A stretch of DNA of 51,135 nucleotides, from the NCBI RefSeq assembly GCF_900128995.1, contig NZ_FQUE01000015.1:1-51135 (forward strand), read 5' to 3'. Both the position numbers and the translations under genes were made by a program. Shown piece by piece: positions 1-51,135 of this stretch (the first letter of the stretch is position 1; each line of letters begins with the position of its first letter). The DNA comes from Loktanella atrilutea (lineage in GTDB: Bacteria > Pseudomonadota > Alphaproteobacteria > Rhodobacterales > Rhodobacteraceae). Under the pieces are notes generated by a model. It searched no databases and was not told where the DNA came from. It saw only the letters and a list, made by a program, of their open reading frames with translations.

Positions 1-140
1 CACCTGCGAGCCTTTCCATTGGCCTCAACAGGGGAATTATGCGCGACCGATGATCAGGGGGGCATGCCCCCCTGATCATCGGCATCAGCGCCAAAACTGG
101 GGAAATTTCATCCAGCCGTTTTGGGGAGATTACGTCCAGC
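1..140. mobile_element. possible terminal remnant of an IS21-type element
   Basis: The segment has short repeated phrases of the kind GGGGAAATT/GGGGAGATTA/GGGGAATTAT, spaced like the multiple terminal repeats of IS21-family ends, and no open frame. IS21 istB remnants are certain elsewhere in this window (45.6 and 46.4 kb), which makes the family plausible here. No transposase gene is visible, and the element runs off the left edge or was deleted. Assignment is by pattern only. Confidence 0.3.
47..82. repeat. 36-bp perfect palindrome
   Basis: Every base of 47-82 pairs with its mirror position, with a CATG centre flanked by six G and six C. It could form a perfect cruciform or be the fusion point of two inverted element ends. 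No Shine-Dalgarno or gene start lies next to it, so a simple operator role is unlikely. Confidence 0.95.
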
Positions 141-236
141 ACTCACAACGATCCCTGTCAATGACCATGCACATTCAAAGTCCGGCGACTTGGCGCAGAG
201 TCCCCCCATTTCAGCAGCCTGCTGAGCCTTCCATGG

Positions 237-497
237 TTATGTCTGGTCGAAAGGAAGGGGGCCCCTCACTTTCTTCAGGCTGATGATGTGGTGTACGGTG
301 TCGCGTTGTGTCCAGACCATGACCACCATGCGATCCTCTAAATAGCCGATCGTGATCTGGCGCGTCTCGCCATAATCCTTACGCGCGTCTTCCACCGTCA
401 GGGTGACCCCATCGAAGATCTCTGCAGCGCGGGCCATGTCCAGACCGCGTTCGGCTAGTGTGGTGTCACGCTTGGCCGGGAGGTACTCGATTTGCAT
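237..497 (-). CDS. brnT: BrnT-family toxin, C-terminus truncated
   Basis: The 86-residue product matches BrnT (RelE-fold mRNA interferase) over most of its length: an N-terminal xxExxPAKR stretch, then AAEIFDGVTLTVEDAR, the GETRQITIGYL core and the VxVWTxR...HIISLKK strand. BrnT normally continues into a basic, Glu-rich helix after IISxRKA. Here the sequence changes to RGPLPFDQT and stops. No BrnA antitoxin frame follows on the minus strand; the next DNA is palindromic, element-like sequence. I infer that an insertion or deletion removed the 3' end of brnT and all of brnA. The start lacks a clear Shine-Dalgarno. The product is probably inactive. Confidence 0.72.
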   Translation of the reverse strand: MQIEYLPAKRDTTLAERGLDMARAAEIFDGVTLTVEDARKDYGETRQITIGYLEDRMVVMVWTQRDTVHHIISLKKVRGPLPFDQT

Positions 498-995
498 AAA
501 CTATGTTACATTTTAAGGCGCAGGATTGCGCGTTTACAGCGTTGTCGATCCGGCAAGTTCTCATCATCGTCATCAAAAGCATTGCCTCCGATACTCGTGT
601 CAAAACTTGCCATTTCGCAAATCTTTTATGGTCTCGAATGCAAACGGCGCAGGCAACCTACCGTTGCCCGCCCCCTTGCCGTTCAGAATGCTGCCATGCG
701 GCAGAGCCCCCGCTGTTGCGGCGGTGCCGACACCGTAGCGCCGACAAGAGAGAGATAGCACAAGGGTGATCAAGGGGACGTTAAAGAACCGGCCGGTTTG
801 CAGGTTTTTCTAGGCCTGGCATGCCGAGCTATAATTCCGGTGCGGTTGCCTCGTTATGGCCCCCCGGCCCGGCCCCATCGTGCTGCCGTTGCGCGGACGA
901 TCCACCTATCCCGTGCTGGTTTTTCGCATCACATTTCACAGCACTAACCTCTTGTTAATCGTTGGAAGGTATCCAGGGCGCAGGAGGGATATGAC
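498..995. other. gene-poor stretch with hairpins
   Basis: Three overlapping short frames exist here, but none has a ribosome site or recognisable protein. The segment holds the first copy of a hairpin-rich repeat (651-768) and an AT-richer stretch at about 910-970 that probably carries the promoter for the small gene at 996. Confidence 0.5.
651..768. repeat. hairpin-rich repeat, copy 1
   Basis: The order of parts is: a GGCAAC...GTTGCC hairpin (652-657/663-668), a CTGCC-ATGC-GGCAG hairpin (691-704), then CGCTGTTGCGGCGG and a GCCG-C-CCGT-GCG-CGACAA block ending near ATAGCAC. The same order recurs at 1971-2152, where extra hairpin units are inserted. It has no coding potential. It could be a REP-like element or a structured RNA. 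Confidence 0.6.
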
Positions 996-1175
996 ATGAC
1001 CCATCAGGAGCGCGAGAGCGTGATCGCCTATATCCACGCACTGGAAGCCGCGGCACTGAATTACGCAGTCAGATACGGTCTGACACGGGAGATGAACCAG
1101 GCTGTGCGGGCCAAGCCGCTCGACAAGGTGTGGTCAAAACTGGCCGTACCACAGGATCACGCGCAGCCTCGATAG
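996..1175 (+). CDS. small hypothetical protein, 59 aa
   Basis: A 59-codon frame starts with ATG seven bases after a strong GGAGG (984-988) and ends at TAG 1173-1175. The product is helical and charged, beginning MTHQERESVIAYIHALE, with no membrane segment. It lies just upstream of the broken PIN toxin and in the same direction. It does not look like the FitA/VapB antitoxins that usually precede FitB-like toxins, so the link is positional only. The strong ribosome site and balanced composition suggest a real gene. Function unknown. Confidence 0.55.
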   Translation: MTHQERESVIAYIHALEAAALNYAVRYGLTREMNQAVRAKPLDKVWSKLAVPQDHAQPR

Positions 1176-1182
1176 GCCGTGA

Positions 1183-1699
1183 TGCTTTCGTCTTCGCGTT
1201 CTCCTGCTGACGACAAACCTGATCCGGCGTGGGAAGATCGAAGGGGTCACGTCCTGTCGGACAGGTCGGTGTCTGGTGGAGTGCCAACCATTCACGAGGT
1301 TTGTCCGAGCTGCGCAGGGCCAAGGCCGGGAAGGCGGATGCCAACGTCGTGGCCTGGGCGACAGACCAGGACCCGTCATCGCTGTTCCTGTCGGCCATCA
1401 CGCTTCTGGAGCTCGAAATGGGGATCATTCAAACCGAGAGGCGGGACAGCGCTCAGGGTGCCGTTCTGAGGGCCTGGATGACCGACAGGGTGCTGCCGGC
1501 CTTTATGGGGCGCATCTTGTCGGTAGATGGGCCCGTGGCACTTTGTTGCGCCGCTTTGCATGTTCCGGACCCCTGCAGTGATCGGGACGCTCTCATCGCC
1601 GCGACAGGGATCGTTCATGCCATGCCGATCGTCACGCGCAATGTTACGGATTTCGCGCCGACAGGCGTTCAGATCATCAATCCGTGGGATACTGCCTAG
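1183..1699 (+). pseudogene. FitB/VapC-like PIN-domain toxin, N-terminus disrupted
   Basis: From about 1304 the frame reads SELRRAKAGK...FLSAITLLELEMGI...DALIAATGIVHAMPIVTRNVTDF...INPW, which is a FitB-like PIN ribonuclease. The catalytic N-terminal strand, normally FLLDTNVI, is found in another frame at 1198-1224 as VLLLTTNLI, with the first Asp changed to Thr. It is separated from SELRR by a 79-bp segment (1225-1303) absent from the family. The 79 bp also shifts the frame. The first metal-binding Asp is therefore lost and the gene is dead. The downstream acidic residues (DRDALIAAT, TRNVTDF) are intact. No antitoxin gene remains immediately upstream. Confidence 0.75.
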
Positions 1700-1970
1700 A
1701 CCTACATCGGAGAGTGCATTCGTCGGGTTCTGCTGAATCACACAGGTGCAAAGCTTACCATCACGCATCGCGTCAGAGTTGCCTGCGCTGTGCGGCTCGG
1801 ACATTGGCCACGGGGCCCAGGAATTTGTGGCACGCGGGACTTTCACTGTCTTCCGCTGCGCATGCAGCCTGGCGAGGGGGCACGCGTGGATACCTTCCGT
1901 TCGCACAAGTTGGGTTTGAACGGCATTGAGCGGCCAGTGGCACCAGTCTAACGGCATCACTCCAAAATGC

Positions 1971-2152
1971 GAACGAGACGGGCAACATCAGTTGCCCGCC
2001 TCGTTCGAGATGCTGCCTACACGGCAGAGAATTTTGCTCAGGCGCTTTTAAGTGCCTGCGCGATAGAGAATTTTAAGCTGCCTACACGGCAGATAACCCG
2101 CTGTTGCGGCGGGGCCGGCGCCGTGGCGTCGACAAAAGATGTATAGCACGAA
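1971..2152. repeat. hairpin-rich repeat, copy 2, with tandem hairpin units
   Basis: A 16-bp stem (1971-1986 with 1991-2006, one mismatch, ATCA loop) is followed by three related units: 2009-2035, 2050-2074 and 2075-2097. Units 1 and 3 share the exact core GCTGCCTACACGGCAG; unit 2 is a decayed version. The tail from CCCGCTGTTGCGGCGG onward matches copy 1 at about 708-768. The core resembles the reverse complement of type I-F CRISPR repeats, but unit spacing is irregular. Confidence 0.7.
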
Positions 2153-2312
2153 GGGGTTACGTCCGTCAAGGCAAATTGTGAGCATGATCAGGCGGCTTTT
2201 GTCGCGATGCTGAGAATGGGGCTGATCTCCTCCTTGTTACTGACTTTGCGGGTCGAGACGCCACTAATCCAGGCCTCTTGGATGACGGCAACCAAAGCCT
2301 GTAGTGCAAGGA

Positions 2313-2340
2313 GGGCGGACAACCCTGCTGTTGCCCGCCC
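2313..2340 (-). terminator. hairpin downstream of the AAA ATPase gene
   Basis: GGGCGGACAAC (2313-2323) pairs with GTTGCCCGCCC (2330-2340) with one mismatch and a six-base loop, 32 bp beyond the stop of the minus-strand ATPase gene. No clear U tract follows, so termination strength is uncertain. It resembles the first hairpin of the repeats at 651 and 1971. Confidence 0.45.
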
Positions 2341-2371
2341 TGCCTGGCGTCAGGACAGCATGAGCCGTCTA

Positions 2372-3544
2372 TCACTGCAGGATGGGGCGTCCTTCGAGCG
2401 CGACGGCGCGGTCGAGGATCCTGCTGACGTCGCGCAGGCTGATGCGCCGGCGGGTGAGGACAGGCGCCTGCTCGAGGGCGGCAAGCGCTGCGTCGCGTGC
2501 GGCCTGCGTGAGGCCCAGTCGCCGGGCCTGGCGATTGGCGACGTCGTGGAGGTGCTGGGGTGTCGGATCAGCGATCTCGAGCAGCTGGCAGCGACTCCGG
2601 ATCGGATCGGGGATGGTGCGGGCGGTATTCGACGTCAGGATCCATGACAGATGTGACATGTCGAATGTGATCCGGAAAAAAGGGCATTCCCAGCTTTTTG
2701 CTGTTGCCGGCTCGAGCAGCGACAACAGCGCGTCTGCGAACGCATGGTGCGACCCGCCCTCCGAGGTCGCCGATTTGGCTTTGCAGATCTCGTCGACGAC
2801 GATGAGCGGATTGGCGACGCGCTGTGCAAGAAGCAGATCGAGCGGCCGGCCGGGCTGGGCCGAGCCCCAGCCTCGCTCGAGGCCAACCAGGCCGAAGCCA
2901 GCGCCGCCTTTGGAGGCGTCCACATCTGCCAGGGGCAGCTCCAATGCCTTGGCCAGGTTGCGTGCCCACAGGCTCTTCCCGACACCCGGCGGGCCATTGA
3001 GAATGACCGGCCGAAACCGGACCGGCTCTCCGCAACGGGCTGACTGACGAAGCGCATGCCAGGCGTATTCCGTCGCGGCGGCAAGCCATGGCGCTTCGGC
3101 ATGCAGCCCGGCCGCGATTTCGTCGGCATGGGCTTCATCGCGACACATGATCAGCTTCATGGGAGAAAGCGCAGGACGCAGTCTCTCGAGCTCATCTTTG
3201 CGCAGATGGGCGATCCCGGAGGCTGCGATCCGTGCCTTGGCCAGCTTCTCCGCTCGTTCCCGCAGCGTCACCCGATCGAGATGGCTGAGGTTTGCGGCGT
3301 CATCGAAAGGATCGAATTCAATCTCTCCGGGGAGGCCCAGGGCGTCGTCATCGTCGTGTAGAAAGTTCTCGTCCTCCACCTCGTCGCCGATCAGTGCCGT
3401 CGCGGGCACTTTTGAAGCGAGTTTGGCCAGGTTTTTCCGCCGCAGGGCGATCAGGTGAGCTTTTAGATGCTCCAGGATCTTCTCGGCGCGGGTCTCAAAG
3501 TCGGGAATGTTGACAATGCGGATTGTCGCGGATTGTGATTTCAT
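2372..3544 (-). CDS. Lon-like AAA family ATPase
   Basis: The 390-residue protein has an N-terminal helical and acidic region (about 1-130) and one AAA+ module: Walker A GPPGVGKS (184-191), Walker B LIVVDE (247-252), sensor-1 TSN (304-306), arginine-finger RSR (316-318) and a C-terminal lid helix with RRRISLRDVSRILDR. The module is most like the ATPase part of Lon, but there is no Lon protease domain, so it is a stand-alone remodelling ATPase. Start ATG has GGAG six bases upstream. It is divergent from the primase-helicase gene, and an inverted repeat (3571-3602) lies just upstream. Substrate unknown. Confidence 0.85.
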   Translation of the reverse strand: MKSQSATIRIVNIPDFETRAEKILEHLKAHLIALRRKNLAKLASKVPATALIGDEVEDENFLHDDDDALGLPGEIEFDPFDDAANLSHLDRVTLRERAEKLAKARIAASGIAHLRKDELERLRPALSPMKLIMCRDEAHADEIAAGLHAEAPWLAAATEYAWHALRQSARCGEPVRFRPVILNGPPGVGKSLWARNLAKALELPLADVDASKGGAGFGLVGLERGWGSAQPGRPLDLLLAQRVANPLIVVDEICKAKSATSEGGSHHAFADALLSLLEPATAKSWECPFFRITFDMSHLSWILTSNTARTIPDPIRSRCQLLEIADPTPQHLHDVANRQARRLGLTQAARDAALAALEQAPVLTRRRISLRDVSRILDRAVALEGRPILQ

Positions 3545-3602
3545 GATTTCTCCAGGGGGCGGTGTTCATTTCATGATTTCCATCAGGATGTGGAAATCAT
3601 GA
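3539..3602. promoter_or_regulatory. TTTCATGA motifs and inverted repeat upstream of the ATPase gene
   Basis: TTTCATGA occurs at 3539-3546 and 3569-3576. TCATGATTTCCA (3571-3582) and its exact complement (3591-3602) form a 12-bp inverted repeat with an 8-base gap, 27-58 bp upstream of the ATPase start. The same octamer clusters at 9241-9405. This is the layout of an autoregulated operator. Confidence 0.55.
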
Positions 3603-4035
3603 ACCATACGCATGAGCTGATCAGCTCAGACGTATCTGCCGTCCGTCGCGTGCGGAGATCATGCCGTGTTCGTTCAACATGCTGATTGTATTATATTTAA
3701 ATTTGAAAGGCTGCAAGGGTTCATACGGTGTGACTGCGACACGGCAAGGTGAAGCGTCGATAAACGCCATCTGATGAGATTATTTTCAGACCTTTAAACC
3801 TTTCGCAAAACCTCATGGCCTATACCGGATGAACGGAATTGCTCCATGGCTCGATGCGATGCGTCAGATGCCGCCGTGTAATTCCTTCGCGATGTGGATC
3901 AGGAGAATAGCGATGACAGAGTACGACGTATTGAATGGCCCGGCTGTTGCCATGACCGCGGCCAGCCGCACGACCCCGGTCGTGATCTGATCAGGAGGTG
4001 ACTGCGCTGCCCCTGAGAGGGCAGCGCGGTCCGAA
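3603..4035. other. divergent intergenic region
   Basis: No supported gene. 3690-3800 is distinctly AT-rich and is the likely promoter zone for rightward transcription. A perfect hairpin, GCGCTGCCC (4004-4012) with GGGCAGCGC (4019-4027), precedes the small frame at 4036; AGGAGG lies at 3993-3998. A 25-codon frame with a good AGGAG begins at 3913, but its product is not recognisable. Confidence 0.45.
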
Positions 4036-4218
4036 ATGTCGTTAGCATACGATAAAGGTGTGGCTTTGGTGAAAGCGGACGGCAGCGATGTCTGTCCGGA
4101 TTTCACCCGCCCGCACGCCTGGACCCACATAGACCACCCCCGGCCTTGGCAGATGCCTGGACACGTTGGTGTGCGACCGCTTCCGTTCGGTGCCATCCTC
4201 TGCGGGGGCGCGCGATGA
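4036..4218 (+). CDS. possible small leader frame coupled to the primase-helicase
   Basis: A 60-codon frame (MSLAYDKGVALV...) ends TGA at 4216-4218, overlapping the ATG of the primase-helicase at 4215 as ATGA, the usual geometry of translational coupling. No Shine-Dalgarno is obvious at its start and the protein matches nothing I know. It may be a real leader peptide or chance. Confidence 0.3.
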   Translation: MSLAYDKGVALVKADGSDVCPDFTRPHAWTHIDHPRPWQMPGHVGVRPLPFGAILCGGAR

Positions 4219-7200
4219 GGCTGCGCGGGTCTCATGACACGGCGTTCCGCGACACGGTCAGGGCGGCCCTGCTGGCGCGGGCCGAGGATCTGTTCCGTCA
4301 GTGCATCGGGGAGCCTGTCAGTGCGGGCGCGCATGACTGGCGTGCCAAGGGCCGCTCCAGCTTTTCGATGAAGATACGCGGCGCCGAGCGCGGGCTCTGG
4401 ATGGATTTCGTGGCTGGCCAAGGCGGCGACGTGTTCGATTTCGTGGCTGTGCATCTCTGCAGCCTGACGCAGGCCAGCGACGATTTCCCGAGGGTCCTGA
4501 CCGCGGCGGCCAACTGGACGGGCATCTCTCGTGACCAGCCGATCGACTTCGCCAGGCTGAAGGCGCGAAAGGTCGCTGCAGCAAAGGACGACACAGCGAC
4601 AGATGCCGCGGTCAGACAGCGGAGAACGGAGCTCCTTGGCGGGATTGAGAGCCACTCCCGGTCTGTCTGGCACACCCTTGCCGCCAGGTATCTGGCCCGC
4701 CGCGGCATCACGGATTTGCCAGAGGCCGTGCTGTCTTTCCTGCCGCCGGTTCCGGAGCTGGCCGGTCCGGGCATGGCCAGTGCCTGGCTCCCGTCGCTGG
4801 TCATGTGGGCCACCGATGCCGTCGGGCGGTGCACCGGCGGGCAACGGGTGCTGCTCGGTCCGGACGGATTACCAGCACGGCTGGAATCAGGACAGACGCG
4901 CAAGCCGGTCTTCGGAACGACGCGAGGCAATCCCGGGAGAATTCCGGCGCGGGTTGCCGGCGGTCCCCTCTGCGTGGCGGAAGGTCCTGAAAGCGCCCTC
5001 TCCATCTGGCAGGCTACAGGGTATGAGACCTGGACGGTGTTCGGTGTTTCCAATTTCCAGTCAGCCCCGCTGCCGCTGGATCGCCGGATCATCCTGTGTC
5101 CGGACCAGGATATGCCTGTCGGAACCTACCCCGCGGGGTCCGAGGAAGCACGGCGGTGCGAGTCCGCCGCCCGGACCTTTGCGAAAGCCGTCGACATCCA
5201 CGTGGCGGCAGGGTGCGACATCTGGATTGCCCCTGCACCCGAGCCGGTCGGCAGCAAGCGAGATCTGAACGACACGCTGCAGAGAGCCGGCAATGCGGCC
5301 GTGGCCGAGGCCATCACGGCGGCGACCAGTGCACGGCCGGCTCCGTTTCATCCGGCACCGACAGAGAACCGGGATGCGGCCATCGCGGCACATGCGAAGA
5401 CCGTGCAGACATTTTTCAAAGACGCCCTATCCCTGATCCGCGCAAACCAGGTTGCAAAAGCCGAGAGTAAAATGGACGACCTGCCGCGCGTACCTTCGAC
5501 ACCCGGGGCAGGGGACGCGCTGGAAAATACGTCATCCAGACCGGAAACCTGCAGTGATGGGCCTGCGGCATCAACATCCCAGGTTGCGGAGGTGCGGCTC
5601 GCACCGCGGGTGATGCTCACGGGGGCGCAGGGCGTGGGCAAGACGCGCGCGCTGATTGAGGCCCTGCCGAATGCCTCCGGCGTCGTATCCCTGATTCTGC
5701 AGCCTGATCACGGAATGGCCCGGCAGTTCGTGACCGATTGCAGCAAAGTGTTCGGCGACAGTGGACCAGCTGTCGTGCACCTGCGCGGGCGATCCGCGCT
5801 GAACCCGGGTGGGGCGGACGGGGAGAGGATGTGTCTGATCCCGGACGTGGCAGAACGCTTCGCAAAAGCCGGGACCAGTGTCCGCAAGGTCCTGTGCACC
5901 CGCTGCCCGATGGCGCACCTGTGTGGCCACATGCGGCAGGAAGCGACCATCGAAAGGCTGGCGCAGGAGCCGGCCGGTGTGGTGATCGTCGCACCCCATG
6001 AATATGCATCCCTGCCACTGCCCGGCGACGTAAAGCCCGATCTTGTCGTCATGGATGAGGCCCCCCGGTCCCTCGGCGTTGAGAGCGTGGCGATCTCCTA
6101 TGACGCCCTGTCCAGACCGCTGCGGTTGAGACTGAGAACGTGGGCGACATCGCCGATCGGCTCTGTTGCAGAGCGGGCTGACGCCGAGGCTGAGGCTGCG
6201 AGTCGCGCGCGCATTCAGTCTTTCCGGGACGATCTGCACGATGCGTTTCGCAACCATGCCATGGCACCGCTGCAGGCCCTGCGCGATCGGGGGTACACGG
6301 CGCAGAGCGTGCAGGATGTCATCGATGAACTCCAGACGTTCGAGGATTCCGGCATGGCGGCACGGGTCGCCGCCGTGATCGAGAGCCACGAGCAGGCACA
6401 GGGGCAGGGAACAACACCTTCGAGCCTGGAAGCCGGGCTGTCGGACCTGGTCGCAGATCACGACGGTGGCGGGTTGCAGGCGTTCCTGCAGGTTGCTCGG
6501 TCTGTTCGTCTCGAGCTGACCACGGGGCGGGCGGCTGCGAACAGCCTGCTGCCGGTCGCCGATGTGAATGCCGCGGGGGTGCAGGGTCCTGCCCGCCCCG
6601 GGATCCGCGCTTGGGTTCTGACGCCGTTTCACCACGGCATCGACACGCCATTCCTGCACCTCGACGGCACCGGCGACCATGTGCTGATGGAGAAGCTCTT
6701 CGGTCCGATGCGCCATGCCTGCCACCGCGTCGAACGGAATGCCGACACGACGCAGATCACGGGGCGAAGCTTCTCCGTGCAGAGCATCACCGGTCAGCGC
6801 GCCAATGGCCAGGCCTGGGACACGGCAGGCGACAAGCGGCGCAAGGAGGCCGCACAGTTGCGCGCGGAGATCATCGCGTACTGCCACCGCACGCCAGTCG
6901 CGCTGGTTGTTGCTCCGTTGAAAGTAGTCGAGGCGCTGCAGGCCGACGGGCTTCAGAATCCGGTTGCTCACCACGGTGCCCTGCGCGGCCGCAACGACTG
7001 GGAACATCTCAGTGCCGTCATCATGATCGGTCGCGAGCAACCGACCCGCGCCGTCGAGGACATCGCCCGCGCCTATGCGGCCGGCGATGAAGCCCCGTTC
7101 CAGAGCCTGAACGGGGCGATGTGGTCGAAAGCGGCACGGGTCCTGCGCAGCCGCAAGGGCCCTCCTGTCACCCAAAACGTGGATTGCCACCCGAACCCTT

Positions 7201-7862
7201 GGGCGGACCGCGTGCTCCGCCAGGTACGGGACGCCTCGCTTTGCCAGGGGATCGACCGGATCCGGCCGATCTACAAGGAGAAGCCGGTCGCGGTGACGAT
7301 CATGTCGTGCGTAGCGCTGGATATCACGATCGACCGTGTAGAGTCCTGGGTCGAGACGAAGCGGGGCGGTCCGCGTCTGGCGCAGGCATTGCAGGAGCAC
7401 GGGGTCATTCCGCTGTCGGCCCGGGAGGCCCATCGGCTCATGCCGGACATTTTTCCGAGTATCGAAACGGCGCAGCGCGACCTCGCCCCCGTCACGGAGC
7501 GGATCGATGCGTTACTGTCTCATTCTCCAAACACTACAGTTCTGTTTGGAGAATGGGACAGTAAGACACTCACGCTCTGCACGTATCAAGCCGCGTCTAA
7601 GCCGGGCAAGCGGATCCATCGGCACGAGGCGCTGGTCCTAGGGCATGCGCAGGATGCCCGTGCCACCCTGGAGGCCCTGACCGGGCCGCTGCGCCTGTGC
7701 GAGGCCTGCCCGACATGGCAAGCGGCCCTGGCCGGGCTGGATCTGGCTGACACGTATGCCCGGTACCTGGCCGGGGGGTGTGCGGATACCGGCACCACGT
7801 CAGAGTGCGGAGCAAGGCCGCCCGCATCTGACACGACGTCCCGGCACACGGGTGCTGCGTGA
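4215..7862 (+). CDS. mobile-element primase-helicase, 1215 aa
   Basis: Three parts are visible. Residues about 40-85 read WRAKGRSSFSMKI...GLWMDFVAGQGGDVFDFV, typical of the N-terminal region of plasmid and phage primases. Residues about 240-330 are Toprim-like (LCVAEGPESALSIW, then the CPDQD acidic motif). From about 465 there is a P-loop helicase: Walker A GAQGVGKT (about 470), a Cys cluster CTRCPMAHLCGH (about 560), Walker B LVVMDEAP (about 612), and a second RecA-like lobe ending ALRGRNDWEHLSAVIMIGR. Such fusions prime and unwind DNA of mobile elements. A TTG at 4146 and the ATG at 4215 are both possible; I prefer 4215 because of the ATGA coupling. A long inverted repeat sits inside the gene at 7512-7564. 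Confidence 0.8.
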   Translation: MRLRGSHDTAFRDTVRAALLARAEDLFRQCIGEPVSAGAHDWRAKGRSSFSMKIRGAERGLWMDFVAGQGGDVFDFVAVHLCSLTQASDDFPRVLTAAANWTGISRDQPIDFARLKARKVAAAKDDTATDAAVRQRRTELLGGIESHSRSVWHTLAARYLARRGITDLPEAVLSFLPPVPELAGPGMASAWLPSLVMWATDAVGRCTGGQRVLLGPDGLPARLESGQTRKPVFGTTRGNPGRIPARVAGGPLCVAEGPESALSIWQATGYETWTVFGVSNFQSAPLPLDRRIILCPDQDMPVGTYPAGSEEARRCESAARTFAKAVDIHVAAGCDIWIAPAPEPVGSKRDLNDTLQRAGNAAVAEAITAATSARPAPFHPAPTENRDAAIAAHAKTVQTFFKDALSLIRANQVAKAESKMDDLPRVPSTPGAGDALENTSSRPETCSDGPAASTSQVAEVRLAPRVMLTGAQGVGKTRALIEALPNASGVVSLILQPDHGMARQFVTDCSKVFGDSGPAVVHLRGRSALNPGGADGERMCLIPDVAERFAKAGTSVRKVLCTRCPMAHLCGHMRQEATIERLAQEPAGVVIVAPHEYASLPLPGDVKPDLVVMDEAPRSLGVESVAISYDALSRPLRLRLRTWATSPIGSVAERADAEAEAASRARIQSFRDDLHDAFRNHAMAPLQALRDRGYTAQSVQDVIDELQTFEDSGMAARVAAVIESHEQAQGQGTTPSSLEAGLSDLVADHDGGGLQAFLQVARSVRLELTTGRAAANSLLPVADVNAAGVQGPARPGIRAWVLTPFHHGIDTPFLHLDGTGDHVLMEKLFGPMRHACHRVERNADTTQITGRSFSVQSITGQRANGQAWDTAGDKRRKEAAQLRAEIIAYCHRTPVALVVAPLKVVEALQADGLQNPVAHHGALRGRNDWEHLSAVIMIGREQPTRAVEDIARAYAAGDEAPFQSLNGAMWSKAARVLRSRKGPPVTQNVDCHPNPWADRVLRQVRDASLCQGIDRIRPIYKEKPVAVTIMSCVALDITIDRVESWVETKRGGPRLAQALQEHGVIPLSAREAHRLMPDIFPSIETAQRDLAPVTERIDALLSHSPNTTVLFGEWDSKTLTLCTYQAASKPGKRIHRHEALVLGHAQDARATLEALTGPLRLCEACPTWQAALAGLDLADTYARYLAGGCADTGTTSECGARPPASDTTSRHTGAA
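7512..7564. repeat. 21-bp inverted repeat inside the primase-helicase gene
   Basis: Arms 7512-7532 and 7544-7564 pair over 21 bp with a single mismatch around an 11-base loop. The repeat is AT-richer than the surrounding coding sequence and encodes a variable-looking stretch around LLSHSPNTT. It could be an mRNA hairpin, a cruciform or an insertion scar kept in frame. Confidence 0.9.
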
Positions 7863-8031
7863 GCCGCATGGCGCGACCGTTGGCGATGAGACTGGATCAT
7901 TGTTCCGGGCAGAGTCCGCAGCGTGTCGCTTGCAAGGAAGGCTTTGAATGCGGATGGACCAACTGGTCCGATGGACATGCGATTGTCTGCGCCTCTATAC
8001 ATCGAGAAACGCGCTTCAGCTGGAATATCAG

Positions 8032-8310
8032 ATGGGTTCCCCGACATCCTTCGTGCTCGATGACGATATGGAAGAGCGCGTTCAGCACCTTGCCGACTCC
8101 CGCAAGCAGACGTCTCAGGCAATCATCTGCGAAGCCGTTGCCCAGTATGTCGCGCGGGAAGAAAGACGCGCGGCATTGTGCCGGGACGTCCTGCAGGCCT
8201 GGGAGACGTTCCAGCGCACCGGGGTGCATGCGACCGCCGAAGATGTCGACCGCTGGCTTGTGAACTGGGGTACGGAAGACGAAGCGCCTGCGCCCGCGTG
8301 TCACGCGTGA
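8032..8310 (+). CDS. parD: ParD-like ribbon-helix-helix antitoxin
   Basis: From ATG 8032 the 92-residue protein reads TSFVLDDDMEERVQHLADSR, the RHH DNA-binding fold, then an amphipathic toxin-binding tail with REERRAAL...AWETFQRTG...AEDVDRWLVNWG. This is the CopG/ParD type usually paired with a RelE/ParE toxin. An in-frame upstream ATG at 7948 adds 28 residues not found in the family, so I reject it. The stop codon overlaps the start of a degraded parE. Confidence 0.85.
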   Translation: MGSPTSFVLDDDMEERVQHLADSRKQTSQAIICEAVAQYVAREERRAALCRDVLQAWETFQRTGVHATAEDVDRWLVNWGTEDEAPAPACHA

Positions 8311-8475
8311 TATCTGCCCCGGGGGCGGGTCCAGAGCCTGCATCGGCTGAAGGATATCCTGCGCACTGACAGCGCCGATGCTGCGCGTCGGGCGGGCAGG
8401 GCAGGGCCTGCAAACACGCAAGGTGCACGCACCCGCATCGGACGAAGGGCCGATGATTGTCCTGAGGCGCTCTGA
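8307..8475 (+). pseudogene. parE: degraded ParE toxin
   Basis: A GTG at 8307 overlaps the parD stop and reads VISAP, close to the VIWSP start of ParE. After a frameshift the adjacent frame (8314-8475) gives RVQSLHRL...SADAARRA...GRRADDCPEAL before a TGA. These match the ParE landmarks RDVQRLYRFL, PDAARRA and GRPVDDLPPEF. The C-terminal half of the toxin is gone. The antitoxin upstream is intact. Confidence 0.65.
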
Positions 8476-8575
8476 CAGCGACGTATCGAGCGTCAGTGAC
8501 CGGTGTCATCGCGCGGTATCGTATGCGGGGGGCGCGGTGCGAAACCTGAAGGGACAGGTTTTCGGCAGGTCAGGC

Positions 8576-8604
8576 CCCTGAAGGTCACGTGGCGACCTTC
8601 AGGG
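8576..8604 (+). terminator. rho-independent terminator
   Basis: CCCTGAAGGT (8576-8585) pairs with ACCTTCAGGG (8595-8604), followed by CTTTTA. A smaller AACCTG/CAGGTT hairpin lies just upstream at about 8543-8560. It would end rightward transcription from the primase-parD unit. Confidence 0.7.
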
Positions 8605-8749
8605 CTTTTACGTATTTTCAGCGCGATGGGATCGTCTTGGTTTTCGCCGTGCCGCCGCCCTGGAAGACAGGCGCACATGGCTCTGCAGGACCTTCGGTCT
8701 GATCGACACCGGTCGACCGGGGTGCGGGGTCCGGAGCTGGCACAGCCGG

Positions 8750-9115
8750 CTATGCCGGTGCCGGCGGAGCTGTCCTGACCTCTTTGAGAATAGTCTTCAG
8801 ATCCGTGCCATCGCTCTCGAGCGCCTTGCAGATGCGCTTGGCATGCAGCGGTGTGGCCCCGAAGAGCTCCGCGCAGTGATCAGCGGTCCGGGCCGCCTTC
8901 ATTTCGCTGTAGGGATACGCGCGGCTCGGTCTGCGGGCATGTACGACACTTTCGGTGCGCTCGTCGGCGTGAAAGCGGCCGGCCTTGTCGAAAGACCCCG
9001 GAGGATTGGCCAGGCGGTTTTTCCGGTCGTGGAATGCGATCCCTGCAGCGATATCCGCTTTGGAATACCCTGCCTTCTTTGCGATGCGTTTAATCGTGGC
9101 GGTCATGTCGGTCAT
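8750..9115 (-). CDS. hypothetical protein, 121 aa
   Basis: The start at 9115 is set by AAGGAG just upstream; the longer frame reaching 9328 has an N-terminus that looks non-coding. The protein begins MTDMTATIKRIAKKAGYSKA and has a central HDRKNRLANPPGSFDKAGRF stretch rich in basic residues. It is soluble and has no signal peptide. It ends in a Pro/Ala tail. The N-terminal 30 residues could form a small helix-turn-helix. I do not recognise the family. Its promoter side faces the TTTCATGA cluster, consistent with membership in the same element as the AAA ATPase. Confidence 0.6.
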   Translation of the reverse strand: MTDMTATIKRIAKKAGYSKADIAAGIAFHDRKNRLANPPGSFDKAGRFHADERTESVVHARRPSRAYPYSEMKAARTADHCAELFGATPLHAKRICKALESDGTDLKTILKEVRTAPPAPA

Positions 9116-9240
9116 GGTGTTTCTCCTTTCTGCTACCGTCGGGACATCCGGTGGTTTGTTTGCAGTGAGGACTTTCATAACGACCAAGGATTTAATTTTA
9201 GTTTCGCTTCGGGATGAAGTGCGGGTGGACGTGCATTTTG

Positions 9241-9405
9241 TTTCATGACGGTTCGGGAGGGGATGCTGTCCAAGAGTTATTTGCCGCGCATGTCGATCGC
9301 AGCGCGTGGCGATTTCATGAAGTGGCAAGGTTCATGATTGCAGGGCCGGTTTCATTTTTTTGATCGGGCAAAGTTTCATGAAACCTGCGGTGACAGATTT
9401 CATGA
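9241..9405. promoter_or_regulatory. cluster of TTTCATGA motifs
   Basis: TTTCATGA occurs at 9241, 9313, 9374 and 9398, with a near match GTTCATGA at 9330. The copy at 9373-9384 extends to the 12-bp palindrome GTTTCATGAAAC. The octamer also flanks the AAA ATPase start at 3.5 kb. Likely roles are repressor sites or origin iterons. Confidence 0.55.
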
Positions 9406-9895
9406 AAAGCGGAGGCCATCTTTGGAGGTGTGAGGTCTGCAGGCGCACCGACATCGTGACCGGTGACGACGTCATGGTCCGGCCTGCAGACTGCAGGATT
9501 TAGACCTTTTGGCCGCTGGCCCGTGTCCGGCGAAGTCCTGTCCTCATGCCGGGAGCGACCCCAGATGAGCCTGACGTCCCTTGGATCTTTGCCGATGATG
9601 CACTCACGTGCCCTGCATGGCATCTGCGGGTTTCCAGGGCGTCATGCTCCCGGCTTCGTGGTCGAAAGCCCTGCCTGGATCAAGATTGCAGCGCCGCAGT
9701 ATTGATACTCTGCGTGCTGTCAGGGTCTTGTCAGGCGCATGCGCCCCGTTGGCCTGGACGTCGTCGAAGTCACGCGATTCTGGGGGCCATGATTTCGGGT
9801 GACAAAGATGTAGTGTGTGAAGCTTTCGGGCGCGCGGCTGCCAGCGCGGGACAAGCAGCCGGCGCGGGGTTTGGTATCCTTGCCGCCTTGCGCGG

Positions 9896-9922
9896 GCAGG
9901 ACCTCCCCAAGGAAGGTCCTGC
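9896..9922 (-). terminator. hairpin downstream of the lipoprotein gene
   Basis: GCAGGACCT (9896-9904) pairs with AGGTCCTGC (9914-9922), 24 bp past the stop of the minus-strand lipoprotein gene. No U tract follows, so it may be a weak or rho-assisted end. Confidence 0.4.
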
Positions 9923-9946
9923 GCCTGCATCATATCTGACGGGTGT

Positions 9947-10693
9947 TCAGTTCTTGCGTCCGCCGACGTAGATTTGCCCGACGGCCGTTTTCCCGTTCAC
10001 GGTTGCGGTCATGTTTGGGGTGCGGACCGATTGGCCGATCTGGCTGGAGGGCGTGCCATCCAGCGCCTGAAGGCCCTGGGGCGGGGTCTTGCCGCTGGCG
10101 GGGTTGTCATAAAGTGCGCCAATCGCCGTTCCGTCGAGACCGATCTTGTCGCTCCCCACCTTCAGGTTGCCGGCATAGTCGAAAGCAAGAATGTTGGCGC
10201 TTCTTCCCGTGCCGAGTGTGCCATTGCTGTAATCGATTCCGCCGCTTGCAGTGAACGTGCTTTGATTTTCCCGCCGGCCCTGGATGTTTTTGACATTGCC
10301 TGTGACCGCGCGTGAGCCGAAGTCCACGGCCACGCGAGAGTCGCCGACCATCTGATAGGACTTGGCACCCTGGCTGACTGTCATGATCGCGGGCCCCGTG
10401 AAGACGGATCGGCCGGACGTCGGCACATCGGCAATCCGGGTCTGGTCGAGGGATTGCAGTTCTGCGCGGACGCGTCCTGCTTCCGTAATGCGCGCATTCA
10501 GCACATTGCGCGTGGGGGCCGGAGCAGGTGTCGTCGTCCCGGGGGTGCCGGATGTATTCGGAGTGCTGGTTCCCGGGGTGCCGGACGTTCCTGGCGACGG
10601 TTTTACGGGAGTCATCGGAACGTTTCCGGTGCCACCTCCCCCGCAGCCTGCGAGAAGAAGAAGGGCCGCGACGATTGTAAATCTGCTGGTCAT
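9947..10693 (-). CDS. lipoprotein with TbpB/Slam-substrate-like barrel
   Basis: ATG 10693 follows TGGAG by seven bases. The 248-residue product starts with a lipoprotein signal (TSRFTIVAALLLLAGC), then a Gly cluster and a Pro/Thr/Gly linker (PGTSGTPGTSTPNTSGTPG). From about residue 75 it is beta-rich, with SRVAVDFGSRAVTGNVKNI, GIDYSNGTLGTG, and an ending TVNGKTAVGQIYVGGRKN. Short GxAxY/VDFG strands of this type occur in TbpB- or factor-H-binding-like barrels of surface lipoproteins. The linker repeats suggest length variation. The exact ligand cannot be inferred. Confidence 0.65.
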   Translation of the reverse strand: MTSRFTIVAALLLLAGCGGGGTGNVPMTPVKPSPGTSGTPGTSTPNTSGTPGTTTPAPAPTRNVLNARITEAGRVRAELQSLDQTRIADVPTSGRSVFTGPAIMTVSQGAKSYQMVGDSRVAVDFGSRAVTGNVKNIQGRRENQSTFTASGGIDYSNGTLGTGRSANILAFDYAGNLKVGSDKIGLDGTAIGALYDNPASGKTPPQGLQALDGTPSSQIGQSVRTPNMTATVNGKTAVGQIYVGGRKN

Positions 10694-11422
10694 CAAAAAG
10701 CTCCAGGTGGGTTGCATGGGTCTTCAGGCGATTCAGAAGAGCTTTCAAGAGACTAAATGGTTTTGGGATATGTGTCGCGCCGTAAATGCAAACTGTGACA
10801 GGGCTCTCTATAGGGTGATGGATGTTTCGGCGCCAATTCCCCTGAGGCGGTAAACCGGAGCGCCCCGTTCACCTCCCGGTCAGGTTTTTGGCAAGGAGAT
10901 GCAGTTCACGTCCTTCTGCCCAGCGGTCAGCACGGTGTCGTATGGCAGGACCCGGACGTTTCCGACATCGATACCCGGTGGCTGGTCCGGTGTGCAGATA
11001 GGAGCCTGCGCACGGTGGAGATGAAGCCGCGGGTGCGAAGATTGCAGACACAAGTCCCAAGCAGATCAGGGCCACGGCGCTCAAGCACATGCGTCATGCC
11101 GAACCCTGGGATCCATGACGATCATCCGTGAAGCGCAGTCACGTCAGAGCGTTCTGAACAGCATCCGGGTCTGGATGATTCGTGGCTTTCGCTTATCTCG
11201 TTATGTGCGTTTCGAGGACAATAGGTGCTTTTGCAGTGCATTGTTCGCGAGATGCGAAGACTTTCGACGGCACGTCATCCGTTATGCAATTCCTGATTGT
11301 ATAACGAAAATTTTTCCGAATTATGTTTTTTTTGTGGTAGATCGTGAAGCATTAGGGGTTGGTGATGCTGAAGGCCCACCTCCCCAATGTTCTCAAAAGT
11401 ATTACTCTCAGGATATGCAATA
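10694..11422. other. intergenic region with one doubtful frame
   Basis: The sequence from 11270 to 11350 is very AT-rich, with T and A runs, and probably includes the promoter of the sorting-tail gene at 11423. Apart from a weak minus-strand frame at 10869-11090, I see no gene. Confidence 0.45.
10869..11090 (-). CDS. doubtful small exported protein
   Basis: A 73-residue frame opens with a signal-peptide-like segment, LSAVALICLGLVSAIFAPA, then a Cys- and Arg-rich tail. I see no good Shine-Dalgarno and no family. The hydrophobic start is the only argument for it; it may be chance. Confidence 0.2.
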   Translation of the reverse strand: MCLSAVALICLGLVSAIFAPAASSPPCAGSYLHTGPATGYRCRKRPGPAIRHRADRWAEGRELHLLAKNLTGR

Positions 11423-12010
11423 ATGGATCTCCGCACACTCAAAGGCACGGCTGCTTCGGCGATGCTGGCCCTGACGTTTTTTGGCGCGACAGCCGTTTCG
11501 GCCGCGACAACCACATGCAGCACAGCGGTTGCGGCGACATTGTCGCCCAACATGGGCTGCGAAGTCAGCACCTCGTCAAATCAGGATTCCGTAAGTCCCA
11601 ACAAGCCGCTCACGGTCAATCTCGACGGATTTTTCGGGAGCACCGACTGGAGCTTTCTGAACAAGCAAGAGATCGGTGAGGAATCGCCTGCTGCGCAAGG
11701 GGGGACACTGAACATTTCCTCGACGTTGTGGTCGACCTACGGTCGGATCCTGGCGATCTTCAAGGATGGCAAAGACACGTTCCTGACCGGCTTTCTGCTG
11801 AACACGGATGGGACGACGTTTACCTATACGTCGCCGTTTCTGCGGACAGGAAAAAGCCCGAAAGACGTGAGCCACATCTCCTTTTACGGTCAGGGCACGC
11901 CAGATGGCGATACCGGTGGCCCGAGCCCGGTTCCGCTGCCGGCCGGTCTGCCGATGCTGGCCTCGGCGCTTGGCCTTGCCGTATTCTTGCGCAAGCGTCG
12001 CAGCGCCTGA
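11423..12010 (+). CDS. VPLPA-CTERM sorting-domain protein
   Basis: A 195-residue secreted protein starting MDLRTLKGTAAS, with signal peptide cleavage after VSA. The mature part is Ser/Thr-rich (GFFGSTDWSFLNKQEIG...). The C-terminus is a complete sorting tail: VPLPAGLPML, a hydrophobic helix, then FLRKRRSA. Proteins with this tail are thought to be processed by an exosortase and linked to the envelope or matrix. A strong terminator follows at 12046. The tail and terminator have a second, degenerate copy at 15.4 kb. An ATG at 11387 would add residues before the signal peptide and is less likely. Confidence 0.85.
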   Translation: MDLRTLKGTAASAMLALTFFGATAVSAATTTCSTAVAATLSPNMGCEVSTSSNQDSVSPNKPLTVNLDGFFGSTDWSFLNKQEIGEESPAAQGGTLNISSTLWSTYGRILAIFKDGKDTFLTGFLLNTDGTTFTYTSPFLRTGKSPKDVSHISFYGQGTPDGDTGGPSPVPLPAGLPMLASALGLAVFLRKRRSA

Positions 12011-12045
12011 CACGCTCCTGGCCGCTTGAGCCGCCACACGTCTTG

Positions 12046-12069
12046 AAGGCGCCCCGTCAGGGGCGCCTT
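12046..12069 (+). terminator. strong rho-independent terminator
   Basis: AAGGCGCCCC (12046-12055) pairs perfectly with GGGGCGCCTT (12060-12069) around GTCA, followed by AGTTTT. An almost identical hairpin lies at 15491-15512. Confidence 0.85.
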
Positions 12070-12138
12070 AGTTTTGCCTACGTTACTCCGGACAAGCTTC
12101 AGCGGCGGGGGCACGGACATCATACGTAAGGCAGGACC

Positions 12139-13263
12139 ATGGGACGACATACCAAGCTGCAGCAACCTTTCCTCAAAATTGCCGACGTCCTTCCGAAGGG
12201 CTTTGACCCTGATCATGTGGCAAGTTTCTTCGCGCCGGAAAGTGCTGCGCCAGGGGGACATGGGGCCACAGTCGCATCATCGCACAAGCACGTCGTGACG
12301 GACGTCATGCCGTCGATCGAGACATCGGTGCCGGACTTTTCCCGGGCACACGAAGTTCACGGCTCAGGTCATACCGAGCCCACTCCCCAGTCCTCGTTCC
12401 AATCGGTGTTCGATGTTTATGCGAACGATCTGGACGGTCTCGCAAGATCGGTAAGCGGGGGTGGCAAGGGCAAACATGCCACCAAGACAGATCCCGTGGT
12501 GACCGATCAGACCGAACCCACTACCACCCCGATCAAGATCGTACCGACGACGGACACGACCCCGACGGTTTCGTTGCCGGCGGCGGACTATGTGAGCGGC
12601 CATGACACGCCCGATGGCTACAATGTCGAGCTGGTGTTCAAAGGTACGTGGAGCGATGCAGCCAAGGCTGCGGCCTATACGGCGGCCGAGAACATCAGTG
12701 ACATCGTGACGGGCGATGTGCCCGATTACAACGGCATCGACGATATCCGCATCACGCTCACCTCGACCAGTATTGACGGGACGGGAGGCACATGGGGGAA
12801 GGGTGGCTATGACATTCTGCGGAGCGGCTCCTATTTGCCCTCCACCGGGCATGTCACCATCGATAGCGCCGATGTTCCGAATGCCATCAAGCTGGGGCTG
12901 CTGGACGATCTGCTCGAACACGAGATGATGCATGCCATGGGGTTTGGCACGACCTGGAACGCCATGGGTCTTGTCGATGACCACAATGGAGATCTGCGTT
13001 TCAATGGCGCCAATGCCACGCATGTCTACAATACCGTCTATGCTTCGCTCGCCGCACAGGACCCTCTTCATGACAAGGGCGTGCCCATCGAAACGGATGG
13101 CGGGTCGGGCGCTGCGGGTAAGCATTGGGACGAGACGACGTTTCAGAAGGAAATCATGACGACGACCCTGAACTACACCAATACCGTGAGCCCCCTGACG
13201 GTCGCGGCATTGGAGGACATGGGGTATCACACGACCTACGCGGATGCCTTCCTGTTCACCTGA
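12139..13263 (+). CDS. leishmanolysin-like (M8) metalloprotease
   Basis: The 374-residue protein carries the zinc motif HEMMHAMGFGTTW (261-273), a third zinc-ligand candidate in GKHWDE (His329) and a probable Met-turn at EIMTT (Met340), which together fit peptidase family M8. The first 160 residues are a Ser/Thr/Pro-rich, low-complexity region. There is no Sec signal peptide. RTX-type repeats are absent, so type I export would rely on a C-terminal signal; the last residues (YADAFLFT, hydrophobic with a small acidic patch) are compatible with that. It is convergent with the serralysin gene. Likely an extracellular protease. Confidence 0.82.
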   Translation: MGRHTKLQQPFLKIADVLPKGFDPDHVASFFAPESAAPGGHGATVASSHKHVVTDVMPSIETSVPDFSRAHEVHGSGHTEPTPQSSFQSVFDVYANDLDGLARSVSGGGKGKHATKTDPVVTDQTEPTTTPIKIVPTTDTTPTVSLPAADYVSGHDTPDGYNVELVFKGTWSDAAKAAAYTAAENISDIVTGDVPDYNGIDDIRITLTSTSIDGTGGTWGKGGYDILRSGSYLPSTGHVTIDSADVPNAIKLGLLDDLLEHEMMHAMGFGTTWNAMGLVDDHNGDLRFNGANATHVYNTVYASLAAQDPLHDKGVPIETDGGSGAAGKHWDETTFQKEIMTTTLNYTNTVSPLTVAALEDMGYHTTYADAFLFT

Positions 13264-13646
13264 CACCCCTCGCGGGCCTCAGGCTTCGAAGCAGCACGGG
13301 AGCCACACAGCGCCGGTTCGAGGTCCTGTGTTGCGTCCGAGGACCCGACGTCCACGTCCGGGTTCGCTCCGGAAGCTTATGTACATCACGCCCTCACGTT
13401 TCCCGTCCCGGTAACCACGGCCGGTCCGGAGAGATCCGCAAGGGGAGCATGGCGTGGAAACGGCAGAGCGTTCGTGCTGTTGAGGACGATGAGCGTGTCC
13501 TGGCCCTCCCGTCCACCCGGTGACATCCGGAGCCTCCGGGTCGTGCCCGTTCAGGACGGGTGTTGCCGGTCGGAAGATCAAGGTGCAAGCCAGACAGGGG
13601 TTGAAACAGCCATCCTCTTGCATGAGCTGTTCCTTGGGTCGCCCTC
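13264..13646. other. convergent intergenic region
   Basis: 380 bp between two convergent protease genes. No frame has a family match and no clear terminator with a U tract is visible. Nothing else is apparent. Confidence 0.4.
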
Positions 13647-15170
13647 TCACAACAGTGCGAAATGATCGTGATGTGCAGCCAAGGTGTCTTCGAGCGCAAA
13701 AGACGCCCCCGTGCCAACAGGCGCATCCGCCGCACCTCCCGCGGGCCCCGCTGATCCGCCTGACCCCCCACAGCGATGCCCGGCAATATCCTCGGATGGG
13801 GAGGTCGATGCGTACAATACGAATTCGTCGGATTGGCCCTGTGCAATCTTTGTCATGACAAAATGGGGTGTGCTATCCGTGCGCGCCATGCGCTGGGAAC
13901 GCGTGGCGATGTCATCGGAGACAGTCACCATGCTCAGTGCGCTGTCCTCTTCGTGATCGTCGAAAACCGTAGCAATATCGTTCGATGTAAAAACAGCACT
14001 TCCAAACTGGAAGCGCTCGACACCCTTTACAGTATCGGTGCCATCACTGCACTGGAGCAGGAAAGCATCCCCCTGACGCGCAATGGTGTAACTGCTCAGC
14101 GTGTTCTGGAAAACGCCCGTGTCATTCCCATCGCCGCCTACGAGAACGTCCGATCCTCTTCCTCCTATGAGCGTATCATCCCCCGCCCCGCCGTAGAGAC
14201 GGTCATCGCCATCCCCGGACACGATCAGGTTTGCAGCCTCGTTGCCGGTAATGCTGTCAGCGCCCCGTCCGGTGAATGCCCGTTCAATCAGCGTGCCCCG
14301 TGCAATGGCGACGTTGCCGCGGTATCCGTTCACGTCGGAAAACGTCCCATCGTTGAGATCCAGTCTCTGGTCATAGGACCTGCTCCGCAGATCGATCGTA
14401 TCCTCGCCACCACTGTCGACAATGGTACTGGCGAGACGCGAGGTGAGAGACAGCGCTGCGCTCTCCGAGCCGTCTCCATAGACCGTATTGCCTGAACGTG
14501 TCGTTGCGGGCGTGCCGTAGATTTGCTGGATTGCGTAGACATCGGCCACCATGGGCGTGCCAAGATAAAGGGGTGTCGCAGTGGTGTACGGGCTTTCGCC
14601 CTGATGGAAATACGACATCACCGAATGTTGCCAGGTGTCGTTGGCGTAAGCCGCGTCGCTTTCGAAATCACCCGTGAAATTGTAGTTTCCCGCATGCCCG
14701 AGACCCAGAGCATGGCCCAGTTCATGGATGAAGGTCTGTCTGTAATAGGCGCCGGTGGCGAAATCGGCGGCGATATTGATCTCGGCCTGCACGATGCTTG
14801 CATTGAAGGTCGACGTTATGGCGTAGGCACCGGACTGCGCATCGTCGAATACGATCTGGGCGCCCGTCGTCACTTCATGGAACGCGATACCACACGCATC
14901 CGTCCAGACGGCCATGGCGTTGCGCGCGGCGGCTTGTCCCTCTGCGTTCAACCCTGATGTATCGACCCGGAGCGTTCCACCTGTGGTCACATCGAATGCA
15001 CGCGCGCTGCGACCCGTGTGATCCCAATAGCCATGGATCAACTGCCCGGCAATTTGCTCGATGGTCCAAAACATCTTTTCCGACGTCATGGCATCGGGCG
15101 TGGACGTCGTGCCACCCGTGCCGTCCGTCGAAAGGCTCGTCCGATGATCATGTCGTGTGGCGAGGCTCAT
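13647..15170 (-). CDS. serralysin-family (M10) RTX metalloprotease
   Basis: The 507-residue protein has the full serralysin signature: zinc site HELGHALGLGH (149-159), Met-turn SVMSYF (183-188) and RTX calcium-binding repeats (about 301-350: GGAGDDTLIGGRGSD, GGDGND). A peptidase_M10_C-like part follows (VKGVERFQFGSAVFTSNDI). The N-terminal region lacks a Sec signal, as expected for type I secretion. The last 70 residues are an unusual Gly/Pro/Ala-rich extension (CGGSGGSAGPAGG) ending AAHHDHFALL, and they hold the only late Cys. Transport genes are not in the window. Confidence 0.92.
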   Translation of the reverse strand: MSLATRHDHRTSLSTDGTGGTTSTPDAMTSEKMFWTIEQIAGQLIHGYWDHTGRSARAFDVTTGGTLRVDTSGLNAEGQAAARNAMAVWTDACGIAFHEVTTGAQIVFDDAQSGAYAITSTFNASIVQAEINIAADFATGAYYRQTFIHELGHALGLGHAGNYNFTGDFESDAAYANDTWQHSVMSYFHQGESPYTTATPLYLGTPMVADVYAIQQIYGTPATTRSGNTVYGDGSESAALSLTSRLASTIVDSGGEDTIDLRSRSYDQRLDLNDGTFSDVNGYRGNVAIARGTLIERAFTGRGADSITGNEAANLIVSGDGDDRLYGGAGDDTLIGGRGSDVLVGGDGNDTGVFQNTLSSYTIARQGDAFLLQCSDGTDTVKGVERFQFGSAVFTSNDIATVFDDHEEDSALSMVTVSDDIATRSQRMARTDSTPHFVMTKIAQGQSDEFVLYASTSPSEDIAGHRCGGSGGSAGPAGGAADAPVGTGASFALEDTLAAHHDHFALL

Positions 15171-15356
15171 GGCTTACTGACGCTCCGGTCCGGCACAACA
15201 TCACACGCTCCAGGATAGCCGGTCCCCGGATACGTCATACCACTCTTGCCAATATCGCTGTGTCAGAAGCCTCGGCTTGCTGGCACCTGGTCAGGCCCGT
15301 GTGCGATAGACCTGGAAAACGGCGTGAAAATGTCGGGGAACGCCATAAACGTGGCA

Positions 15357-15454
15357 ACGCCACGATACCTGCGGTGTCAGGTTCAGGGGCTGGCCTGCCG
15401 ATGCGGGCCTCGGCGCTTGGCCTTGGCGTTTTCCTGCGCAAGCGGCGCGCCTGA
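15357..15454 (+). pseudogene. orphan VPLPA-CTERM tail
   Basis: This reads GLPMRASALGLGVFLRKRRA-stop, nearly the same as the tail of the protein ending at 12010, and a nearly identical terminator follows at 15491. No signal peptide or start is attached. The tail-plus-terminator block was duplicated, or the rest of a paralogous gene was lost. Confidence 0.7.
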
Positions 15455-15490
15455 GAGCCCTGAATCCGTTTCAGTGACGACACGATCCGG

Positions 15491-15522
15491 AGGCGCCCCG
15501 TCAGGGGCGCCTTGGTTTTTTC
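15491..15522. terminator. bidirectional terminator overlapping a stop codon
   Basis: AGGCGCCCC (15491-15499) pairs with GGGGCGCCT (15504-15512), followed by TGGTTTTTT on the plus strand. The stop codon of the minus-strand diguanylate cyclase lies in the loop (15501-15503), so its last residues (WKKPRRP) are encoded by the terminator. Confidence 0.8.
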
Positions 15523-16682
15523 CACGTCCCGCGCGGATGCGTCAATGACGCGCCGGCAGTAACGTTCGAAGGGTGGTCACGGGTGAGCGCATGGGGGTCG
15601 TCACTGACGCTCACGCAGTTTCGCCCCGTTGCTTTCGCCTTGTAGAGGGCGAGATCCGCATCTCTCATCATGCTGTGAAACGCGGTGACGTGCGGACCGG
15701 AGCGTTGGGCCACGCCGATGCTCACGGTCAGATGGATCGTCCTGCCTTCGAAGACGACAGGGTTTTCCGCCACTTTTCGACGGATGTCCTCGGCGCGTGC
15801 CGCGATGAGGCTGCGGCTTATGCTGGGTATCAGGACGCCGAACTCCTCTCCTCCGAACCGGCATAGCTTGTCTCCCGGTCTGACGGACTGACGGAGGCAT
15901 TCAGCCACGTGTTTGAGCGCGGCGTCACCGGCCTCATGGCCGTAGGTGTCATTGACCGTCTTGAAGTGGTCGGCATCGATGATCATGAACACGCCGGAAT
16001 GAAGCGGTGACCGGGGCGGGGTGATGTCATCCAGGGCGGCTGCAAAGGCTCTGCGGTTGGGCAATCCGGTCAAGGGGTCGGTCGATGCGTTCTGACGCCA
16101 GTGGTTCTCGGTCTGCAAATACTTGCGTTCGCGTTCGATCAGGCTGCCCATGATGAAAGCGCCGATGAAGCTCGAGACGATCAAGGTGGGCACCATCACG
16201 ATTGACAGGTCGATCGCAAGTCTGATCGGCAAGATGAACACCGTGACCGCGTGCAGGGCCAGCAGACCGCCCAGACCGATCAGATGCCGCGGTTTGTGTG
16301 CATGCTCCGTCCAGAAAAGCCGGCGCCAGCAATACCCCAGGACGGCGCAGGCGATGATGCCGGACACCCCGTACTCAGTCCCGACACCGCCGATCGCGAT
16401 GCGCGCGGCCCCGACCAGCAGGACCGATAGGATGGCGGCCGGGAAGCCGCCGAAGGCTGCAGCGAGACCGACAATGACCGATCGCGCATCCAGGTAGACA
16501 CCGGGACTGAGCTCCCAGGGCTGCAGCATCGCCAATATGGCGGCCGTGCTGAACACCAGTCCGACGATGGCGGACATGGCGAAGGGCGTTTTTACCTTGC
16601 GTTGGATGATCCCGAAGGAAATTCCGGAGATGGCCATGAGACCCAGGCTGTGGGTTGCGGCGATCAAGGGGTCAAAGGTCAC
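15501..16682 (-). CDS. membrane diguanylate cyclase (5TMR-LYT/GGDEF)
   Basis: The N-terminal 185 residues form about six membrane segments, with ARSVIVGLAAAFGGFPAAI typical of the 5TM receptor of LytS-YhcK type. The C-terminal half is a GGDEF domain: DPLTGLPNRRAF, IDADHFKTVND, YGHEAGD, RFGGEEF and an inhibitory-site RxxD (RPGD) five residues before GGEEF. All residues for c-di-GMP synthesis and product inhibition are present. c-di-GMP commonly promotes exopolysaccharide and biofilm, which fits galU next door. The C-terminal tail after VSVSDD is extended by terminator-derived codons. Confidence 0.9.
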   Translation of the reverse strand: MTFDPLIAATHSLGLMAISGISFGIIQRKVKTPFAMSAIVGLVFSTAAILAMLQPWELSPGVYLDARSVIVGLAAAFGGFPAAILSVLLVGAARIAIGGVGTEYGVSGIIACAVLGYCWRRLFWTEHAHKPRHLIGLGGLLALHAVTVFILPIRLAIDLSIVMVPTLIVSSFIGAFIMGSLIERERKYLQTENHWRQNASTDPLTGLPNRRAFAAALDDITPPRSPLHSGVFMIIDADHFKTVNDTYGHEAGDAALKHVAECLRQSVRPGDKLCRFGGEEFGVLIPSISRSLIAARAEDIRRKVAENPVVFEGRTIHLTVSIGVAQRSGPHVTAFHSMMRDADLALYKAKATGRNCVSVSDDPHALTRDHPSNVTAGASLTHPRGTWKKPRRP

Positions 16683-16891
16683 GTGACAAAACTCCTGCGA
16701 AGCTTTTCCTCCATCACAAGCCTTCGGGTCGGATTTGTGGCAGCCTTGGTCAATGAAACGTGAGCCGGGGCCTGGCAGTCAAGTCAGGCTGAAGGCACGC
16801 CATGCCGTCGTTGTGACGCCACGGCGATCGCGGCGCAGATCGACCAGAAGCTTGCGGTCATCGATGACGTCGGAGGGCTCTCAACGCTACG

Positions 16892-17785
16892 TCAGCGGTG
16901 CGGGTCTCGTAGCAGCATGTCCTGCATCATCTCGCGCACGTCCGAACCGAAGTCGGGGTGGGCGAGGGCACTGGCCATCGTGCATTCAATGAACCCGAGC
17001 TTGGAGCCGCAATCGTAGCGCTGTCCTTCGTACCGGAAGGCGTCGACACCCTGGGTGTCGATCAGTTGGCGAATGGCATCGGTAAGCTGGATCTCACCGC
17101 CCTTGCCGGGGGCCTGGGCCTTGAGAAGCGGCATGATGCTGCCATCGAGAATGTAGCGGCCAACGACAGCCTGCGTGCTCGGTGCCTCATCGCGGGCTGG
17201 TTTTTCGACGATGCCGCGCATGGGCTCAAACTGGCCAATTTCGGGCTGGTTGGCATCGACGATGCCGTAACTCGAGACAGCCTGCGGGGCGACCTCTTCG
17301 ACGGCAACCATGCTCCGGCCGGTCTCCAGGTAGCGATCGGTCATCTGCTTGAGCACGGGGGTCCGGGCACGCATGAGATCGTCGGCGAGCAGGACCGCGA
17401 AGGGCTCATCGGGGGCGATGACGGGCGCGGCGCAGGCGACGGCATGACCGAGCCCCAGGGCTTCGGACTGGCGGAAGTAGATGCAGGCGGCGCTGTCGGG
17501 CACGATCGAATTCAACAGGTCCGCCATTTCATGATTGCCCTTCTGGCGCAGGGTGGTGTCGAGCTCCGGATTGGAATCGAAATGATCCGCGATCGATCTT
17601 TTCGTCCGTCCGATGACGAAGATCAGATGGGTGATCCCGGCGGCCAGGGCCTCCTCGACGGCGAACTGAATGATCGGCTTGTCGATGATGGGCAGCATTT
17701 CCTTGGGCTGCGCCTTGGTGGCGGGCAGGAAGCGGGTGCCAAGACCGGCTACGGGGAAGATGGCCTTTCGGATGGGGCGAATCAT
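16892..17785 (-). CDS. galU: UTP-glucose-1-phosphate uridylyltransferase
   Basis: A 297-residue GalU: GLGTRFLPATKA nucleotide-binding loop and KEMLPI near the start, ADDL for metal binding, VEKP, GRYIL, GEIQLTDAI and a YDCGSKLGF ending. It converts glucose-1-phosphate and UTP to UDP-glucose, the precursor of UDP-glucuronate (ugd at 40.5 kb) and many polysaccharides. The start at 17785 (MIRPIRKAIFPVAGLG) fits the family; the longer frame to 17890 does not. It is divergent from the aminotransferase-reductase gene across a 427-bp region. Confidence 0.95.
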   Translation of the reverse strand: MIRPIRKAIFPVAGLGTRFLPATKAQPKEMLPIIDKPIIQFAVEEALAAGITHLIFVIGRTKRSIADHFDSNPELDTTLRQKGNHEMADLLNSIVPDSAACIYFRQSEALGLGHAVACAAPVIAPDEPFAVLLADDLMRARTPVLKQMTDRYLETGRSMVAVEEVAPQAVSSYGIVDANQPEIGQFEPMRGIVEKPARDEAPSTQAVVGRYILDGSIMPLLKAQAPGKGGEIQLTDAIRQLIDTQGVDAFRYEGQRYDCGSKLGFIECTMASALAHPDFGSDVREMMQDMLLRDPHR

Positions 17786-18212
17786 GGGTTTTCCTGAACT
17801 GTGGGAGCGCCATGCGGCGCTATCGCGACAAGATGGCGCGGGCAGGGCTGCGCTCAAGGCAAAGGCGAACGTCTCCTGCACAATTGCCAATCGTCCGGAC
17901 TGGCACGAATCCGCCGGACACCCTTGTTCATAGCGAGAAATTGCCCGTTCCCGCGCGTCCGGGGCGCATTGATTGCATGGTGGCGAAGATCGGTTAAACG
18001 GGCCTCAACTAGCCCCAGGTCATGGACAATATGCCATGACGCCGCCGCAATCACGCCCCACTACCCCGATAGTTGCAAGGGGGAGTTAAAAGCCTGCTGT
18101 CTATGCCGAGGTCGCAGAATGCGACTGCCTGATCAGATGATGCCTTCACGTTGCTGGACCACGGGCAACACATTCGAACGTAAGGCCTGAATATGACTGA
18201 ATGGAGTTTAAT
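17786..18212. promoter_or_regulatory. divergent promoter region
   Basis: This region separates galU from the aminotransferase-reductase gene. It includes an inverted repeat GTCATGG (18019-18025) / CCATGAC (18034-18040). No gene is supported. I cannot assign -35/-10 boxes confidently. Confidence 0.45.
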
Positions 18213-20855
18213 ATGTCAGCTTTGAATCCGGCACGCGCCGCACTTCTGCGGATGTTTGCTCTTGATGCAAAGATGGTGAGTGGATCGGGTTTTACGCTGA
18301 CGGACGAGACGGGGCGGGAGTACCTGGACTTCCTAGCCCAATACGGTGCGCTGCCGTTCGGACATAACCCCCCCGAGATCTGGGCCGCCCTGAACGCCGC
18401 CCAACACGAACAACTTCCTTCCATGGTCCAGCCCCTGCGCCCCGTCGAGGCCGAGCGCCTGGCGGACCGCCTGGCGGAGATCACGCCGGGGGATCTGTCG
18501 ATCACCACCCTGACCAACAGCGGTGCCGAGACCGTCGAGGCGGCCATCAAGCTGGCACGCCTCCGGACCGGCCGCGTCGGGATCCTGTCGACGCAGAACG
18601 GGTTTCACGGCAAGACCTTGGGCGCCCTCTCGGCGACCGGCAAGCCGATGTACCAGGAGGGGTTCGCGGCCCCCGCACCGGGGTTCGGCTACGTGCCTTA
18701 CGGCGATCTGGCAGCCCTGCAGGAGCGTCTCGAGACCGCGGGCAACGGCATTGCCGCCTTCATCGTCGAACCGATCCAGGGCGAGGGCGGTGTGATCTGT
18801 CCCCCCGATGGCTATATCGACGCCGCCATTGCGCTCTGCCGCAGCCACGGCGTGCTCTGCATCCTCGACGAAATCCAGACCGGCCTGGGTCGGACCGGCG
18901 CGCTCTTTGCCTGCTCGTCGGGCGCGGAAGTGCCTGACATGCTGCTTTTGTCGAAAGCGCTCGGGGGCGGCATGATGCCGATCGGCGCCTGCATCGTCCG
19001 CCCCTCGGCCTGGGACGACCGGTTCGGTCAGCGCCACAGCTCCACCTTTGCCAATAACAACCTGGCCTGCCGCGTGGCCAACGCCACGCTCGATCTGCTC
19101 CTGAAGGATGACCAGGCCCTGGTCAGGCAGGTCGCGGAAAATGGTCTTTACCTGCATGCCCGGCTCGAGGCCTTGCGCACGCAGTATCCCGAGGTCATCC
19201 GCGAGGTGCGCGGACGCGGCTACATGGTCGGCCTCGAGTTCCACCGCTTCGATGAGCGGACGGACTCTGCCACCATGGCCTTCTCGAGCATCAACGGCGG
19301 TGTCACCCCGCTGATCAGCTCCTATCTCTTCAACGTCCAGGGTCTCATGACGGCACCGCTGTTTAACGAGACCCACGTGATGCGGCTTCAGCCGACGCTG
19401 ATTGCGGGCCGCGCGGAAATCGATCGCGCCATCGCGGCACTCGAAGCCGCCTGTGCGATCATCGCGGCACGGGATTATTACAGCCTGGTGCGTCATCTCG
19501 TGGCACAGCCGATGGCCGAGATGGACATGGCGCCAGGGACCGACGAGGTCTACCCGCCCTCCGCACCGCCCGCCACGCCGCAGCCCGGGCAGTTCGCGTT
19601 CCTGATCCATTACACCGAAGAACAGGACATTTTCCGCTCCGATCCTTCGTTCCGGCAGTTCAGCGACAAGGAACTGAAGAACTGGTGTGCCTGGGTGAAG
19701 CAGTTCGGTCCCGGCTTTGCCAGGAAGATGCCGCGCGTGACATCCCGGACGGGTGCGAGTGCCGAGGGCTGGATCATGTCCGTACCCATGCTGCCGTCCG
19801 ACATGCGGGGTCCGAACCGGCAGCTTGCGACGGAGATGATCAAGAGTGCGGTCGATCTCGCGGTTGCCGACGGGGCCTCACGGGTGGGGCTGGGGGCCTT
19901 CACCTCGATCGTGACCCGCGGCGGGGAAAGTGTGACCCGGCGCGGCGCGCCCGTGACCAGTGGCAATACCCTCTCGACGATTTCGGCGGTGAAGGGGATC
20001 GAGAACGTGGCGAAGCGCGTCGGCCTGCCGCTGGAGGATGCGCATGTCGTGGTGATCGGTGCCGCCGGTGCCATCGGGCGCCTGGGGACGCTGATGCTGG
20101 CGCGCCAGGCCGGGCGTGTGACCCTCGTGGGCAATGCCGCCAATCCCTTTACGCCAAGGTTGCTCGCGAAAGTGGCCGATGAGGTCTACGACACCCTGAT
20201 GACCGCGTCCTGCGCGAATGGGCGGGTCGCGGGACAGGCCATGGTGCAGGTCAAGCGGATGGCGGAGCGCCTGGATCCGGATCTTGATCGCAAGGGCATT
20301 GCGGCGCGATTTGACGAGGCCTTCCAGGCTCGGGGACAACTGCCGCCGGTCGACTATACCTCGTCCCTGGATACCGCCCTGCTGGACGCCGATATCGTCC
20401 TGGTCGCGACAAGTGCCGAAATGGCCCTGCTCGACCCGCGCGCCCTGCGCCCCGGGACGCTGGTGTGCGATGTGGCGCGTCCGCCGAACGTGGCTGACAC
20501 CACCATTCCCGGCCAGACGGCTTTGGTCTTCGACGGCGGGCTGATCCAGCCGCCCTTCGAGGTCGATCTCGGCGCCTTCCAGACTCTGCCCAAGAACCTG
20601 TGCTGGGGATGCCTTGGCGAGACCATGCTGCTGGCGCTGGCCGGAGAGACACGGGATTACAGCATCGGATCGCGTCTGTCGCTTGCGGATGCGGATCATC
20701 TTGCAAAGCTGGCCGAGATCCATGGGTTCGCGCCATCACCCACGCAGTGGTACGGCCGGCAGGTCAGCGACGACGACATCGCCACCTTCGCCGGGCATGT
20801 GGCCGCCACCCGAGCCATGCGCCTGGGGCAGAGACAGCTGGCGCTTCACGGCTGA
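18213..20855 (+). CDS. class III aminotransferase fused to acyl-ACP-reductase-like domain
   Basis: Start ATG 18213 has GGAG six bases upstream. Residues 1 to about 435 are a class III PLP aminotransferase, with LDEIQTGLGRTG (Asp219) and the PLP lysine in LLLSKALGGG (Lys248). After a linker, residues about 460-880 resemble cyanobacterial fatty acyl-ACP reductase: GLGAFTSIV and TSGNTLSTISAVKGIE, an NAD(P)-binding VVVIGAAGAIGRLG (about 613), and CWGCLGETMLLALAG, where Cys800 aligns with the acyl-accepting Cys of that family. The expected chemistry is reduction of an acyl thioester to an aldehyde, then transamination to a long-chain primary amine. TamH of tambjamine biosynthesis is the closest precedent I recall. 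The substrate is inference. A strong terminator follows. Confidence 0.85.
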   Translation: MSALNPARAALLRMFALDAKMVSGSGFTLTDETGREYLDFLAQYGALPFGHNPPEIWAALNAAQHEQLPSMVQPLRPVEAERLADRLAEITPGDLSITTLTNSGAETVEAAIKLARLRTGRVGILSTQNGFHGKTLGALSATGKPMYQEGFAAPAPGFGYVPYGDLAALQERLETAGNGIAAFIVEPIQGEGGVICPPDGYIDAAIALCRSHGVLCILDEIQTGLGRTGALFACSSGAEVPDMLLLSKALGGGMMPIGACIVRPSAWDDRFGQRHSSTFANNNLACRVANATLDLLLKDDQALVRQVAENGLYLHARLEALRTQYPEVIREVRGRGYMVGLEFHRFDERTDSATMAFSSINGGVTPLISSYLFNVQGLMTAPLFNETHVMRLQPTLIAGRAEIDRAIAALEAACAIIAARDYYSLVRHLVAQPMAEMDMAPGTDEVYPPSAPPATPQPGQFAFLIHYTEEQDIFRSDPSFRQFSDKELKNWCAWVKQFGPGFARKMPRVTSRTGASAEGWIMSVPMLPSDMRGPNRQLATEMIKSAVDLAVADGASRVGLGAFTSIVTRGGESVTRRGAPVTSGNTLSTISAVKGIENVAKRVGLPLEDAHVVVIGAAGAIGRLGTLMLARQAGRVTLVGNAANPFTPRLLAKVADEVYDTLMTASCANGRVAGQAMVQVKRMAERLDPDLDRKGIAARFDEAFQARGQLPPVDYTSSLDTALLDADIVLVATSAEMALLDPRALRPGTLVCDVARPPNVADTTIPGQTALVFDGGLIQPPFEVDLGAFQTLPKNLCWGCLGETMLLALAGETRDYSIGSRLSLADADHLAKLAEIHGFAPSPTQWYGRQVSDDDIATFAGHVAATRAMRLGQRQLALHG

Positions 20856-20906
20856 ATGAGAACCGGGCCCCGCTCAGCGGGCAGTGGTGGCAGATCCTTT
20901 GAACGA

Positions 20907-20945
20907 GACAAGCCCGGATGCTTCCGCATCCGGGCTTGTCTTTGA
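20907..20945 (+). terminator. rho-independent terminator
   Basis: A perfect 15-bp stem, 20907-20921 with 20926-20940 and a TTCC loop, followed by TTTGA. It ends the aminotransferase-reductase transcript. Confidence 0.85.
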
Positions 20946-20951
20946 AAGCTG

Positions 20952-20982
20952 CAATCCGGTGGGTTTCAGGCCCACCGGATTG
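20952..20982 (-). terminator. terminator of the minus-strand CTERM gene
   Basis: CAATCCGGTGGG (20952-20963) pairs with CCCACCGGATTG (20971-20982), 10 bp past the stop at 20993. It stands back to back with the plus-strand terminator. Confidence 0.65.
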
Positions 20983-20992
20983 TGCTTTGAGC

Positions 20993-21685
20993 TCAGGCGG
21001 CTTTCTTGGCTTTACGACGACGCAGGGCGGCAGCACCACCAAACGCGCCGAGCAGCAGCAGGCCGGAGGCCGGAACCGGAACGGCGGACACCGTGATGGA
21101 GTCCAGCTGGCCATCGACGTTGCCACGGGTGTTGGACGTGTCGATCATGAAGCTCAGGGATGCGACGTTGGTGAAGTCGAACGGATTGGATCCACCAAAG
21201 GTGAACTCGTTGAAGCGCAGGATCGGGCTGAAGCCGCTCAGCAGGTTCTCGGAGTACGAGATCGTGTTGCCGCCGGCATCGGTGCCGGCCACGCTGAACA
21301 TGGCGTCGCCGTCGAAGGTGCCGGGGACGACATTGAACGTGAAGAAGCCCTTGTCACGGGAGTTCTGCAGGTTGACCCCGTTGTAGGTCAGCGTGGCACT
21401 GCCGCGCACGCTGGAAGTCGTGCTGAAGGACAACAGACCGCCGAAGCTTTCCAGACGGGTGGAGCTTGCCAGGTTGCTGCCCGAGTTCTCTGCAACAGTT
21501 GCGTCGACCGTAAAGTCACGCGATGCTGCGGCATAGTCACCACCCATATTCGTCACGGTGTTGGCGGGATCGGCCACGGCGAGCTGCTGCTCGTTGAAGT
21601 CGTCGAGCGTGAAGGTTGCCGCCATGGCGGGAGCGGCCAACAGCACAGCTGCGGCAGCGGTGGTCGCGAGAAATTTCATGTTCAT
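20993..21685 (-). CDS. PEP-CTERM-type secreted protein (VPVPASG tail)
   Basis: The 230-residue protein starts MNMKFLATTAAAAVLLAAPAMA (AGGAG upstream of ATG 21685), followed by a beta-rich, Asn/Ser/Gly-rich mature part (TFTLDDFNEQQLAVAD..., TFGGSNPFDFTNVASLSFMIDT). The C-terminal sorting tail is VPVPASGLLLLGAFG, then RRRKAKKAA. Such proteins are typically exported, cleaved by an exosortase and associated with EPS. It is convergent with the aminotransferase-reductase gene and is terminated separately. The tail differs from the VPLPAGLPML type seen at 12.0 and 30.2 kb. Confidence 0.88.
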   Translation of the reverse strand: MNMKFLATTAAAAVLLAAPAMAATFTLDDFNEQQLAVADPANTVTNMGGDYAAASRDFTVDATVAENSGSNLASSTRLESFGGLLSFSTTSSVRGSATLTYNGVNLQNSRDKGFFTFNVVPGTFDGDAMFSVAGTDAGGNTISYSENLLSGFSPILRFNEFTFGGSNPFDFTNVASLSFMIDTSNTRGNVDGQLDSITVSAVPVPASGLLLLGAFGGAAALRRRKAKKAA

Positions 21686-22139
21686 CAATAGAACTCCTGG
21701 TTAAGCGCCATAACACGGTCGCTGTGTGTGTTGCCAAGGCTGGCATCCCCTAGAAGATACCAGCCTTCAAGCTCTAGTGATAGGTCACTTTCGTGAAGAG
21801 AACAGGTTTCCGCCCAAATCTTGCCATGATGTTAGCACTCTGCCTGAGCATTGTTCACAGTCAAGAAACAGTTATGCGTCTCATGGCATGTTGTGTCGTG
21901 TAATCTTCGTGTAACCGGCGTGTAATCAACGGGCGATCAACTTCAGGGTGTGCGCCGGTGAATTTCAAGGCAGATCATGCGTCGGGCTCAGACGTCGTGA
22001 TTCCTCTAAAACGAATCACCTGATGCAGAAAAAAATCTGTCGCAAGCGTTTTGTCCCCTCACACCAGATGTATGCGTTGAGGACGCGCCTTCGGTGGAGT
22101 TGACCCGGTCGGACTGCGGCGGTGCTTCTTTCAGAAGCT
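21686..22139. other. intergenic region with tandem motif
   Basis: A relatively AT-rich spacer between two minus-strand genes. It contains three CGTGTAA repeats at exact 11-bp spacing (21897-21925). No supported gene. Confidence 0.5.
21897..21925. promoter_or_regulatory. three CGTGTAA direct repeats, 11-bp period
   Basis: CGTGTAA begins at 21897, 21908 and 21919. An 11-bp period puts the motif on one face of the helix, the layout used by OmpR/PhoB-family regulators. It lies about 210 bp upstream of the PEP-CTERM gene start. Confidence 0.55.
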
Positions 22140-22481
22140 TCAGTCGACCTTGCGGGCCAGATCGATCAGCGGGGAGTTTGCAACGGTGACCTGCTCATGT
22201 GCCGGGACAAATGTCACCCGCCGCTGTCCCATCGCATCGACACAGATGGCACGGCCATGCTTTGCCCGTGTCAGGCGCAGGGAGAGCGACCGTTTGGCGC
22301 TTGGCTTTTGCACGTCGAAATTGACCACGGCATTGTGCGACGGGGCGTGCTTCCCGCCACGGGCCAGAACCTGGAGAGCAGCTTCTTTCCAATACGCAGG
22401 CGCAGCGCCGGCCGGAGCACCAGCCTCTTCCCAAAGATAGTGTGCAAGATACAGGATGTCTGCTTCGCGATCATATATCAT
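22140..22481 (-). CDS. DUF2934-like hypothetical protein
   Basis: A 113-residue soluble protein. Residues 5-40 (READILYLAHYLWEEAGAP...YWKEAALQVL) resemble DUF2934, a short helical module usually written as AYxLWExxGxPxGxxxxxWxxAE. The rest is basic (VQKPSAKRSLSLRLTRAKHGR) and ends VTVANSPLIDLARKVD. No signal peptide or membrane segment. Function unknown; it stands alone in its transcription unit. Confidence 0.6.
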   Translation of the reverse strand: MIYDREADILYLAHYLWEEAGAPAGAAPAYWKEAALQVLARGGKHAPSHNAVVNFDVQKPSAKRSLSLRLTRAKHGRAICVDAMGQRRVTFVPAHEQVTVANSPLIDLARKVD

Positions 22482-23055
22482 GGGTACGGCCTTGAGAGAT
22501 TTTCTTAAATTGATTTAAAGACTTGGTAGAAAATATAGAGCTTCGGGGCCTGCAGGTGCTGACGGCACAGCGGTCGCTTTGGCCCCTATAAATGCGCTTC
22601 ACATCCTTATTTATACCACAATTCATAGCACCTTAACTACAGTCGGCATGCAGGGGTTTCATCACATTTGGTGAAACAGTGAGTTGTGTTGAAAAATGGG
22701 TGCCGCACGGCATCACTGAAACAAACGTGAACGTTTCAGGCTGGCTCTTATCGCGAGAGCGAAGGGGTTTTCCCATTACATCCGGACGACCCTGCAGGCT
22801 GTGATGCATCTTTTGGCAGGTGCGGCGTGAATACCATAGGCCTTGCATTGAACGGCCCCAGCAAACCCGCTTCGGTTGCAAGCCCCTCATGATCATGGTT
22901 GATGAATTGCATCAGGGGACTGGCATTCACCTTCTGACGTTGGATGGCGGATCTGGACGATCGTTTGCCATCTGCACTTTTGACGCTGCCGGGCAACCGG
23001 CGGCGTCGCTTTCATTTTAAGGCAAGTGCCGTGCTGTTCCGAGCGTCAGCCTGCT
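22482..23055. other. gene-free region with several hairpins
   Basis: AT-rich at 22495-22640. Hairpins occur at 22656-22677 (GTTTC...GAAAC), at 22717-22738 (TGAAAC...GTTTCA) and at 22982-23007 followed by a T-rich stretch. Short frames on both strands match no family. A structured small RNA reading rightward from about 22640 to 23020 is possible but not demonstrated. Confidence 0.4.
22982..23007 (+). terminator. terminator-like hairpin with no upstream gene
   Basis: GACGCTGCCGG (22982-22992) pairs with CCGGCGGCGTC (22997-23007) with one mismatch, followed by GCTTTCATTTT. No plus-strand gene precedes it. Confidence 0.5.
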
Positions 23056-23835
23056 CTAAGCCTGCGTTCTGCGCCTGAGGCTCACAACGCCCGCAAGAGC
23101 ACTGAGCAGCAACAGGCCGGACAGCGGAAGCGGGATGACGGGGGGAGGGGTGTCGGTCCCGGGAAACCCGCCACCGCCGGGTGGCGTCGTGCCGCTCCCG
23201 CCGCCGGATGACGTGCCCCCTGCGGGTATCGGGGGTCGTGTCGGACCACCACCGCTGCCGCCCGGTGTATTGCCGCCGCTGCCGCCGCCGGGGGTATTGC
23301 TACCGCCGCTGCCGCCGCTGCCCGGAAAGAGCCCGCTGGAGCCACCGCTTCCTTGTACGCCGCCAATGACGGGAAACGTGATGCCGCCGCCTCCCCCTCC
23401 GCCGTTCGGATTGTCAAAGAGCGTGTCCCGACCGACACTGCCGCCGGGTAGATAGGCAAACAGGGGCCCCGCGAGCAGAGGCGCCCAGAAGTCCCGGGCC
23501 GTCACCGGCCCGGAAGCCCCCTCCCTGTTGACCGCATCCGCTCTGCAGTATTCCGCATAGCGGCTGTAATAGGCATCCCACTCCCAGGTCTCGACATCCC
23601 GCCCGACGATGTCACGGCTGAGTTCCGTGCGGCTCAGGGCGCGATCGCAAGGATTGAACATGCAAAACGGCGGCGCCATCACGCCTTTGCTGGCCGGGAA
23701 GGGATCGTCGTATCCGCCGCCATCGACACACCCTGTGCCGATCGGATCCAGCATGAGTGCGTGAGGCGCTGTCGTTGCCGCAAACGCAGGAGAAGCGATC
23801 ACGAATAAAACGCAAACCAGGCGAAGCGTGAGCAT
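23056..23835 (-). CDS. Gly-rich secreted protein with IPLPLSG sorting tail
   Basis: From ATG 23835 the product is 259 residues: a signal peptide (LRLVCVLFVIASPAFA), a Cys-containing N-terminal domain (FCMFNPCDRALSR, a Tyr-rich WEWDAYYSRYAEYC), then about 80 residues of Gly/Ser/Pro repeats (GGSGGSNTPGGGSGG). It ends with IPLPLSGLLLLSAL and SLRRRTQA, a PEP-CTERM-like tail with a variant motif. The repeats encode a long flexible linker and are prone to length change. Likely an exosortase substrate of the envelope or matrix. A start at 23859 is possible but lies before the signal peptide. Confidence 0.75.
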   Translation of the reverse strand: MLTLRLVCVLFVIASPAFAATTAPHALMLDPIGTGCVDGGGYDDPFPASKGVMAPPFCMFNPCDRALSRTELSRDIVGRDVETWEWDAYYSRYAEYCRADAVNREGASGPVTARDFWAPLLAGPLFAYLPGGSVGRDTLFDNPNGGGGGGGITFPVIGGVQGSGGSSGLFPGSGGSGGSNTPGGGSGGNTPGGSGGGPTRPPIPAGGTSSGGGSGTTPPGGGGFPGTDTPPPVIPLPLSGLLLLSALAGVVSLRRRTQA

Positions 23836-24146
23836 GAAATCATCCAGAGGACATGTCATCGGCCGGACGGCCAGGCAGAAAGCCTTTCTGGTCCATACGG
23901 GGGATGCATTTGCAGTCTATCAACGTTGTGGAATTGGCGGAAGTTTCAGTTTCGCGCATTCACTGTTGCGCCACGAGAACTCAAAGCCATGGCCCCCTGC
24001 ACGCGCCTGACGCCCCATCTCCAAGGCATTGCCGCCGCATCGAGCGTACCCGTCGTGTATCAGATCCTGAGGAGCGCCGTGATTTTGGACGGTATCCATT
24101 GCTGCGCAGGGCCTTCAGATATATGGGAAACCTACTACTCCGTACT

Positions 24147-24180
24147 CATCTGCCGTCTGCAGTCTTGCAGATGGCAGATG
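24147..24180 (+). terminator. terminator-like hairpin
   Basis: Fifteen-base arms 24147-24161 and 24166-24180 pair with one mismatch around GTCT and are followed by TTTCTT. No plus-strand gene is visible upstream. Confidence 0.5.
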
Positions 24181-24433
24181 TTTCTTACGGGACCCGGTCT
24201 TGTCTGACTTCCGTCCGGGCCATTTCGCGGATCGCCAGAGCCTCTGGCCGTCAGATGAACAAGACCACGGTGCCACGCACCGGACATATCCCGATGTCCT
24301 TGCATTCACGCGATCTCGCCTGGTCCCGACCTTCACCCTCGTGCAATCGCGCGTTGAAACAGGGTGCGACATGGCCTATTTGCGACATCGCAGGGCAACC
24401 CCAAACTTGCCTTGCACGCCTAGCAGACACCTT

Positions 24434-24465
24434 GATGGCCCGTCTCGTCGCCGAGGCGGGCCATC
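24434..24465 (+). terminator. terminator-like hairpin
   Basis: GATGGCCCG (24434-24442) pairs with CGGGCCATC (24457-24465); an inner CTCG/GAG pairing extends the stem. TTGTTT follows. Confidence 0.5.
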
Positions 24466-24801
24466 TTGTTTGCAGGGCCAGGTGATCCGGGAATTTGCAA
24501 GACAGTCCGGGCCATTTGACACGGAAGACATGATATTTCGATCGGACCGCGCCGGATGTGACCCGCGATCCGGCCCCCCTTCAGGGGTCACCAAACCCCG
24601 GTGCAGATTGGAATAATGAGACCACGCGTCTGCCGCGGCGGACCCGGGCGACAGGCGCAGCGCTGCAACGCTCGTGAAGATCTCACACAGATGAGATCAC
24701 GCCCTCCCCCCATCGTGTGGCATTTGTCGTATGCCGGTTGCGTCATGGGTCTCCGCCGGAGCCTGACCCTATCTCGCCCCGCCGTGCGCACGGAGAATGT
24801 C

Positions 24802-26232
24802 ATGCCCAGAACGATCATCATCGGTGCCGGTTTTGCAGGGCTCTCCGCCGCACTTACGCTCATGGAGAAGGGGGATGACGACTTTGTCGTCCTCGAGGCC
24901 CGTGACCGGGTCGGCGGACGCACGAAACCCGGCAAGCTGGGAGATCTGACGGTCGATCTCGGCGGCATGTGGATGGCGCCGACCCAAAACCAGCTCAAGT
25001 TCCTGGCCGCGTCCTACAAGGTTCGCACGTATCCCACCTACCTCGATGGTGAAGCCATCTTCCGGATCAACGGCAAGGAGCGTCGCGGCCAGCGCGAAAA
25101 ACTCAACAACCTGCTCGGCCTCCGGGGCGGGCTGGGCTATCTCAACGCCAGGCGCAAGCTGCGCCGCCTCATGAAGCCGCTGGATTGCGAGCAGCCCTGG
25201 AACCACCCGCAGGCGGCCCAGCTCGACGCCACGACGGTCGAGCAATGGCTTGTCGCCAATGTAGGGTACGACCTTTTGCGCGCGGCTTTCAGAACGGTCT
25301 GCAGCACCGTCTTCTGTGCCGAGACATCCCAGGTCTCGCTCCTGTTCTTCCTGCATTATCTCAAGTCCGGCGAGGGGCTCGACACCCTGATCTCATCCGA
25401 TACCGGCGGTGCGCAGAACCTGCTGTTCCACGGCGGCGTCCACCAGATCAGCACACGGATGGCTGCCCAGATCGGGGACAGGCTGCATCTGAACACCCCT
25501 GTCGAGAGCATCGCCTGGGAGGAAGGGCATGCCGACGTCCACACGCAGTCCGGCACTTGGACCGCGCATAACGTCATCGTGGCCGTACCCTTGACGCTGC
25601 TGCCCCGCATCGCCTTCACGCCGGCCCTGCCGCACCCCAAGATGGCTCTGCACGATCGTCTCACGATGGGATCCTCGATCAAGTTCTGGGTTCTGTACGA
25701 GACGCCGTTCTGGCGTGCCAAAGGGTTCAATGGATCGATCCTGCGGGATGATACGCCCACCACCCCGATCATGGATGTCTCACCCACGGGCCAGGGCAAG
25801 GGTGTCTTGGCGGGCTTCATCGACGGTGATCAGGCGCTACGGTACGCCGATCTTTCGGTTGCAGCGCGCAGGGCCGTGGTCCTGAAGACGGTCAGCGAAC
25901 ATTTCGGGCCCGCGGCCCTGACGCCACTGGACTACCTCGATCACGACTGGAGCAGCGAGGAGTGGTCCGGCGGGTGCTACGGCGCCTTTGCCCCGCCGGG
26001 TGTGCTGTCGCATTACGGAGAACACCTGCGCGCGCCGATCGGCCCCTTTCACTGGGCGGGAACCGAGACCTCTCCGGTCTGGACCGGCTACATCGAGGGC
26101 GCCATCCGGTCGGGGCAGCGCGCCGCACTGGAGGTTTTCGGCAAACCTGCCAGGAGCGACAATTCCGTGAAAATCGGGTATAGGGCCACGCCTGGATCCG
26201 GCGAGATCATACCGTTCGCCACACGGTCATGA
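24802..26232 (+). CDS. flavin monoamine oxidase family protein
   Basis: ATG 24802 follows CGGAG by about six bases; upstream in-frame codons look non-coding. The 476-residue protein has the FAD-binding IIIGAGFAGLSAAL, the second Gly motif DRVGGRT, a DLGGMWMAPTQ substrate-side motif, and the C-terminal FAD contact HWAGTETSPVWTGYIEGAI. This is the MAO/polyamine-oxidase family, which oxidises primary or secondary amines to imines with H2O2 release. It has no signal peptide. Its amine substrate is unknown. Proximity to the amine-forming fusion enzyme is suggestive but not an operon. Confidence 0.9.
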   Translation: MPRTIIIGAGFAGLSAALTLMEKGDDDFVVLEARDRVGGRTKPGKLGDLTVDLGGMWMAPTQNQLKFLAASYKVRTYPTYLDGEAIFRINGKERRGQREKLNNLLGLRGGLGYLNARRKLRRLMKPLDCEQPWNHPQAAQLDATTVEQWLVANVGYDLLRAAFRTVCSTVFCAETSQVSLLFFLHYLKSGEGLDTLISSDTGGAQNLLFHGGVHQISTRMAAQIGDRLHLNTPVESIAWEEGHADVHTQSGTWTAHNVIVAVPLTLLPRIAFTPALPHPKMALHDRLTMGSSIKFWVLYETPFWRAKGFNGSILRDDTPTTPIMDVSPTGQGKGVLAGFIDGDQALRYADLSVAARRAVVLKTVSEHFGPAALTPLDYLDHDWSSEEWSGGCYGAFAPPGVLSHYGEHLRAPIGPFHWAGTETSPVWTGYIEGAIRSGQRAALEVFGKPARSDNSVKIGYRATPGSGEIIPFATRS

Positions 26233-26359
26233 TGACAGGGTCCCGCCGCTGTCAGATCTGCCGTGAGGGGCCTGGCGAGAGAGTTGCAGCTTGGATCAGC
26301 CAAGACACGTCAGCGTCCTGGAAGATTCCGATCCTTGCCCGGAAGGGCACGAGGCTGTC

Positions 26360-26530
26360 TTACGGGTGAGGCAGGTCGTGGGACCAGGTCATGCGGTAGG
26401 CCAGCGCCAGGCTGACGACGACACCGACGGACGACACAAGTCCCAGAGCCGCGATGAGGCTGCATCCCATCAGCAGCCCTGCCGCGGCCGATGTGTAGGC
26501 CGAGATCGTGGCGCAACACATGATCCCCAT
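26360..26530 (-). CDS. small membrane protein, 56 aa
   Basis: ATG 26530 follows a strong GGAGGAAGGG. The product starts MGIMCCATISAYTSAAAGLL and has two hydrophobic helices of about 20 residues joined by a short turn, ending YRMTWSHDLPHP. Vicinal Cys at 5-6. No family recognised; the ribosome site and hydrophobicity argue for a real inner-membrane peptide. Confidence 0.55.
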   Translation of the reverse strand: MGIMCCATISAYTSAAAGLLMGCSLIAALGLVSSVGVVVSLALAYRMTWSHDLPHP

Positions 26531-26876
26531 TATCCCTTCCTCCACCACCAATTCCCCCGGTAATGCCTATATTGTGCACAAAATGAGAACAGCACAAAGG
26601 TTAATTTGGATTTAAGATCCGGCTCCAGCACCCGCACGAAAAACGTTTTCCAAAAGCAACACTACCAGGTCCCGATGCCGCACTTGCACAGCTGAGAGGT
26701 GGGAGCATTCGGGGGGTAGATATTCAGGCTGATAAGGCGATTGGGCCTTCCTGATCCAGCATTTGCTGCCCCTGGACACCAAATGGCGGAAACGTGCCGA
26801 AGGATCAGGGCGCGCGGACCTGCACGCCATGGAAGACGGATCTGTTGCCGGGTTCATCGATTTCGACGGGTCGAGA
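26531..26876. other. gene-free region
   Basis: About 350 bp, AT-rich at 26560-26640. No supported frame, no clear hairpin with a U tract. Confidence 0.4.
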
Positions 26877-28835
26877 TCAGTGTTGCCCGTCGACGACGGC
26901 CGGCGCCGTGGGCGAGGCGTCCGTCACGATGATCGAGAGCCGGCCCACCTGGGTCTGCCACGCATCTGATCTGGCGTAGGACATGTCGACCTCGCCCGTG
27001 AAACCCTGCGCCGGGACATAGCGCCATGTCGCCCCCTCAAGCCGCAGATCGCCCACGTCAGGTGGGGCGATCACGGCCCGGATCACGCCATCCCGGGGGG
27101 TGTCGAACCCGTCGGGCAGGGCGACTGGCCGTCCAGGCGATGTCGTCACGGTGACAGGATCGGCTGTCCCCGGGGGGCCGTTATCGGGGCCGGCGAAGAT
27201 ACCCTGGGAGAGCGTGTAGAATGAGCCGGCGTAAACGGATTTGAGCCCGTAGGCCCGGACCATGTAGGTGGCCCCGGGGGCCGGATCGGGATCGGTGAAG
27301 TGCGTGTCCGGAACCAGGGCCCCGTGGTTCAGGGCAACCATCGGACCCGTGCCTGCCCTGCGATAGAGCCTGTAGCCTTGCACGTCGGGGTCGATCGAGC
27401 GGGTCCAGGTCAGCGCCATGCCATCTGTTGTCGTCTGCGCCCGCAGTGCCGTCGGTGGCGCGAGCATGAAGGCATGCAACGTTGGATCGCCGAGCAGGTT
27501 CACCCAGACAGGATTTTGCCAGATGTATCGACCGGTCGGCCAGTAATCCATGCTCGTGCGGTAGGGCTGTGTGGCGACACCGTTGTTGACGGTGCGCATG
27601 TGGACATCACCGATGGTGCCACCCAAGGCCATCAGGTGCAGCCACCAAGCCGGACGCCCCCCCCAGCCGACGGCGAGAGGGTAGAACCGCTGGGCCAGCA
27701 GGGCCGTCATCGCATTGTAGGGCTGGTCGAACTTCTGCTTGTGACTGCCGAAGTTGATCGCGAAAACGGCCCTGTTGGCATAGTCGGTCGCGTAATGCCG
27801 CCCGTTCGCGTCGCCGAAATCCACGCCCCAGAGCCAGGGCTGTCGTTCGCCCACATCGTGATGACCGCCGGGCGTGATGGCGCCTCGTCCCACGATGTTG
27901 CGCAAGCCGTCTGCTTCCGTCTTCAGATGGCTGCTTTGCGCATAGGCCTCGCGCAGATCCCCCAGCAGGCCGGTTCGCCAATGATGGTTCTTGTCGAAAT
28001 AGGCTCTGAGCAAAGCGATCTCTTCGGCACCTTGGGCAAGGTTGGAAAAGTCGATGCGGCCCACCTGCATCTCGATTGCATCGGAGGGGAGGGCGTTTGG
28101 AAGCAGGACGCCATCCTGTCCGACGGGCCACGACCCGTCGAGTTCTGCATAGATGAGATCCGTTGCATGTGGCACCGACGCATGACCGTCCGGATGCGCA
28201 TGCCCGCTGGTCACGATGGGTACATGACCCACCAGGATGACCGCGTGTTCGCCGGCCGGGTCCTGGCGGTACTGCTGCTGCAACCATCCGCGCAGCGTTG
28301 CCGCATGCGTGAGATTTTCCAAAGGCTGCGTGTTGTCCCCACGCGGCACGGTTGTTTCGACAATTTGCCAGCCATCACCCGCCAGATCCTGAACGAAACG
28401 GTGCAGGTGCACCGCGAGAGCCTCCGACAGAGTCTGATCCACGACCACGTAAGCCGTGCGCCGCGTATTCTTGACGGGCAGGTCCACGCCGGTGGCCCAA
28501 TAGCCCACGTCGACCACATCACGGCCCCGTCGCAGAACCTGGTATTCATAAGGGATGCCAGCCTGCGTCGTCGTATCGGTGAACTGCATGACGACACCAA
28601 GGTCAGAAGCGATCGTGCCCCAGCTTGCGCCTCCGGTATCTCCCAAGCGCCGCCGCTTGATCTGAACCGATCCGACACGCGGCGGCTTAGCCTCGAACCA
28701 GTCCAACGTCACGCTGCTGCCATCGGCCGCGATATGACCATCGAGCGGCAGCGGCCGTTCCGCCGCCTCCTGTGCGCCCGCAAGGCAAGGCAACAGCACC
28801 CCGAAGCACAAGAGCACAACCAGGCGGTATGACAT
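26877..28835 (-). CDS. secreted FN3 protein with GHVPxxxSG caspase-like region
   Basis: A 652-residue protein with a Sec signal (LVVLLCFGVLLPCLAGA). A fibronectin III-like strand set follows (about 35-115), then a caspase/gingipain-like alpha-beta region: TAYVVVDQTLSEAL, AVILVGHVPIVTSGHAHPDGH, DLIYAELDGSW and EMQVGRIDFSNL, with a GSHKQ motif near 370. A second FN3 unit (about 455-530) and a beta tail finish it. The GHVP...SG/LYxDLDG/VGRID set is shared by large secreted proteins of unknown function, distantly related to C25 peptidases. The usual catalytic Cys position reads WGGRP, so peptidase activity is doubtful. Confidence 0.7.
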   Translation of the reverse strand: MSYRLVVLLCFGVLLPCLAGAQEAAERPLPLDGHIAADGSSVTLDWFEAKPPRVGSVQIKRRRLGDTGGASWGTIASDLGVVMQFTDTTTQAGIPYEYQVLRRGRDVVDVGYWATGVDLPVKNTRRTAYVVVDQTLSEALAVHLHRFVQDLAGDGWQIVETTVPRGDNTQPLENLTHAATLRGWLQQQYRQDPAGEHAVILVGHVPIVTSGHAHPDGHASVPHATDLIYAELDGSWPVGQDGVLLPNALPSDAIEMQVGRIDFSNLAQGAEEIALLRAYFDKNHHWRTGLLGDLREAYAQSSHLKTEADGLRNIVGRGAITPGGHHDVGERQPWLWGVDFGDANGRHYATDYANRAVFAINFGSHKQKFDQPYNAMTALLAQRFYPLAVGWGGRPAWWLHLMALGGTIGDVHMRTVNNGVATQPYRTSMDYWPTGRYIWQNPVWVNLLGDPTLHAFMLAPPTALRAQTTTDGMALTWTRSIDPDVQGYRLYRRAGTGPMVALNHGALVPDTHFTDPDPAPGATYMVRAYGLKSVYAGSFYTLSQGIFAGPDNGPPGTADPVTVTTSPGRPVALPDGFDTPRDGVIRAVIAPPDVGDLRLEGATWRYVPAQGFTGEVDMSYARSDAWQTQVGRLSIIVTDASPTAPAVVDGQH

Positions 28836-28965
28836 TGCAATCCTTTCCCGGAGTGTCGCCAGTAGGCGGTCCAGAGCAGAGGAAATCTCATGCTTAAGGA
28901 ACAGCCTCTTACGCTAAATGTAGATGCGTCAGTTGTTTCCAGGCATCTTTAACAGCTGAACTCGA

Positions 28966-29268
28966 TCATTTTCCACCGACGCGACGAAGATGACTGTCGA
29001 ACATCGGAACGGTGAAAGCGATGTAGCCCGTGCTCGAGCTATAGATCATGCCTTTCTTGATCAGGTTGTCTCTCACGGTGCTGAGGGACTTGAGCAAGGT
29101 GTTAGACTTGGTTGCAACCTCAGAGATCGCATACGGACCTTCTCCCATCTCCGCCATAACTTCACATACACCATCGCGGAGACCTGCGATCTGCCCCGTC
29201 AGAATGCCGTCCTCGTCATCGTAGGCGATACGGGCGGCGTAGCCTTTGTAAGTCATGGTGTTGGTCAT
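28966..29268 (-). CDS. chimera: HicB N-terminus joined to an ATPase C-terminal winged helix
   Basis: AGGAG precedes ATG 29268. Residues 1-32 (MTYKGYAARIAYDDEDG...GQIAGLRDG) are the start of a HicB antitoxin. At about residue 33 the sequence switches to EVMAEMGEGPYAISEVATK...SLSTVRDNLIKKGMIY...IAFTVPMFDSHLRRV. That is the C-terminal winged helix of a family of AAA ATP-binding proteins; I recognise the LIKKGMIYS...FTVP signature. The frame is open throughout, so a stable chimeric protein could be made. HicA and the rest of the ATPase are absent. Either a fossil of recombination or a new small DNA-binding protein. Confidence 0.65.
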   Translation of the reverse strand: MTNTMTYKGYAARIAYDDEDGILTGQIAGLRDGVCEVMAEMGEGPYAISEVATKSNTLLKSLSTVRDNLIKKGMIYSSSTGYIAFTVPMFDSHLRRVGGK

Positions 29269-29294
29269 GGCTTAACTCCTATCCATTTGAGAAA

Positions 29295-30119
29295 ATGCGC
29301 AAACCTGATACCAATTGGCCTCTTTGGCCGGATGGAGGCATGTATCCCTTGAGCAGACCTGCAATGCCAACCTGGCGTCGGCGCGCCGTTCTGACAGGTG
29401 GGGCACTGCTGGTCGTAGGGTGGACTAAGGGCGCACCGTACCTTGCCTCGCTTCGCTTAGGGGATCTGGCGTTCAGGGATCTGCCGGATCTGCCACCCTT
29501 TCGCGAACTGATCTCTTCCGGCGCTCTCTCGACCGAAGGTGCGATCTTTGCCGGACTGGCCGACAGCCCCCCGGCTGATCCTGCCATCCTGTCTCTGCGT
29601 CAGAGCGTGCGTGACGATCCGTGGACGGCTCTCTACGGCCAGTCGCACGCGCCTGCCGTCCCGATCGCCGTATTCTCGGATTTCAGATGCCCGAACTGCC
29701 GCGTGATGGACGTGCGCCTGTCCGACATCGCCGCAGAAGATCCCGCGGCGATCCGTATCGTGCGTCACGAGCTGCCGATCTTTGGCGCGGCATCGGTCAC
29801 GGCAAGCCGGGCAGTGCTGGGCGCCAAGCTGCAAGGGGCCTACCGCGAGATGCATGACCGCCTGATCCATACACCCGCCGTAACCGACCAGGCCTATATC
29901 CGGCACTTGGCGCAAGAGATGGGCATCGACCCCGACCGACTGATGCGTGACATGCAGTCCGATCCGGTCACGACCACGCTGCGGCACAGCCGGGCCGTGG
30001 CTGATGTCTTCGGCTTCATCGGCACACCCGCCTTTGCCATCGGGCACACGGCCTTCATGGGCACTGTGCCGACATCCGTACTTAGAAGCCTCATTGAGGC
30101 GGAACGAGAAGTCCTCTGA
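29295..30119 (+). CDS. DsbA-family thioredoxin-like oxidoreductase, exported
   Basis: A 274-residue protein with an RRR-preceded hydrophobic signal (RRRAVLTGGALLVVGW), possibly Tat-like. The thioredoxin fold is seen from about 122: AVFSDFRCPNCRVMD with the CPNC redox motif (132/135), the helical insertion of DsbA, and cis-Pro GTPAFAIG near 240. It is expected to form or isomerise disulfides in the periplasm. Possible clients here are exported Cys-containing proteins such as the one at 23.1 kb. ATGs at 29295, 29340 and 29363 are all plausible starts; the signal peptide is kept in each. Confidence 0.85.
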   Translation: MRKPDTNWPLWPDGGMYPLSRPAMPTWRRRAVLTGGALLVVGWTKGAPYLASLRLGDLAFRDLPDLPPFRELISSGALSTEGAIFAGLADSPPADPAILSLRQSVRDDPWTALYGQSHAPAVPIAVFSDFRCPNCRVMDVRLSDIAAEDPAAIRIVRHELPIFGAASVTASRAVLGAKLQGAYREMHDRLIHTPAVTDQAYIRHLAQEMGIDPDRLMRDMQSDPVTTTLRHSRAVADVFGFIGTPAFAIGHTAFMGTVPTSVLRSLIEAEREVL

Positions 30120-30204
30120 TGAAACGTGCGCTTGTCAGCATGCATGGCGTACCGCGCCGCCAGGGATGTTGTAGATCTGCTTCCTGATGCGGCGTTCCGG
30201 GTGA

Positions 30205-30729
30205 TCAGGCCGCTTTGCGGCGCCGCCGTGCGAAAAGGCCCAGGCCACCCAGGCCAGCAAGTAGCATCGGGAGAGCGGCGGGCAGAGGGACAGCAGCCGG
30301 CACGGTGTCATCGATTTGGGAAATCGATGCCGAACCGGAGGTAACCCGAAAATAGGCAAACAAGCTGCCCCATGTGTCGTTTGAATAGGAGATCGAGAAC
30401 GGCGACATGATCGAGCCCACGTTCTTTTTGTCAAACCAACCCTCGCCGAAGTTGTGAGAATAGTTCGAGTAGACCGTGTTCGTCATCTGGCTATCGGCCA
30501 TACAGGTCCAATAAATGTTGTCACCACATCTGCTTCCGGAAAATGCGTAAGTTACGGAGAGCGATCCATCAGGACTGGATGGATTGACCATCAGTTCGAC
30601 AGCATTTTTGCCATCGAACTCAAATACAGCCCACTGGTTTTGAACCATGTTCAGATGCTCGACCGTCGCAGCGCTGGCAGGCGACATCGTGAGCGTAGTC
30701 AAGGCGATCGCAAGAAAGCTCTTCAGCAT
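30205..30729 (-). CDS. VPLPA-CTERM sorting-domain protein
   Basis: From ATG 30729 (MLKSFLAIALTTLTMSPASA) the product is 174 residues: signal peptide, a Ser/Asn-rich mature domain with two Cys (SRCGDNIYWTC) and a tail VPLPAALPMLLAGLGGLGLF-ARRRRKAA. The tail is the same class as that of the protein at 11.4 kb. The longer frame to 30810 places extra residues before the signal. Likely an envelope- or matrix-bound exosortase substrate. It is convergent with the DsbA-like gene. Confidence 0.85.
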   Translation of the reverse strand: MLKSFLAIALTTLTMSPASAATVEHLNMVQNQWAVFEFDGKNAVELMVNPSSPDGSLSVTYAFSGSRCGDNIYWTCMADSQMTNTVYSNYSHNFGEGWFDKKNVGSIMSPFSISYSNDTWGSLFAYFRVTSGSASISQIDDTVPAAVPLPAALPMLLAGLGGLGLFARRRRKAA

Positions 30730-30945
30730 TATCGGTTTTCCAAATCTTGAAACACGGCAGACGTATGGTCCCTGACCGGGCGTCAAACGACGACGACAGT
30801 ACTTGACCATTTCTAACGATTGCGTCGTTTAATGGGCGCCGGTCACGCCGTCTACAGATTGAAGCAGATGTGACGTAGCATCACCTATGGTGGCGCCTGG
30901 CACTGTATTGCAAAGACGTTCGCCGGCATTGCCAGGACCGGATCT

Positions 30946-31803
30946 TCAGGTCGACAGCGATGTCACGCCGCCATCGGGCAGGATCAGGACACCCGTCAGC
31001 CGACCGGTTTCGTAGGCACCGGTATCGACGGCAATGCGGCCCCGTCCTGTGGGGCCGGGCTTGTCGACGATGGTATGGCCATGGGCAACCCAGAGTCCGT
31101 CCTGCCGCGCCGTGTTGAAAAATAGCGGGTGACCCCACAGCAGGGTGCTTGGCAGCTGGTTGTACAGATCCCGCTGCGGATCGAGAGCAGCATGCGCCAC
31201 GGCAACATTGCCGCTGTACCACAGGAGGGGCCGCTGCCGCAGCCAGGTCAGGGTAGCATGCCCCATGGCCGTGCGCAGATCGGTCGCCAGATCCTGCAGA
31301 CAGGCTTCCGAAGCCTGGGTTCTCTTATAGGAAAGGCCAAAGCTCTCGAGCGTGCTGTACCCACCATGGCGTAACCACCGTCGCCCGTGAGCGGCCGGGT
31401 CATCGAGAAAATCGAACATCATCTGCTCGTGATTGCCGATCAGGCATGTCACGCTGGGTGAAGTGTCCGAGAAGTGACGCAGGCGGGACAGTACTCCGGC
31501 ACTGTCAGGTCCACGGTCGATGTAGTCACCGGTAAATACGATATCGACCGCATTGCGCGCCGTGCGCGCAAACATCTCCTTGAGGAGGCGGTCGAGCAGA
31601 TCCGCGCGTCCGTGCAGATCTCCGATTACCCAGAGGGGACGCAAGGGCGCTGGCGGGGCAAAGGGTTCGCACTGCTCCTGGCCTGCAAATCGCTTGAGCA
31701 GATGTGTAAGCCAGATTGGCGCCAGGCGTTGCACGCCGTCTCCCCCCATCCTTCCGATCCGATCGTTACACCCTGACATGACGTGAACCGCCAATGATGC
31801 CAC
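30946..31803 (-). CDS. metallophosphoesterase (PP1-like Ser/Thr phosphatase family)
   Basis: The 285-residue protein shows the metallophosphatase blocks GDLHG, GDYIDRGPDS, IGNHE, HAALDP and a late GHTI, all metal ligands of the bacterial PrpA/B-like or diadenosine-tetraphosphatase-like phosphatases. It has no signal peptide. Starts at 31803 or 31779 (MSGCNDRIG) are possible; neither has a strong ribosome site. A small membrane protein gene lies 36 bp upstream on the same strand and may share its transcript. The substrate cannot be read from sequence. Confidence 0.9.
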   Translation of the reverse strand: MASLAVHVMSGCNDRIGRMGGDGVQRLAPIWLTHLLKRFAGQEQCEPFAPPAPLRPLWVIGDLHGRADLLDRLLKEMFARTARNAVDIVFTGDYIDRGPDSAGVLSRLRHFSDTSPSVTCLIGNHEQMMFDFLDDPAAHGRRWLRHGGYSTLESFGLSYKRTQASEACLQDLATDLRTAMGHATLTWLRQRPLLWYSGNVAVAHAALDPQRDLYNQLPSTLLWGHPLFFNTARQDGLWVAHGHTIVDKPGPTGRGRIAVDTGAYETGRLTGVLILPDGGVTSLST

Positions 31804-31839
31804 TTCGCATAAACGTACGTAAGTCTATTAACGGTAGTT

Positions 31840-32127
31840 TCAGTGGTGACACATCCATGACCAGATGATGTGGCCTGCAGCATAGAGGGCCATGAGGCAG
31901 GACAGGATCCCCACTACGCCGAACCAGATCGACAAGCTCACCCAGGAGAGGCAAAGGGCACTGCCCACACCTCCGAAAAAAGCCACGACGGCCAGGTCTT
32001 CCACGAGACCTAAAAGTCTCTCAACGGCATCGCTCAACGGACTATCTCCATGCGCCTGGAAGGCCGCAAACATCCTGCGTGATCCTACGTGCCGCGCCTT
32101 TGTGAGAGGGTGATGGGGAACGGGCAC
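31840..32127 (-). CDS. small membrane protein, up to 95 aa
   Basis: An amphipathic N-terminal region (SPLSDAVERLLGLVEDL) is followed by two hydrophobic helices (AVVAFFGGVGSALCLSWVSL and FGVVGILSCLMALYAAGHII) and ends WSWMCHH. The start is uncertain; ATG 32070 (MFAAFQAHG) is an alternative. No family recognised. It may be co-transcribed with the phosphatase. Confidence 0.5.
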   Translation of the reverse strand: MPVPHHPLTKARHVGSRRMFAAFQAHGDSPLSDAVERLLGLVEDLAVVAFFGGVGSALCLSWVSLSIWFGVVGILSCLMALYAAGHIIWSWMCHH

Positions 32128-32211
32128 ATGAACCGCCGAGCCACGTTATGCAGGGCTCGTGACGGTCTTGCGCCTTTTGCTCAAAGCGCAGGGCGCTGAC
32201 AAATTGTATTT

Positions 32212-33318
32212 TTAGTCAGCGCCCGGTTTCCGCTCAGGGTCGATGACGAGTTCGATACCGACCTGTCCGGGTGCCAGATCGGAATCAGCTGAATAGGTAG
32301 TCGCTCCAGCTGCATCCGACGTCAGCAGCCCGGCCACGTCCATCGCAAGCGTCCTATCGTCTCGGTAGCGGAAGATCACGCGGCTCTGGCCGGGTATCGC
32401 AGTCAGCGTTCTTTCGCCATCGATCGAGATCCCTGCCACTTTCAGATCGGACTGCAGCAGATTGATAAAGTCTGCCGATTGCGTCGTCCTGCGGGTTGCG
32501 GAGAGCGTGGCCGCCCCGCGCGGAGGCTGGCGTCCCAAAGGCACGCCTCGCCATTCGGATGCGGCGTAGTCATGAAGGGCATCATCGACCACGCTGATCC
32601 GCCAGATCATGGGGTCCTGCACACCCGGGAGAGTCACAAGAGCTCCTGAAGCCTGGGTGCGGATGGATTTGACAAGATGAAAAGCTGGCTCGGATCCTGA
32701 CGCAGATGCATAGATCTGCAGAAGGTAGTAGGACCCTTCCGGCTGCGGCTCGGAGCGCCAGATGACTTCTGCGCTCGTAGAGGTCACGTTTTCATAGATC
32801 GGGACAGGAGCCATCAATCGATCGCCGAAGATTTTCGGACCAGGCGGTGTTAGCCTGTCTACAGTGGCGGGTACGTCGCTTTTGGCGGAATTGAACCAGT
32901 AGGTTCCCATGACATGGTTTTCTGGGGTGCCGACGCCTGTGTCATGAAGCAGGCCGAGATTGAACTGTGCACGCGCATTGCCGCGCAAGGCAGCGCGGGT
33001 ATACCAGATGACAGCCCGGTATGGATCGCGTTCCGTTCCGATGCCTGCATCGAGCATGATGCCGACATTCAGCTGCGCTTCGGCCAGACCGGCTTGTGCC
33101 GCTTGCATGTACCACGTGAAGGCCGCTGCCGGATCGCGGGGTCTATTCTGCCCGCGATCCTCTCTCAAACCGAGTTCGAGCATGGCGTCAGGAGAACCGT
33201 TTGCAGCGGCCTCCCGCAAAGCCACGTCATCGGACAAGGCCTGCGATAACGGGCCAGGACTCTGCGCGAGCGCCGCTGTTGCTGCAAGCAGCACGAGGCC
33301 TGCGATTACGATCTTCAA
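32212..33318 (-). CDS. Sel1-repeat secreted protein
   Basis: A signal peptide (MKIVIAGLVLLAATAALA) is followed by three Sel1-like repeats at about 45-150: DAMLELGLREDRG...AAAFTWYMQAAQAG, AEAQLNVGIMLDAGIGT...AVIWYTRAALRG, ARAQFNLGLLHDTGVGT. The C-terminal 200 residues are beta-rich, with an FN3-like part (TSAEVIWRSEPQPEGSYYLLQI) and a terminal domain ending GIELVIDPERKPGAD. Sel1 repeats form alpha-solenoids for protein interaction. It sits 68 bp downstream of a LytR_C-like membrane protein, probably one operon. Confidence 0.8.
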   Translation of the reverse strand: MKIVIAGLVLLAATAALAQSPGPLSQALSDDVALREAAANGSPDAMLELGLREDRGQNRPRDPAAAFTWYMQAAQAGLAEAQLNVGIMLDAGIGTERDPYRAVIWYTRAALRGNARAQFNLGLLHDTGVGTPENHVMGTYWFNSAKSDVPATVDRLTPPGPKIFGDRLMAPVPIYENVTSTSAEVIWRSEPQPEGSYYLLQIYASASGSEPAFHLVKSIRTQASGALVTLPGVQDPMIWRISVVDDALHDYAASEWRGVPLGRQPPRGAATLSATRRTTQSADFINLLQSDLKVAGISIDGERTLTAIPGQSRVIFRYRDDRTLAMDVAGLLTSDAAGATTYSADSDLAPGQVGIELVIDPERKPGAD

Positions 33319-33386
33319 GATCAGCGCCCGGAAATTTCGACAATCCAGTTTTGCACCTCGACCACGTCATCAGGCCTGAACATGAT

Positions 33387-34739
33387 CTAACCTTTCATAT
33401 CTGCATGAAATTGAATTGAGCTGGTGATATCGGACCGATCCGGCCCCAGGCGTAGTTCTATCGTTCCGACAGGCGGCAAGGGACGCAACTCACTCAGATC
33501 GACAAGCCGTGCCTTTGCTGATCGGGCAACGGCTCTGGCGGCTGCTGCATCAGCGTCATGAAAATAACGTACATTCGTCTCCGAAGCCCCCAAACGGATC
33601 TGGTGTGACTTCACCTGCGCCAGGCCGAGAGACGACAGGCGGGACATCATCGTGTTTTTTTGCTGCGTGGACGATGTATCGCTCACGAAAAGAATGACAG
33701 TTTGATCGTGTATCGGCAGTATCGGCAGTGTCGTCGTTCGGCATTCCTGGCAATCGAAATCATCCGGGCGTGCCGGCCATTTCAACGCAGGGTAAGACAT
33801 CTCGTGATCTGGCCACTCTGCAAAAAGCGGCCTGGCCTGTCCTGGCTTATCCTGATGTGGCGCCGTCAACACCACATCCCATGTCACGAGAGTGGGTGCG
33901 AAGCTATCTGGACCAACCGAAGGCATGCCATCGGCAACCGAATTTTGCGATTGCTGCATCGGTTCTGCGCGGACCAGGCTTGGCAATTCACCAACCGGGG
34001 AGAGTACGACATCGACATCCGTCCCGAAGGGGCTGGCGGCCAGATCAGGCATATTTAAACGCACGAGAGGTGTGAGGGGCTGCGCAGACCACACCTTTGT
34101 TTGAGTTGGCGATGTATCAAGCGGAAGACGGAGGGTGGTGATTGAAGGGGTCGATTTGCCGGTCGACATGTCCGTTTGAGGTACAGCACGCCCGGGACTG
34201 CGGTCTGGAAGGATGAACGTTTCCCAGATTGTGGGGTCAAGTGGCGGAGACCAGGGCACATCCGGCTGAGGGCCGGCCCGCGATACGATATCCACCTTAC
34301 CCACTTCATACGTCGATCGGCGCTCAAACAGTATCAGTGTGATGAGACCTCCGGCCAGGATGCCGACCAAGGTTGCACCTATGATCCACTGCCATCGCCG
34401 TTTGATGGGTTGGGAATCCTTTTGAGTATCTTTGACCCGTGATTTTGGATTGCGATACGGGCCTGGTCTCGAAGTGGTCGCCCCAGGACCTGAAAGTGTC
34501 TCGCTCCGGGGCATGTTCTGCGTTGTAAGAGTGCCCCAGGCAGGCGACCCAGGTTTCTTTACTGGCGGAACTGGTGCTTCCACGCTTGCAGCTGCGGCAG
34601 CGGCGCGCTCTGCCAGCACTTTTTCACGCTGCTTGCGTGCGACCGCGAGGCGTTCATCGAAGTCAGCCAGAAGACAGGGATGACGTTCCGCAGGGCCCGT
34701 CGCTTCTTCGCTGATGATGGTTTCATCAGACTTCTTCAT
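33387..34739 (-). CDS. single-pass membrane protein with LytR_C-like domain
   Basis: ATG 34739 gives 450 residues. An acidic/basic cytoplasmic part with an Ala-rich coiled stretch (RLAVARKQREKVLAERAAAAAAS) precedes one membrane helix (WIIGATLVGILAGGLITLIL, about 120-140). A Pro/Ser/Thr-rich periplasmic linker of about 180 residues follows, including a CQEC pair. A C-terminal alpha-beta domain (TVILFVSDTSS...GASETNVRYFHDADAAAARAVARSAK) resembles the LytR cell-envelope attenuator domain. Upstream partner of the Sel1 protein. A role in envelope maintenance or secretion is inference. Confidence 0.65.
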   Translation of the reverse strand: MKKSDETIISEEATGPAERHPCLLADFDERLAVARKQREKVLAERAAAAAASVEAPVPPVKKPGSPAWGTLTTQNMPRSETLSGPGATTSRPGPYRNPKSRVKDTQKDSQPIKRRWQWIIGATLVGILAGGLITLILFERRSTYEVGKVDIVSRAGPQPDVPWSPPLDPTIWETFILPDRSPGRAVPQTDMSTGKSTPSITTLRLPLDTSPTQTKVWSAQPLTPLVRLNMPDLAASPFGTDVDVVLSPVGELPSLVRAEPMQQSQNSVADGMPSVGPDSFAPTLVTWDVVLTAPHQDKPGQARPLFAEWPDHEMSYPALKWPARPDDFDCQECRTTTLPILPIHDQTVILFVSDTSSTQQKNTMMSRLSSLGLAQVKSHQIRLGASETNVRYFHDADAAAARAVARSAKARLVDLSELRPLPPVGTIELRLGPDRSDITSSIQFHADMKG

Positions 34740-34998
34740 GAACGGCTTCCCCGGACTCTGAAACAAACCATCGCTTATGAGGAAAAGGGCGTACTTTGAA
34801 GGCTAAGCTTTTCCTCTTGGAAGTCAATTTCATCACAAGATACTGAAATCACGATGTTTTCGCGCGTTATATTCCTCGAGCCTGAAGTGTGCGTCACTGC
34901 AACTGACGCTGTGTGCTGCGCAAACCGACCTTTGGGACGCCTTTAAAAAGCACCAAAGTCTTAGTCCTGATGCCCACGTCAGACCGAGTGAAAACCTC

Positions 34999-35301
34999 GT
35001 GGAACGAAGTGGTGCCGAAGTCGTTCGTTCACACCAACCATTTGAAACAACCCGGATCAACGTCATTTCCTGTGAATTTTTAGCGTATCTAGCTGATCTG
35101 GAAAGGAAAATTTTATACGCAGCTAGAGAAAGCAGAAAGATGCAAGTTAATGCTGACCATGTCGTTTCATCTTCAGAGCAGTCCGACCAAAGTCGTTTCA
35201 CTGTGGCAAAATTCCGCAAGTCCCGCCGCTTCATAAAAGCCAACTGGATGATCGCGACATTTGTGATGGCCACGCTCGTGGGGTGGATGACTCTGAGATA
35301 A
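34999..35301 (+). CDS. possible tail-anchored small protein
   Basis: A 100-codon GTG frame in a low-GC stretch. It is charged and helical (EFLAYLADLERKILYAARESRK) and ends in a hydrophobic WMIATFVMATLVGW followed by MTLR, like a C-terminal anchor. No clear ribosome site. An opposing frame of 171 codons on the minus strand looks less protein-like. The AT-rich composition suggests acquired DNA. Confidence 0.35.
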   Translation: MERSGAEVVRSHQPFETTRINVISCEFLAYLADLERKILYAARESRKMQVNADHVVSSSEQSDQSRFTVAKFRKSRRFIKANWMIATFVMATLVGWMTLR

Positions 35302-35474
35302 TTGATGGCCCGCAGTGTGATGCTGTCCGCATTTGCACGCGCCATCAAGATTGGTCGTTCAAGGCAAGATGACGATCAGGTACCCCGGTTGATCGTCTGG
35401 CGATTGTTGGCACCCATAGCATGGGCGCCCTTATCTACCATTCCGAGGAGCGAACAGTTGGCCTAAGATGACTG

Positions 35475-35711
35475 CTAATGCAATTTGGCACCTTTAAGAG
35501 TCAAAGTTGCTCTACGGCTGCCGCTCATCTCGAACAAACCCTCTTCTCGACCCAGGATGAATCCGTCCAAGACATCGTCATATGTCCACCCCTGTGCTTC
35601 AACCCACTGCTGCACGTTTTCTAATACAAGGGAACCGGCTGGCAGGACCTGGTAGTGCTTCATCACCTCGAGGGCCATCCGCTTTTTCTCTTCATCTGTA
35701 GAATTGGTCAT
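35475..35711 (-). CDS. small protein with winged-helix-like C-terminus, 78 aa
   Basis: AAGGA lies eight bases before ATG 35711. The product reads EEKKRMALEVMKHYQVLPAG, a helical middle (WTYDDVLDGFILGREEGLF) and a terminal hairpin (EMSGSRRATLTLKGAKL), reminiscent of the wing of a winged-helix regulator. It is acidic and soluble. No family assigned. Its low GC matches the surrounding acquired segment. Confidence 0.55.
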   Translation of the reverse strand: MTNSTDEEKKRMALEVMKHYQVLPAGSLVLENVQQWVEAQGWTYDDVLDGFILGREEGLFEMSGSRRATLTLKGAKLH

Positions 35712-35841
35712 ACCATTATCCTTACATGTTTATCGGCCCTTCCAAATCTCCATCCTAAACTAGAATATAGCCGAGAAAGCCCTCGAAAAGTTGAGGGCCG
35801 GGCTTTTGCATTGGTGTGAGGTTATAAAAAGCCACACACCT

Positions 35842-36744
35842 TCAATAAGTTGGATGCCTGTCCAAGAGCCCCAATCGCTCGGCTCTGGTTTTCAACATCC
35901 GGACAGACGAGAGGGGCCAGGCTGAACCACCTGAAGGTGTCCGTTCACGCATTTGCTCAAGGGACGCACCGATCCGCTTCAGGGTAATTCCGGGGTCGGC
36001 CCGAACCATTCCCGCTACGATCGCGCAAAGGCGGTCAGATGGCTGCGCCTTGGGTGCACGGTCCATCACGGTCTCGCTCAGAAGCCCGTCCAAGACGAAC
36101 CTGCGGGCTGCCCGCTTTAACCGTGGCGCAGCCCACGGCTTGCTCGGGGGAGGTGTCTGACGGTTGATTGCCGCGGCGACCCGCGCCCACGACGTCTCCG
36201 GGCGAAGGCGTCTGACATAGGGGACCCATTCAGTCCCAACCGCATTGATCTGCTCGAAAAACTGGTCGTCACGCGCGCGGGCCATCGTCTTGATGGCCTG
36301 CGGGTCGCGGGCCTTGAGGTGGGGATTGCCGCCGATCCTGCCCGCCCGGCGGGCCACGGCAAGTCCGGCAATGGTCCGCTCGCGGATCAGCGCGCGCTCC
36401 AACTCACCGACGGCCCCCAGGATCTGAAGCGTGAACTTGCCTTGCGCCGTGGTGGTGTCGACAGGGTCACCCAAGGAGCGGAATCCGGCGCCACGTAGCT
36501 CCAGCGTTTCGATCACAGCTAAAAGGTGTGACACGCTGCGTGCCAACCGATCGATCCGGACCACGACCAGCACGTCACCTGACGTCATTCGTCCAAGAAG
36601 CCGGCCGAGGGCAGGGCGCTGGTGATCCCCCCCGGACGCCGTTTCCTCGATCACCTCCGCGGCCCCTGCAGCGCGCAGTGCTGCAACCTGACCTTCAAGG
36701 GTCTGTCCGGTGGTGGACACCCGCGCATATCCGATCATGGCCAT
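35842..36744 (-). CDS. serine recombinase (resolvase/invertase family)
   Basis: The 300-residue protein starts MAMIGYARVSTTGQTLEGQ with catalytic Ser10 and Arg8. It continues with ASGGDHQRPALGRLL, VVRIDRLARS, and GAVGELERALIRERTIAGLAVARRAGRIGG, all hallmarks of the resolvase catalytic domain and E-helix. A 150-residue C-terminal region with two helix-turn-helix-like segments replaces the short HTH of Tn3 resolvases. Such enzymes resolve multimers or invert segments of plasmids and transposons. It sits just left of the TA region and may have shaped it; I found no definite res site upstream. Confidence 0.9.
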   Translation of the reverse strand: MAMIGYARVSTTGQTLEGQVAALRAAGAAEVIEETASGGDHQRPALGRLLGRMTSGDVLVVVRIDRLARSVSHLLAVIETLELRGAGFRSLGDPVDTTTAQGKFTLQILGAVGELERALIRERTIAGLAVARRAGRIGGNPHLKARDPQAIKTMARARDDQFFEQINAVGTEWVPYVRRLRPETSWARVAAAINRQTPPPSKPWAAPRLKRAARRFVLDGLLSETVMDRAPKAQPSDRLCAIVAGMVRADPGITLKRIGASLEQMRERTPSGGSAWPLSSVRMLKTRAERLGLLDRHPTY

Positions 36745-37154
36745 TTGCTGGGCCCCGTTCTTTGGATTTCTGGCTCAGTATGCTCAATAACAGTTTAATA
36801 TGTCATCAGGAAACGAGCGTTTGAACGCAACCCAAACCTTGCAAAACACACCCCCCCATCCTTCGAAACCTGCGCAATTCCCCGCGGTATCCCGTAAAAT
36901 CTGCCCGAAGCGCACCGGGACCAGCTCCAGCCTCTGCCTCCACGCAGGCCTATCTTCAAAACCGGCCAGCAACGGACATGACACTACATTTTGCGTCCGT
37001 CTTGTCTGGCAAATATTTTAGATTGTAACGCTTTTCAAAATTTCTGTCTGGAATCCGTTAGGCTTCAGATGCGATAGGTGTCCGGCATCATTCCTTCCTC
37101 TTCAGCCTGGGCCCCCGGCATGCCAGTCCTCCTTCCGATCATGGGACCCGCATC
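36745..37154. other. intergenic region
   Basis: 410 bp between the divergent recombinase and DUF1612 genes, AT-rich near 36770-36800 and 37010-37050. A GCGTTTGAACGC inverted repeat lies at about 36818-36829. No supported gene. This would be the natural place for a crossover site. Confidence 0.4.
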
Positions 37155-38120
37155 ATGACCGGTCCTGACCTTCAGGCCACCCTCAAGGCCGAGATCCTCG
37201 CAGCCCGCCTCGAAGGGGCCCTGCGCGCGGATCCCGATCTCGCCGCGATCTGGCGTGCCGAAGCGGCCGTCCAGGAAGCCTGCGCCTCCGCATGGCTCGA
37301 GGACCTGCCATTGCGTCCCGAGGATCTGCTCTGCCGCGCGTTTCGCGATGAGATTGGAGATCCCGACCGCGATCGCGCCGCCATCGCCGCCACGGCCATC
37401 CTGCGCGGCCTGCACTCGCCCGGAGATCTGCGCGACGACACGGCGGTCGTCATGAAGCGGATCTGGGCCTTGGGTGGCGACACGGGGCCCTCACCGTTCA
37501 CGCCTGAGCATCTCGACGCCCTGCGCCAGGATCTGCGGACCGCGCCAGGACCCATCCTGGCCGGCCTTGCCGTGGCCCATCGCGTGGGCCTGATCGCGGC
37601 GGGCGCACCGGCCTGCGCTCGGCTGGCGTTCGTTGCCGCCGATCATGCCCTGCGCGGGGCAGGGGGCTTCATGATCGGAGACGCCGATCCCCATGACCTC
37701 GTCAGGGCCCCCCGCGGCGCCTGGGTGCTGCAACCCTCTCTCGCCCTCGTCGACAGCGGTTTCCGGCTCTGGTCCGTCAGCCGCCCCGATACCGTGGCAG
37801 CCCTTCTCGCCGGCCTCACCCACACCCTTGCCCGGGCCATGGGATCGCTTCCCATGCACCGCCGCTGGCTGAACCGGGCCCGTCACGCCAGGGACACCGC
37901 CCATGGTTCATCGCACATGCCTGACCTCGTCCGCCTTCTCATGATCCAGCCTATCATCGACACGGCCGATCTCGCCAAGGCCGCCGGCATCACGTCAAGA
38001 TCTGCGCTCAGGCTCATCGACACCGCAACCGACACCGCACTGATCCGCAAGATTACCTATCGCAACACCTACCGCGCCTGGGCCACCGAACCCTGTGCAA
38101 AGCTGCTAGGACTGGCCTGA
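37155..38120 (+). CDS. DUF1612/HTH DNA-binding protein
   Basis: A 321-residue protein of the DUF1612 type, common on plasmids of Rhizobiales and Rhodobacterales. The N-terminal half is helical (LEGALRADPDLAAIWRAEAA, LHSPGDLRDDTAVVM). The C-terminus is a winged helix (IIDTADLAKAAGITSRSALR, ATDTALIRKITYRNTYRAW). It is thought to act in DNA binding or regulation; no enzyme motif is seen. Its last 46 bp, through the stop and beyond, are repeated at 38817-38861 on the far side of higBA. Confidence 0.75.
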   Translation: MTGPDLQATLKAEILAARLEGALRADPDLAAIWRAEAAVQEACASAWLEDLPLRPEDLLCRAFRDEIGDPDRDRAAIAATAILRGLHSPGDLRDDTAVVMKRIWALGGDTGPSPFTPEHLDALRQDLRTAPGPILAGLAVAHRVGLIAAGAPACARLAFVAADHALRGAGGFMIGDADPHDLVRAPRGAWVLQPSLALVDSGFRLWSVSRPDTVAALLAGLTHTLARAMGSLPMHRRWLNRARHARDTAHGSSHMPDLVRLLMIQPIIDTADLAKAAGITSRSALRLIDTATDTALIRKITYRNTYRAWATEPCAKLLGLA

Positions 38121-38143
38121 CAGACGAGGCGGGTGTGATCGCC
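38098..38143. repeat. direct repeat A1, DUF1612 3' end
   Basis: This includes the last codons KLLGLA-stop of the DUF1612 gene and 20 bp downstream. An imperfect copy lies at 38817-38861. The two copies bracket higBA. Confidence 0.75.
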
Positions 38144-38163
38144 CCCCGTAGCAGTCAAGATCG

Positions 38164-38463
38164 CTATTCTGCTGTCATCAATGTTGGGACAGAAGATACA
38201 TCGACGTCCCGTGACGCATGCCACGCATCGTAAGCACCCTGCATCCTGATCCATACCAAAGGCGCATTTCCGAAGAGCTTGGCGAGGCGTACCGCGAGCT
38301 CGGGGCTGACGGGTTTGCGTTCGGCCAAAACGTCGTGAAAATGCTGACGCGAGATACCGAGCATCCGCGCGAGCTCAGTCTTGGATTTGCCTGTCGCGGG
38401 CACCACGTCCTCGCGCAATAATTCGCCCGGATGTGTTGGGCAACGGTCAGGGTCGCAGCTCAT
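38164..38463 (-). CDS. higA: HigA antitoxin (XRE family)
   Basis: A 99-residue HigA: the characteristic CPTHPGELLREDVVPATG start, then an XRE helix-turn-helix (SKTELARMLGISRQHFHDVL) and SPELAVRLAKLFGNAPLVWI. It neutralises HigB and represses its own operon. It lies 9 bp downstream of higB in the inverted toxin-first order usual for hig modules. The toxin is intact, so the module is likely functional. Confidence 0.93.
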   Translation of the reverse strand: MSCDPDRCPTHPGELLREDVVPATGKSKTELARMLGISRQHFHDVLAERKPVSPELAVRLAKLFGNAPLVWIRMQGAYDAWHASRDVDVSSVPTLMTAE

Positions 38464-38472
38464 TTTTACCTC

Positions 38473-38748
38473 CTAGTGATATTGCTCGAAGTCCAGGACA
38501 TAGGCATCGCCGTCGTGAAACTCGAAAGTGATGCACCACGGTCCGTTCACATGGGTTGTGTAACGTGTCGGTGTGTAGCCTTGCAGCGCGTGAAAATCGA
38601 AGCCGGGGAGATTCATGTCTTCGGGCACTGTCGCGGCATTAAGAGTATCGAGACGCCGCAAGATACGCTTATGAAGCCGTGCGTCGATCTTTGACTTTCC
38701 CGTCTCCCAGAGAGCTTTCAGCTGCTTGTGAGTGAAGGTCTTTATCAT
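38473..38748 (-). CDS. higB: HigB toxin (RelE-like mRNA interferase)
   Basis: A 91-residue HigB: MIKTFTHKQLKALWETGK, RILRRLDTLNAATVPEDM, FHALQG, the NGPWCITFEF strand, and DAYVLDFEQYH at the end. All conserved strands of ribosome-dependent HigB are present. A part of the higB 3' end/higA 5' junction (38434-38521) is duplicated at 40305-40392. Confidence 0.93.
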   Translation of the reverse strand: MIKTFTHKQLKALWETGKSKIDARLHKRILRRLDTLNAATVPEDMNLPGFDFHALQGYTPTRYTTHVNGPWCITFEFHDGDAYVLDFEQYH

Positions 38749-38754
38749 ACTTAT

Positions 38755-38796
38755 GTGTAGCCTGATAGCAGACAGGTGTAAATAAATTGGCTACAC
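38755..38796 (-). promoter_or_regulatory. higBA operator/promoter
   Basis: GTGTAGCC (38755-38762) and GGCTACAC (38789-38796) form an 8-bp inverted repeat immediately upstream of higB, enclosing an AT-rich stretch. A natural HigA-binding site. Confidence 0.6.
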
Positions 38797-38816
38797 TTTT
38801 TTCGTGAAAGGGCCAA

Positions 38817-38861
38817 CAAAGCTCCTGGGACTGGCCTGACAGCGCCGTAGGTGTGATCGCC
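38817..38861. repeat. direct repeat A2, copy of DUF1612 3' end
   Basis: CAAAGCT, then GGACTGGCCTGACAG, then GGTGTGATCGCC are shared with 38098-38143. It no longer continues a gene. With A1 it brackets higBA. Confidence 0.75.
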
Positions 38862-38869
38862 GCTTTCCG

Positions 38870-39283
38870 TCAGGCGCCCACGGCTCTGAATGGATTTGTG
38901 ATGCGCAGGACGTTTTCGATCAAAAGCCCGTCGTGCATATCCTCGGACATCAACTCCGTGCATCCCGCCAGAAGGGCGGCCCCCACGATCATGGCATCGT
39001 AGACCTGCAGGGTGTAGCGCTCAGCGATCGCCCGGCCGATATCATGCGTGTCCGGCGTCAGCGGCACGACCCTGCAGATCGCCCGGATGCTCTCCAGGAA
39101 CACGCCGGTCTCATCCCAGCTCATGCCGGCCTTCCGTCGACAATTGACCAGCACCTCGTTGAGCACCTGGACACTGACCGTGCCACCTGACTGCAGAACC
39201 TGTACGGCCCGGTCCCGTTTCGGGCCATCATCCAGCAGGTAGAGAATGATGTTGGAGTCAAGGAACCTATCGGCCATTCGCAT
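38870..39283 (-). CDS. vapC: VapC-like PIN-domain toxin
   Basis: A 137-residue PIN ribonuclease: FLDSNIILYLLD (first Asp), VLNEVLVNCRR (Glu), YDAMIVGAALLAGC (third acidic) and SEDM (fourth acidic). All four metal-binding positions are present, so it should be active. ATG 39277 may be used instead of 39283. The start overlaps the end of the AbrB-type antitoxin by a few codons, typical for vapBC. Confidence 0.92.
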   Translation of the reverse strand: MRMADRFLDSNIILYLLDDGPKRDRAVQVLQSGGTVSVQVLNEVLVNCRRKAGMSWDETGVFLESIRAICRVVPLTPDTHDIGRAIAERYTLQVYDAMIVGAALLAGCTELMSEDMHDGLLIENVLRITNPFRAVGA

Positions 39284-39494
39284 CGTCGCGGCTCAGGCGC
39301 GCCGCGGCAGGAAGCCTGCCGCGAAACGTCTCGAGTGAAGCGAGGATCTCCTCCGGCCGACGGTGCCGGGTCAGCGTCAGTCCACTCTCCCCGGGCTGCA
39401 GGTCGACCTGATCGCCCTCCTTCAATCCGAGCCTGCGGACCAAGTCCGCGGGGAGCCTCACGGCAAGGGAATTTCCCCATCTGGCAATCTGCAT
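39267..39494 (-). CDS. vapB: AbrB/MazE-type antitoxin (VapB)
   Basis: From ATG 39494 the 75-residue product reads MQIARWGNSLAVRLPADLVR, a swapped-hairpin AbrB DNA-binding domain, followed by GLKEGDQVDL and a toxin-binding tail (EEILASLETFRGRLP). It lies upstream of and overlaps vapC. A perfect inverted repeat (39511-39534) sits just ahead of the start. Confidence 0.9.
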   Translation of the reverse strand: MQIARWGNSLAVRLPADLVRRLGLKEGDQVDLQPGESGLTLTRHRRPEEILASLETFRGRLPAAARLSRDDANGR

Positions 39495-39510
39495 GGCGTT
39501 TCCAGTTCTG

Positions 39511-39534
39511 GATATACATTTAACAATGTATATC
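39511..39534 (-). promoter_or_regulatory. vapBC operator
   Basis: GATATACATT (39511-39520) and AATGTATATC (39525-39534) form a perfect 10-bp inverted repeat, 17 bp before the vapB ATG. A VapBC autoregulatory site is the obvious reading. Confidence 0.75.
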
Positions 39535-39761
39535 AAAAGCGCCATTCCCGCGTCAATCCCTGGCCCCTGCCACGTATTGGTGCCGGGCTATGTCATCACG
39601 GCCCAAGGGCTTGAAAGCAGGCAGAAGCACAGACATGGGCTCCAAGCGCTACGGTTCTTGAGATTTCCAAGAGATGCGCGTTCATCGCTTCGATGTTCTG
39701 GTGGTGGCGATAGCGTTCACAAACCTTCAACCGGTTCTGGAACGCTTATCCGCACTCCTGC

Positions 39762-40049
39762 CTAGTCGCGGTAGACTTCGCGGCGATGCCCTATCTTCAC
39801 CACCAGAATGCTGACCCGCTCATCTTCGATGCTGGCCACAATGCGATAGTCTCCGACGCGGTAGCGCCAGAGGTCGCCGTAGACCGCACCTTTCAGGGCA
39901 TGACCGATCAGCCGTGGATCATCCAATGGCGCCAGTCTGTCCCGCAGAAACCCAATGATCCGTTTCGCCTCGGATTTTCCGATCTTCGAAAGTTGCCTTG
40001 TGGCCGTGTCCGACAGATCAATCTGCCAAGCCAAGATCGCGCTCCACAT
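39762..40049 (-). CDS. relE: RelE-family toxin
   Basis: A 95-residue RelE: AWQIDLSDTATRQLSKIGK, RIIGFLRDRLAPLDDPRLIGHAL, YGDLWRYRVGDYRIVASIED, VVKIGHRREVYRD. The catalytic-surface Arg and the terminal Tyr characteristic of RelE are present. It overlaps the antitoxin gene, so the pair is translated together. Probably an active mRNA interferase. Confidence 0.93.
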   Translation of the reverse strand: MWSAILAWQIDLSDTATRQLSKIGKSEAKRIIGFLRDRLAPLDDPRLIGHALKGAVYGDLWRYRVGDYRIVASIEDERVSILVVKIGHRREVYRD

Positions 40050-40251
40050 CGTCTAAAGTGTGGACCGGCTCTTGCCCGCTTCTGACCCGCGCAATCACCT
40101 GCTCGGCCATGTAGACGTCCTCAAGGTCATCCAGATGCTCTTCGACTGCTTCGCGAATGTAGTAAGTCGCGGTTCTGCCGGTTCTCGATGAGAGGGCCTT
40201 GAGGCGGGCGTACGTTTCATCCGGAAGCCGGACGGCAGCTTGCTTTGTCAT
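40018..40251 (-). CDS. relB: RHH antitoxin of the RelB/StbD type
   Basis: From ATG 40251 the 77-residue product begins MTKQAAVRLPDETYARLKAL, a ribbon-helix-helix fold, and ends EPVHTLDDVERDLGLAD, the usual RelE-binding tail. GTG/ATG codons further upstream add residues foreign to the family. An inverted repeat at 40266-40283 lies upstream. Confidence 0.9.
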   Translation of the reverse strand: MTKQAAVRLPDETYARLKALSSRTGRTATYYIREAVEEHLDDLEDVYMAEQVIARVRSGQEPVHTLDDVERDLGLAD

Positions 40252-40265
40252 CACTGTTCTCCTGA

Positions 40266-40283
40266 TGGTATGCGTGTATACCA
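40266..40283 (-). promoter_or_regulatory. relBE operator
   Basis: TGGTAT (40266-40271) and ATACCA (40278-40283) form an inverted repeat with a six-base centre, 14 bp ahead of the relB start. Confidence 0.6.
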
Positions 40284-40304
40284 AAAGACTTTCGAAGGCG
40301 AGTT

Positions 40305-40392
40305 TGTTGGGCAACGGTCAGGGTCGCAGCTCATTTTTATCTCCTCGTGATATTGCGCGAAGTCCAGGACATCGGCATCGCCGTCGTGAAAC
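40305..40392 (-). pseudogene. fragment of a higB-higA junction
   Basis: 88 bp with 84 identities to 38434-38521, covering the end of higB (the DGDA...LDF...QYH part), the intergenic gap and the first codons of higA. Neither gene continues. With the intact copy it brackets the vapBC-relBE block as direct repeats. Confidence 0.85.
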
Positions 40393-40545
40393 GTGCAAGA
40401 ACGGTGATCATGAAACCGACAGGGACCGGCTCTCTGGCCGAAATCCCGTCGTAAACAGTGTGTCGATCCTTCGCCGGAATTGACTTTACGGCCATCCTCT
40501 TATCATGGGTGGTCCCATTCTGCCGCACACCCCGGAGCGACCCCC

Positions 40546-41712
40546 ATGAAGATCACTGTCTACGGCATCGGCTATGTCGGTCTGTCGAACGCCATCCTGC
40601 TGTCCCAGGCGCACAGCGTCACGGCCGTTGACCGGGATCCGGAGCGCGTAGCGCAGATCAACGCCCGCCAAAGCCCGATCGAGGACGCCGAGATCGCCGA
40701 CTACCTGGCGCACCGGACGCTTGACCTGACGGCCACCACCGATGGCGATGGTGCGGCGCGGGCCGCGGATATCGTCATCGTGGCGACGCCGACCAACTAC
40801 GATCCGGTGACCGACGCCTTCGACACCCGCACGGTCGAGGCGGTGATCGCGCAGGTCATCGCCGTGAACACCACCGCCACGATCGTCATCAAGTCGACGA
40901 TCCCGGTCGGCTACGTCACGGACCTCCGGGCACGGCTGAAGACCGATCAGGTGATCTTCAGCCCCGAATTCCTGCGCGAAGGGCGGGCGCTCTATGACAA
41001 CCTGCACCCCAGCCGGATCGTCGTGGGCGAACGCTCGGACCGGGCGCGCGTCTTTGCGGACCTGCTGCTGGAAGGGGCGATCGGCAAGGATGCAGCTGTC
41101 CTGTTCACCGATCCCGATGAGGCGGAGGCGATCAAGCTCTTCGCCAATACCTATCTCGCGATGCGGGTGGCCTTCTTCAACGAGCTCGACAGCTACGCGC
41201 TGGCGGCCGGCATGGACAGCCGGCAGATCATCGATGGCGTCAGCCTCGATCCGCGGATCGGCGGACACTACAACAACCCATCTTTCGGCTACGGCGGCTA
41301 TTGCCTGCCGAAGGATACCAAGCAGCTCCTCGCCAACTATGCCGCCGTGCCGCAGAACCTGATCCGCGCGATCGTGGATGCGAACCGGACACGCAAGGAT
41401 TTCATCGCCGAGGAGATCCTGCGACGCGGCCCGCGGACCGTCGGGGTCTACCGGCTCGTGATGAAAGCAGGGTCCGACAACTTTCGTCAATCATCGGTGC
41501 AAGGCATCATGAAACGGATCAAGGCCAAGGGTATCAACGTAATCGTCTACGAACCCGTCATGGAAGATACCCACTTCTTCGGCTCGGAGGTCGTGACCGA
41601 CCTCGCCGCCTTCAAGACGCGCAGCGACGTGATCGTCGCCAACCGGCGCACCGAAGATCTCGCGGATGTCGCGGACAAGGTGTTTACCCGCGACCTCTTC
41701 GGAGCAGACTGA
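40546..41712 (+). CDS. ugd: UDP-glucose 6-dehydrogenase
   Basis: A 388-residue short-type UGDH: NAD-binding [35 protein letters not shown], an [19 protein letters not shown] helix with the conserved Lys (about 197), and the active-site [11 protein letters not shown] with Cys253. It oxidises UDP-glucose to UDP-glucuronate with two NAD, supplying acidic sugar for EPS or LPS. It follows galU in the pathway, although 23 kb away. It stands alone between TA genes. The start at 40546 matches the family. Confidence 0.96.
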
Positions 41713-41755
41713 ATTACGGCTGGCGCTCAAGTTGATTGGATTTGTAATACATATT

Positions 41756-41774
41756 GGTACATATGGGGTGTACC
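41756..41774 (+). promoter_or_regulatory. parDE operator
   Basis: GGTACA (41756-41761) and TGTACC (41769-41774) form an inverted repeat about 20 bp upstream of parD, next to an AT-rich TAATACATAT stretch. Confidence 0.6.
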
Positions 41775-41795
41775 CCGAAAGCAAGGAGTGGTGCC

Positions 41796-42053
41796 ATGCC
41801 CCGAAACACCTCCATGACTGTCGGTGATCACTTTACCGGCTTCATCCGCAAGCAGGTTGAGACAGGGCGTTATGGCTCCGCCAGCGATGTTGTACGGGCA
41901 GGGCTGCGGCTTTTGGAGGAACACGAAGCCAAGGTGACAGCCTTGCAGGATGCACTCATTGCCGGAGAGCAGTCAGGGGCGCCGCGTCCGTTCGATAGCG
42001 AAGCTTTCCTGAACCGCATACATGCAAAGCATGTGGTCATCCGTGCCGAGTAA
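41796..42053 (+). CDS. parD: ParD antitoxin
   Basis: AAGGAG precedes ATG 41796. The 85-residue product is a standard ParD: MTVGDHFTGFIRKQVETGRYGSASDVVRAGLRLLEEHE, an RHH fold followed by a toxin-binding tail. It overlaps parE. A decayed copy of its 3' part lies 350 bp downstream (42396-42516). Confidence 0.93.
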   Translation: MPRNTSMTVGDHFTGFIRKQVETGRYGSASDVVRAGLRLLEEHEAKVTALQDALIAGEQSGAPRPFDSEAFLNRIHAKHVVIRAE

Positions 42054-42336
42054 CACCTATACGCTCGCGCCGCTGGCAGAGATCGATCTGGAAGAGATCT
42101 GGTTCTATACGTTTCAGACGTGGTCATTTGCGCAAGCAGACAACTACTTTCGCGATCTCCTTGCCACATTCGAGGCTTTGGGGGCGGGAGACAGGACAGG
42201 TCGAGACGTCGACGTACGGCCCGGCTATCTGAAATGCCCCGTGGGATCGCACATGGTCTATTTTCGGGAGCGGAAAGACTGCATCGAAATTATCCGCGTG
42301 CTCCATCAATGGCAGGACATCAGTCAGAACCTTTGA
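42022..42336 (+). CDS. parE: ParE toxin
   Basis: A RelE/ParE-superfamily toxin: YTLAPLAEIDLEEIWFYTFQTW, RDLLATFEAL, DVRPGYLKCPVGSHMVYFRE, IEIIRVLHQWQDISQNL. It is full length. ParE proteins poison DNA gyrase. ATG 42031 is an alternative start. The overlap with parD implies coupled translation. Confidence 0.92.
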   Translation: MQSMWSSVPSNTYTLAPLAEIDLEEIWFYTFQTWSFAQADNYFRDLLATFEALGAGDRTGRDVDVRPGYLKCPVGSHMVYFRERKDCIEIIRVLHQWQDISQNL

Positions 42337-42395
42337 AACGTCAGGACAAGCACCTCACACTGAGATCTGCGCGATGGCCGAAAGCATGACGATTT

Positions 42396-42516
42396 CTGGT
42401 GGAAGGCGAGGACAGGTATGAGCCTTGCAGGATGCACGTCTTGCTGGAGAGCGGTCAGGGGAGCCGTGTCCGTTCGCGTGCCACGCTGTCCTGCGCCGCA
42501 TCCATGCGAGGCACGG
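42396..42516 (+). pseudogene. decayed parD 3' fragment
   Basis: The frame reads ALQDARLAGERSGEPCPF...LRRIHARH, matching ALQDALIAGEQSGAPRPF...LNRIHAKH of the intact parD. The 5' half is missing and the spacing has small indels. Just after it, ATGGGG-TT-CCCCAT (42535-42548) is palindromic and CCATAGGG occurs twice. Confidence 0.7.
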
Positions 42517-42585
42517 GGGCTCTCCATAGGGCGTATGGGGTTCCCCATAGGGAGTAGGATTGCCAGCTCCGTCAGACGATCTGCT

Positions 42586-43521
42586 TTACAGTGACAAGAG
42601 TGAGCCTCCGCAACGATCTTCGGCATCCCCGATGACCCGGTAGAGGACGTCCACCGCCCTTTGCCCGTTCGATGCACCGAGTGTCTGGGGCGGGCTCATG
42701 TAAGGGACCACGGAAACCGGGCTGTCACCTGAGGAGGGCAGTTGGAGGTTTTCCAGCTTTCCCTGCACGTCCGTTTCCGTGTCGCGCCACGATGGTGCGT
42801 GACCCTCGGCCTTTTGCGCAATGCCGGTAAAAGCCCCGTACCCTGCGTAGGACAGAAAGAACTGGGGCGCCTGCAGGCACCGGGAGATCGCCATGCCGAC
42901 GCTTTGCAGGATGAACATGAAATCGTCCGGCGTGCACGACCGATGCAGTTTCGACGCATCCTTGATGGCGAACGAGAAGGCCTCCAGTCTCAAAGACCCC
43001 GACTTGCTGAGCTGGAAGATATATTTCTCCAGGGCGTCGATTTCGATCTCACCCTCGATGCCCCCCAGCCACCGGGGCTGGTAGAAATCGATCCGGCCTG
43101 GCGCAGGCTCCGTCCCACCTTGTTTTGACTTCAGCAGATCCCTCTTTTCCATTTGGCGCCTGACCTGGTCGATGCGTGCGATAAAATCCGATGCGACAAT
43201 TGGCTTGGTGATGTAGTCCGAGGCCCCTGCCGCGAACGCCACGTCGATGTCGGCTTTCTCAGAGAGCGCGGTCACCATCAGGATGGGGGTGTCCTTGTGC
43301 TCGGGCAGCGTGCGCACCCAGGAACACAAGGCCTCACCCGTCACGCCGGGCATCCTCATGTCGATCAGCATGCAGTCGAAAGCGGGCGTGGCCCGCAGGA
43401 TGACGGGTGCCGCCTGTCCCGCATCCTCCAGGAACGTCACGTCAGCATAGCCTGCCGACGCCAACGTCAGATTTATCAGCTGCAGAATGAACGGGTCATC
43501 GTCCACGACGAGTATCTTCAC
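42586..43521 (-). CDS. response regulator with degenerate GGDEF-like output
   Basis: A REC domain fills residues 1-120: VVDDD, phospho-acceptor Asp54 in MLIDMRMPG, Thr84, Lys106 in ITKP. The C-terminal 180 residues (IDFYQPRWLGGIEGEIEIDALEKY..., DDFMFILQSVGMAISRCL) have GGDEF-like helical spacing but no GGDEF motif, no I-site and no DNA-binding motif. A similar architecture, membrane-anchored, lies at 46.6 kb. The output probably works by protein contact. No sensor kinase gene is next to it. Confidence 0.8.
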   Translation of the reverse strand: MKILVVDDDPFILQLINLTLASAGYADVTFLEDAGQAAPVILRATPAFDCMLIDMRMPGVTGEALCSWVRTLPEHKDTPILMVTALSEKADIDVAFAAGASDYITKPIVASDFIARIDQVRRQMEKRDLLKSKQGGTEPAPGRIDFYQPRWLGGIEGEIEIDALEKYIFQLSKSGSLRLEAFSFAIKDASKLHRSCTPDDFMFILQSVGMAISRCLQAPQFFLSYAGYGAFTGIAQKAEGHAPSWRDTETDVQGKLENLQLPSSGDSPVSVVPYMSPPQTLGASNGQRAVDVLYRVIGDAEDRCGGSLLSL

Positions 43522-43621
43522 ATCACGTCTCTTTTCTTATTGGTGCTGGCAGGCCGAAGACACTGACGCAGATCGGAACCCGGGGCGCAGGCAGTCATAT
43601 CGGCAAAGGGGCGGGGTGAGC

Positions 43622-43840
43622 TCACCTGTGAAGCCGGGGATCACGAGCGAAGCGTTCCTGCCGTACATCTGCGACATACCCCCTTGCGCGGTTTGCCTCG
43701 AAAATCAGGGGCCGACTGATGACGGACTGAAGCTCGGCCAACAGGGCAATCACGACAACCGACGGATCTGGCAAAAGCAGATCGCTTTCAATGATGACCA
43801 TGGAAGTTCCACTGTCTGTGGCAACATCGACGCAGTTCAG
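43622..43840 (-). pseudogene. ccdB: C-terminally truncated CcdB toxin
   Basis: Overlapping the ccdA stop, a 72-codon frame reads LNCVDVATDSG...IIESDLLLPDPSVVVIALLAE...RPLIFEANRARGYVADVRQE, then RFARDPRLHR-stop. This follows CcdB (SDLL...RVVVPLL...LNPVFEVDGxxYVxxTQ) as far as the middle of the protein. The C-terminal helix, which in CcdB carries the gyrase-poisoning residues, is missing. Only CTG (43840) or an internal ATG (43801) are available as starts. The toxin is probably inactive. Confidence 0.6.
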
Positions 43841-44091
43841 CCGCTCCGGGTCGCGCTGTCCGGGGAGGCGCTGATGTCGGACAGCGGATGGTCATTGCGC
43901 GCGTGCCACGCGGCCTGGGCCACGAAGGCTTCAGCATTCTCGTCGAGCCACTTGCGCCGGCGGGCATCGGCAACGGCGCGTTGAAGGGCGGCATCAGCCA
44001 CGGCGGAGATGTTGATTCCAAGGTCCCTGGCGGCATCGAGGATGGCGGCATCGAGGATGAGCGACGTCTTGCGTTTGGATGCGGCAACCAT
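43837..44091 (-). CDS. ccdA: CcdA-like antitoxin
   Basis: AGGAG precedes ATG 44091. The 84-residue product starts MVAASKRKTSLILDAAILD, then AARDLGINISAVADAALQRAV, the RHH DNA-binding half, followed by WLDENAEAFVAQAAWHARNDHPLSD, the CcdB-binding tail. It is the usual antitoxin-first order, with the truncated ccdB overlapping downstream. Confidence 0.88.
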   Translation of the reverse strand: MVAASKRKTSLILDAAILDAARDLGINISAVADAALQRAVADARRRKWLDENAEAFVAQAAWHARNDHPLSDISASPDSATRSG

Positions 44092-44378
44092 CGGATCAAC
44101 TCCTGAAGATACCGCAAAAATACAGCGACCCGCTCGCTGCAGCAAGATGCAGCCACTGCAAGGGCTGCCGCATCAGTGTCCGCAGTACCGCGCCGTCGTG
44201 CAAGCCCCGTCCGGAACCCGCGCGCCGGTCGCGAACGGCGGGATGAACGCATGCCATTCCCGCCTGACATTCACGAAGGGCCTGACCGCCCGGTCGAAAG
44301 ACACGCGATAAACCTTGCGGCCGCGTGCCTCGACTCATTCCCGCCGCGCACAAGCATGCAGTCCGGCCGGGACCCGGT

Positions 44379-45470
44379 TCAGAACGCATACCCGATCTGA
44401 AGCGAAACCCCGACGGCCGTGTTGTCCGTGAACGTCGCACCGGTCGCACCGCCTGCATCGACGTCCGCGTCCCCCAGCCAGGCGTACTCGAGGCCACCGG
44501 TGATCTGCACCCGGTCCATCTGGTAGGTGGCGCCCGCCCCCAGGGAGACGAGACCATTGGTCGGCCCCAGGGGAGACGCCAGGGTCTGGTCCTCGTTGTC
44601 GTAAGAGACCTGGACGGCCCCCGACCAGGCCTTGCTGAGCTGGCGCCCGACACCCAGCGTGTAGGTGACGGTATCATCCTCGTAGCTCACAAGGCTGCTG
44701 CCCGATGCCGCGAGGAGGGCCGGGGGGGCCACATCGAAGGACGACCAGTCGACCCAGCGGACACTGCCGAAGACAAGCGTGTCCCGCGAGATCCCCGTCT
44801 GGACGTCCAGGTTGATCGATTGCGGCGTCGTGATTCGGGTGCGGGTGTCACCGGGCGCGATGTTCTCTTGCGTCGTCACGTCATGCCGGATCTCGGAATT
44901 GTACGTCAGGGCCGCGCGCAAGGCGATCCGGGGAATCTCGTAGGCCATCCCGCCGACGTAGCCGATGCCGGTGTCGTTGTCGGTCGTCACGGTGTATCCG
45001 GCAAGCGGCCCGAAAGCGGCCCCGTTCAGGGTGATGTCCGCCGACACGGTCTGTGCCCGCAGGCCACCGAAGACGCTGATGCCTTCGGTGAACTTGTAAC
45101 GCACCAGTCCTGTCAGGGCCGTGAATGTCGCATCCACCGAAGTGCCGCCAAAGACCGGGGAGGAGTTGCCGTAGTCGACAGAGGCCCCGAAAGGCCGGTC
45201 GAACATGATGGCATAGGACAGGGCCGGCGACAGATCTGCCTTGTAGCCCGCGGAGGGCAGAAAGAAGGTCTCGGCCACGTCCCCGGTCGCTTGCCCCGCA
45301 ATGTCGGTGCCCGAAACCGAAGGCGACGCCATGCGGAACGACAACTCCACGGATCGGCCCTCCTCGAACAGAAGGCCACTCGGCTGTCCGGACCAGTCAA
45401 TGCCACCCGCCCAGGCCGCCGTCGTCATGAGCGCGGAAAGGGCAGTCCCCGAGGCCAGCAAACGCATCAT
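44379..45470 (-). CDS. FadL/OmpP1-family outer-membrane porin
   Basis: From ATG 45470 the 363-residue product has a signal peptide (SGTALSALMTTAAWA), the N-terminal GGIDWSGQPSGLLFEEG hatch-like segment, then alternating strands such as SYAIMFDRPFGASVDYG and GLRAQTVSADITLNG. The final strand ends VGVSLQIGYAF with the C-terminal Phe used for barrel assembly. FadL-type porins take up fatty acids or other hydrophobic compounds. The product is in the usual FadL length range, slightly short. The substrate is not predictable. Confidence 0.9.
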   Translation of the reverse strand: MMRLLASGTALSALMTTAAWAGGIDWSGQPSGLLFEEGRSVELSFRMASPSVSGTDIAGQATGDVAETFFLPSAGYKADLSPALSYAIMFDRPFGASVDYGNSSPVFGGTSVDATFTALTGLVRYKFTEGISVFGGLRAQTVSADITLNGAAFGPLAGYTVTTDNDTGIGYVGGMAYEIPRIALRAALTYNSEIRHDVTTQENIAPGDTRTRITTPQSINLDVQTGISRDTLVFGSVRWVDWSSFDVAPPALLAASGSSLVSYEDDTVTYTLGVGRQLSKAWSGAVQVSYDNEDQTLASPLGPTNGLVSLGAGATYQMDRVQITGGLEYAWLGDADVDAGGATGATFTDNTAVGVSLQIGYAF

Positions 45471-45584
45471 TTCTTCAAACCTTCTGTATGTGACCCTCTC
45501 CAAGCCAGGAGATGCGGAAACGGGACATTGTCGAGCCAGCATGGCTGCTGCCCAGCGATACCCAATCCGAGCCGGTTTCCAAAC

Positions 45585-45734
45585 GTCAAAGCCGACCCGC
45601 CTCTACCGGAGAAGGCCCTGTGTCGCCGACGGGCAACGGGCCGGTTTCCAGGATGTGGCAGCAGTGGATCAGGCGGTCGAGGATCGGGGGCGTCATCCGA
45701 AGGTCACCGCAAACGGGAGCCCATTCCCTCTCCT
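45585..45734 (-). mobile_element. istB 3' remnant (IS21 family), copy 1
   Basis: On the minus strand this reads EWAPVCGDLRMTPPILDRL, then CCHILETG, matching the C-terminus of IstB (EWGQVFGD-KMTTALLDRL-HHC-ILETG). The rest of the transposon is absent. A similar fragment in the same orientation lies at 46360-46510; parDE sits precisely between them. Confidence 0.8.
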
Positions 45735-45750
45735 CCACGTGCGGTGTATC

Positions 45751-45764
45751 ATCATAAGTATGAT
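45751..45764 (+). promoter_or_regulatory. parDE operator
   Basis: ATCATA and TATGAT with AG between form a perfect inverted repeat, 27 bp before the GTG start of parD. Confidence 0.55.
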
Positions 45765-45791
45765 TAAGTGTGTCTTTCAGGAGGTGCCATT

Positions 45792-46055
45792 GTGGGTGCT
45801 ATCGAACGCATGACGATCACCATGCCAACCGAACTGGCCGAAGCTGTGCGTCAGACGGTTGCAGGGGGAGAGTACGCTTCAACAAGCGAAGTCGTCCGCG
45901 AAGCTCTCCGCGACTGGACGCGCAACCGAGATGCGGAGCGCCGTGATCTTGACGCTCTACGGGCCGCCATCAAGGCAGGACTGGACAGCGGGCCAGGTAT
46001 TCCTGCCGACCAGGTGTTTGCAGAGCTTCGCACTCGCTATGCGACAAAGACCTGA
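45792..46055 (+). CDS. parD: ParD-family antitoxin
   Basis: GTG 45792 has AGGAGG seven bases upstream; this gives 87 residues. The product reads MTITMPTELAEAVRQTVAGGEYASTSEVVREALRDW, the ParD RHH fold, then AALRAAIKAGLDSG-like toxin-binding helices and ends RTRYATKT. It is followed after 3 bp by a frameshifted parE. The antitoxin is intact. Confidence 0.92.
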   Translation: MGAIERMTITMPTELAEAVRQTVAGGEYASTSEVVREALRDWTRNRDAERRDLDALRAAIKAGLDSGPGIPADQVFAELRTRYATKT

Positions 46056-46058
46056 TCT

Positions 46059-46348
46059 GTGCCACGCCTGGTGATCCTGCCCATTGCGCGGGCCGACCTG
46101 ATCGAGATTGGTGATTTTATCGCCCAGGACAATCCCGAGCGCGCCCTGTCGTTCATGACCGAGATCGAGGACAAGATGCAGGAGGCTGCTAAGCGCCCTG
46201 AAAGCTTCCCTGCGCGTGACGATGTGTGTCAGGGCTCCGCTCAACCCGGCATGGACGCTATTTGATTTTCTTTCTCAACATAGACGAGGAAGTACAGATT
46301 GTTCGCGTGCTGCACGGGGCCCGGGATCTACCCAGAGCTTTCAGATGA
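46059..46348 (+). pseudogene. parE: ParE toxin, single 2-bp frameshift
   Basis: A GTG start at 46059 gives PRLVILPIARADLIEIGDFI...SFMTEIEDKMQEAAKRPESF-PARDDV, normal ParE. Within a GTGTGT run at about 46219 the frame shifts. Deleting one TG restores SGLRSTRHGRYLIFFLNIDEEV and IVRVLHGARDLPRAFR-stop at 46346-46348, a complete 95-residue ParE. A single TG slip therefore disables an otherwise perfect toxin. A recent event, a phase-variable site or a sequencing error are the options. Confidence 0.85.
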
Positions 46349-46359
46349 TTGCGCTGCAT

Positions 46360-46510
46360 GTCAAAGTCGGCCCGCCTCCACCGGGGAAGGCCCTGTGTCG
46401 CCGACGGGCAACGGGCCGGTCTCCAGGAGGTGGCAGCAGCGGGTCAGGTGGTCGCGGAGCGGGGTCGTCATCCGAAGGTCACCGCAGACGGGAGCCCATT
46501 CCCTCTCCTT
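46360..46510 (-). mobile_element. istB 3' remnant (IS21 family), copy 2
   Basis: The minus strand reads EWAPVCGDLRMTTPL, then HLTRCCHLLETG, closer to intact IstB than copy 1. It starts 12 bp after the parE stop. Direct orientation relative to copy 1. Confidence 0.8.
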
Positions 46511-46617
46511 CAAAGGTGACGCGGTACGCGCCTGGAGTTCCGGATTGCCGGAAGTCCTCCGGATGCCAACAGTCTGACTTGCGTCGTCAGAGCCGTGTCA
46601 CACCCGCGACGCCGGCC

Positions 46618-47838
46618 TCATGCGCCAGAGGCCTGCGTCAGGCGGGGCATGGTGCGCGCGTACTTCGACAGTATGCGAGCCTCTGCCGCCTCCAACGCAA
46701 GTGTGCTGGCGCGGCTGGCACGGTCGGCTTTCGGACCGGAGAGCGGGACCGGCGTGCCGATCGACGCACCGCACCACACATCGTCGTCCTGAGGGTTGTG
46801 ACGCTGTGCATCGGGATCCGAGTCCCGGACACACTGCGTGACAAGGGCCTCGATACGGGGGAGGTCGATCGGGCTTCTCGTCGGGGTCACCACCAGCAGA
46901 TCATTGTCGGCATTAAAGGCCATCATGGTCCCCTGGGGCTGCAGGCTGGCGGCGGTGGCCGTGGCAATGCTGTCCAGCAGCCGGTCCAGGTGTACGGGCG
47001 CGTAGCGGGCGCTCAGGACGTCCATGCGATCGATCCTGACAGCAAAGATCTGAAGCGTGGCAGCATCCTTTTCAGGCAGCAGGCCGATGTAGTTTGAAAG
47101 CGTCAGGTAATCGGTGCGGCTTGTCGTCATGCCCTGGGCTGCGAGGCCCGGGATCTCGGGCGAGGCCGTCGCTCGGACATTTGCCTTGAACACGTCCCGC
47201 GCAGCCTCGAAACGCTGGCCGAGGGCCGTGACGTCAAACGGCTTGGTCGCGTAATCCGTCGCACCGGCGCGCAACGCCTCGGCGATGTGGTCCATGTCCC
47301 GGCGCGCCGTCAGCATGACGATCGGCACATCCTGGTAGGCCGGCAGGAGACGCACACGGTGACACAGCTCGATCCCGCTCATCTGCGGCATGCTGATGTC
47401 GAACAGAAGGTAGTCGAAGGTCTTGGCGGGGTCTGCCAGCAGGGTGAGCGCTTCCGGGGCGGAGGGAACCGTGACGACCGTGATGTCGCCCGCGGTCTCC
47501 GCGATCGTGTCCACCAGGTCGAGAATGAAAGGGTCGTCATCGACGGCCAGGATCGTGAAGCGGGCCTCGGGCGCGCGCTGCGGGAGCGGCGTGACGGGCC
47601 GGGCGACAGACGGCTCTTCGGCATCGATGGCACCCTGAAGGTCCGTCGCGGTCTGCGCTCCGCTGCGGGCGGTGAAGCGGCCAGCCACGACATGCGCCAC
47701 AGCCATCACGACGACGCTGGCAGACCCCGACAGCGTGTAAACACCGAGCAACGCCCAGATCGGGGCTCCGGCGGTGAACGCCGCCGCCGCGCCGAAGAAG
47801 CCAACCGTGACGCCGATCAGAAGGTAACCAAGTATCAT
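46618..47838 (-). CDS. membrane-anchored response regulator with degenerate GGDEF-like output
   Basis: Two N-terminal membrane helices (about 2-22 and 28-50) and a linker precede a REC domain (92-215): AVDDDP, phospho-acceptor Asp147 in LLFDISMPQ, Thr177, Lys199 in ATKP. A C-terminal domain follows (LQIFAVRIDRMDVLSARY, TMMAFNADNDLLVVTP, WCGASIG) with the GGDEF fold pattern, but NADND replaces the catalytic loop. A receiver tethered to the membrane is rare. It is a likely paralogue of the regulator at 42.6 kb; both may sense or transmit via protein contact. Confidence 0.8.
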   Translation of the reverse strand: MILGYLLIGVTVGFFGAAAAFTAGAPIWALLGVYTLSGSASVVVMAVAHVVAGRFTARSGAQTATDLQGAIDAEEPSVARPVTPLPQRAPEARFTILAVDDDPFILDLVDTIAETAGDITVVTVPSAPEALTLLADPAKTFDYLLFDISMPQMSGIELCHRVRLLPAYQDVPIVMLTARRDMDHIAEALRAGATDYATKPFDVTALGQRFEAARDVFKANVRATASPEIPGLAAQGMTTSRTDYLTLSNYIGLLPEKDAATLQIFAVRIDRMDVLSARYAPVHLDRLLDSIATATAASLQPQGTMMAFNADNDLLVVTPTRSPIDLPRIEALVTQCVRDSDPDAQRHNPQDDDVWCGASIGTPVPLSGPKADRASRASTLALEAAEARILSKYARTMPRLTQASGA

Positions 47839-48458
47839 GAACTCTATCCAGCCGTTTGCGTTATTTTCAACCTGAAGTTGTAAGTTGTATCAAAAACCGG
47901 ATTTCCGAAGGGGTTCAAGAGAGAATCGTCGGAATGTCACGTTGTTTCAGATACTTTGCCCACAGCCGGCTGCTCTCGTCGGGCTACAGAGCAATCAAGG
48001 TCAACGTGATGGTCTCATTGTGTCAAAATTGAGGAACCGGCCTGATTGTCACCGCACAGCGTCGCGCAACCCCAGCGAAAGGTCGCAGTCCGCGCCGAAG
48101 GACGACCGCGAAAGCAGGCCTCCGACCCGCCCCGGCCTCTTTTGCCACCACAGGCCAAAGCCACAGGCGAGGCTGCAGATACAACAGCGATTTTTCTGCA
48201 CAAACCGCTCTGAAATGCGCCATTGTACCGTGAGCCCGCCCCCGCACCGGCGGCTTTCGCCCCTGCACGAAAACCATCCTTGAAACTTCATGCCCACGAC
48301 ATAAAAACATCCTAGAATTAAACGTAAATTTCGTCGACGTGACGGATGAAAGGGCTACCGTGCACTGCACGATTGCCAGATATGATGTTTCGTCCACGCG
48401 CCTGATCGGGGGTCGATGATTCGCTGCATCGATGCCGTTAAAGATATGGGACTGTTTG
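47839..48458. other. 620-bp upstream region of the sugar transferase
   Basis: No supported gene. AT-rich at 48300-48340 and 48440-48475; the promoter of the sugar transferase is probably here. It separates the divergent membrane regulator and sugar transferase genes. Confidence 0.45.
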
Positions 48459-49157
48459 ATGACGATACATTATGAAGAGCTGACGCTGGACAAGACAGCA
48501 GAAGTCGTCGCGCGCCCCACGTCCCCCGACATCACGAAACCGGTGCCGTTCTGGGCTTACCGCCGCATGGGCAAGCGGACCTTCGATCTGACCGCCGTCC
48601 TGTTGTTCCTGCCCTTCGCCGCCCTCATCATCGGCGGCCTGGCCGCCTGCATCGCGCTTCTGGGTGGCGCACCGTTCTATACCCAGGAAAGGGTCGGACG
48701 GGGCGGCACCACCTACCGGATCTGGAAACTCCGGACGATGGTCCAGGACGCCGACCGCCGTCTGGAAGAGCACCTGCGCACCGATCCCGCCGCGAAACAG
48801 GAATGGGACCACACCCAGAAGCTGCGCAACGACCCCCGCATCACCCCGATCGGGCGCTTCCTGCGCGCCTCCTCGATGGACGAACTCCCCCAGCTCTGGA
48901 ACGTGCTGCGGGGCGACATGAGCCTCATCGGCCCGCGCCCGATGATGCCCTCCCAGGTCACCCTCTACCCCGGCACCGCTTACTACCAGCTGCGCCCCGG
49001 CATCAGCGGCAGCTGGCAGGTCTCCGCCCGCAACGAGTCCAGCTTCGCCGAACGCGCCGTCTTCGATACCTCTTACGACCACAAGGTCTCGCTCAGCGAA
49101 GACATGCGCATCTTCGTGGCCACCATCCGCGTCGTCCTGCGCGCAACAGGCCACTGA
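48459..49157 (+). CDS. exopolysaccharide-priming sugar transferase (undecaprenyl-phosphate)
   Basis: ATG 48459 (MTIHYEELTLDK) gives 232 residues. One membrane helix (LTAVLLFLPFAALIIGGLAA) precedes the bacterial sugar transferase domain: QERVGRGGTTYRIWKLRTM, the LRNDPRITPIGRFLR motif, SMDELPQLWNVLRGDMSLIGPRP, and RPGISGSWQVSARN. It transfers a sugar-1-phosphate from a UDP-sugar to undecaprenyl phosphate, the first step of EPS or O-antigen units. galU and ugd in this window feed the same pool. Start codon context is weak. Confidence 0.93.
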   Translation: MTIHYEELTLDKTAEVVARPTSPDITKPVPFWAYRRMGKRTFDLTAVLLFLPFAALIIGGLAACIALLGGAPFYTQERVGRGGTTYRIWKLRTMVQDADRRLEEHLRTDPAAKQEWDHTQKLRNDPRITPIGRFLRASSMDELPQLWNVLRGDMSLIGPRPMMPSQVTLYPGTAYYQLRPGISGSWQVSARNESSFAERAVFDTSYDHKVSLSEDMRIFVATIRVVLRATGH

Positions 49158-49374
49158 CCCGCAAAGGGTCTGACCCATCGACAGAGCCGTGCCGCGTGCC
49201 TCGACCAATCGCGACCCCATGCGGGGAAGTGATGCCCGCGCTTTGCCTGCCGTCTGTCAGCCCCCTACGGGCCGCCACACTCCGGCCCCGGATTCACCAT
49301 TCAGACAACCTGCCACCGCCCCTTTCGCCTGCAAGACGTGACACCCATTACGATCTCACAGGTGAGCAGCTGCG

Positions 49375-49947
49375 ATGGCAAAATCGTCCCATGGAGTGCT
49401 TTGGCACAAGGTCCCCACAAAGTCGGGCATGCGGGCGGTCTCCCCGAAACCGCGGGGCCTTCTGAGATCCTTTGCGAAATCCTGTATCGTCGCCGGAAGC
49501 CTGGCGCTCGTCGTTGCAGCGCCTCCGGTCCAGGCGAGCAACACGACGGCCAATGTCATGATCATCGGCAATGACTACGGCGGCGTGCTGGTGCAGCGGC
49601 TGGCCAACCTGCAGGCCCTGCGCCTGCGCGGCACCACGGTGGAAATCCGCGGCGACATCTGTGCATCCGCCTGTACCCTGTATCTGGGGTTGGAGAACAC
49701 CTGCATCCTGCCCCAGACCCGCTTCGGGTTCCATGGCCCCTCCTCCCATGGCAAGCCGCTGCCCCGTGCCGATTACGAACGTCTGTCGCAGGTCGTCGCC
49801 GCCCAATATCCCTCCGTCCTGCGCGACTGGTACGTCACCTCCGGCCGGCTGACGCTGCGGCGGATGCAGTACATCTCCGGTCGGACCCTGATCGATCTCG
49901 GCCTGCGGCAATGCACCGGCGGACCCGTACCTCAGGCCCAATCCTGA
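49375..49947 (+). CDS. periplasmic ClpP-like protein (COG3904 type)
   Basis: A 190-residue exported protein: basic N-terminus, hydrophobic segment (CIVAGSLALVVAAPPVQA), then a ClpP/crotonase-like core. GDICASACTLYLGL carries the nucleophile candidate Ser98 and RFGFHGPSSHG carries His120, the spacing typical of COG3904 periplasmic proteins. Four Cys may form disulfides. A start at 49429 (MRAVSPKP) is an alternative. It follows the sugar transferase by 217 bp on the same strand and might belong to an EPS-related unit. Proteolytic activity is not proven for this family. Confidence 0.7.
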   Translation: MAKSSHGVLWHKVPTKSGMRAVSPKPRGLLRSFAKSCIVAGSLALVVAAPPVQASNTTANVMIIGNDYGGVLVQRLANLQALRLRGTTVEIRGDICASACTLYLGLENTCILPQTRFGFHGPSSHGKPLPRADYERLSQVVAAQYPSVLRDWYVTSGRLTLRRMQYISGRTLIDLGLRQCTGGPVPQAQS

Positions 49948-50120
49948 ATGACCCCTCGGCCGCCGCCCGGGCGCATCAAGCCCGATCGGCGAGGAGCCGG
50001 AGCCTGATCCCCTGAGAGCCCTCGATCGCAAGTCAGCTCAGGTTCGGGTCTTCGTTCGACCGGTTTTACATATTCAGGAGGTGGCGGTGCCATCAAGACC
50101 AGCCTCCAGGCAAAGGTAGG

Positions 50121-50140
50121 GATCAGTTCCGGAACTGATC
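50121..50140. promoter_or_regulatory. 20-bp perfect palindrome upstream of the next gene
   Basis: GATCAGTTCC-GGAACTGATC is a perfect palindrome 64 bp before the first possible start of the gene at 50205. It could be a dimeric repressor site or a short rho-independent-like hairpin without a U tract. Confidence 0.6.
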
Positions 50141-50204
50141 ACAGGTTTGTTCGTGGGTCGAAACTCTTTCGAAAGGGGTGCCGGATTAAAGTCGGTTCAG
50201 ACCA

Positions 50205-50924
50205 ATGACGGCACACTTCACGAACGGACCAACCATGAAAACCACTATCGTCAGCAGCGTCCTGAACAGGACCATCACATTCTCCGGCAAGGCAGGCGGC
50301 CATATCTACGCTGACCTGAACGGCCACCCCGGTGGGCGTGGCAACAAGATACGTGCAGCAGGAAAGCTGAAAGGAGAGGCGATCAGATGTGGCGCGACCC
50401 AGGACGACTTTCAGACGCAGTGCAATAACTGGTATCGCTCATACGTGCGCAATCACCCGGACCGGGTCGCAATCGACTGCAACACGCCGCGCAAGGCCCA
50501 ACAGGTCATCGGCGTCGACGCACTTCTGGCACGCATTCAACGTCAACCGTGGCAACACGCAGCCACAGTCCTAGAGCATTTCATGAAGGTCAACCTGAAG
50601 CCACGGGCAGGCGACGAACGCTACTCCGAATTCGGCAGTGTCCTCGTCACATCCCGCTCGGATGATCTGAAAATCATCTACCAGGAGATGTTCGATCGCG
50701 ACATCCTGAACGCCCGGCCCCTCACAAGATCCGGCATTGCCAATGTGCCGTCGTTTCAGGTCGGCGGTGCAGTCGTCAAGAAGACCCTCACCGACACTCA
50801 CCCCATGGATCCCTTCGCACTCTCGGAAGTCATTTCCGAAGCGGTCGGACATGCGTTCTGCAGTTTCGATTACACCAGCTATTTTGAAGAGCAGGCACAG
50901 CCCCAAACTCAGATGCGCAACTGA
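50205..50924 (+). CDS. hypothetical protein, up to 239 aa
   Basis: The protein is hydrophilic, with no signal peptide. Recognisable features are a Gly-rich GGHIYADLNGHPGGRGNKIRA, two Cys-containing stretches (IRCGATQDDFQTQCNNWY, AIDCNTP) and a C-terminal FALSEVISEAVGHAFCSFDY. ATG 50205 and 50235 (MKTTIVSSVLNRTITFSG) are both possible starts without strong ribosome sites. I do not recognise the family; the Cys/His content would allow metal binding. A 20-bp palindrome lies upstream. Confidence 0.6.
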   Translation: MTAHFTNGPTMKTTIVSSVLNRTITFSGKAGGHIYADLNGHPGGRGNKIRAAGKLKGEAIRCGATQDDFQTQCNNWYRSYVRNHPDRVAIDCNTPRKAQQVIGVDALLARIQRQPWQHAATVLEHFMKVNLKPRAGDERYSEFGSVLVTSRSDDLKIIYQEMFDRDILNARPLTRSGIANVPSFQVGGAVVKKTLTDTHPMDPFALSEVISEAVGHAFCSFDYTSYFEEQAQPQTQMRN

Positions 50925-50964
50925 AGACCTGACGTCGGCACGGTCGCCGGAGCGGCAGACCGTG

Positions 50965-50977
50965 CCCCCCCCCCCCC
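50965..50977. repeat. C13 homopolymer
   Basis: Thirteen consecutive C between the last gene and the terminal hairpins. Noncoding; prone to length change or sequencing error. Confidence 0.9.
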
Positions 50978-51037
50978 TCTTCGATCCTGGCATGCATCAT
51001 CGTCGTTCATAGGCTAGGCGGCCAAGTCATATGAAAC

Positions 51038-51070
51038 GGGCTGGATCATGCTCCTGCAACGATCCAGCCC
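51038..51070. terminator. terminator-like hairpin
   Basis: GGGCTGGATC (51038-51047) pairs perfectly with GATCCAGCCC (51061-51070). It lies 110 bp after the last gene. No U tract. Confidence 0.5.
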
Positions 51071-51090
51071 ACGTCCATCGTATCGGTAAC

Positions 51091-51119
51091 GCTGACAGGC
51101 CACATCGTGACCTGTCAGC
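51091..51119. terminator. second hairpin near the right edge
   Basis: GCTGACAGG (51091-51099) pairs with CCTGTCAGC (51111-51119), with further pairing inside the loop. It may be a terminator for a gene beyond the window. Confidence 0.45.
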
Positions 51120-51135
51120 ATGTTGTATGGTTTAC

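Follow-up and report, generated by a model that had tools for sequence, protein, structure and literature searches.

The window, that is, the whole 51,135-nucleotide stretch of Loktanella atrilutea contig NZ_FQUE01000015.1 that was analysed, holds six toxin-antitoxin (TA) modules in the region considered here, which we infer to be a TA cluster carried by a plasmid-like contig. A serine recombinase of the resolvase/invertase type (35842-36744, minus strand; NCBIfam XisF-type N-terminal match, below cut-off) precedes a resident plus-strand gene (37155-38120) encoding an HTH_13/RHE_PE00001-like protein (PF11972, E 1e-6), with relatives at 36-37% in two other loci (L133 and L134). The initial annotation labelled this gene DUF1612; Pfam places HTH_13 in its C-terminal part, and the NCBIfam match to RHE_PE00001 is partial and below cut-off. 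Three modules on the minus strand follow: higA (38164-38463; TIGR02607, E 6.5e-24) with the toxin gene higB (38473-38748; PF05015, E 3.3e-13), the PIN-type vapC (38870-39283; PF01850, E 1.4e-13) with an AbrB/MazE-type vapB (39267-39545; PF04014, E 8.6e-13), and a relE/parE-type toxin gene (39762-40049; PF05016, E 5.9e-15) with a relB-type antitoxin gene (40018-40314 as the first-start open reading frame, the real start possibly lying further in; NF048017, E 5.9e-31). A resident UDP-glucose dehydrogenase gene (40546-41712, plus strand; TIGR03026, E 2.2e-102; PF03721) separates these from parD1 (41754-42053, plus strand; PF03693, E 2.9e-31) and parE1 (42022-42336, plus strand; PF05016, E 2e-12). 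Further along lies a ccdAB-like module (near 43.7-44.1 kb), free of bracketing repeats and composed of ccdA (43837-44145, minus strand; PF07362, E 2.5e-15) and adjoining ccdB-like DNA, with plasmid matches annotated as ccdA/ccdB. Finally, parD2 (45768-46055, plus strand; TIGR02606, E 5e-15) is followed by parE2 (46059-46342, plus strand), whose reading frame is frameshifted, two ParE relatives matching it in two frames (46059-46235 and 46229-46342).

Four pairs of repeats lie among these genes. The first, A/A', consists of the HTH_13 gene's 3' end and the 23 bp that follow (38098-38143) and a copy in the same, plus-strand, orientation (38817-38861), with 39 identities over 46 columns and a score of 31 (best of 200 shuffles, 18). 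B/B' covers the higB 3' end, the junction and the first codons of higA; the 84/88 identity reported in the initial annotation (38434-38521 vs. 40305-40392) is exact, and the match can be lengthened to 95 bp, of which 88 agree (38434-38528, the intact copy, vs. 40305-40399, a remnant of such a junction; score 81, shuffles at most 16). P/P' matches a segment within parD1 (41911-42036) to one beyond parE1 (42394-42518, plus strand), with 98 identities over 127 columns (score 66, shuffles at most 21), and R/R' (45585-45737 and 46360-46512), made of 55 bp plus an istB-like 3' fragment, is identical at 139 of 153 positions (score 125, shuffles at most 20). All four pairs are real in that each scores above every shuffle, and a chance origin is also rejected by density: four pairs fall in 34001-51135, compared to two in 1-17000, none in 17001-34000 and eight across 420 kb sampled elsewhere in this genome as 21 stretches of 20 kb (Poisson chance of at least four, ~4e-4). 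Two further pairs lie around a PIN-like open reading frame (690-766 and 2077-2155) and, as a gene-end type, on either side of two protease genes (11941-12083 and 15388-15527). The A, B, P and R pairs are mutually unrelated in sequence, as had been claimed, and we found neither a shared site nor a dedicated enzyme; integron-like arrays have one recombination site recurring between units, and none was seen in the window, so the proposal of a new kind of cassette array is not supported. Over their full length the copies are 85-93% identical for A, B and R and 77% for P, values that fit remnants of related alleles; the divergences of A, B and R are indistinguishable (Fisher p 0.23-0.82), whereas that of P differs from that of R (p 0.006).

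The pairs do not share one geometry, contrary to the initial annotation. Tight bracketing is seen for two modules. As originally described, higBA lies between two copies of the HTH_13 gene 3' end, an intact gene end with a distal copy around an insert as in genomic islands, and parDE2 is closely bracketed by R and R', although these repeats are slightly longer than first reported, with istB homology in other genomes covering at most positions 56-145 and no significant match there for the first 55 bp, common to both copies. DNA homology with relatives elsewhere stops just inside both brackets: it is confined to 38159-38800 for higBA (A ends at 38143 and A' starts at 38817) and to 45749-46337 for parDE2 (R ends at 45737 and R' starts at 46360), and the relatives of both modules are found in different surroundings, in several cases on small plasmids. 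The B pair around vapBC-relBE interleaves with A (order A-B-A'-B'), and B' sits upstream of higB rather than downstream of its 3' end. The decayed parD sequence after parE1 is genuine, but with P inside parD and parE1 in its usual place nothing is bracketed by P/P'; P' is a decayed second parD, and a shuffle-tested comparison showed no parE remnant downstream of it. In each pair the primed copy lies on the far side of the intact one, which for plus-strand genes is definitional. Ten shuffle-tested comparisons revealed no convincing similarity beyond the repeat edges, the strongest likeness (38144-38433 vs. 38862-39000, inside vapC) being reached by 3/300 shuffles and the second strongest (right flanks of R and R') by 15/300.

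Tentatively, we favor the reading that TA modules were added by recombination that needs homology on just one side, leaving remnants of displaced edges behind, in successive captures beside resident edges, and give it somewhat less than an even chance of being correct. It draws on the unrelated sequences of the repeat pairs, the halt of homology just inside A/A' and R/R', the degree of identity between copies, a plasmid neighborhood listing no TA gene (L133, below) and the recurrence of the layout elsewhere. Under this hypothesis, compact modules (~0.6-1.4 kb) would have been captured one after another at resident edges; every arriving piece would have carried a module joined to a stretch homologous to such an edge, with the HTH_13 gene end, higBA, the UDP-glucose dehydrogenase/parD segment and R as candidate edges. 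Homologous exchange within the shared stretch, combined with a joint lacking homology at the opposite end, would place the new module beside an intact edge and leave the remnant of the displaced allele (A', B', P' or R') on the far side. Homology-facilitated illegitimate recombination would account for this, as would unequal exchange between related plasmids; neither requires an enzyme of the module, and addiction may select against loss of the insert through recombination between the repeats. For the R bracket, ParE2 toxin is unlikely to provide such retention now since parE2 is frameshifted. The data show the repeats, the compact modules lying tightly within A/A' and R/R', the same geometry in other genomes and, at one such location, empty sites; how recombination proceeded, in what order, and whether addiction retains the modules are inferred. 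No donor allele showing the anchor was found for the window. Nor did a search of nine genus members, the window's own genome among them, or of 295-394 genomes sampled across the family turn up an insert-free allele of the window; the family searches scored only two candidates per genome, and misses are possible. In the family samples, the HTH_13 gene gave short matches only (~51 bp or less once its own genome is set aside; 295 genomes) and relBE only short or weak ones.

Alternatively, and with a probability that we place at roughly one in four, a tandem duplication of 38098-38816 (the HTH_13 gene end plus higBA) produced both A' and B'. In the second copy, vapBC-relBE would later have taken the place of the higA part, with the remainder lost, while P' and R' would be separate old duplications. 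A tandem duplication yields just the order A-B-A'-B', so that a single such event with later replacement could explain both A and B, with fewer events than capture needs; further, the divergences of A and B are compatible with a single age (p 0.23), and the difference between P and R fits separate events. However, the replacement by vapBC-relBE has to be exact, R is left unexplained, and no convincing trace survives of the higA and higB parts that the second copy would have lost: the weak resemblance of the higA part to 38862-39000, reached by 3/300 shuffles, involves vapC coding sequence and is the best among ten places compared.

Repeat-bracketed TA modules recur in other genomes. In a HigB-based set, 7/78 higBA loci were tightly flanked by repeats vs. 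6/2340 control places (78 of 80 loci were scored, two having insufficient flank, and loci shared with the first set were retained); four of the seven represent one tRNA-Arg site in the Mesorhizobium group, and the others a SbcC-like gene end, a copied flank and a dispersed repeat. Counting the tRNA-Arg site once leaves 4/75 loci (p 1.6e-4), one of the four events (L269) lying among dispersed repeats (74 self-hits, the full-length one counted). In the first set of 74 loci, with one duplicate retained (L167 = L127), 4/74 modules were bracketed vs. 65/3700 control places, two of them by a dispersed REP-like family of one genome and the others at L156 and at the SbcC-like locus (L147). The second set (72 loci, eight previously seen ones dropped) gave 11/79 modules vs. 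162/3950 control places: six tRNA or flank copies (L216, L231, L250, L251, L263 and L276), the dispersed repeats of L269, and L212, L230, L236 and L246, in two of which (L212 and L236) the bracketed module is other than the queried higBA. In the set that was not HigB-based, the counts were 1/21 for higBA, 0/36 for vapBC and 1/14 for parDE, the single parDE case being a REP-like repeat. Bracket enrichment in relatives was seen for higBA only, in the HigB-based set, and a gene-end pair in the window itself brackets proteases; TA-specificity is not supported.

At L250, L251, L263 and L276, higBA lies between tRNA-Arg and its copy; at L147 (= L211), between a SbcC-like gene end and its copy; and at L216, between a flank and the copied flank. 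A further locus, just outside the 7/78 test, has tRNA-Ser (L231, 2662-2751), then ~1.2 kb with higBA, and then an exact 65-bp copy of the 3' half of the tRNA. Overall, 7/80 higBA loci adjoin a tRNA compared to 224/8000 random places, four of the seven being the one tRNA-Arg site. At this site, two genomes (L321 and L323) show what the initial annotation asked for, an empty allele with a single tRNA. The suggestion that TA modules enter beside a duplicated resident edge is upheld insofar as the layout recurs elsewhere, once with single-copy empty sites, and falls short for the window itself; such layouts suggest that TA modules can enter next to genes without encoding an enzyme for this.

Mesorhizobium tRNA-Arg looks like an insertion hot spot. 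More than 20 higBA matches are listed away from it, and the two off-site loci examined (L336 and L337) show neither a tRNA-Arg copy nor a flank copy. A left-flank tree (24 match-selected loci and 493 columns, with recombination in the flank possible) requires seven changes of the filled state, at least five of these forced by well-supported branches, with gain and loss not separable, and the filled label is not clustered (shuffled mean 6.2). We dropped the idea of one larger island with the insert as its end: in genome G439, the tRNA has an integrase beside it, and a truncated higBA accompanied by a copy of the tRNA is on a different contig, perhaps as a second insertion.

These tRNA cases look like integrase-type sites and hence may not share the window's route. 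They bear on another explanation, namely integrase-type mini-islands that enter site-specifically at the 3' ends of protein or tRNA genes, with integrases acting in trans or since lost, and leave attL/attR-like copies. The geometry of A (intact gene 3' end, cargo, copy), the tRNA-Ser locus and the hot-spot-like tRNA-Arg site fit this explanation, and among ten open reading frames scanned 3' of tRNA-Arg in ten genomes, one, a phage-type integrase, overlaps the tRNA end (L328). For the window we nevertheless consider it unlikely, at about one chance in six: the open reading frames filling its brackets are TA genes, with no integrase among them, an intact gene end with a distal copy is absent from P and doubtful for B, B' is misplaced relative to the higB 3' end, and the repeats have no common site. 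It is also conceivable, if only about a one-in-five prospect, that compact type II TA modules, with higBA foremost, are a widespread class of integrase-free mini-inserts in Alphaproteobacteria, entering beside a gene edge with a copy of that edge; since the copy would permit pop-out and addiction would retain the insert, addiction modules would be the cargo that survives between direct repeats.

We regard it as very improbable that parDE2 was carried or trapped by IS21-type elements of which R and R' are the ends. Both contain istB-like 3' sequence, but the istB matches span at most 90 of the 153 bp, complete element ends are lacking, and the two copies share the same additional 55 bp and the same edges, indicating that they were copied as a composite. 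The serine recombinase, which the initial annotation raised as a possible agent, is probably a resident gene of the plasmid backbone: its relatives (55-59%) are found on plasmids adjoining vapBC or the HTH_13 gene, and none of the 23 vapBC modules sharing a fetched locus with it is bracketed (24 recombinase loci were listed, one without vapBC, and L167 was excluded as a duplicate of L127; the recombinase gene lies far off or is broken at L161 and L179). A dedicated TA-cassette system driven by this enzyme, despite its proximity and its frequent vapBC neighbors, is accordingly the least credible explanation and close to dismissed, given these unbracketed modules, the lack of a crossover sequence common to the repeat pairs, and the L133 plasmid, which carries the UDP-glucose dehydrogenase-recombinase-HTH_13 neighborhood with no TA gene listed in 11.7 kb (in an incomplete gene table).

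Repeats such as those described here represent a readable scar of insertion and bear on how small TA modules that encode neither a transposase nor an integrase move. With filled and empty alleles available within one group at the Mesorhizobium tRNA-Arg, it can now be tested directly whether simple recombination moves modules in and out and whether addiction holds them in place. Integron TA cassettes also place TA units serially in an array, but with a common recombination site of a kind not seen in the window. Among the titles and abstract openings listed by searches of the open-access literature, we recognized no description of TA modules bracketed by copies of gene edges. TA-stabilised islands and integrative elements such as SXT, SGI1 and CGI48 are, in the accessible parts of their descriptions, chromosomal inserts held by their own TA module; unlike these, the insert here comprises little beyond the TA module and has no integrase. 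Small variable segments with direct repeats at their bounds and with empty alleles offer a second likeness, 10-18% being reported as repeat-flanked (PMC2884548), although those repeats are mostly shorter than 30 bp, unlike the window's, and the term toxin-antitoxin is absent from the main text of that report as far as it was available. The closest parallel to successive capture in the published sections available may be the effector-immunity arrays of the Vibrio cholerae T6SS, attributed to sequential displacement by homology-facilitated illegitimate recombination, in which a toxin and its protector stand beside a homologous anchor and older remnants are pushed outward (PMC5361080). There, the anchor is a conserved region upstream of the effector-immunity module (PMC5361080), whereas in the window the modules are TA pairs of type II, placed along one contig at a number of edges that are unrelated to one another.

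The genome carrying the window comprises 4.2 Mb in 46 contigs, one of which (51,135 bp) is the window in its entirety; we infer that this contig is a plasmid, and its best plasmid matches are mostly from Rhodobacterales. The toxin-antitoxin (TA) region begins on the left with a serine recombinase gene (minus strand) and an HTH_13 gene (plus strand) that terminates in repeat A (38098-38143), followed by higA and higB (minus strand), copy A' (38817-38861), vapC, vapB, relE and relB (minus strand), copy B' (40305-40399), a UDP-glucose dehydrogenase gene (plus strand), parD1-parE1, copy P' (42394-42518), a response regulator gene, ccdA with ccdB-like DNA, a FadL-type porin gene and, rightmost, parD2-parE2 between the istB-derived composites R (45585-45737) and R' (46360-46512), i.e., six TA modules. 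The response-regulator region (42553-43534) has a 94% copy on another contig of the genome (C25:954-1941), there adjoining an istB end, and the window end (50079-51135) shares 96% identity with the start of contig C8, perhaps a repeat where the assembly broke.

All four repeat pairs of the initial annotation exist, scoring far above shuffled controls, with four pairs in 34001-51135 vs. eight in 420 kb (21 other 20-kb stretches of the same genome). Two of them bracket a TA module as proposed, A around higBA and R around parDE2: DNA matches of relatives are confined to 38159-38800 and 45749-46337, respectively, and because this homology ends a few bases inside the repeats, both modules represent compact units between repeat copies. 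B and P, however, are not simple brackets. B (38434-38528), the higB-higA junction, runs on naturally into higB, with most of higB, A', vapBC and relBE lying between B and B', and hence, given also the order A-B-A'-B', this pair is not readable as a second bracket. P (41911-42036) lies inside parD1, and P', 3' of parE1, is a worn second parD, downstream of which no parE remnant was seen. P is also more diverged than R (p 0.006), whereas divergence does not differ among A, B and R. Alignment to two ParE relatives splits parE2 (46059-46342) across two frames, and its toxin is probably inactive, judging from the sequence.

For the window, we favor one-sided homologous recombination, in which homologous exchange would occur on one side of the incoming module and a non-homologous joint would form at the other; this can account for the four remnants, their 77-93% identity and the absence of a common site. 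The strongest rival for the interleaved A and B is that tandem duplication made both pairs.

A search for more repeat pairs in the window found two. The fifth (11941-12083 and 15388-15527) is a gene 3' end, presumably from a gene with a VPLPA-type tail (it gave no NCBIfam match), plus a terminator-like hairpin, with its copy 3.4 kb downstream; an M8-type and a serralysin-type protease gene lie between the two copies. The sixth (690-766 and 2077-2155), a 79-bp repeat at 80%, surrounds a PIN-like ORF (1229-1699) just below the Pfam cut-off; a brnT toxin gene (237-497) lies nearby. Therefore, copied ends on this contig are not restricted to TA genes.

Bracketing recurs in relatives. In a first set of 74 fetched loci, 4/74 TA modules were bracketed vs. 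65/3700 random places, two of the four by dispersed REP-like repeats; one genome (G092; loci L189, L190 and L193) carries an abundant 88-90 bp palindromic REP-like family around TA and other genes. In locus L147, another of the four, higBA comes after the terminal part of an SbcC-like gene and is itself followed by a 65-bp copy of this 3' end, an ORF we take to be transposase-like, and a longer copy. A HigB alignment scan of species genomes (best 80 loci kept of 349 relatives) provided 72 new loci, with 11/79 modules bracketed vs. 162/3950 control places, and direct comparison of 500-bp flanks gave scores of at least 40 in 7/78 loci vs. 6/2340 control places. Four of these seven (L250, L251, L263, L276) represent a single tRNA-Arg site (counted once: 4/75, p 1.6e-4), L211 is the SbcC-like end (apparently the same Paenihalocynthiibacter styelae contig as L147), L269 involves dispersed repeats, and in L216 (4069-6309) brnT precedes a flank whose shortened copy recurs beyond higBA, which places toxins of two TA families next to each other. 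Beyond the 500-bp limit, L231 shows tRNA-Ser, other DNA and higBA, and immediately beyond higA the 3' half of the tRNA recurs as an exact 65-bp copy. Bracketing is not general for TA modules, since the flank test on the first set was positive for higBA in 1/21, vapBC in 0/36 and parDE in 1/14.

Empty sites with a single repeat copy, which the initial annotation proposed to look for, were found at the Mesorhizobium tRNA-Arg (TCT), but not for the window. Among 24 stretches at this site (20 picked by match from 119 genomes searched, plus four earlier loci), seven carry higBA and, beyond it, a tRNA copy that is either whole or worn; in L321 and L323, left flank, single tRNA-Arg and right flank are directly joined, and L317 resembles these, with a right flank of just 96 bp at 82%. 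On the flank tree, filled stretches occupy scattered positions (seven changes of state, at least five forced). Since left homology stops at the last base of tRNA-Arg in many genomes among the matches listed, and a phage-type integrase overlaps the tRNA in L328 (one genome; 10 ORFs scanned), the site looks like an insertion hot spot. Against this stand more than 20 higBA matches, among those listed, that lie away from tRNA-Arg; the tRNA copy was absent from both such loci fetched. Integrase-type insertion is the likely origin of the tRNA cases and may also underlie A.

The serine recombinase, suggested previously as the agent, looks like a resident backbone gene: its relatives (55-59% identity) adjoin vapBC near repABC on Dinoroseobacter and Thioclava plasmids, one in Limimaricola variabilis adjoins an HTH_13 gene, repA and repB, and 0/23 vapBC modules are bracketed in fetched loci that also hold the recombinase. 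The idea that TA modules enter by copying resident edges draws support from the recurrence and the tRNA-Arg empty sites, but not in the form of one geometry shared by all four pairs with this recombinase as agent.

TA systems are reported to hold islands in place (PMC2654960, PMC5006074, PMC8978831), and addiction may similarly retain the bracketed modules, although we argue that R does not need it today because parE2 is broken. Small variable segments between direct repeats are already a known class (PMC2884548), which limits the novelty of the arrangement. The recombination route that we favor for the window has been proposed for Vibrio T6SS immunity arrays (PMC5361080).
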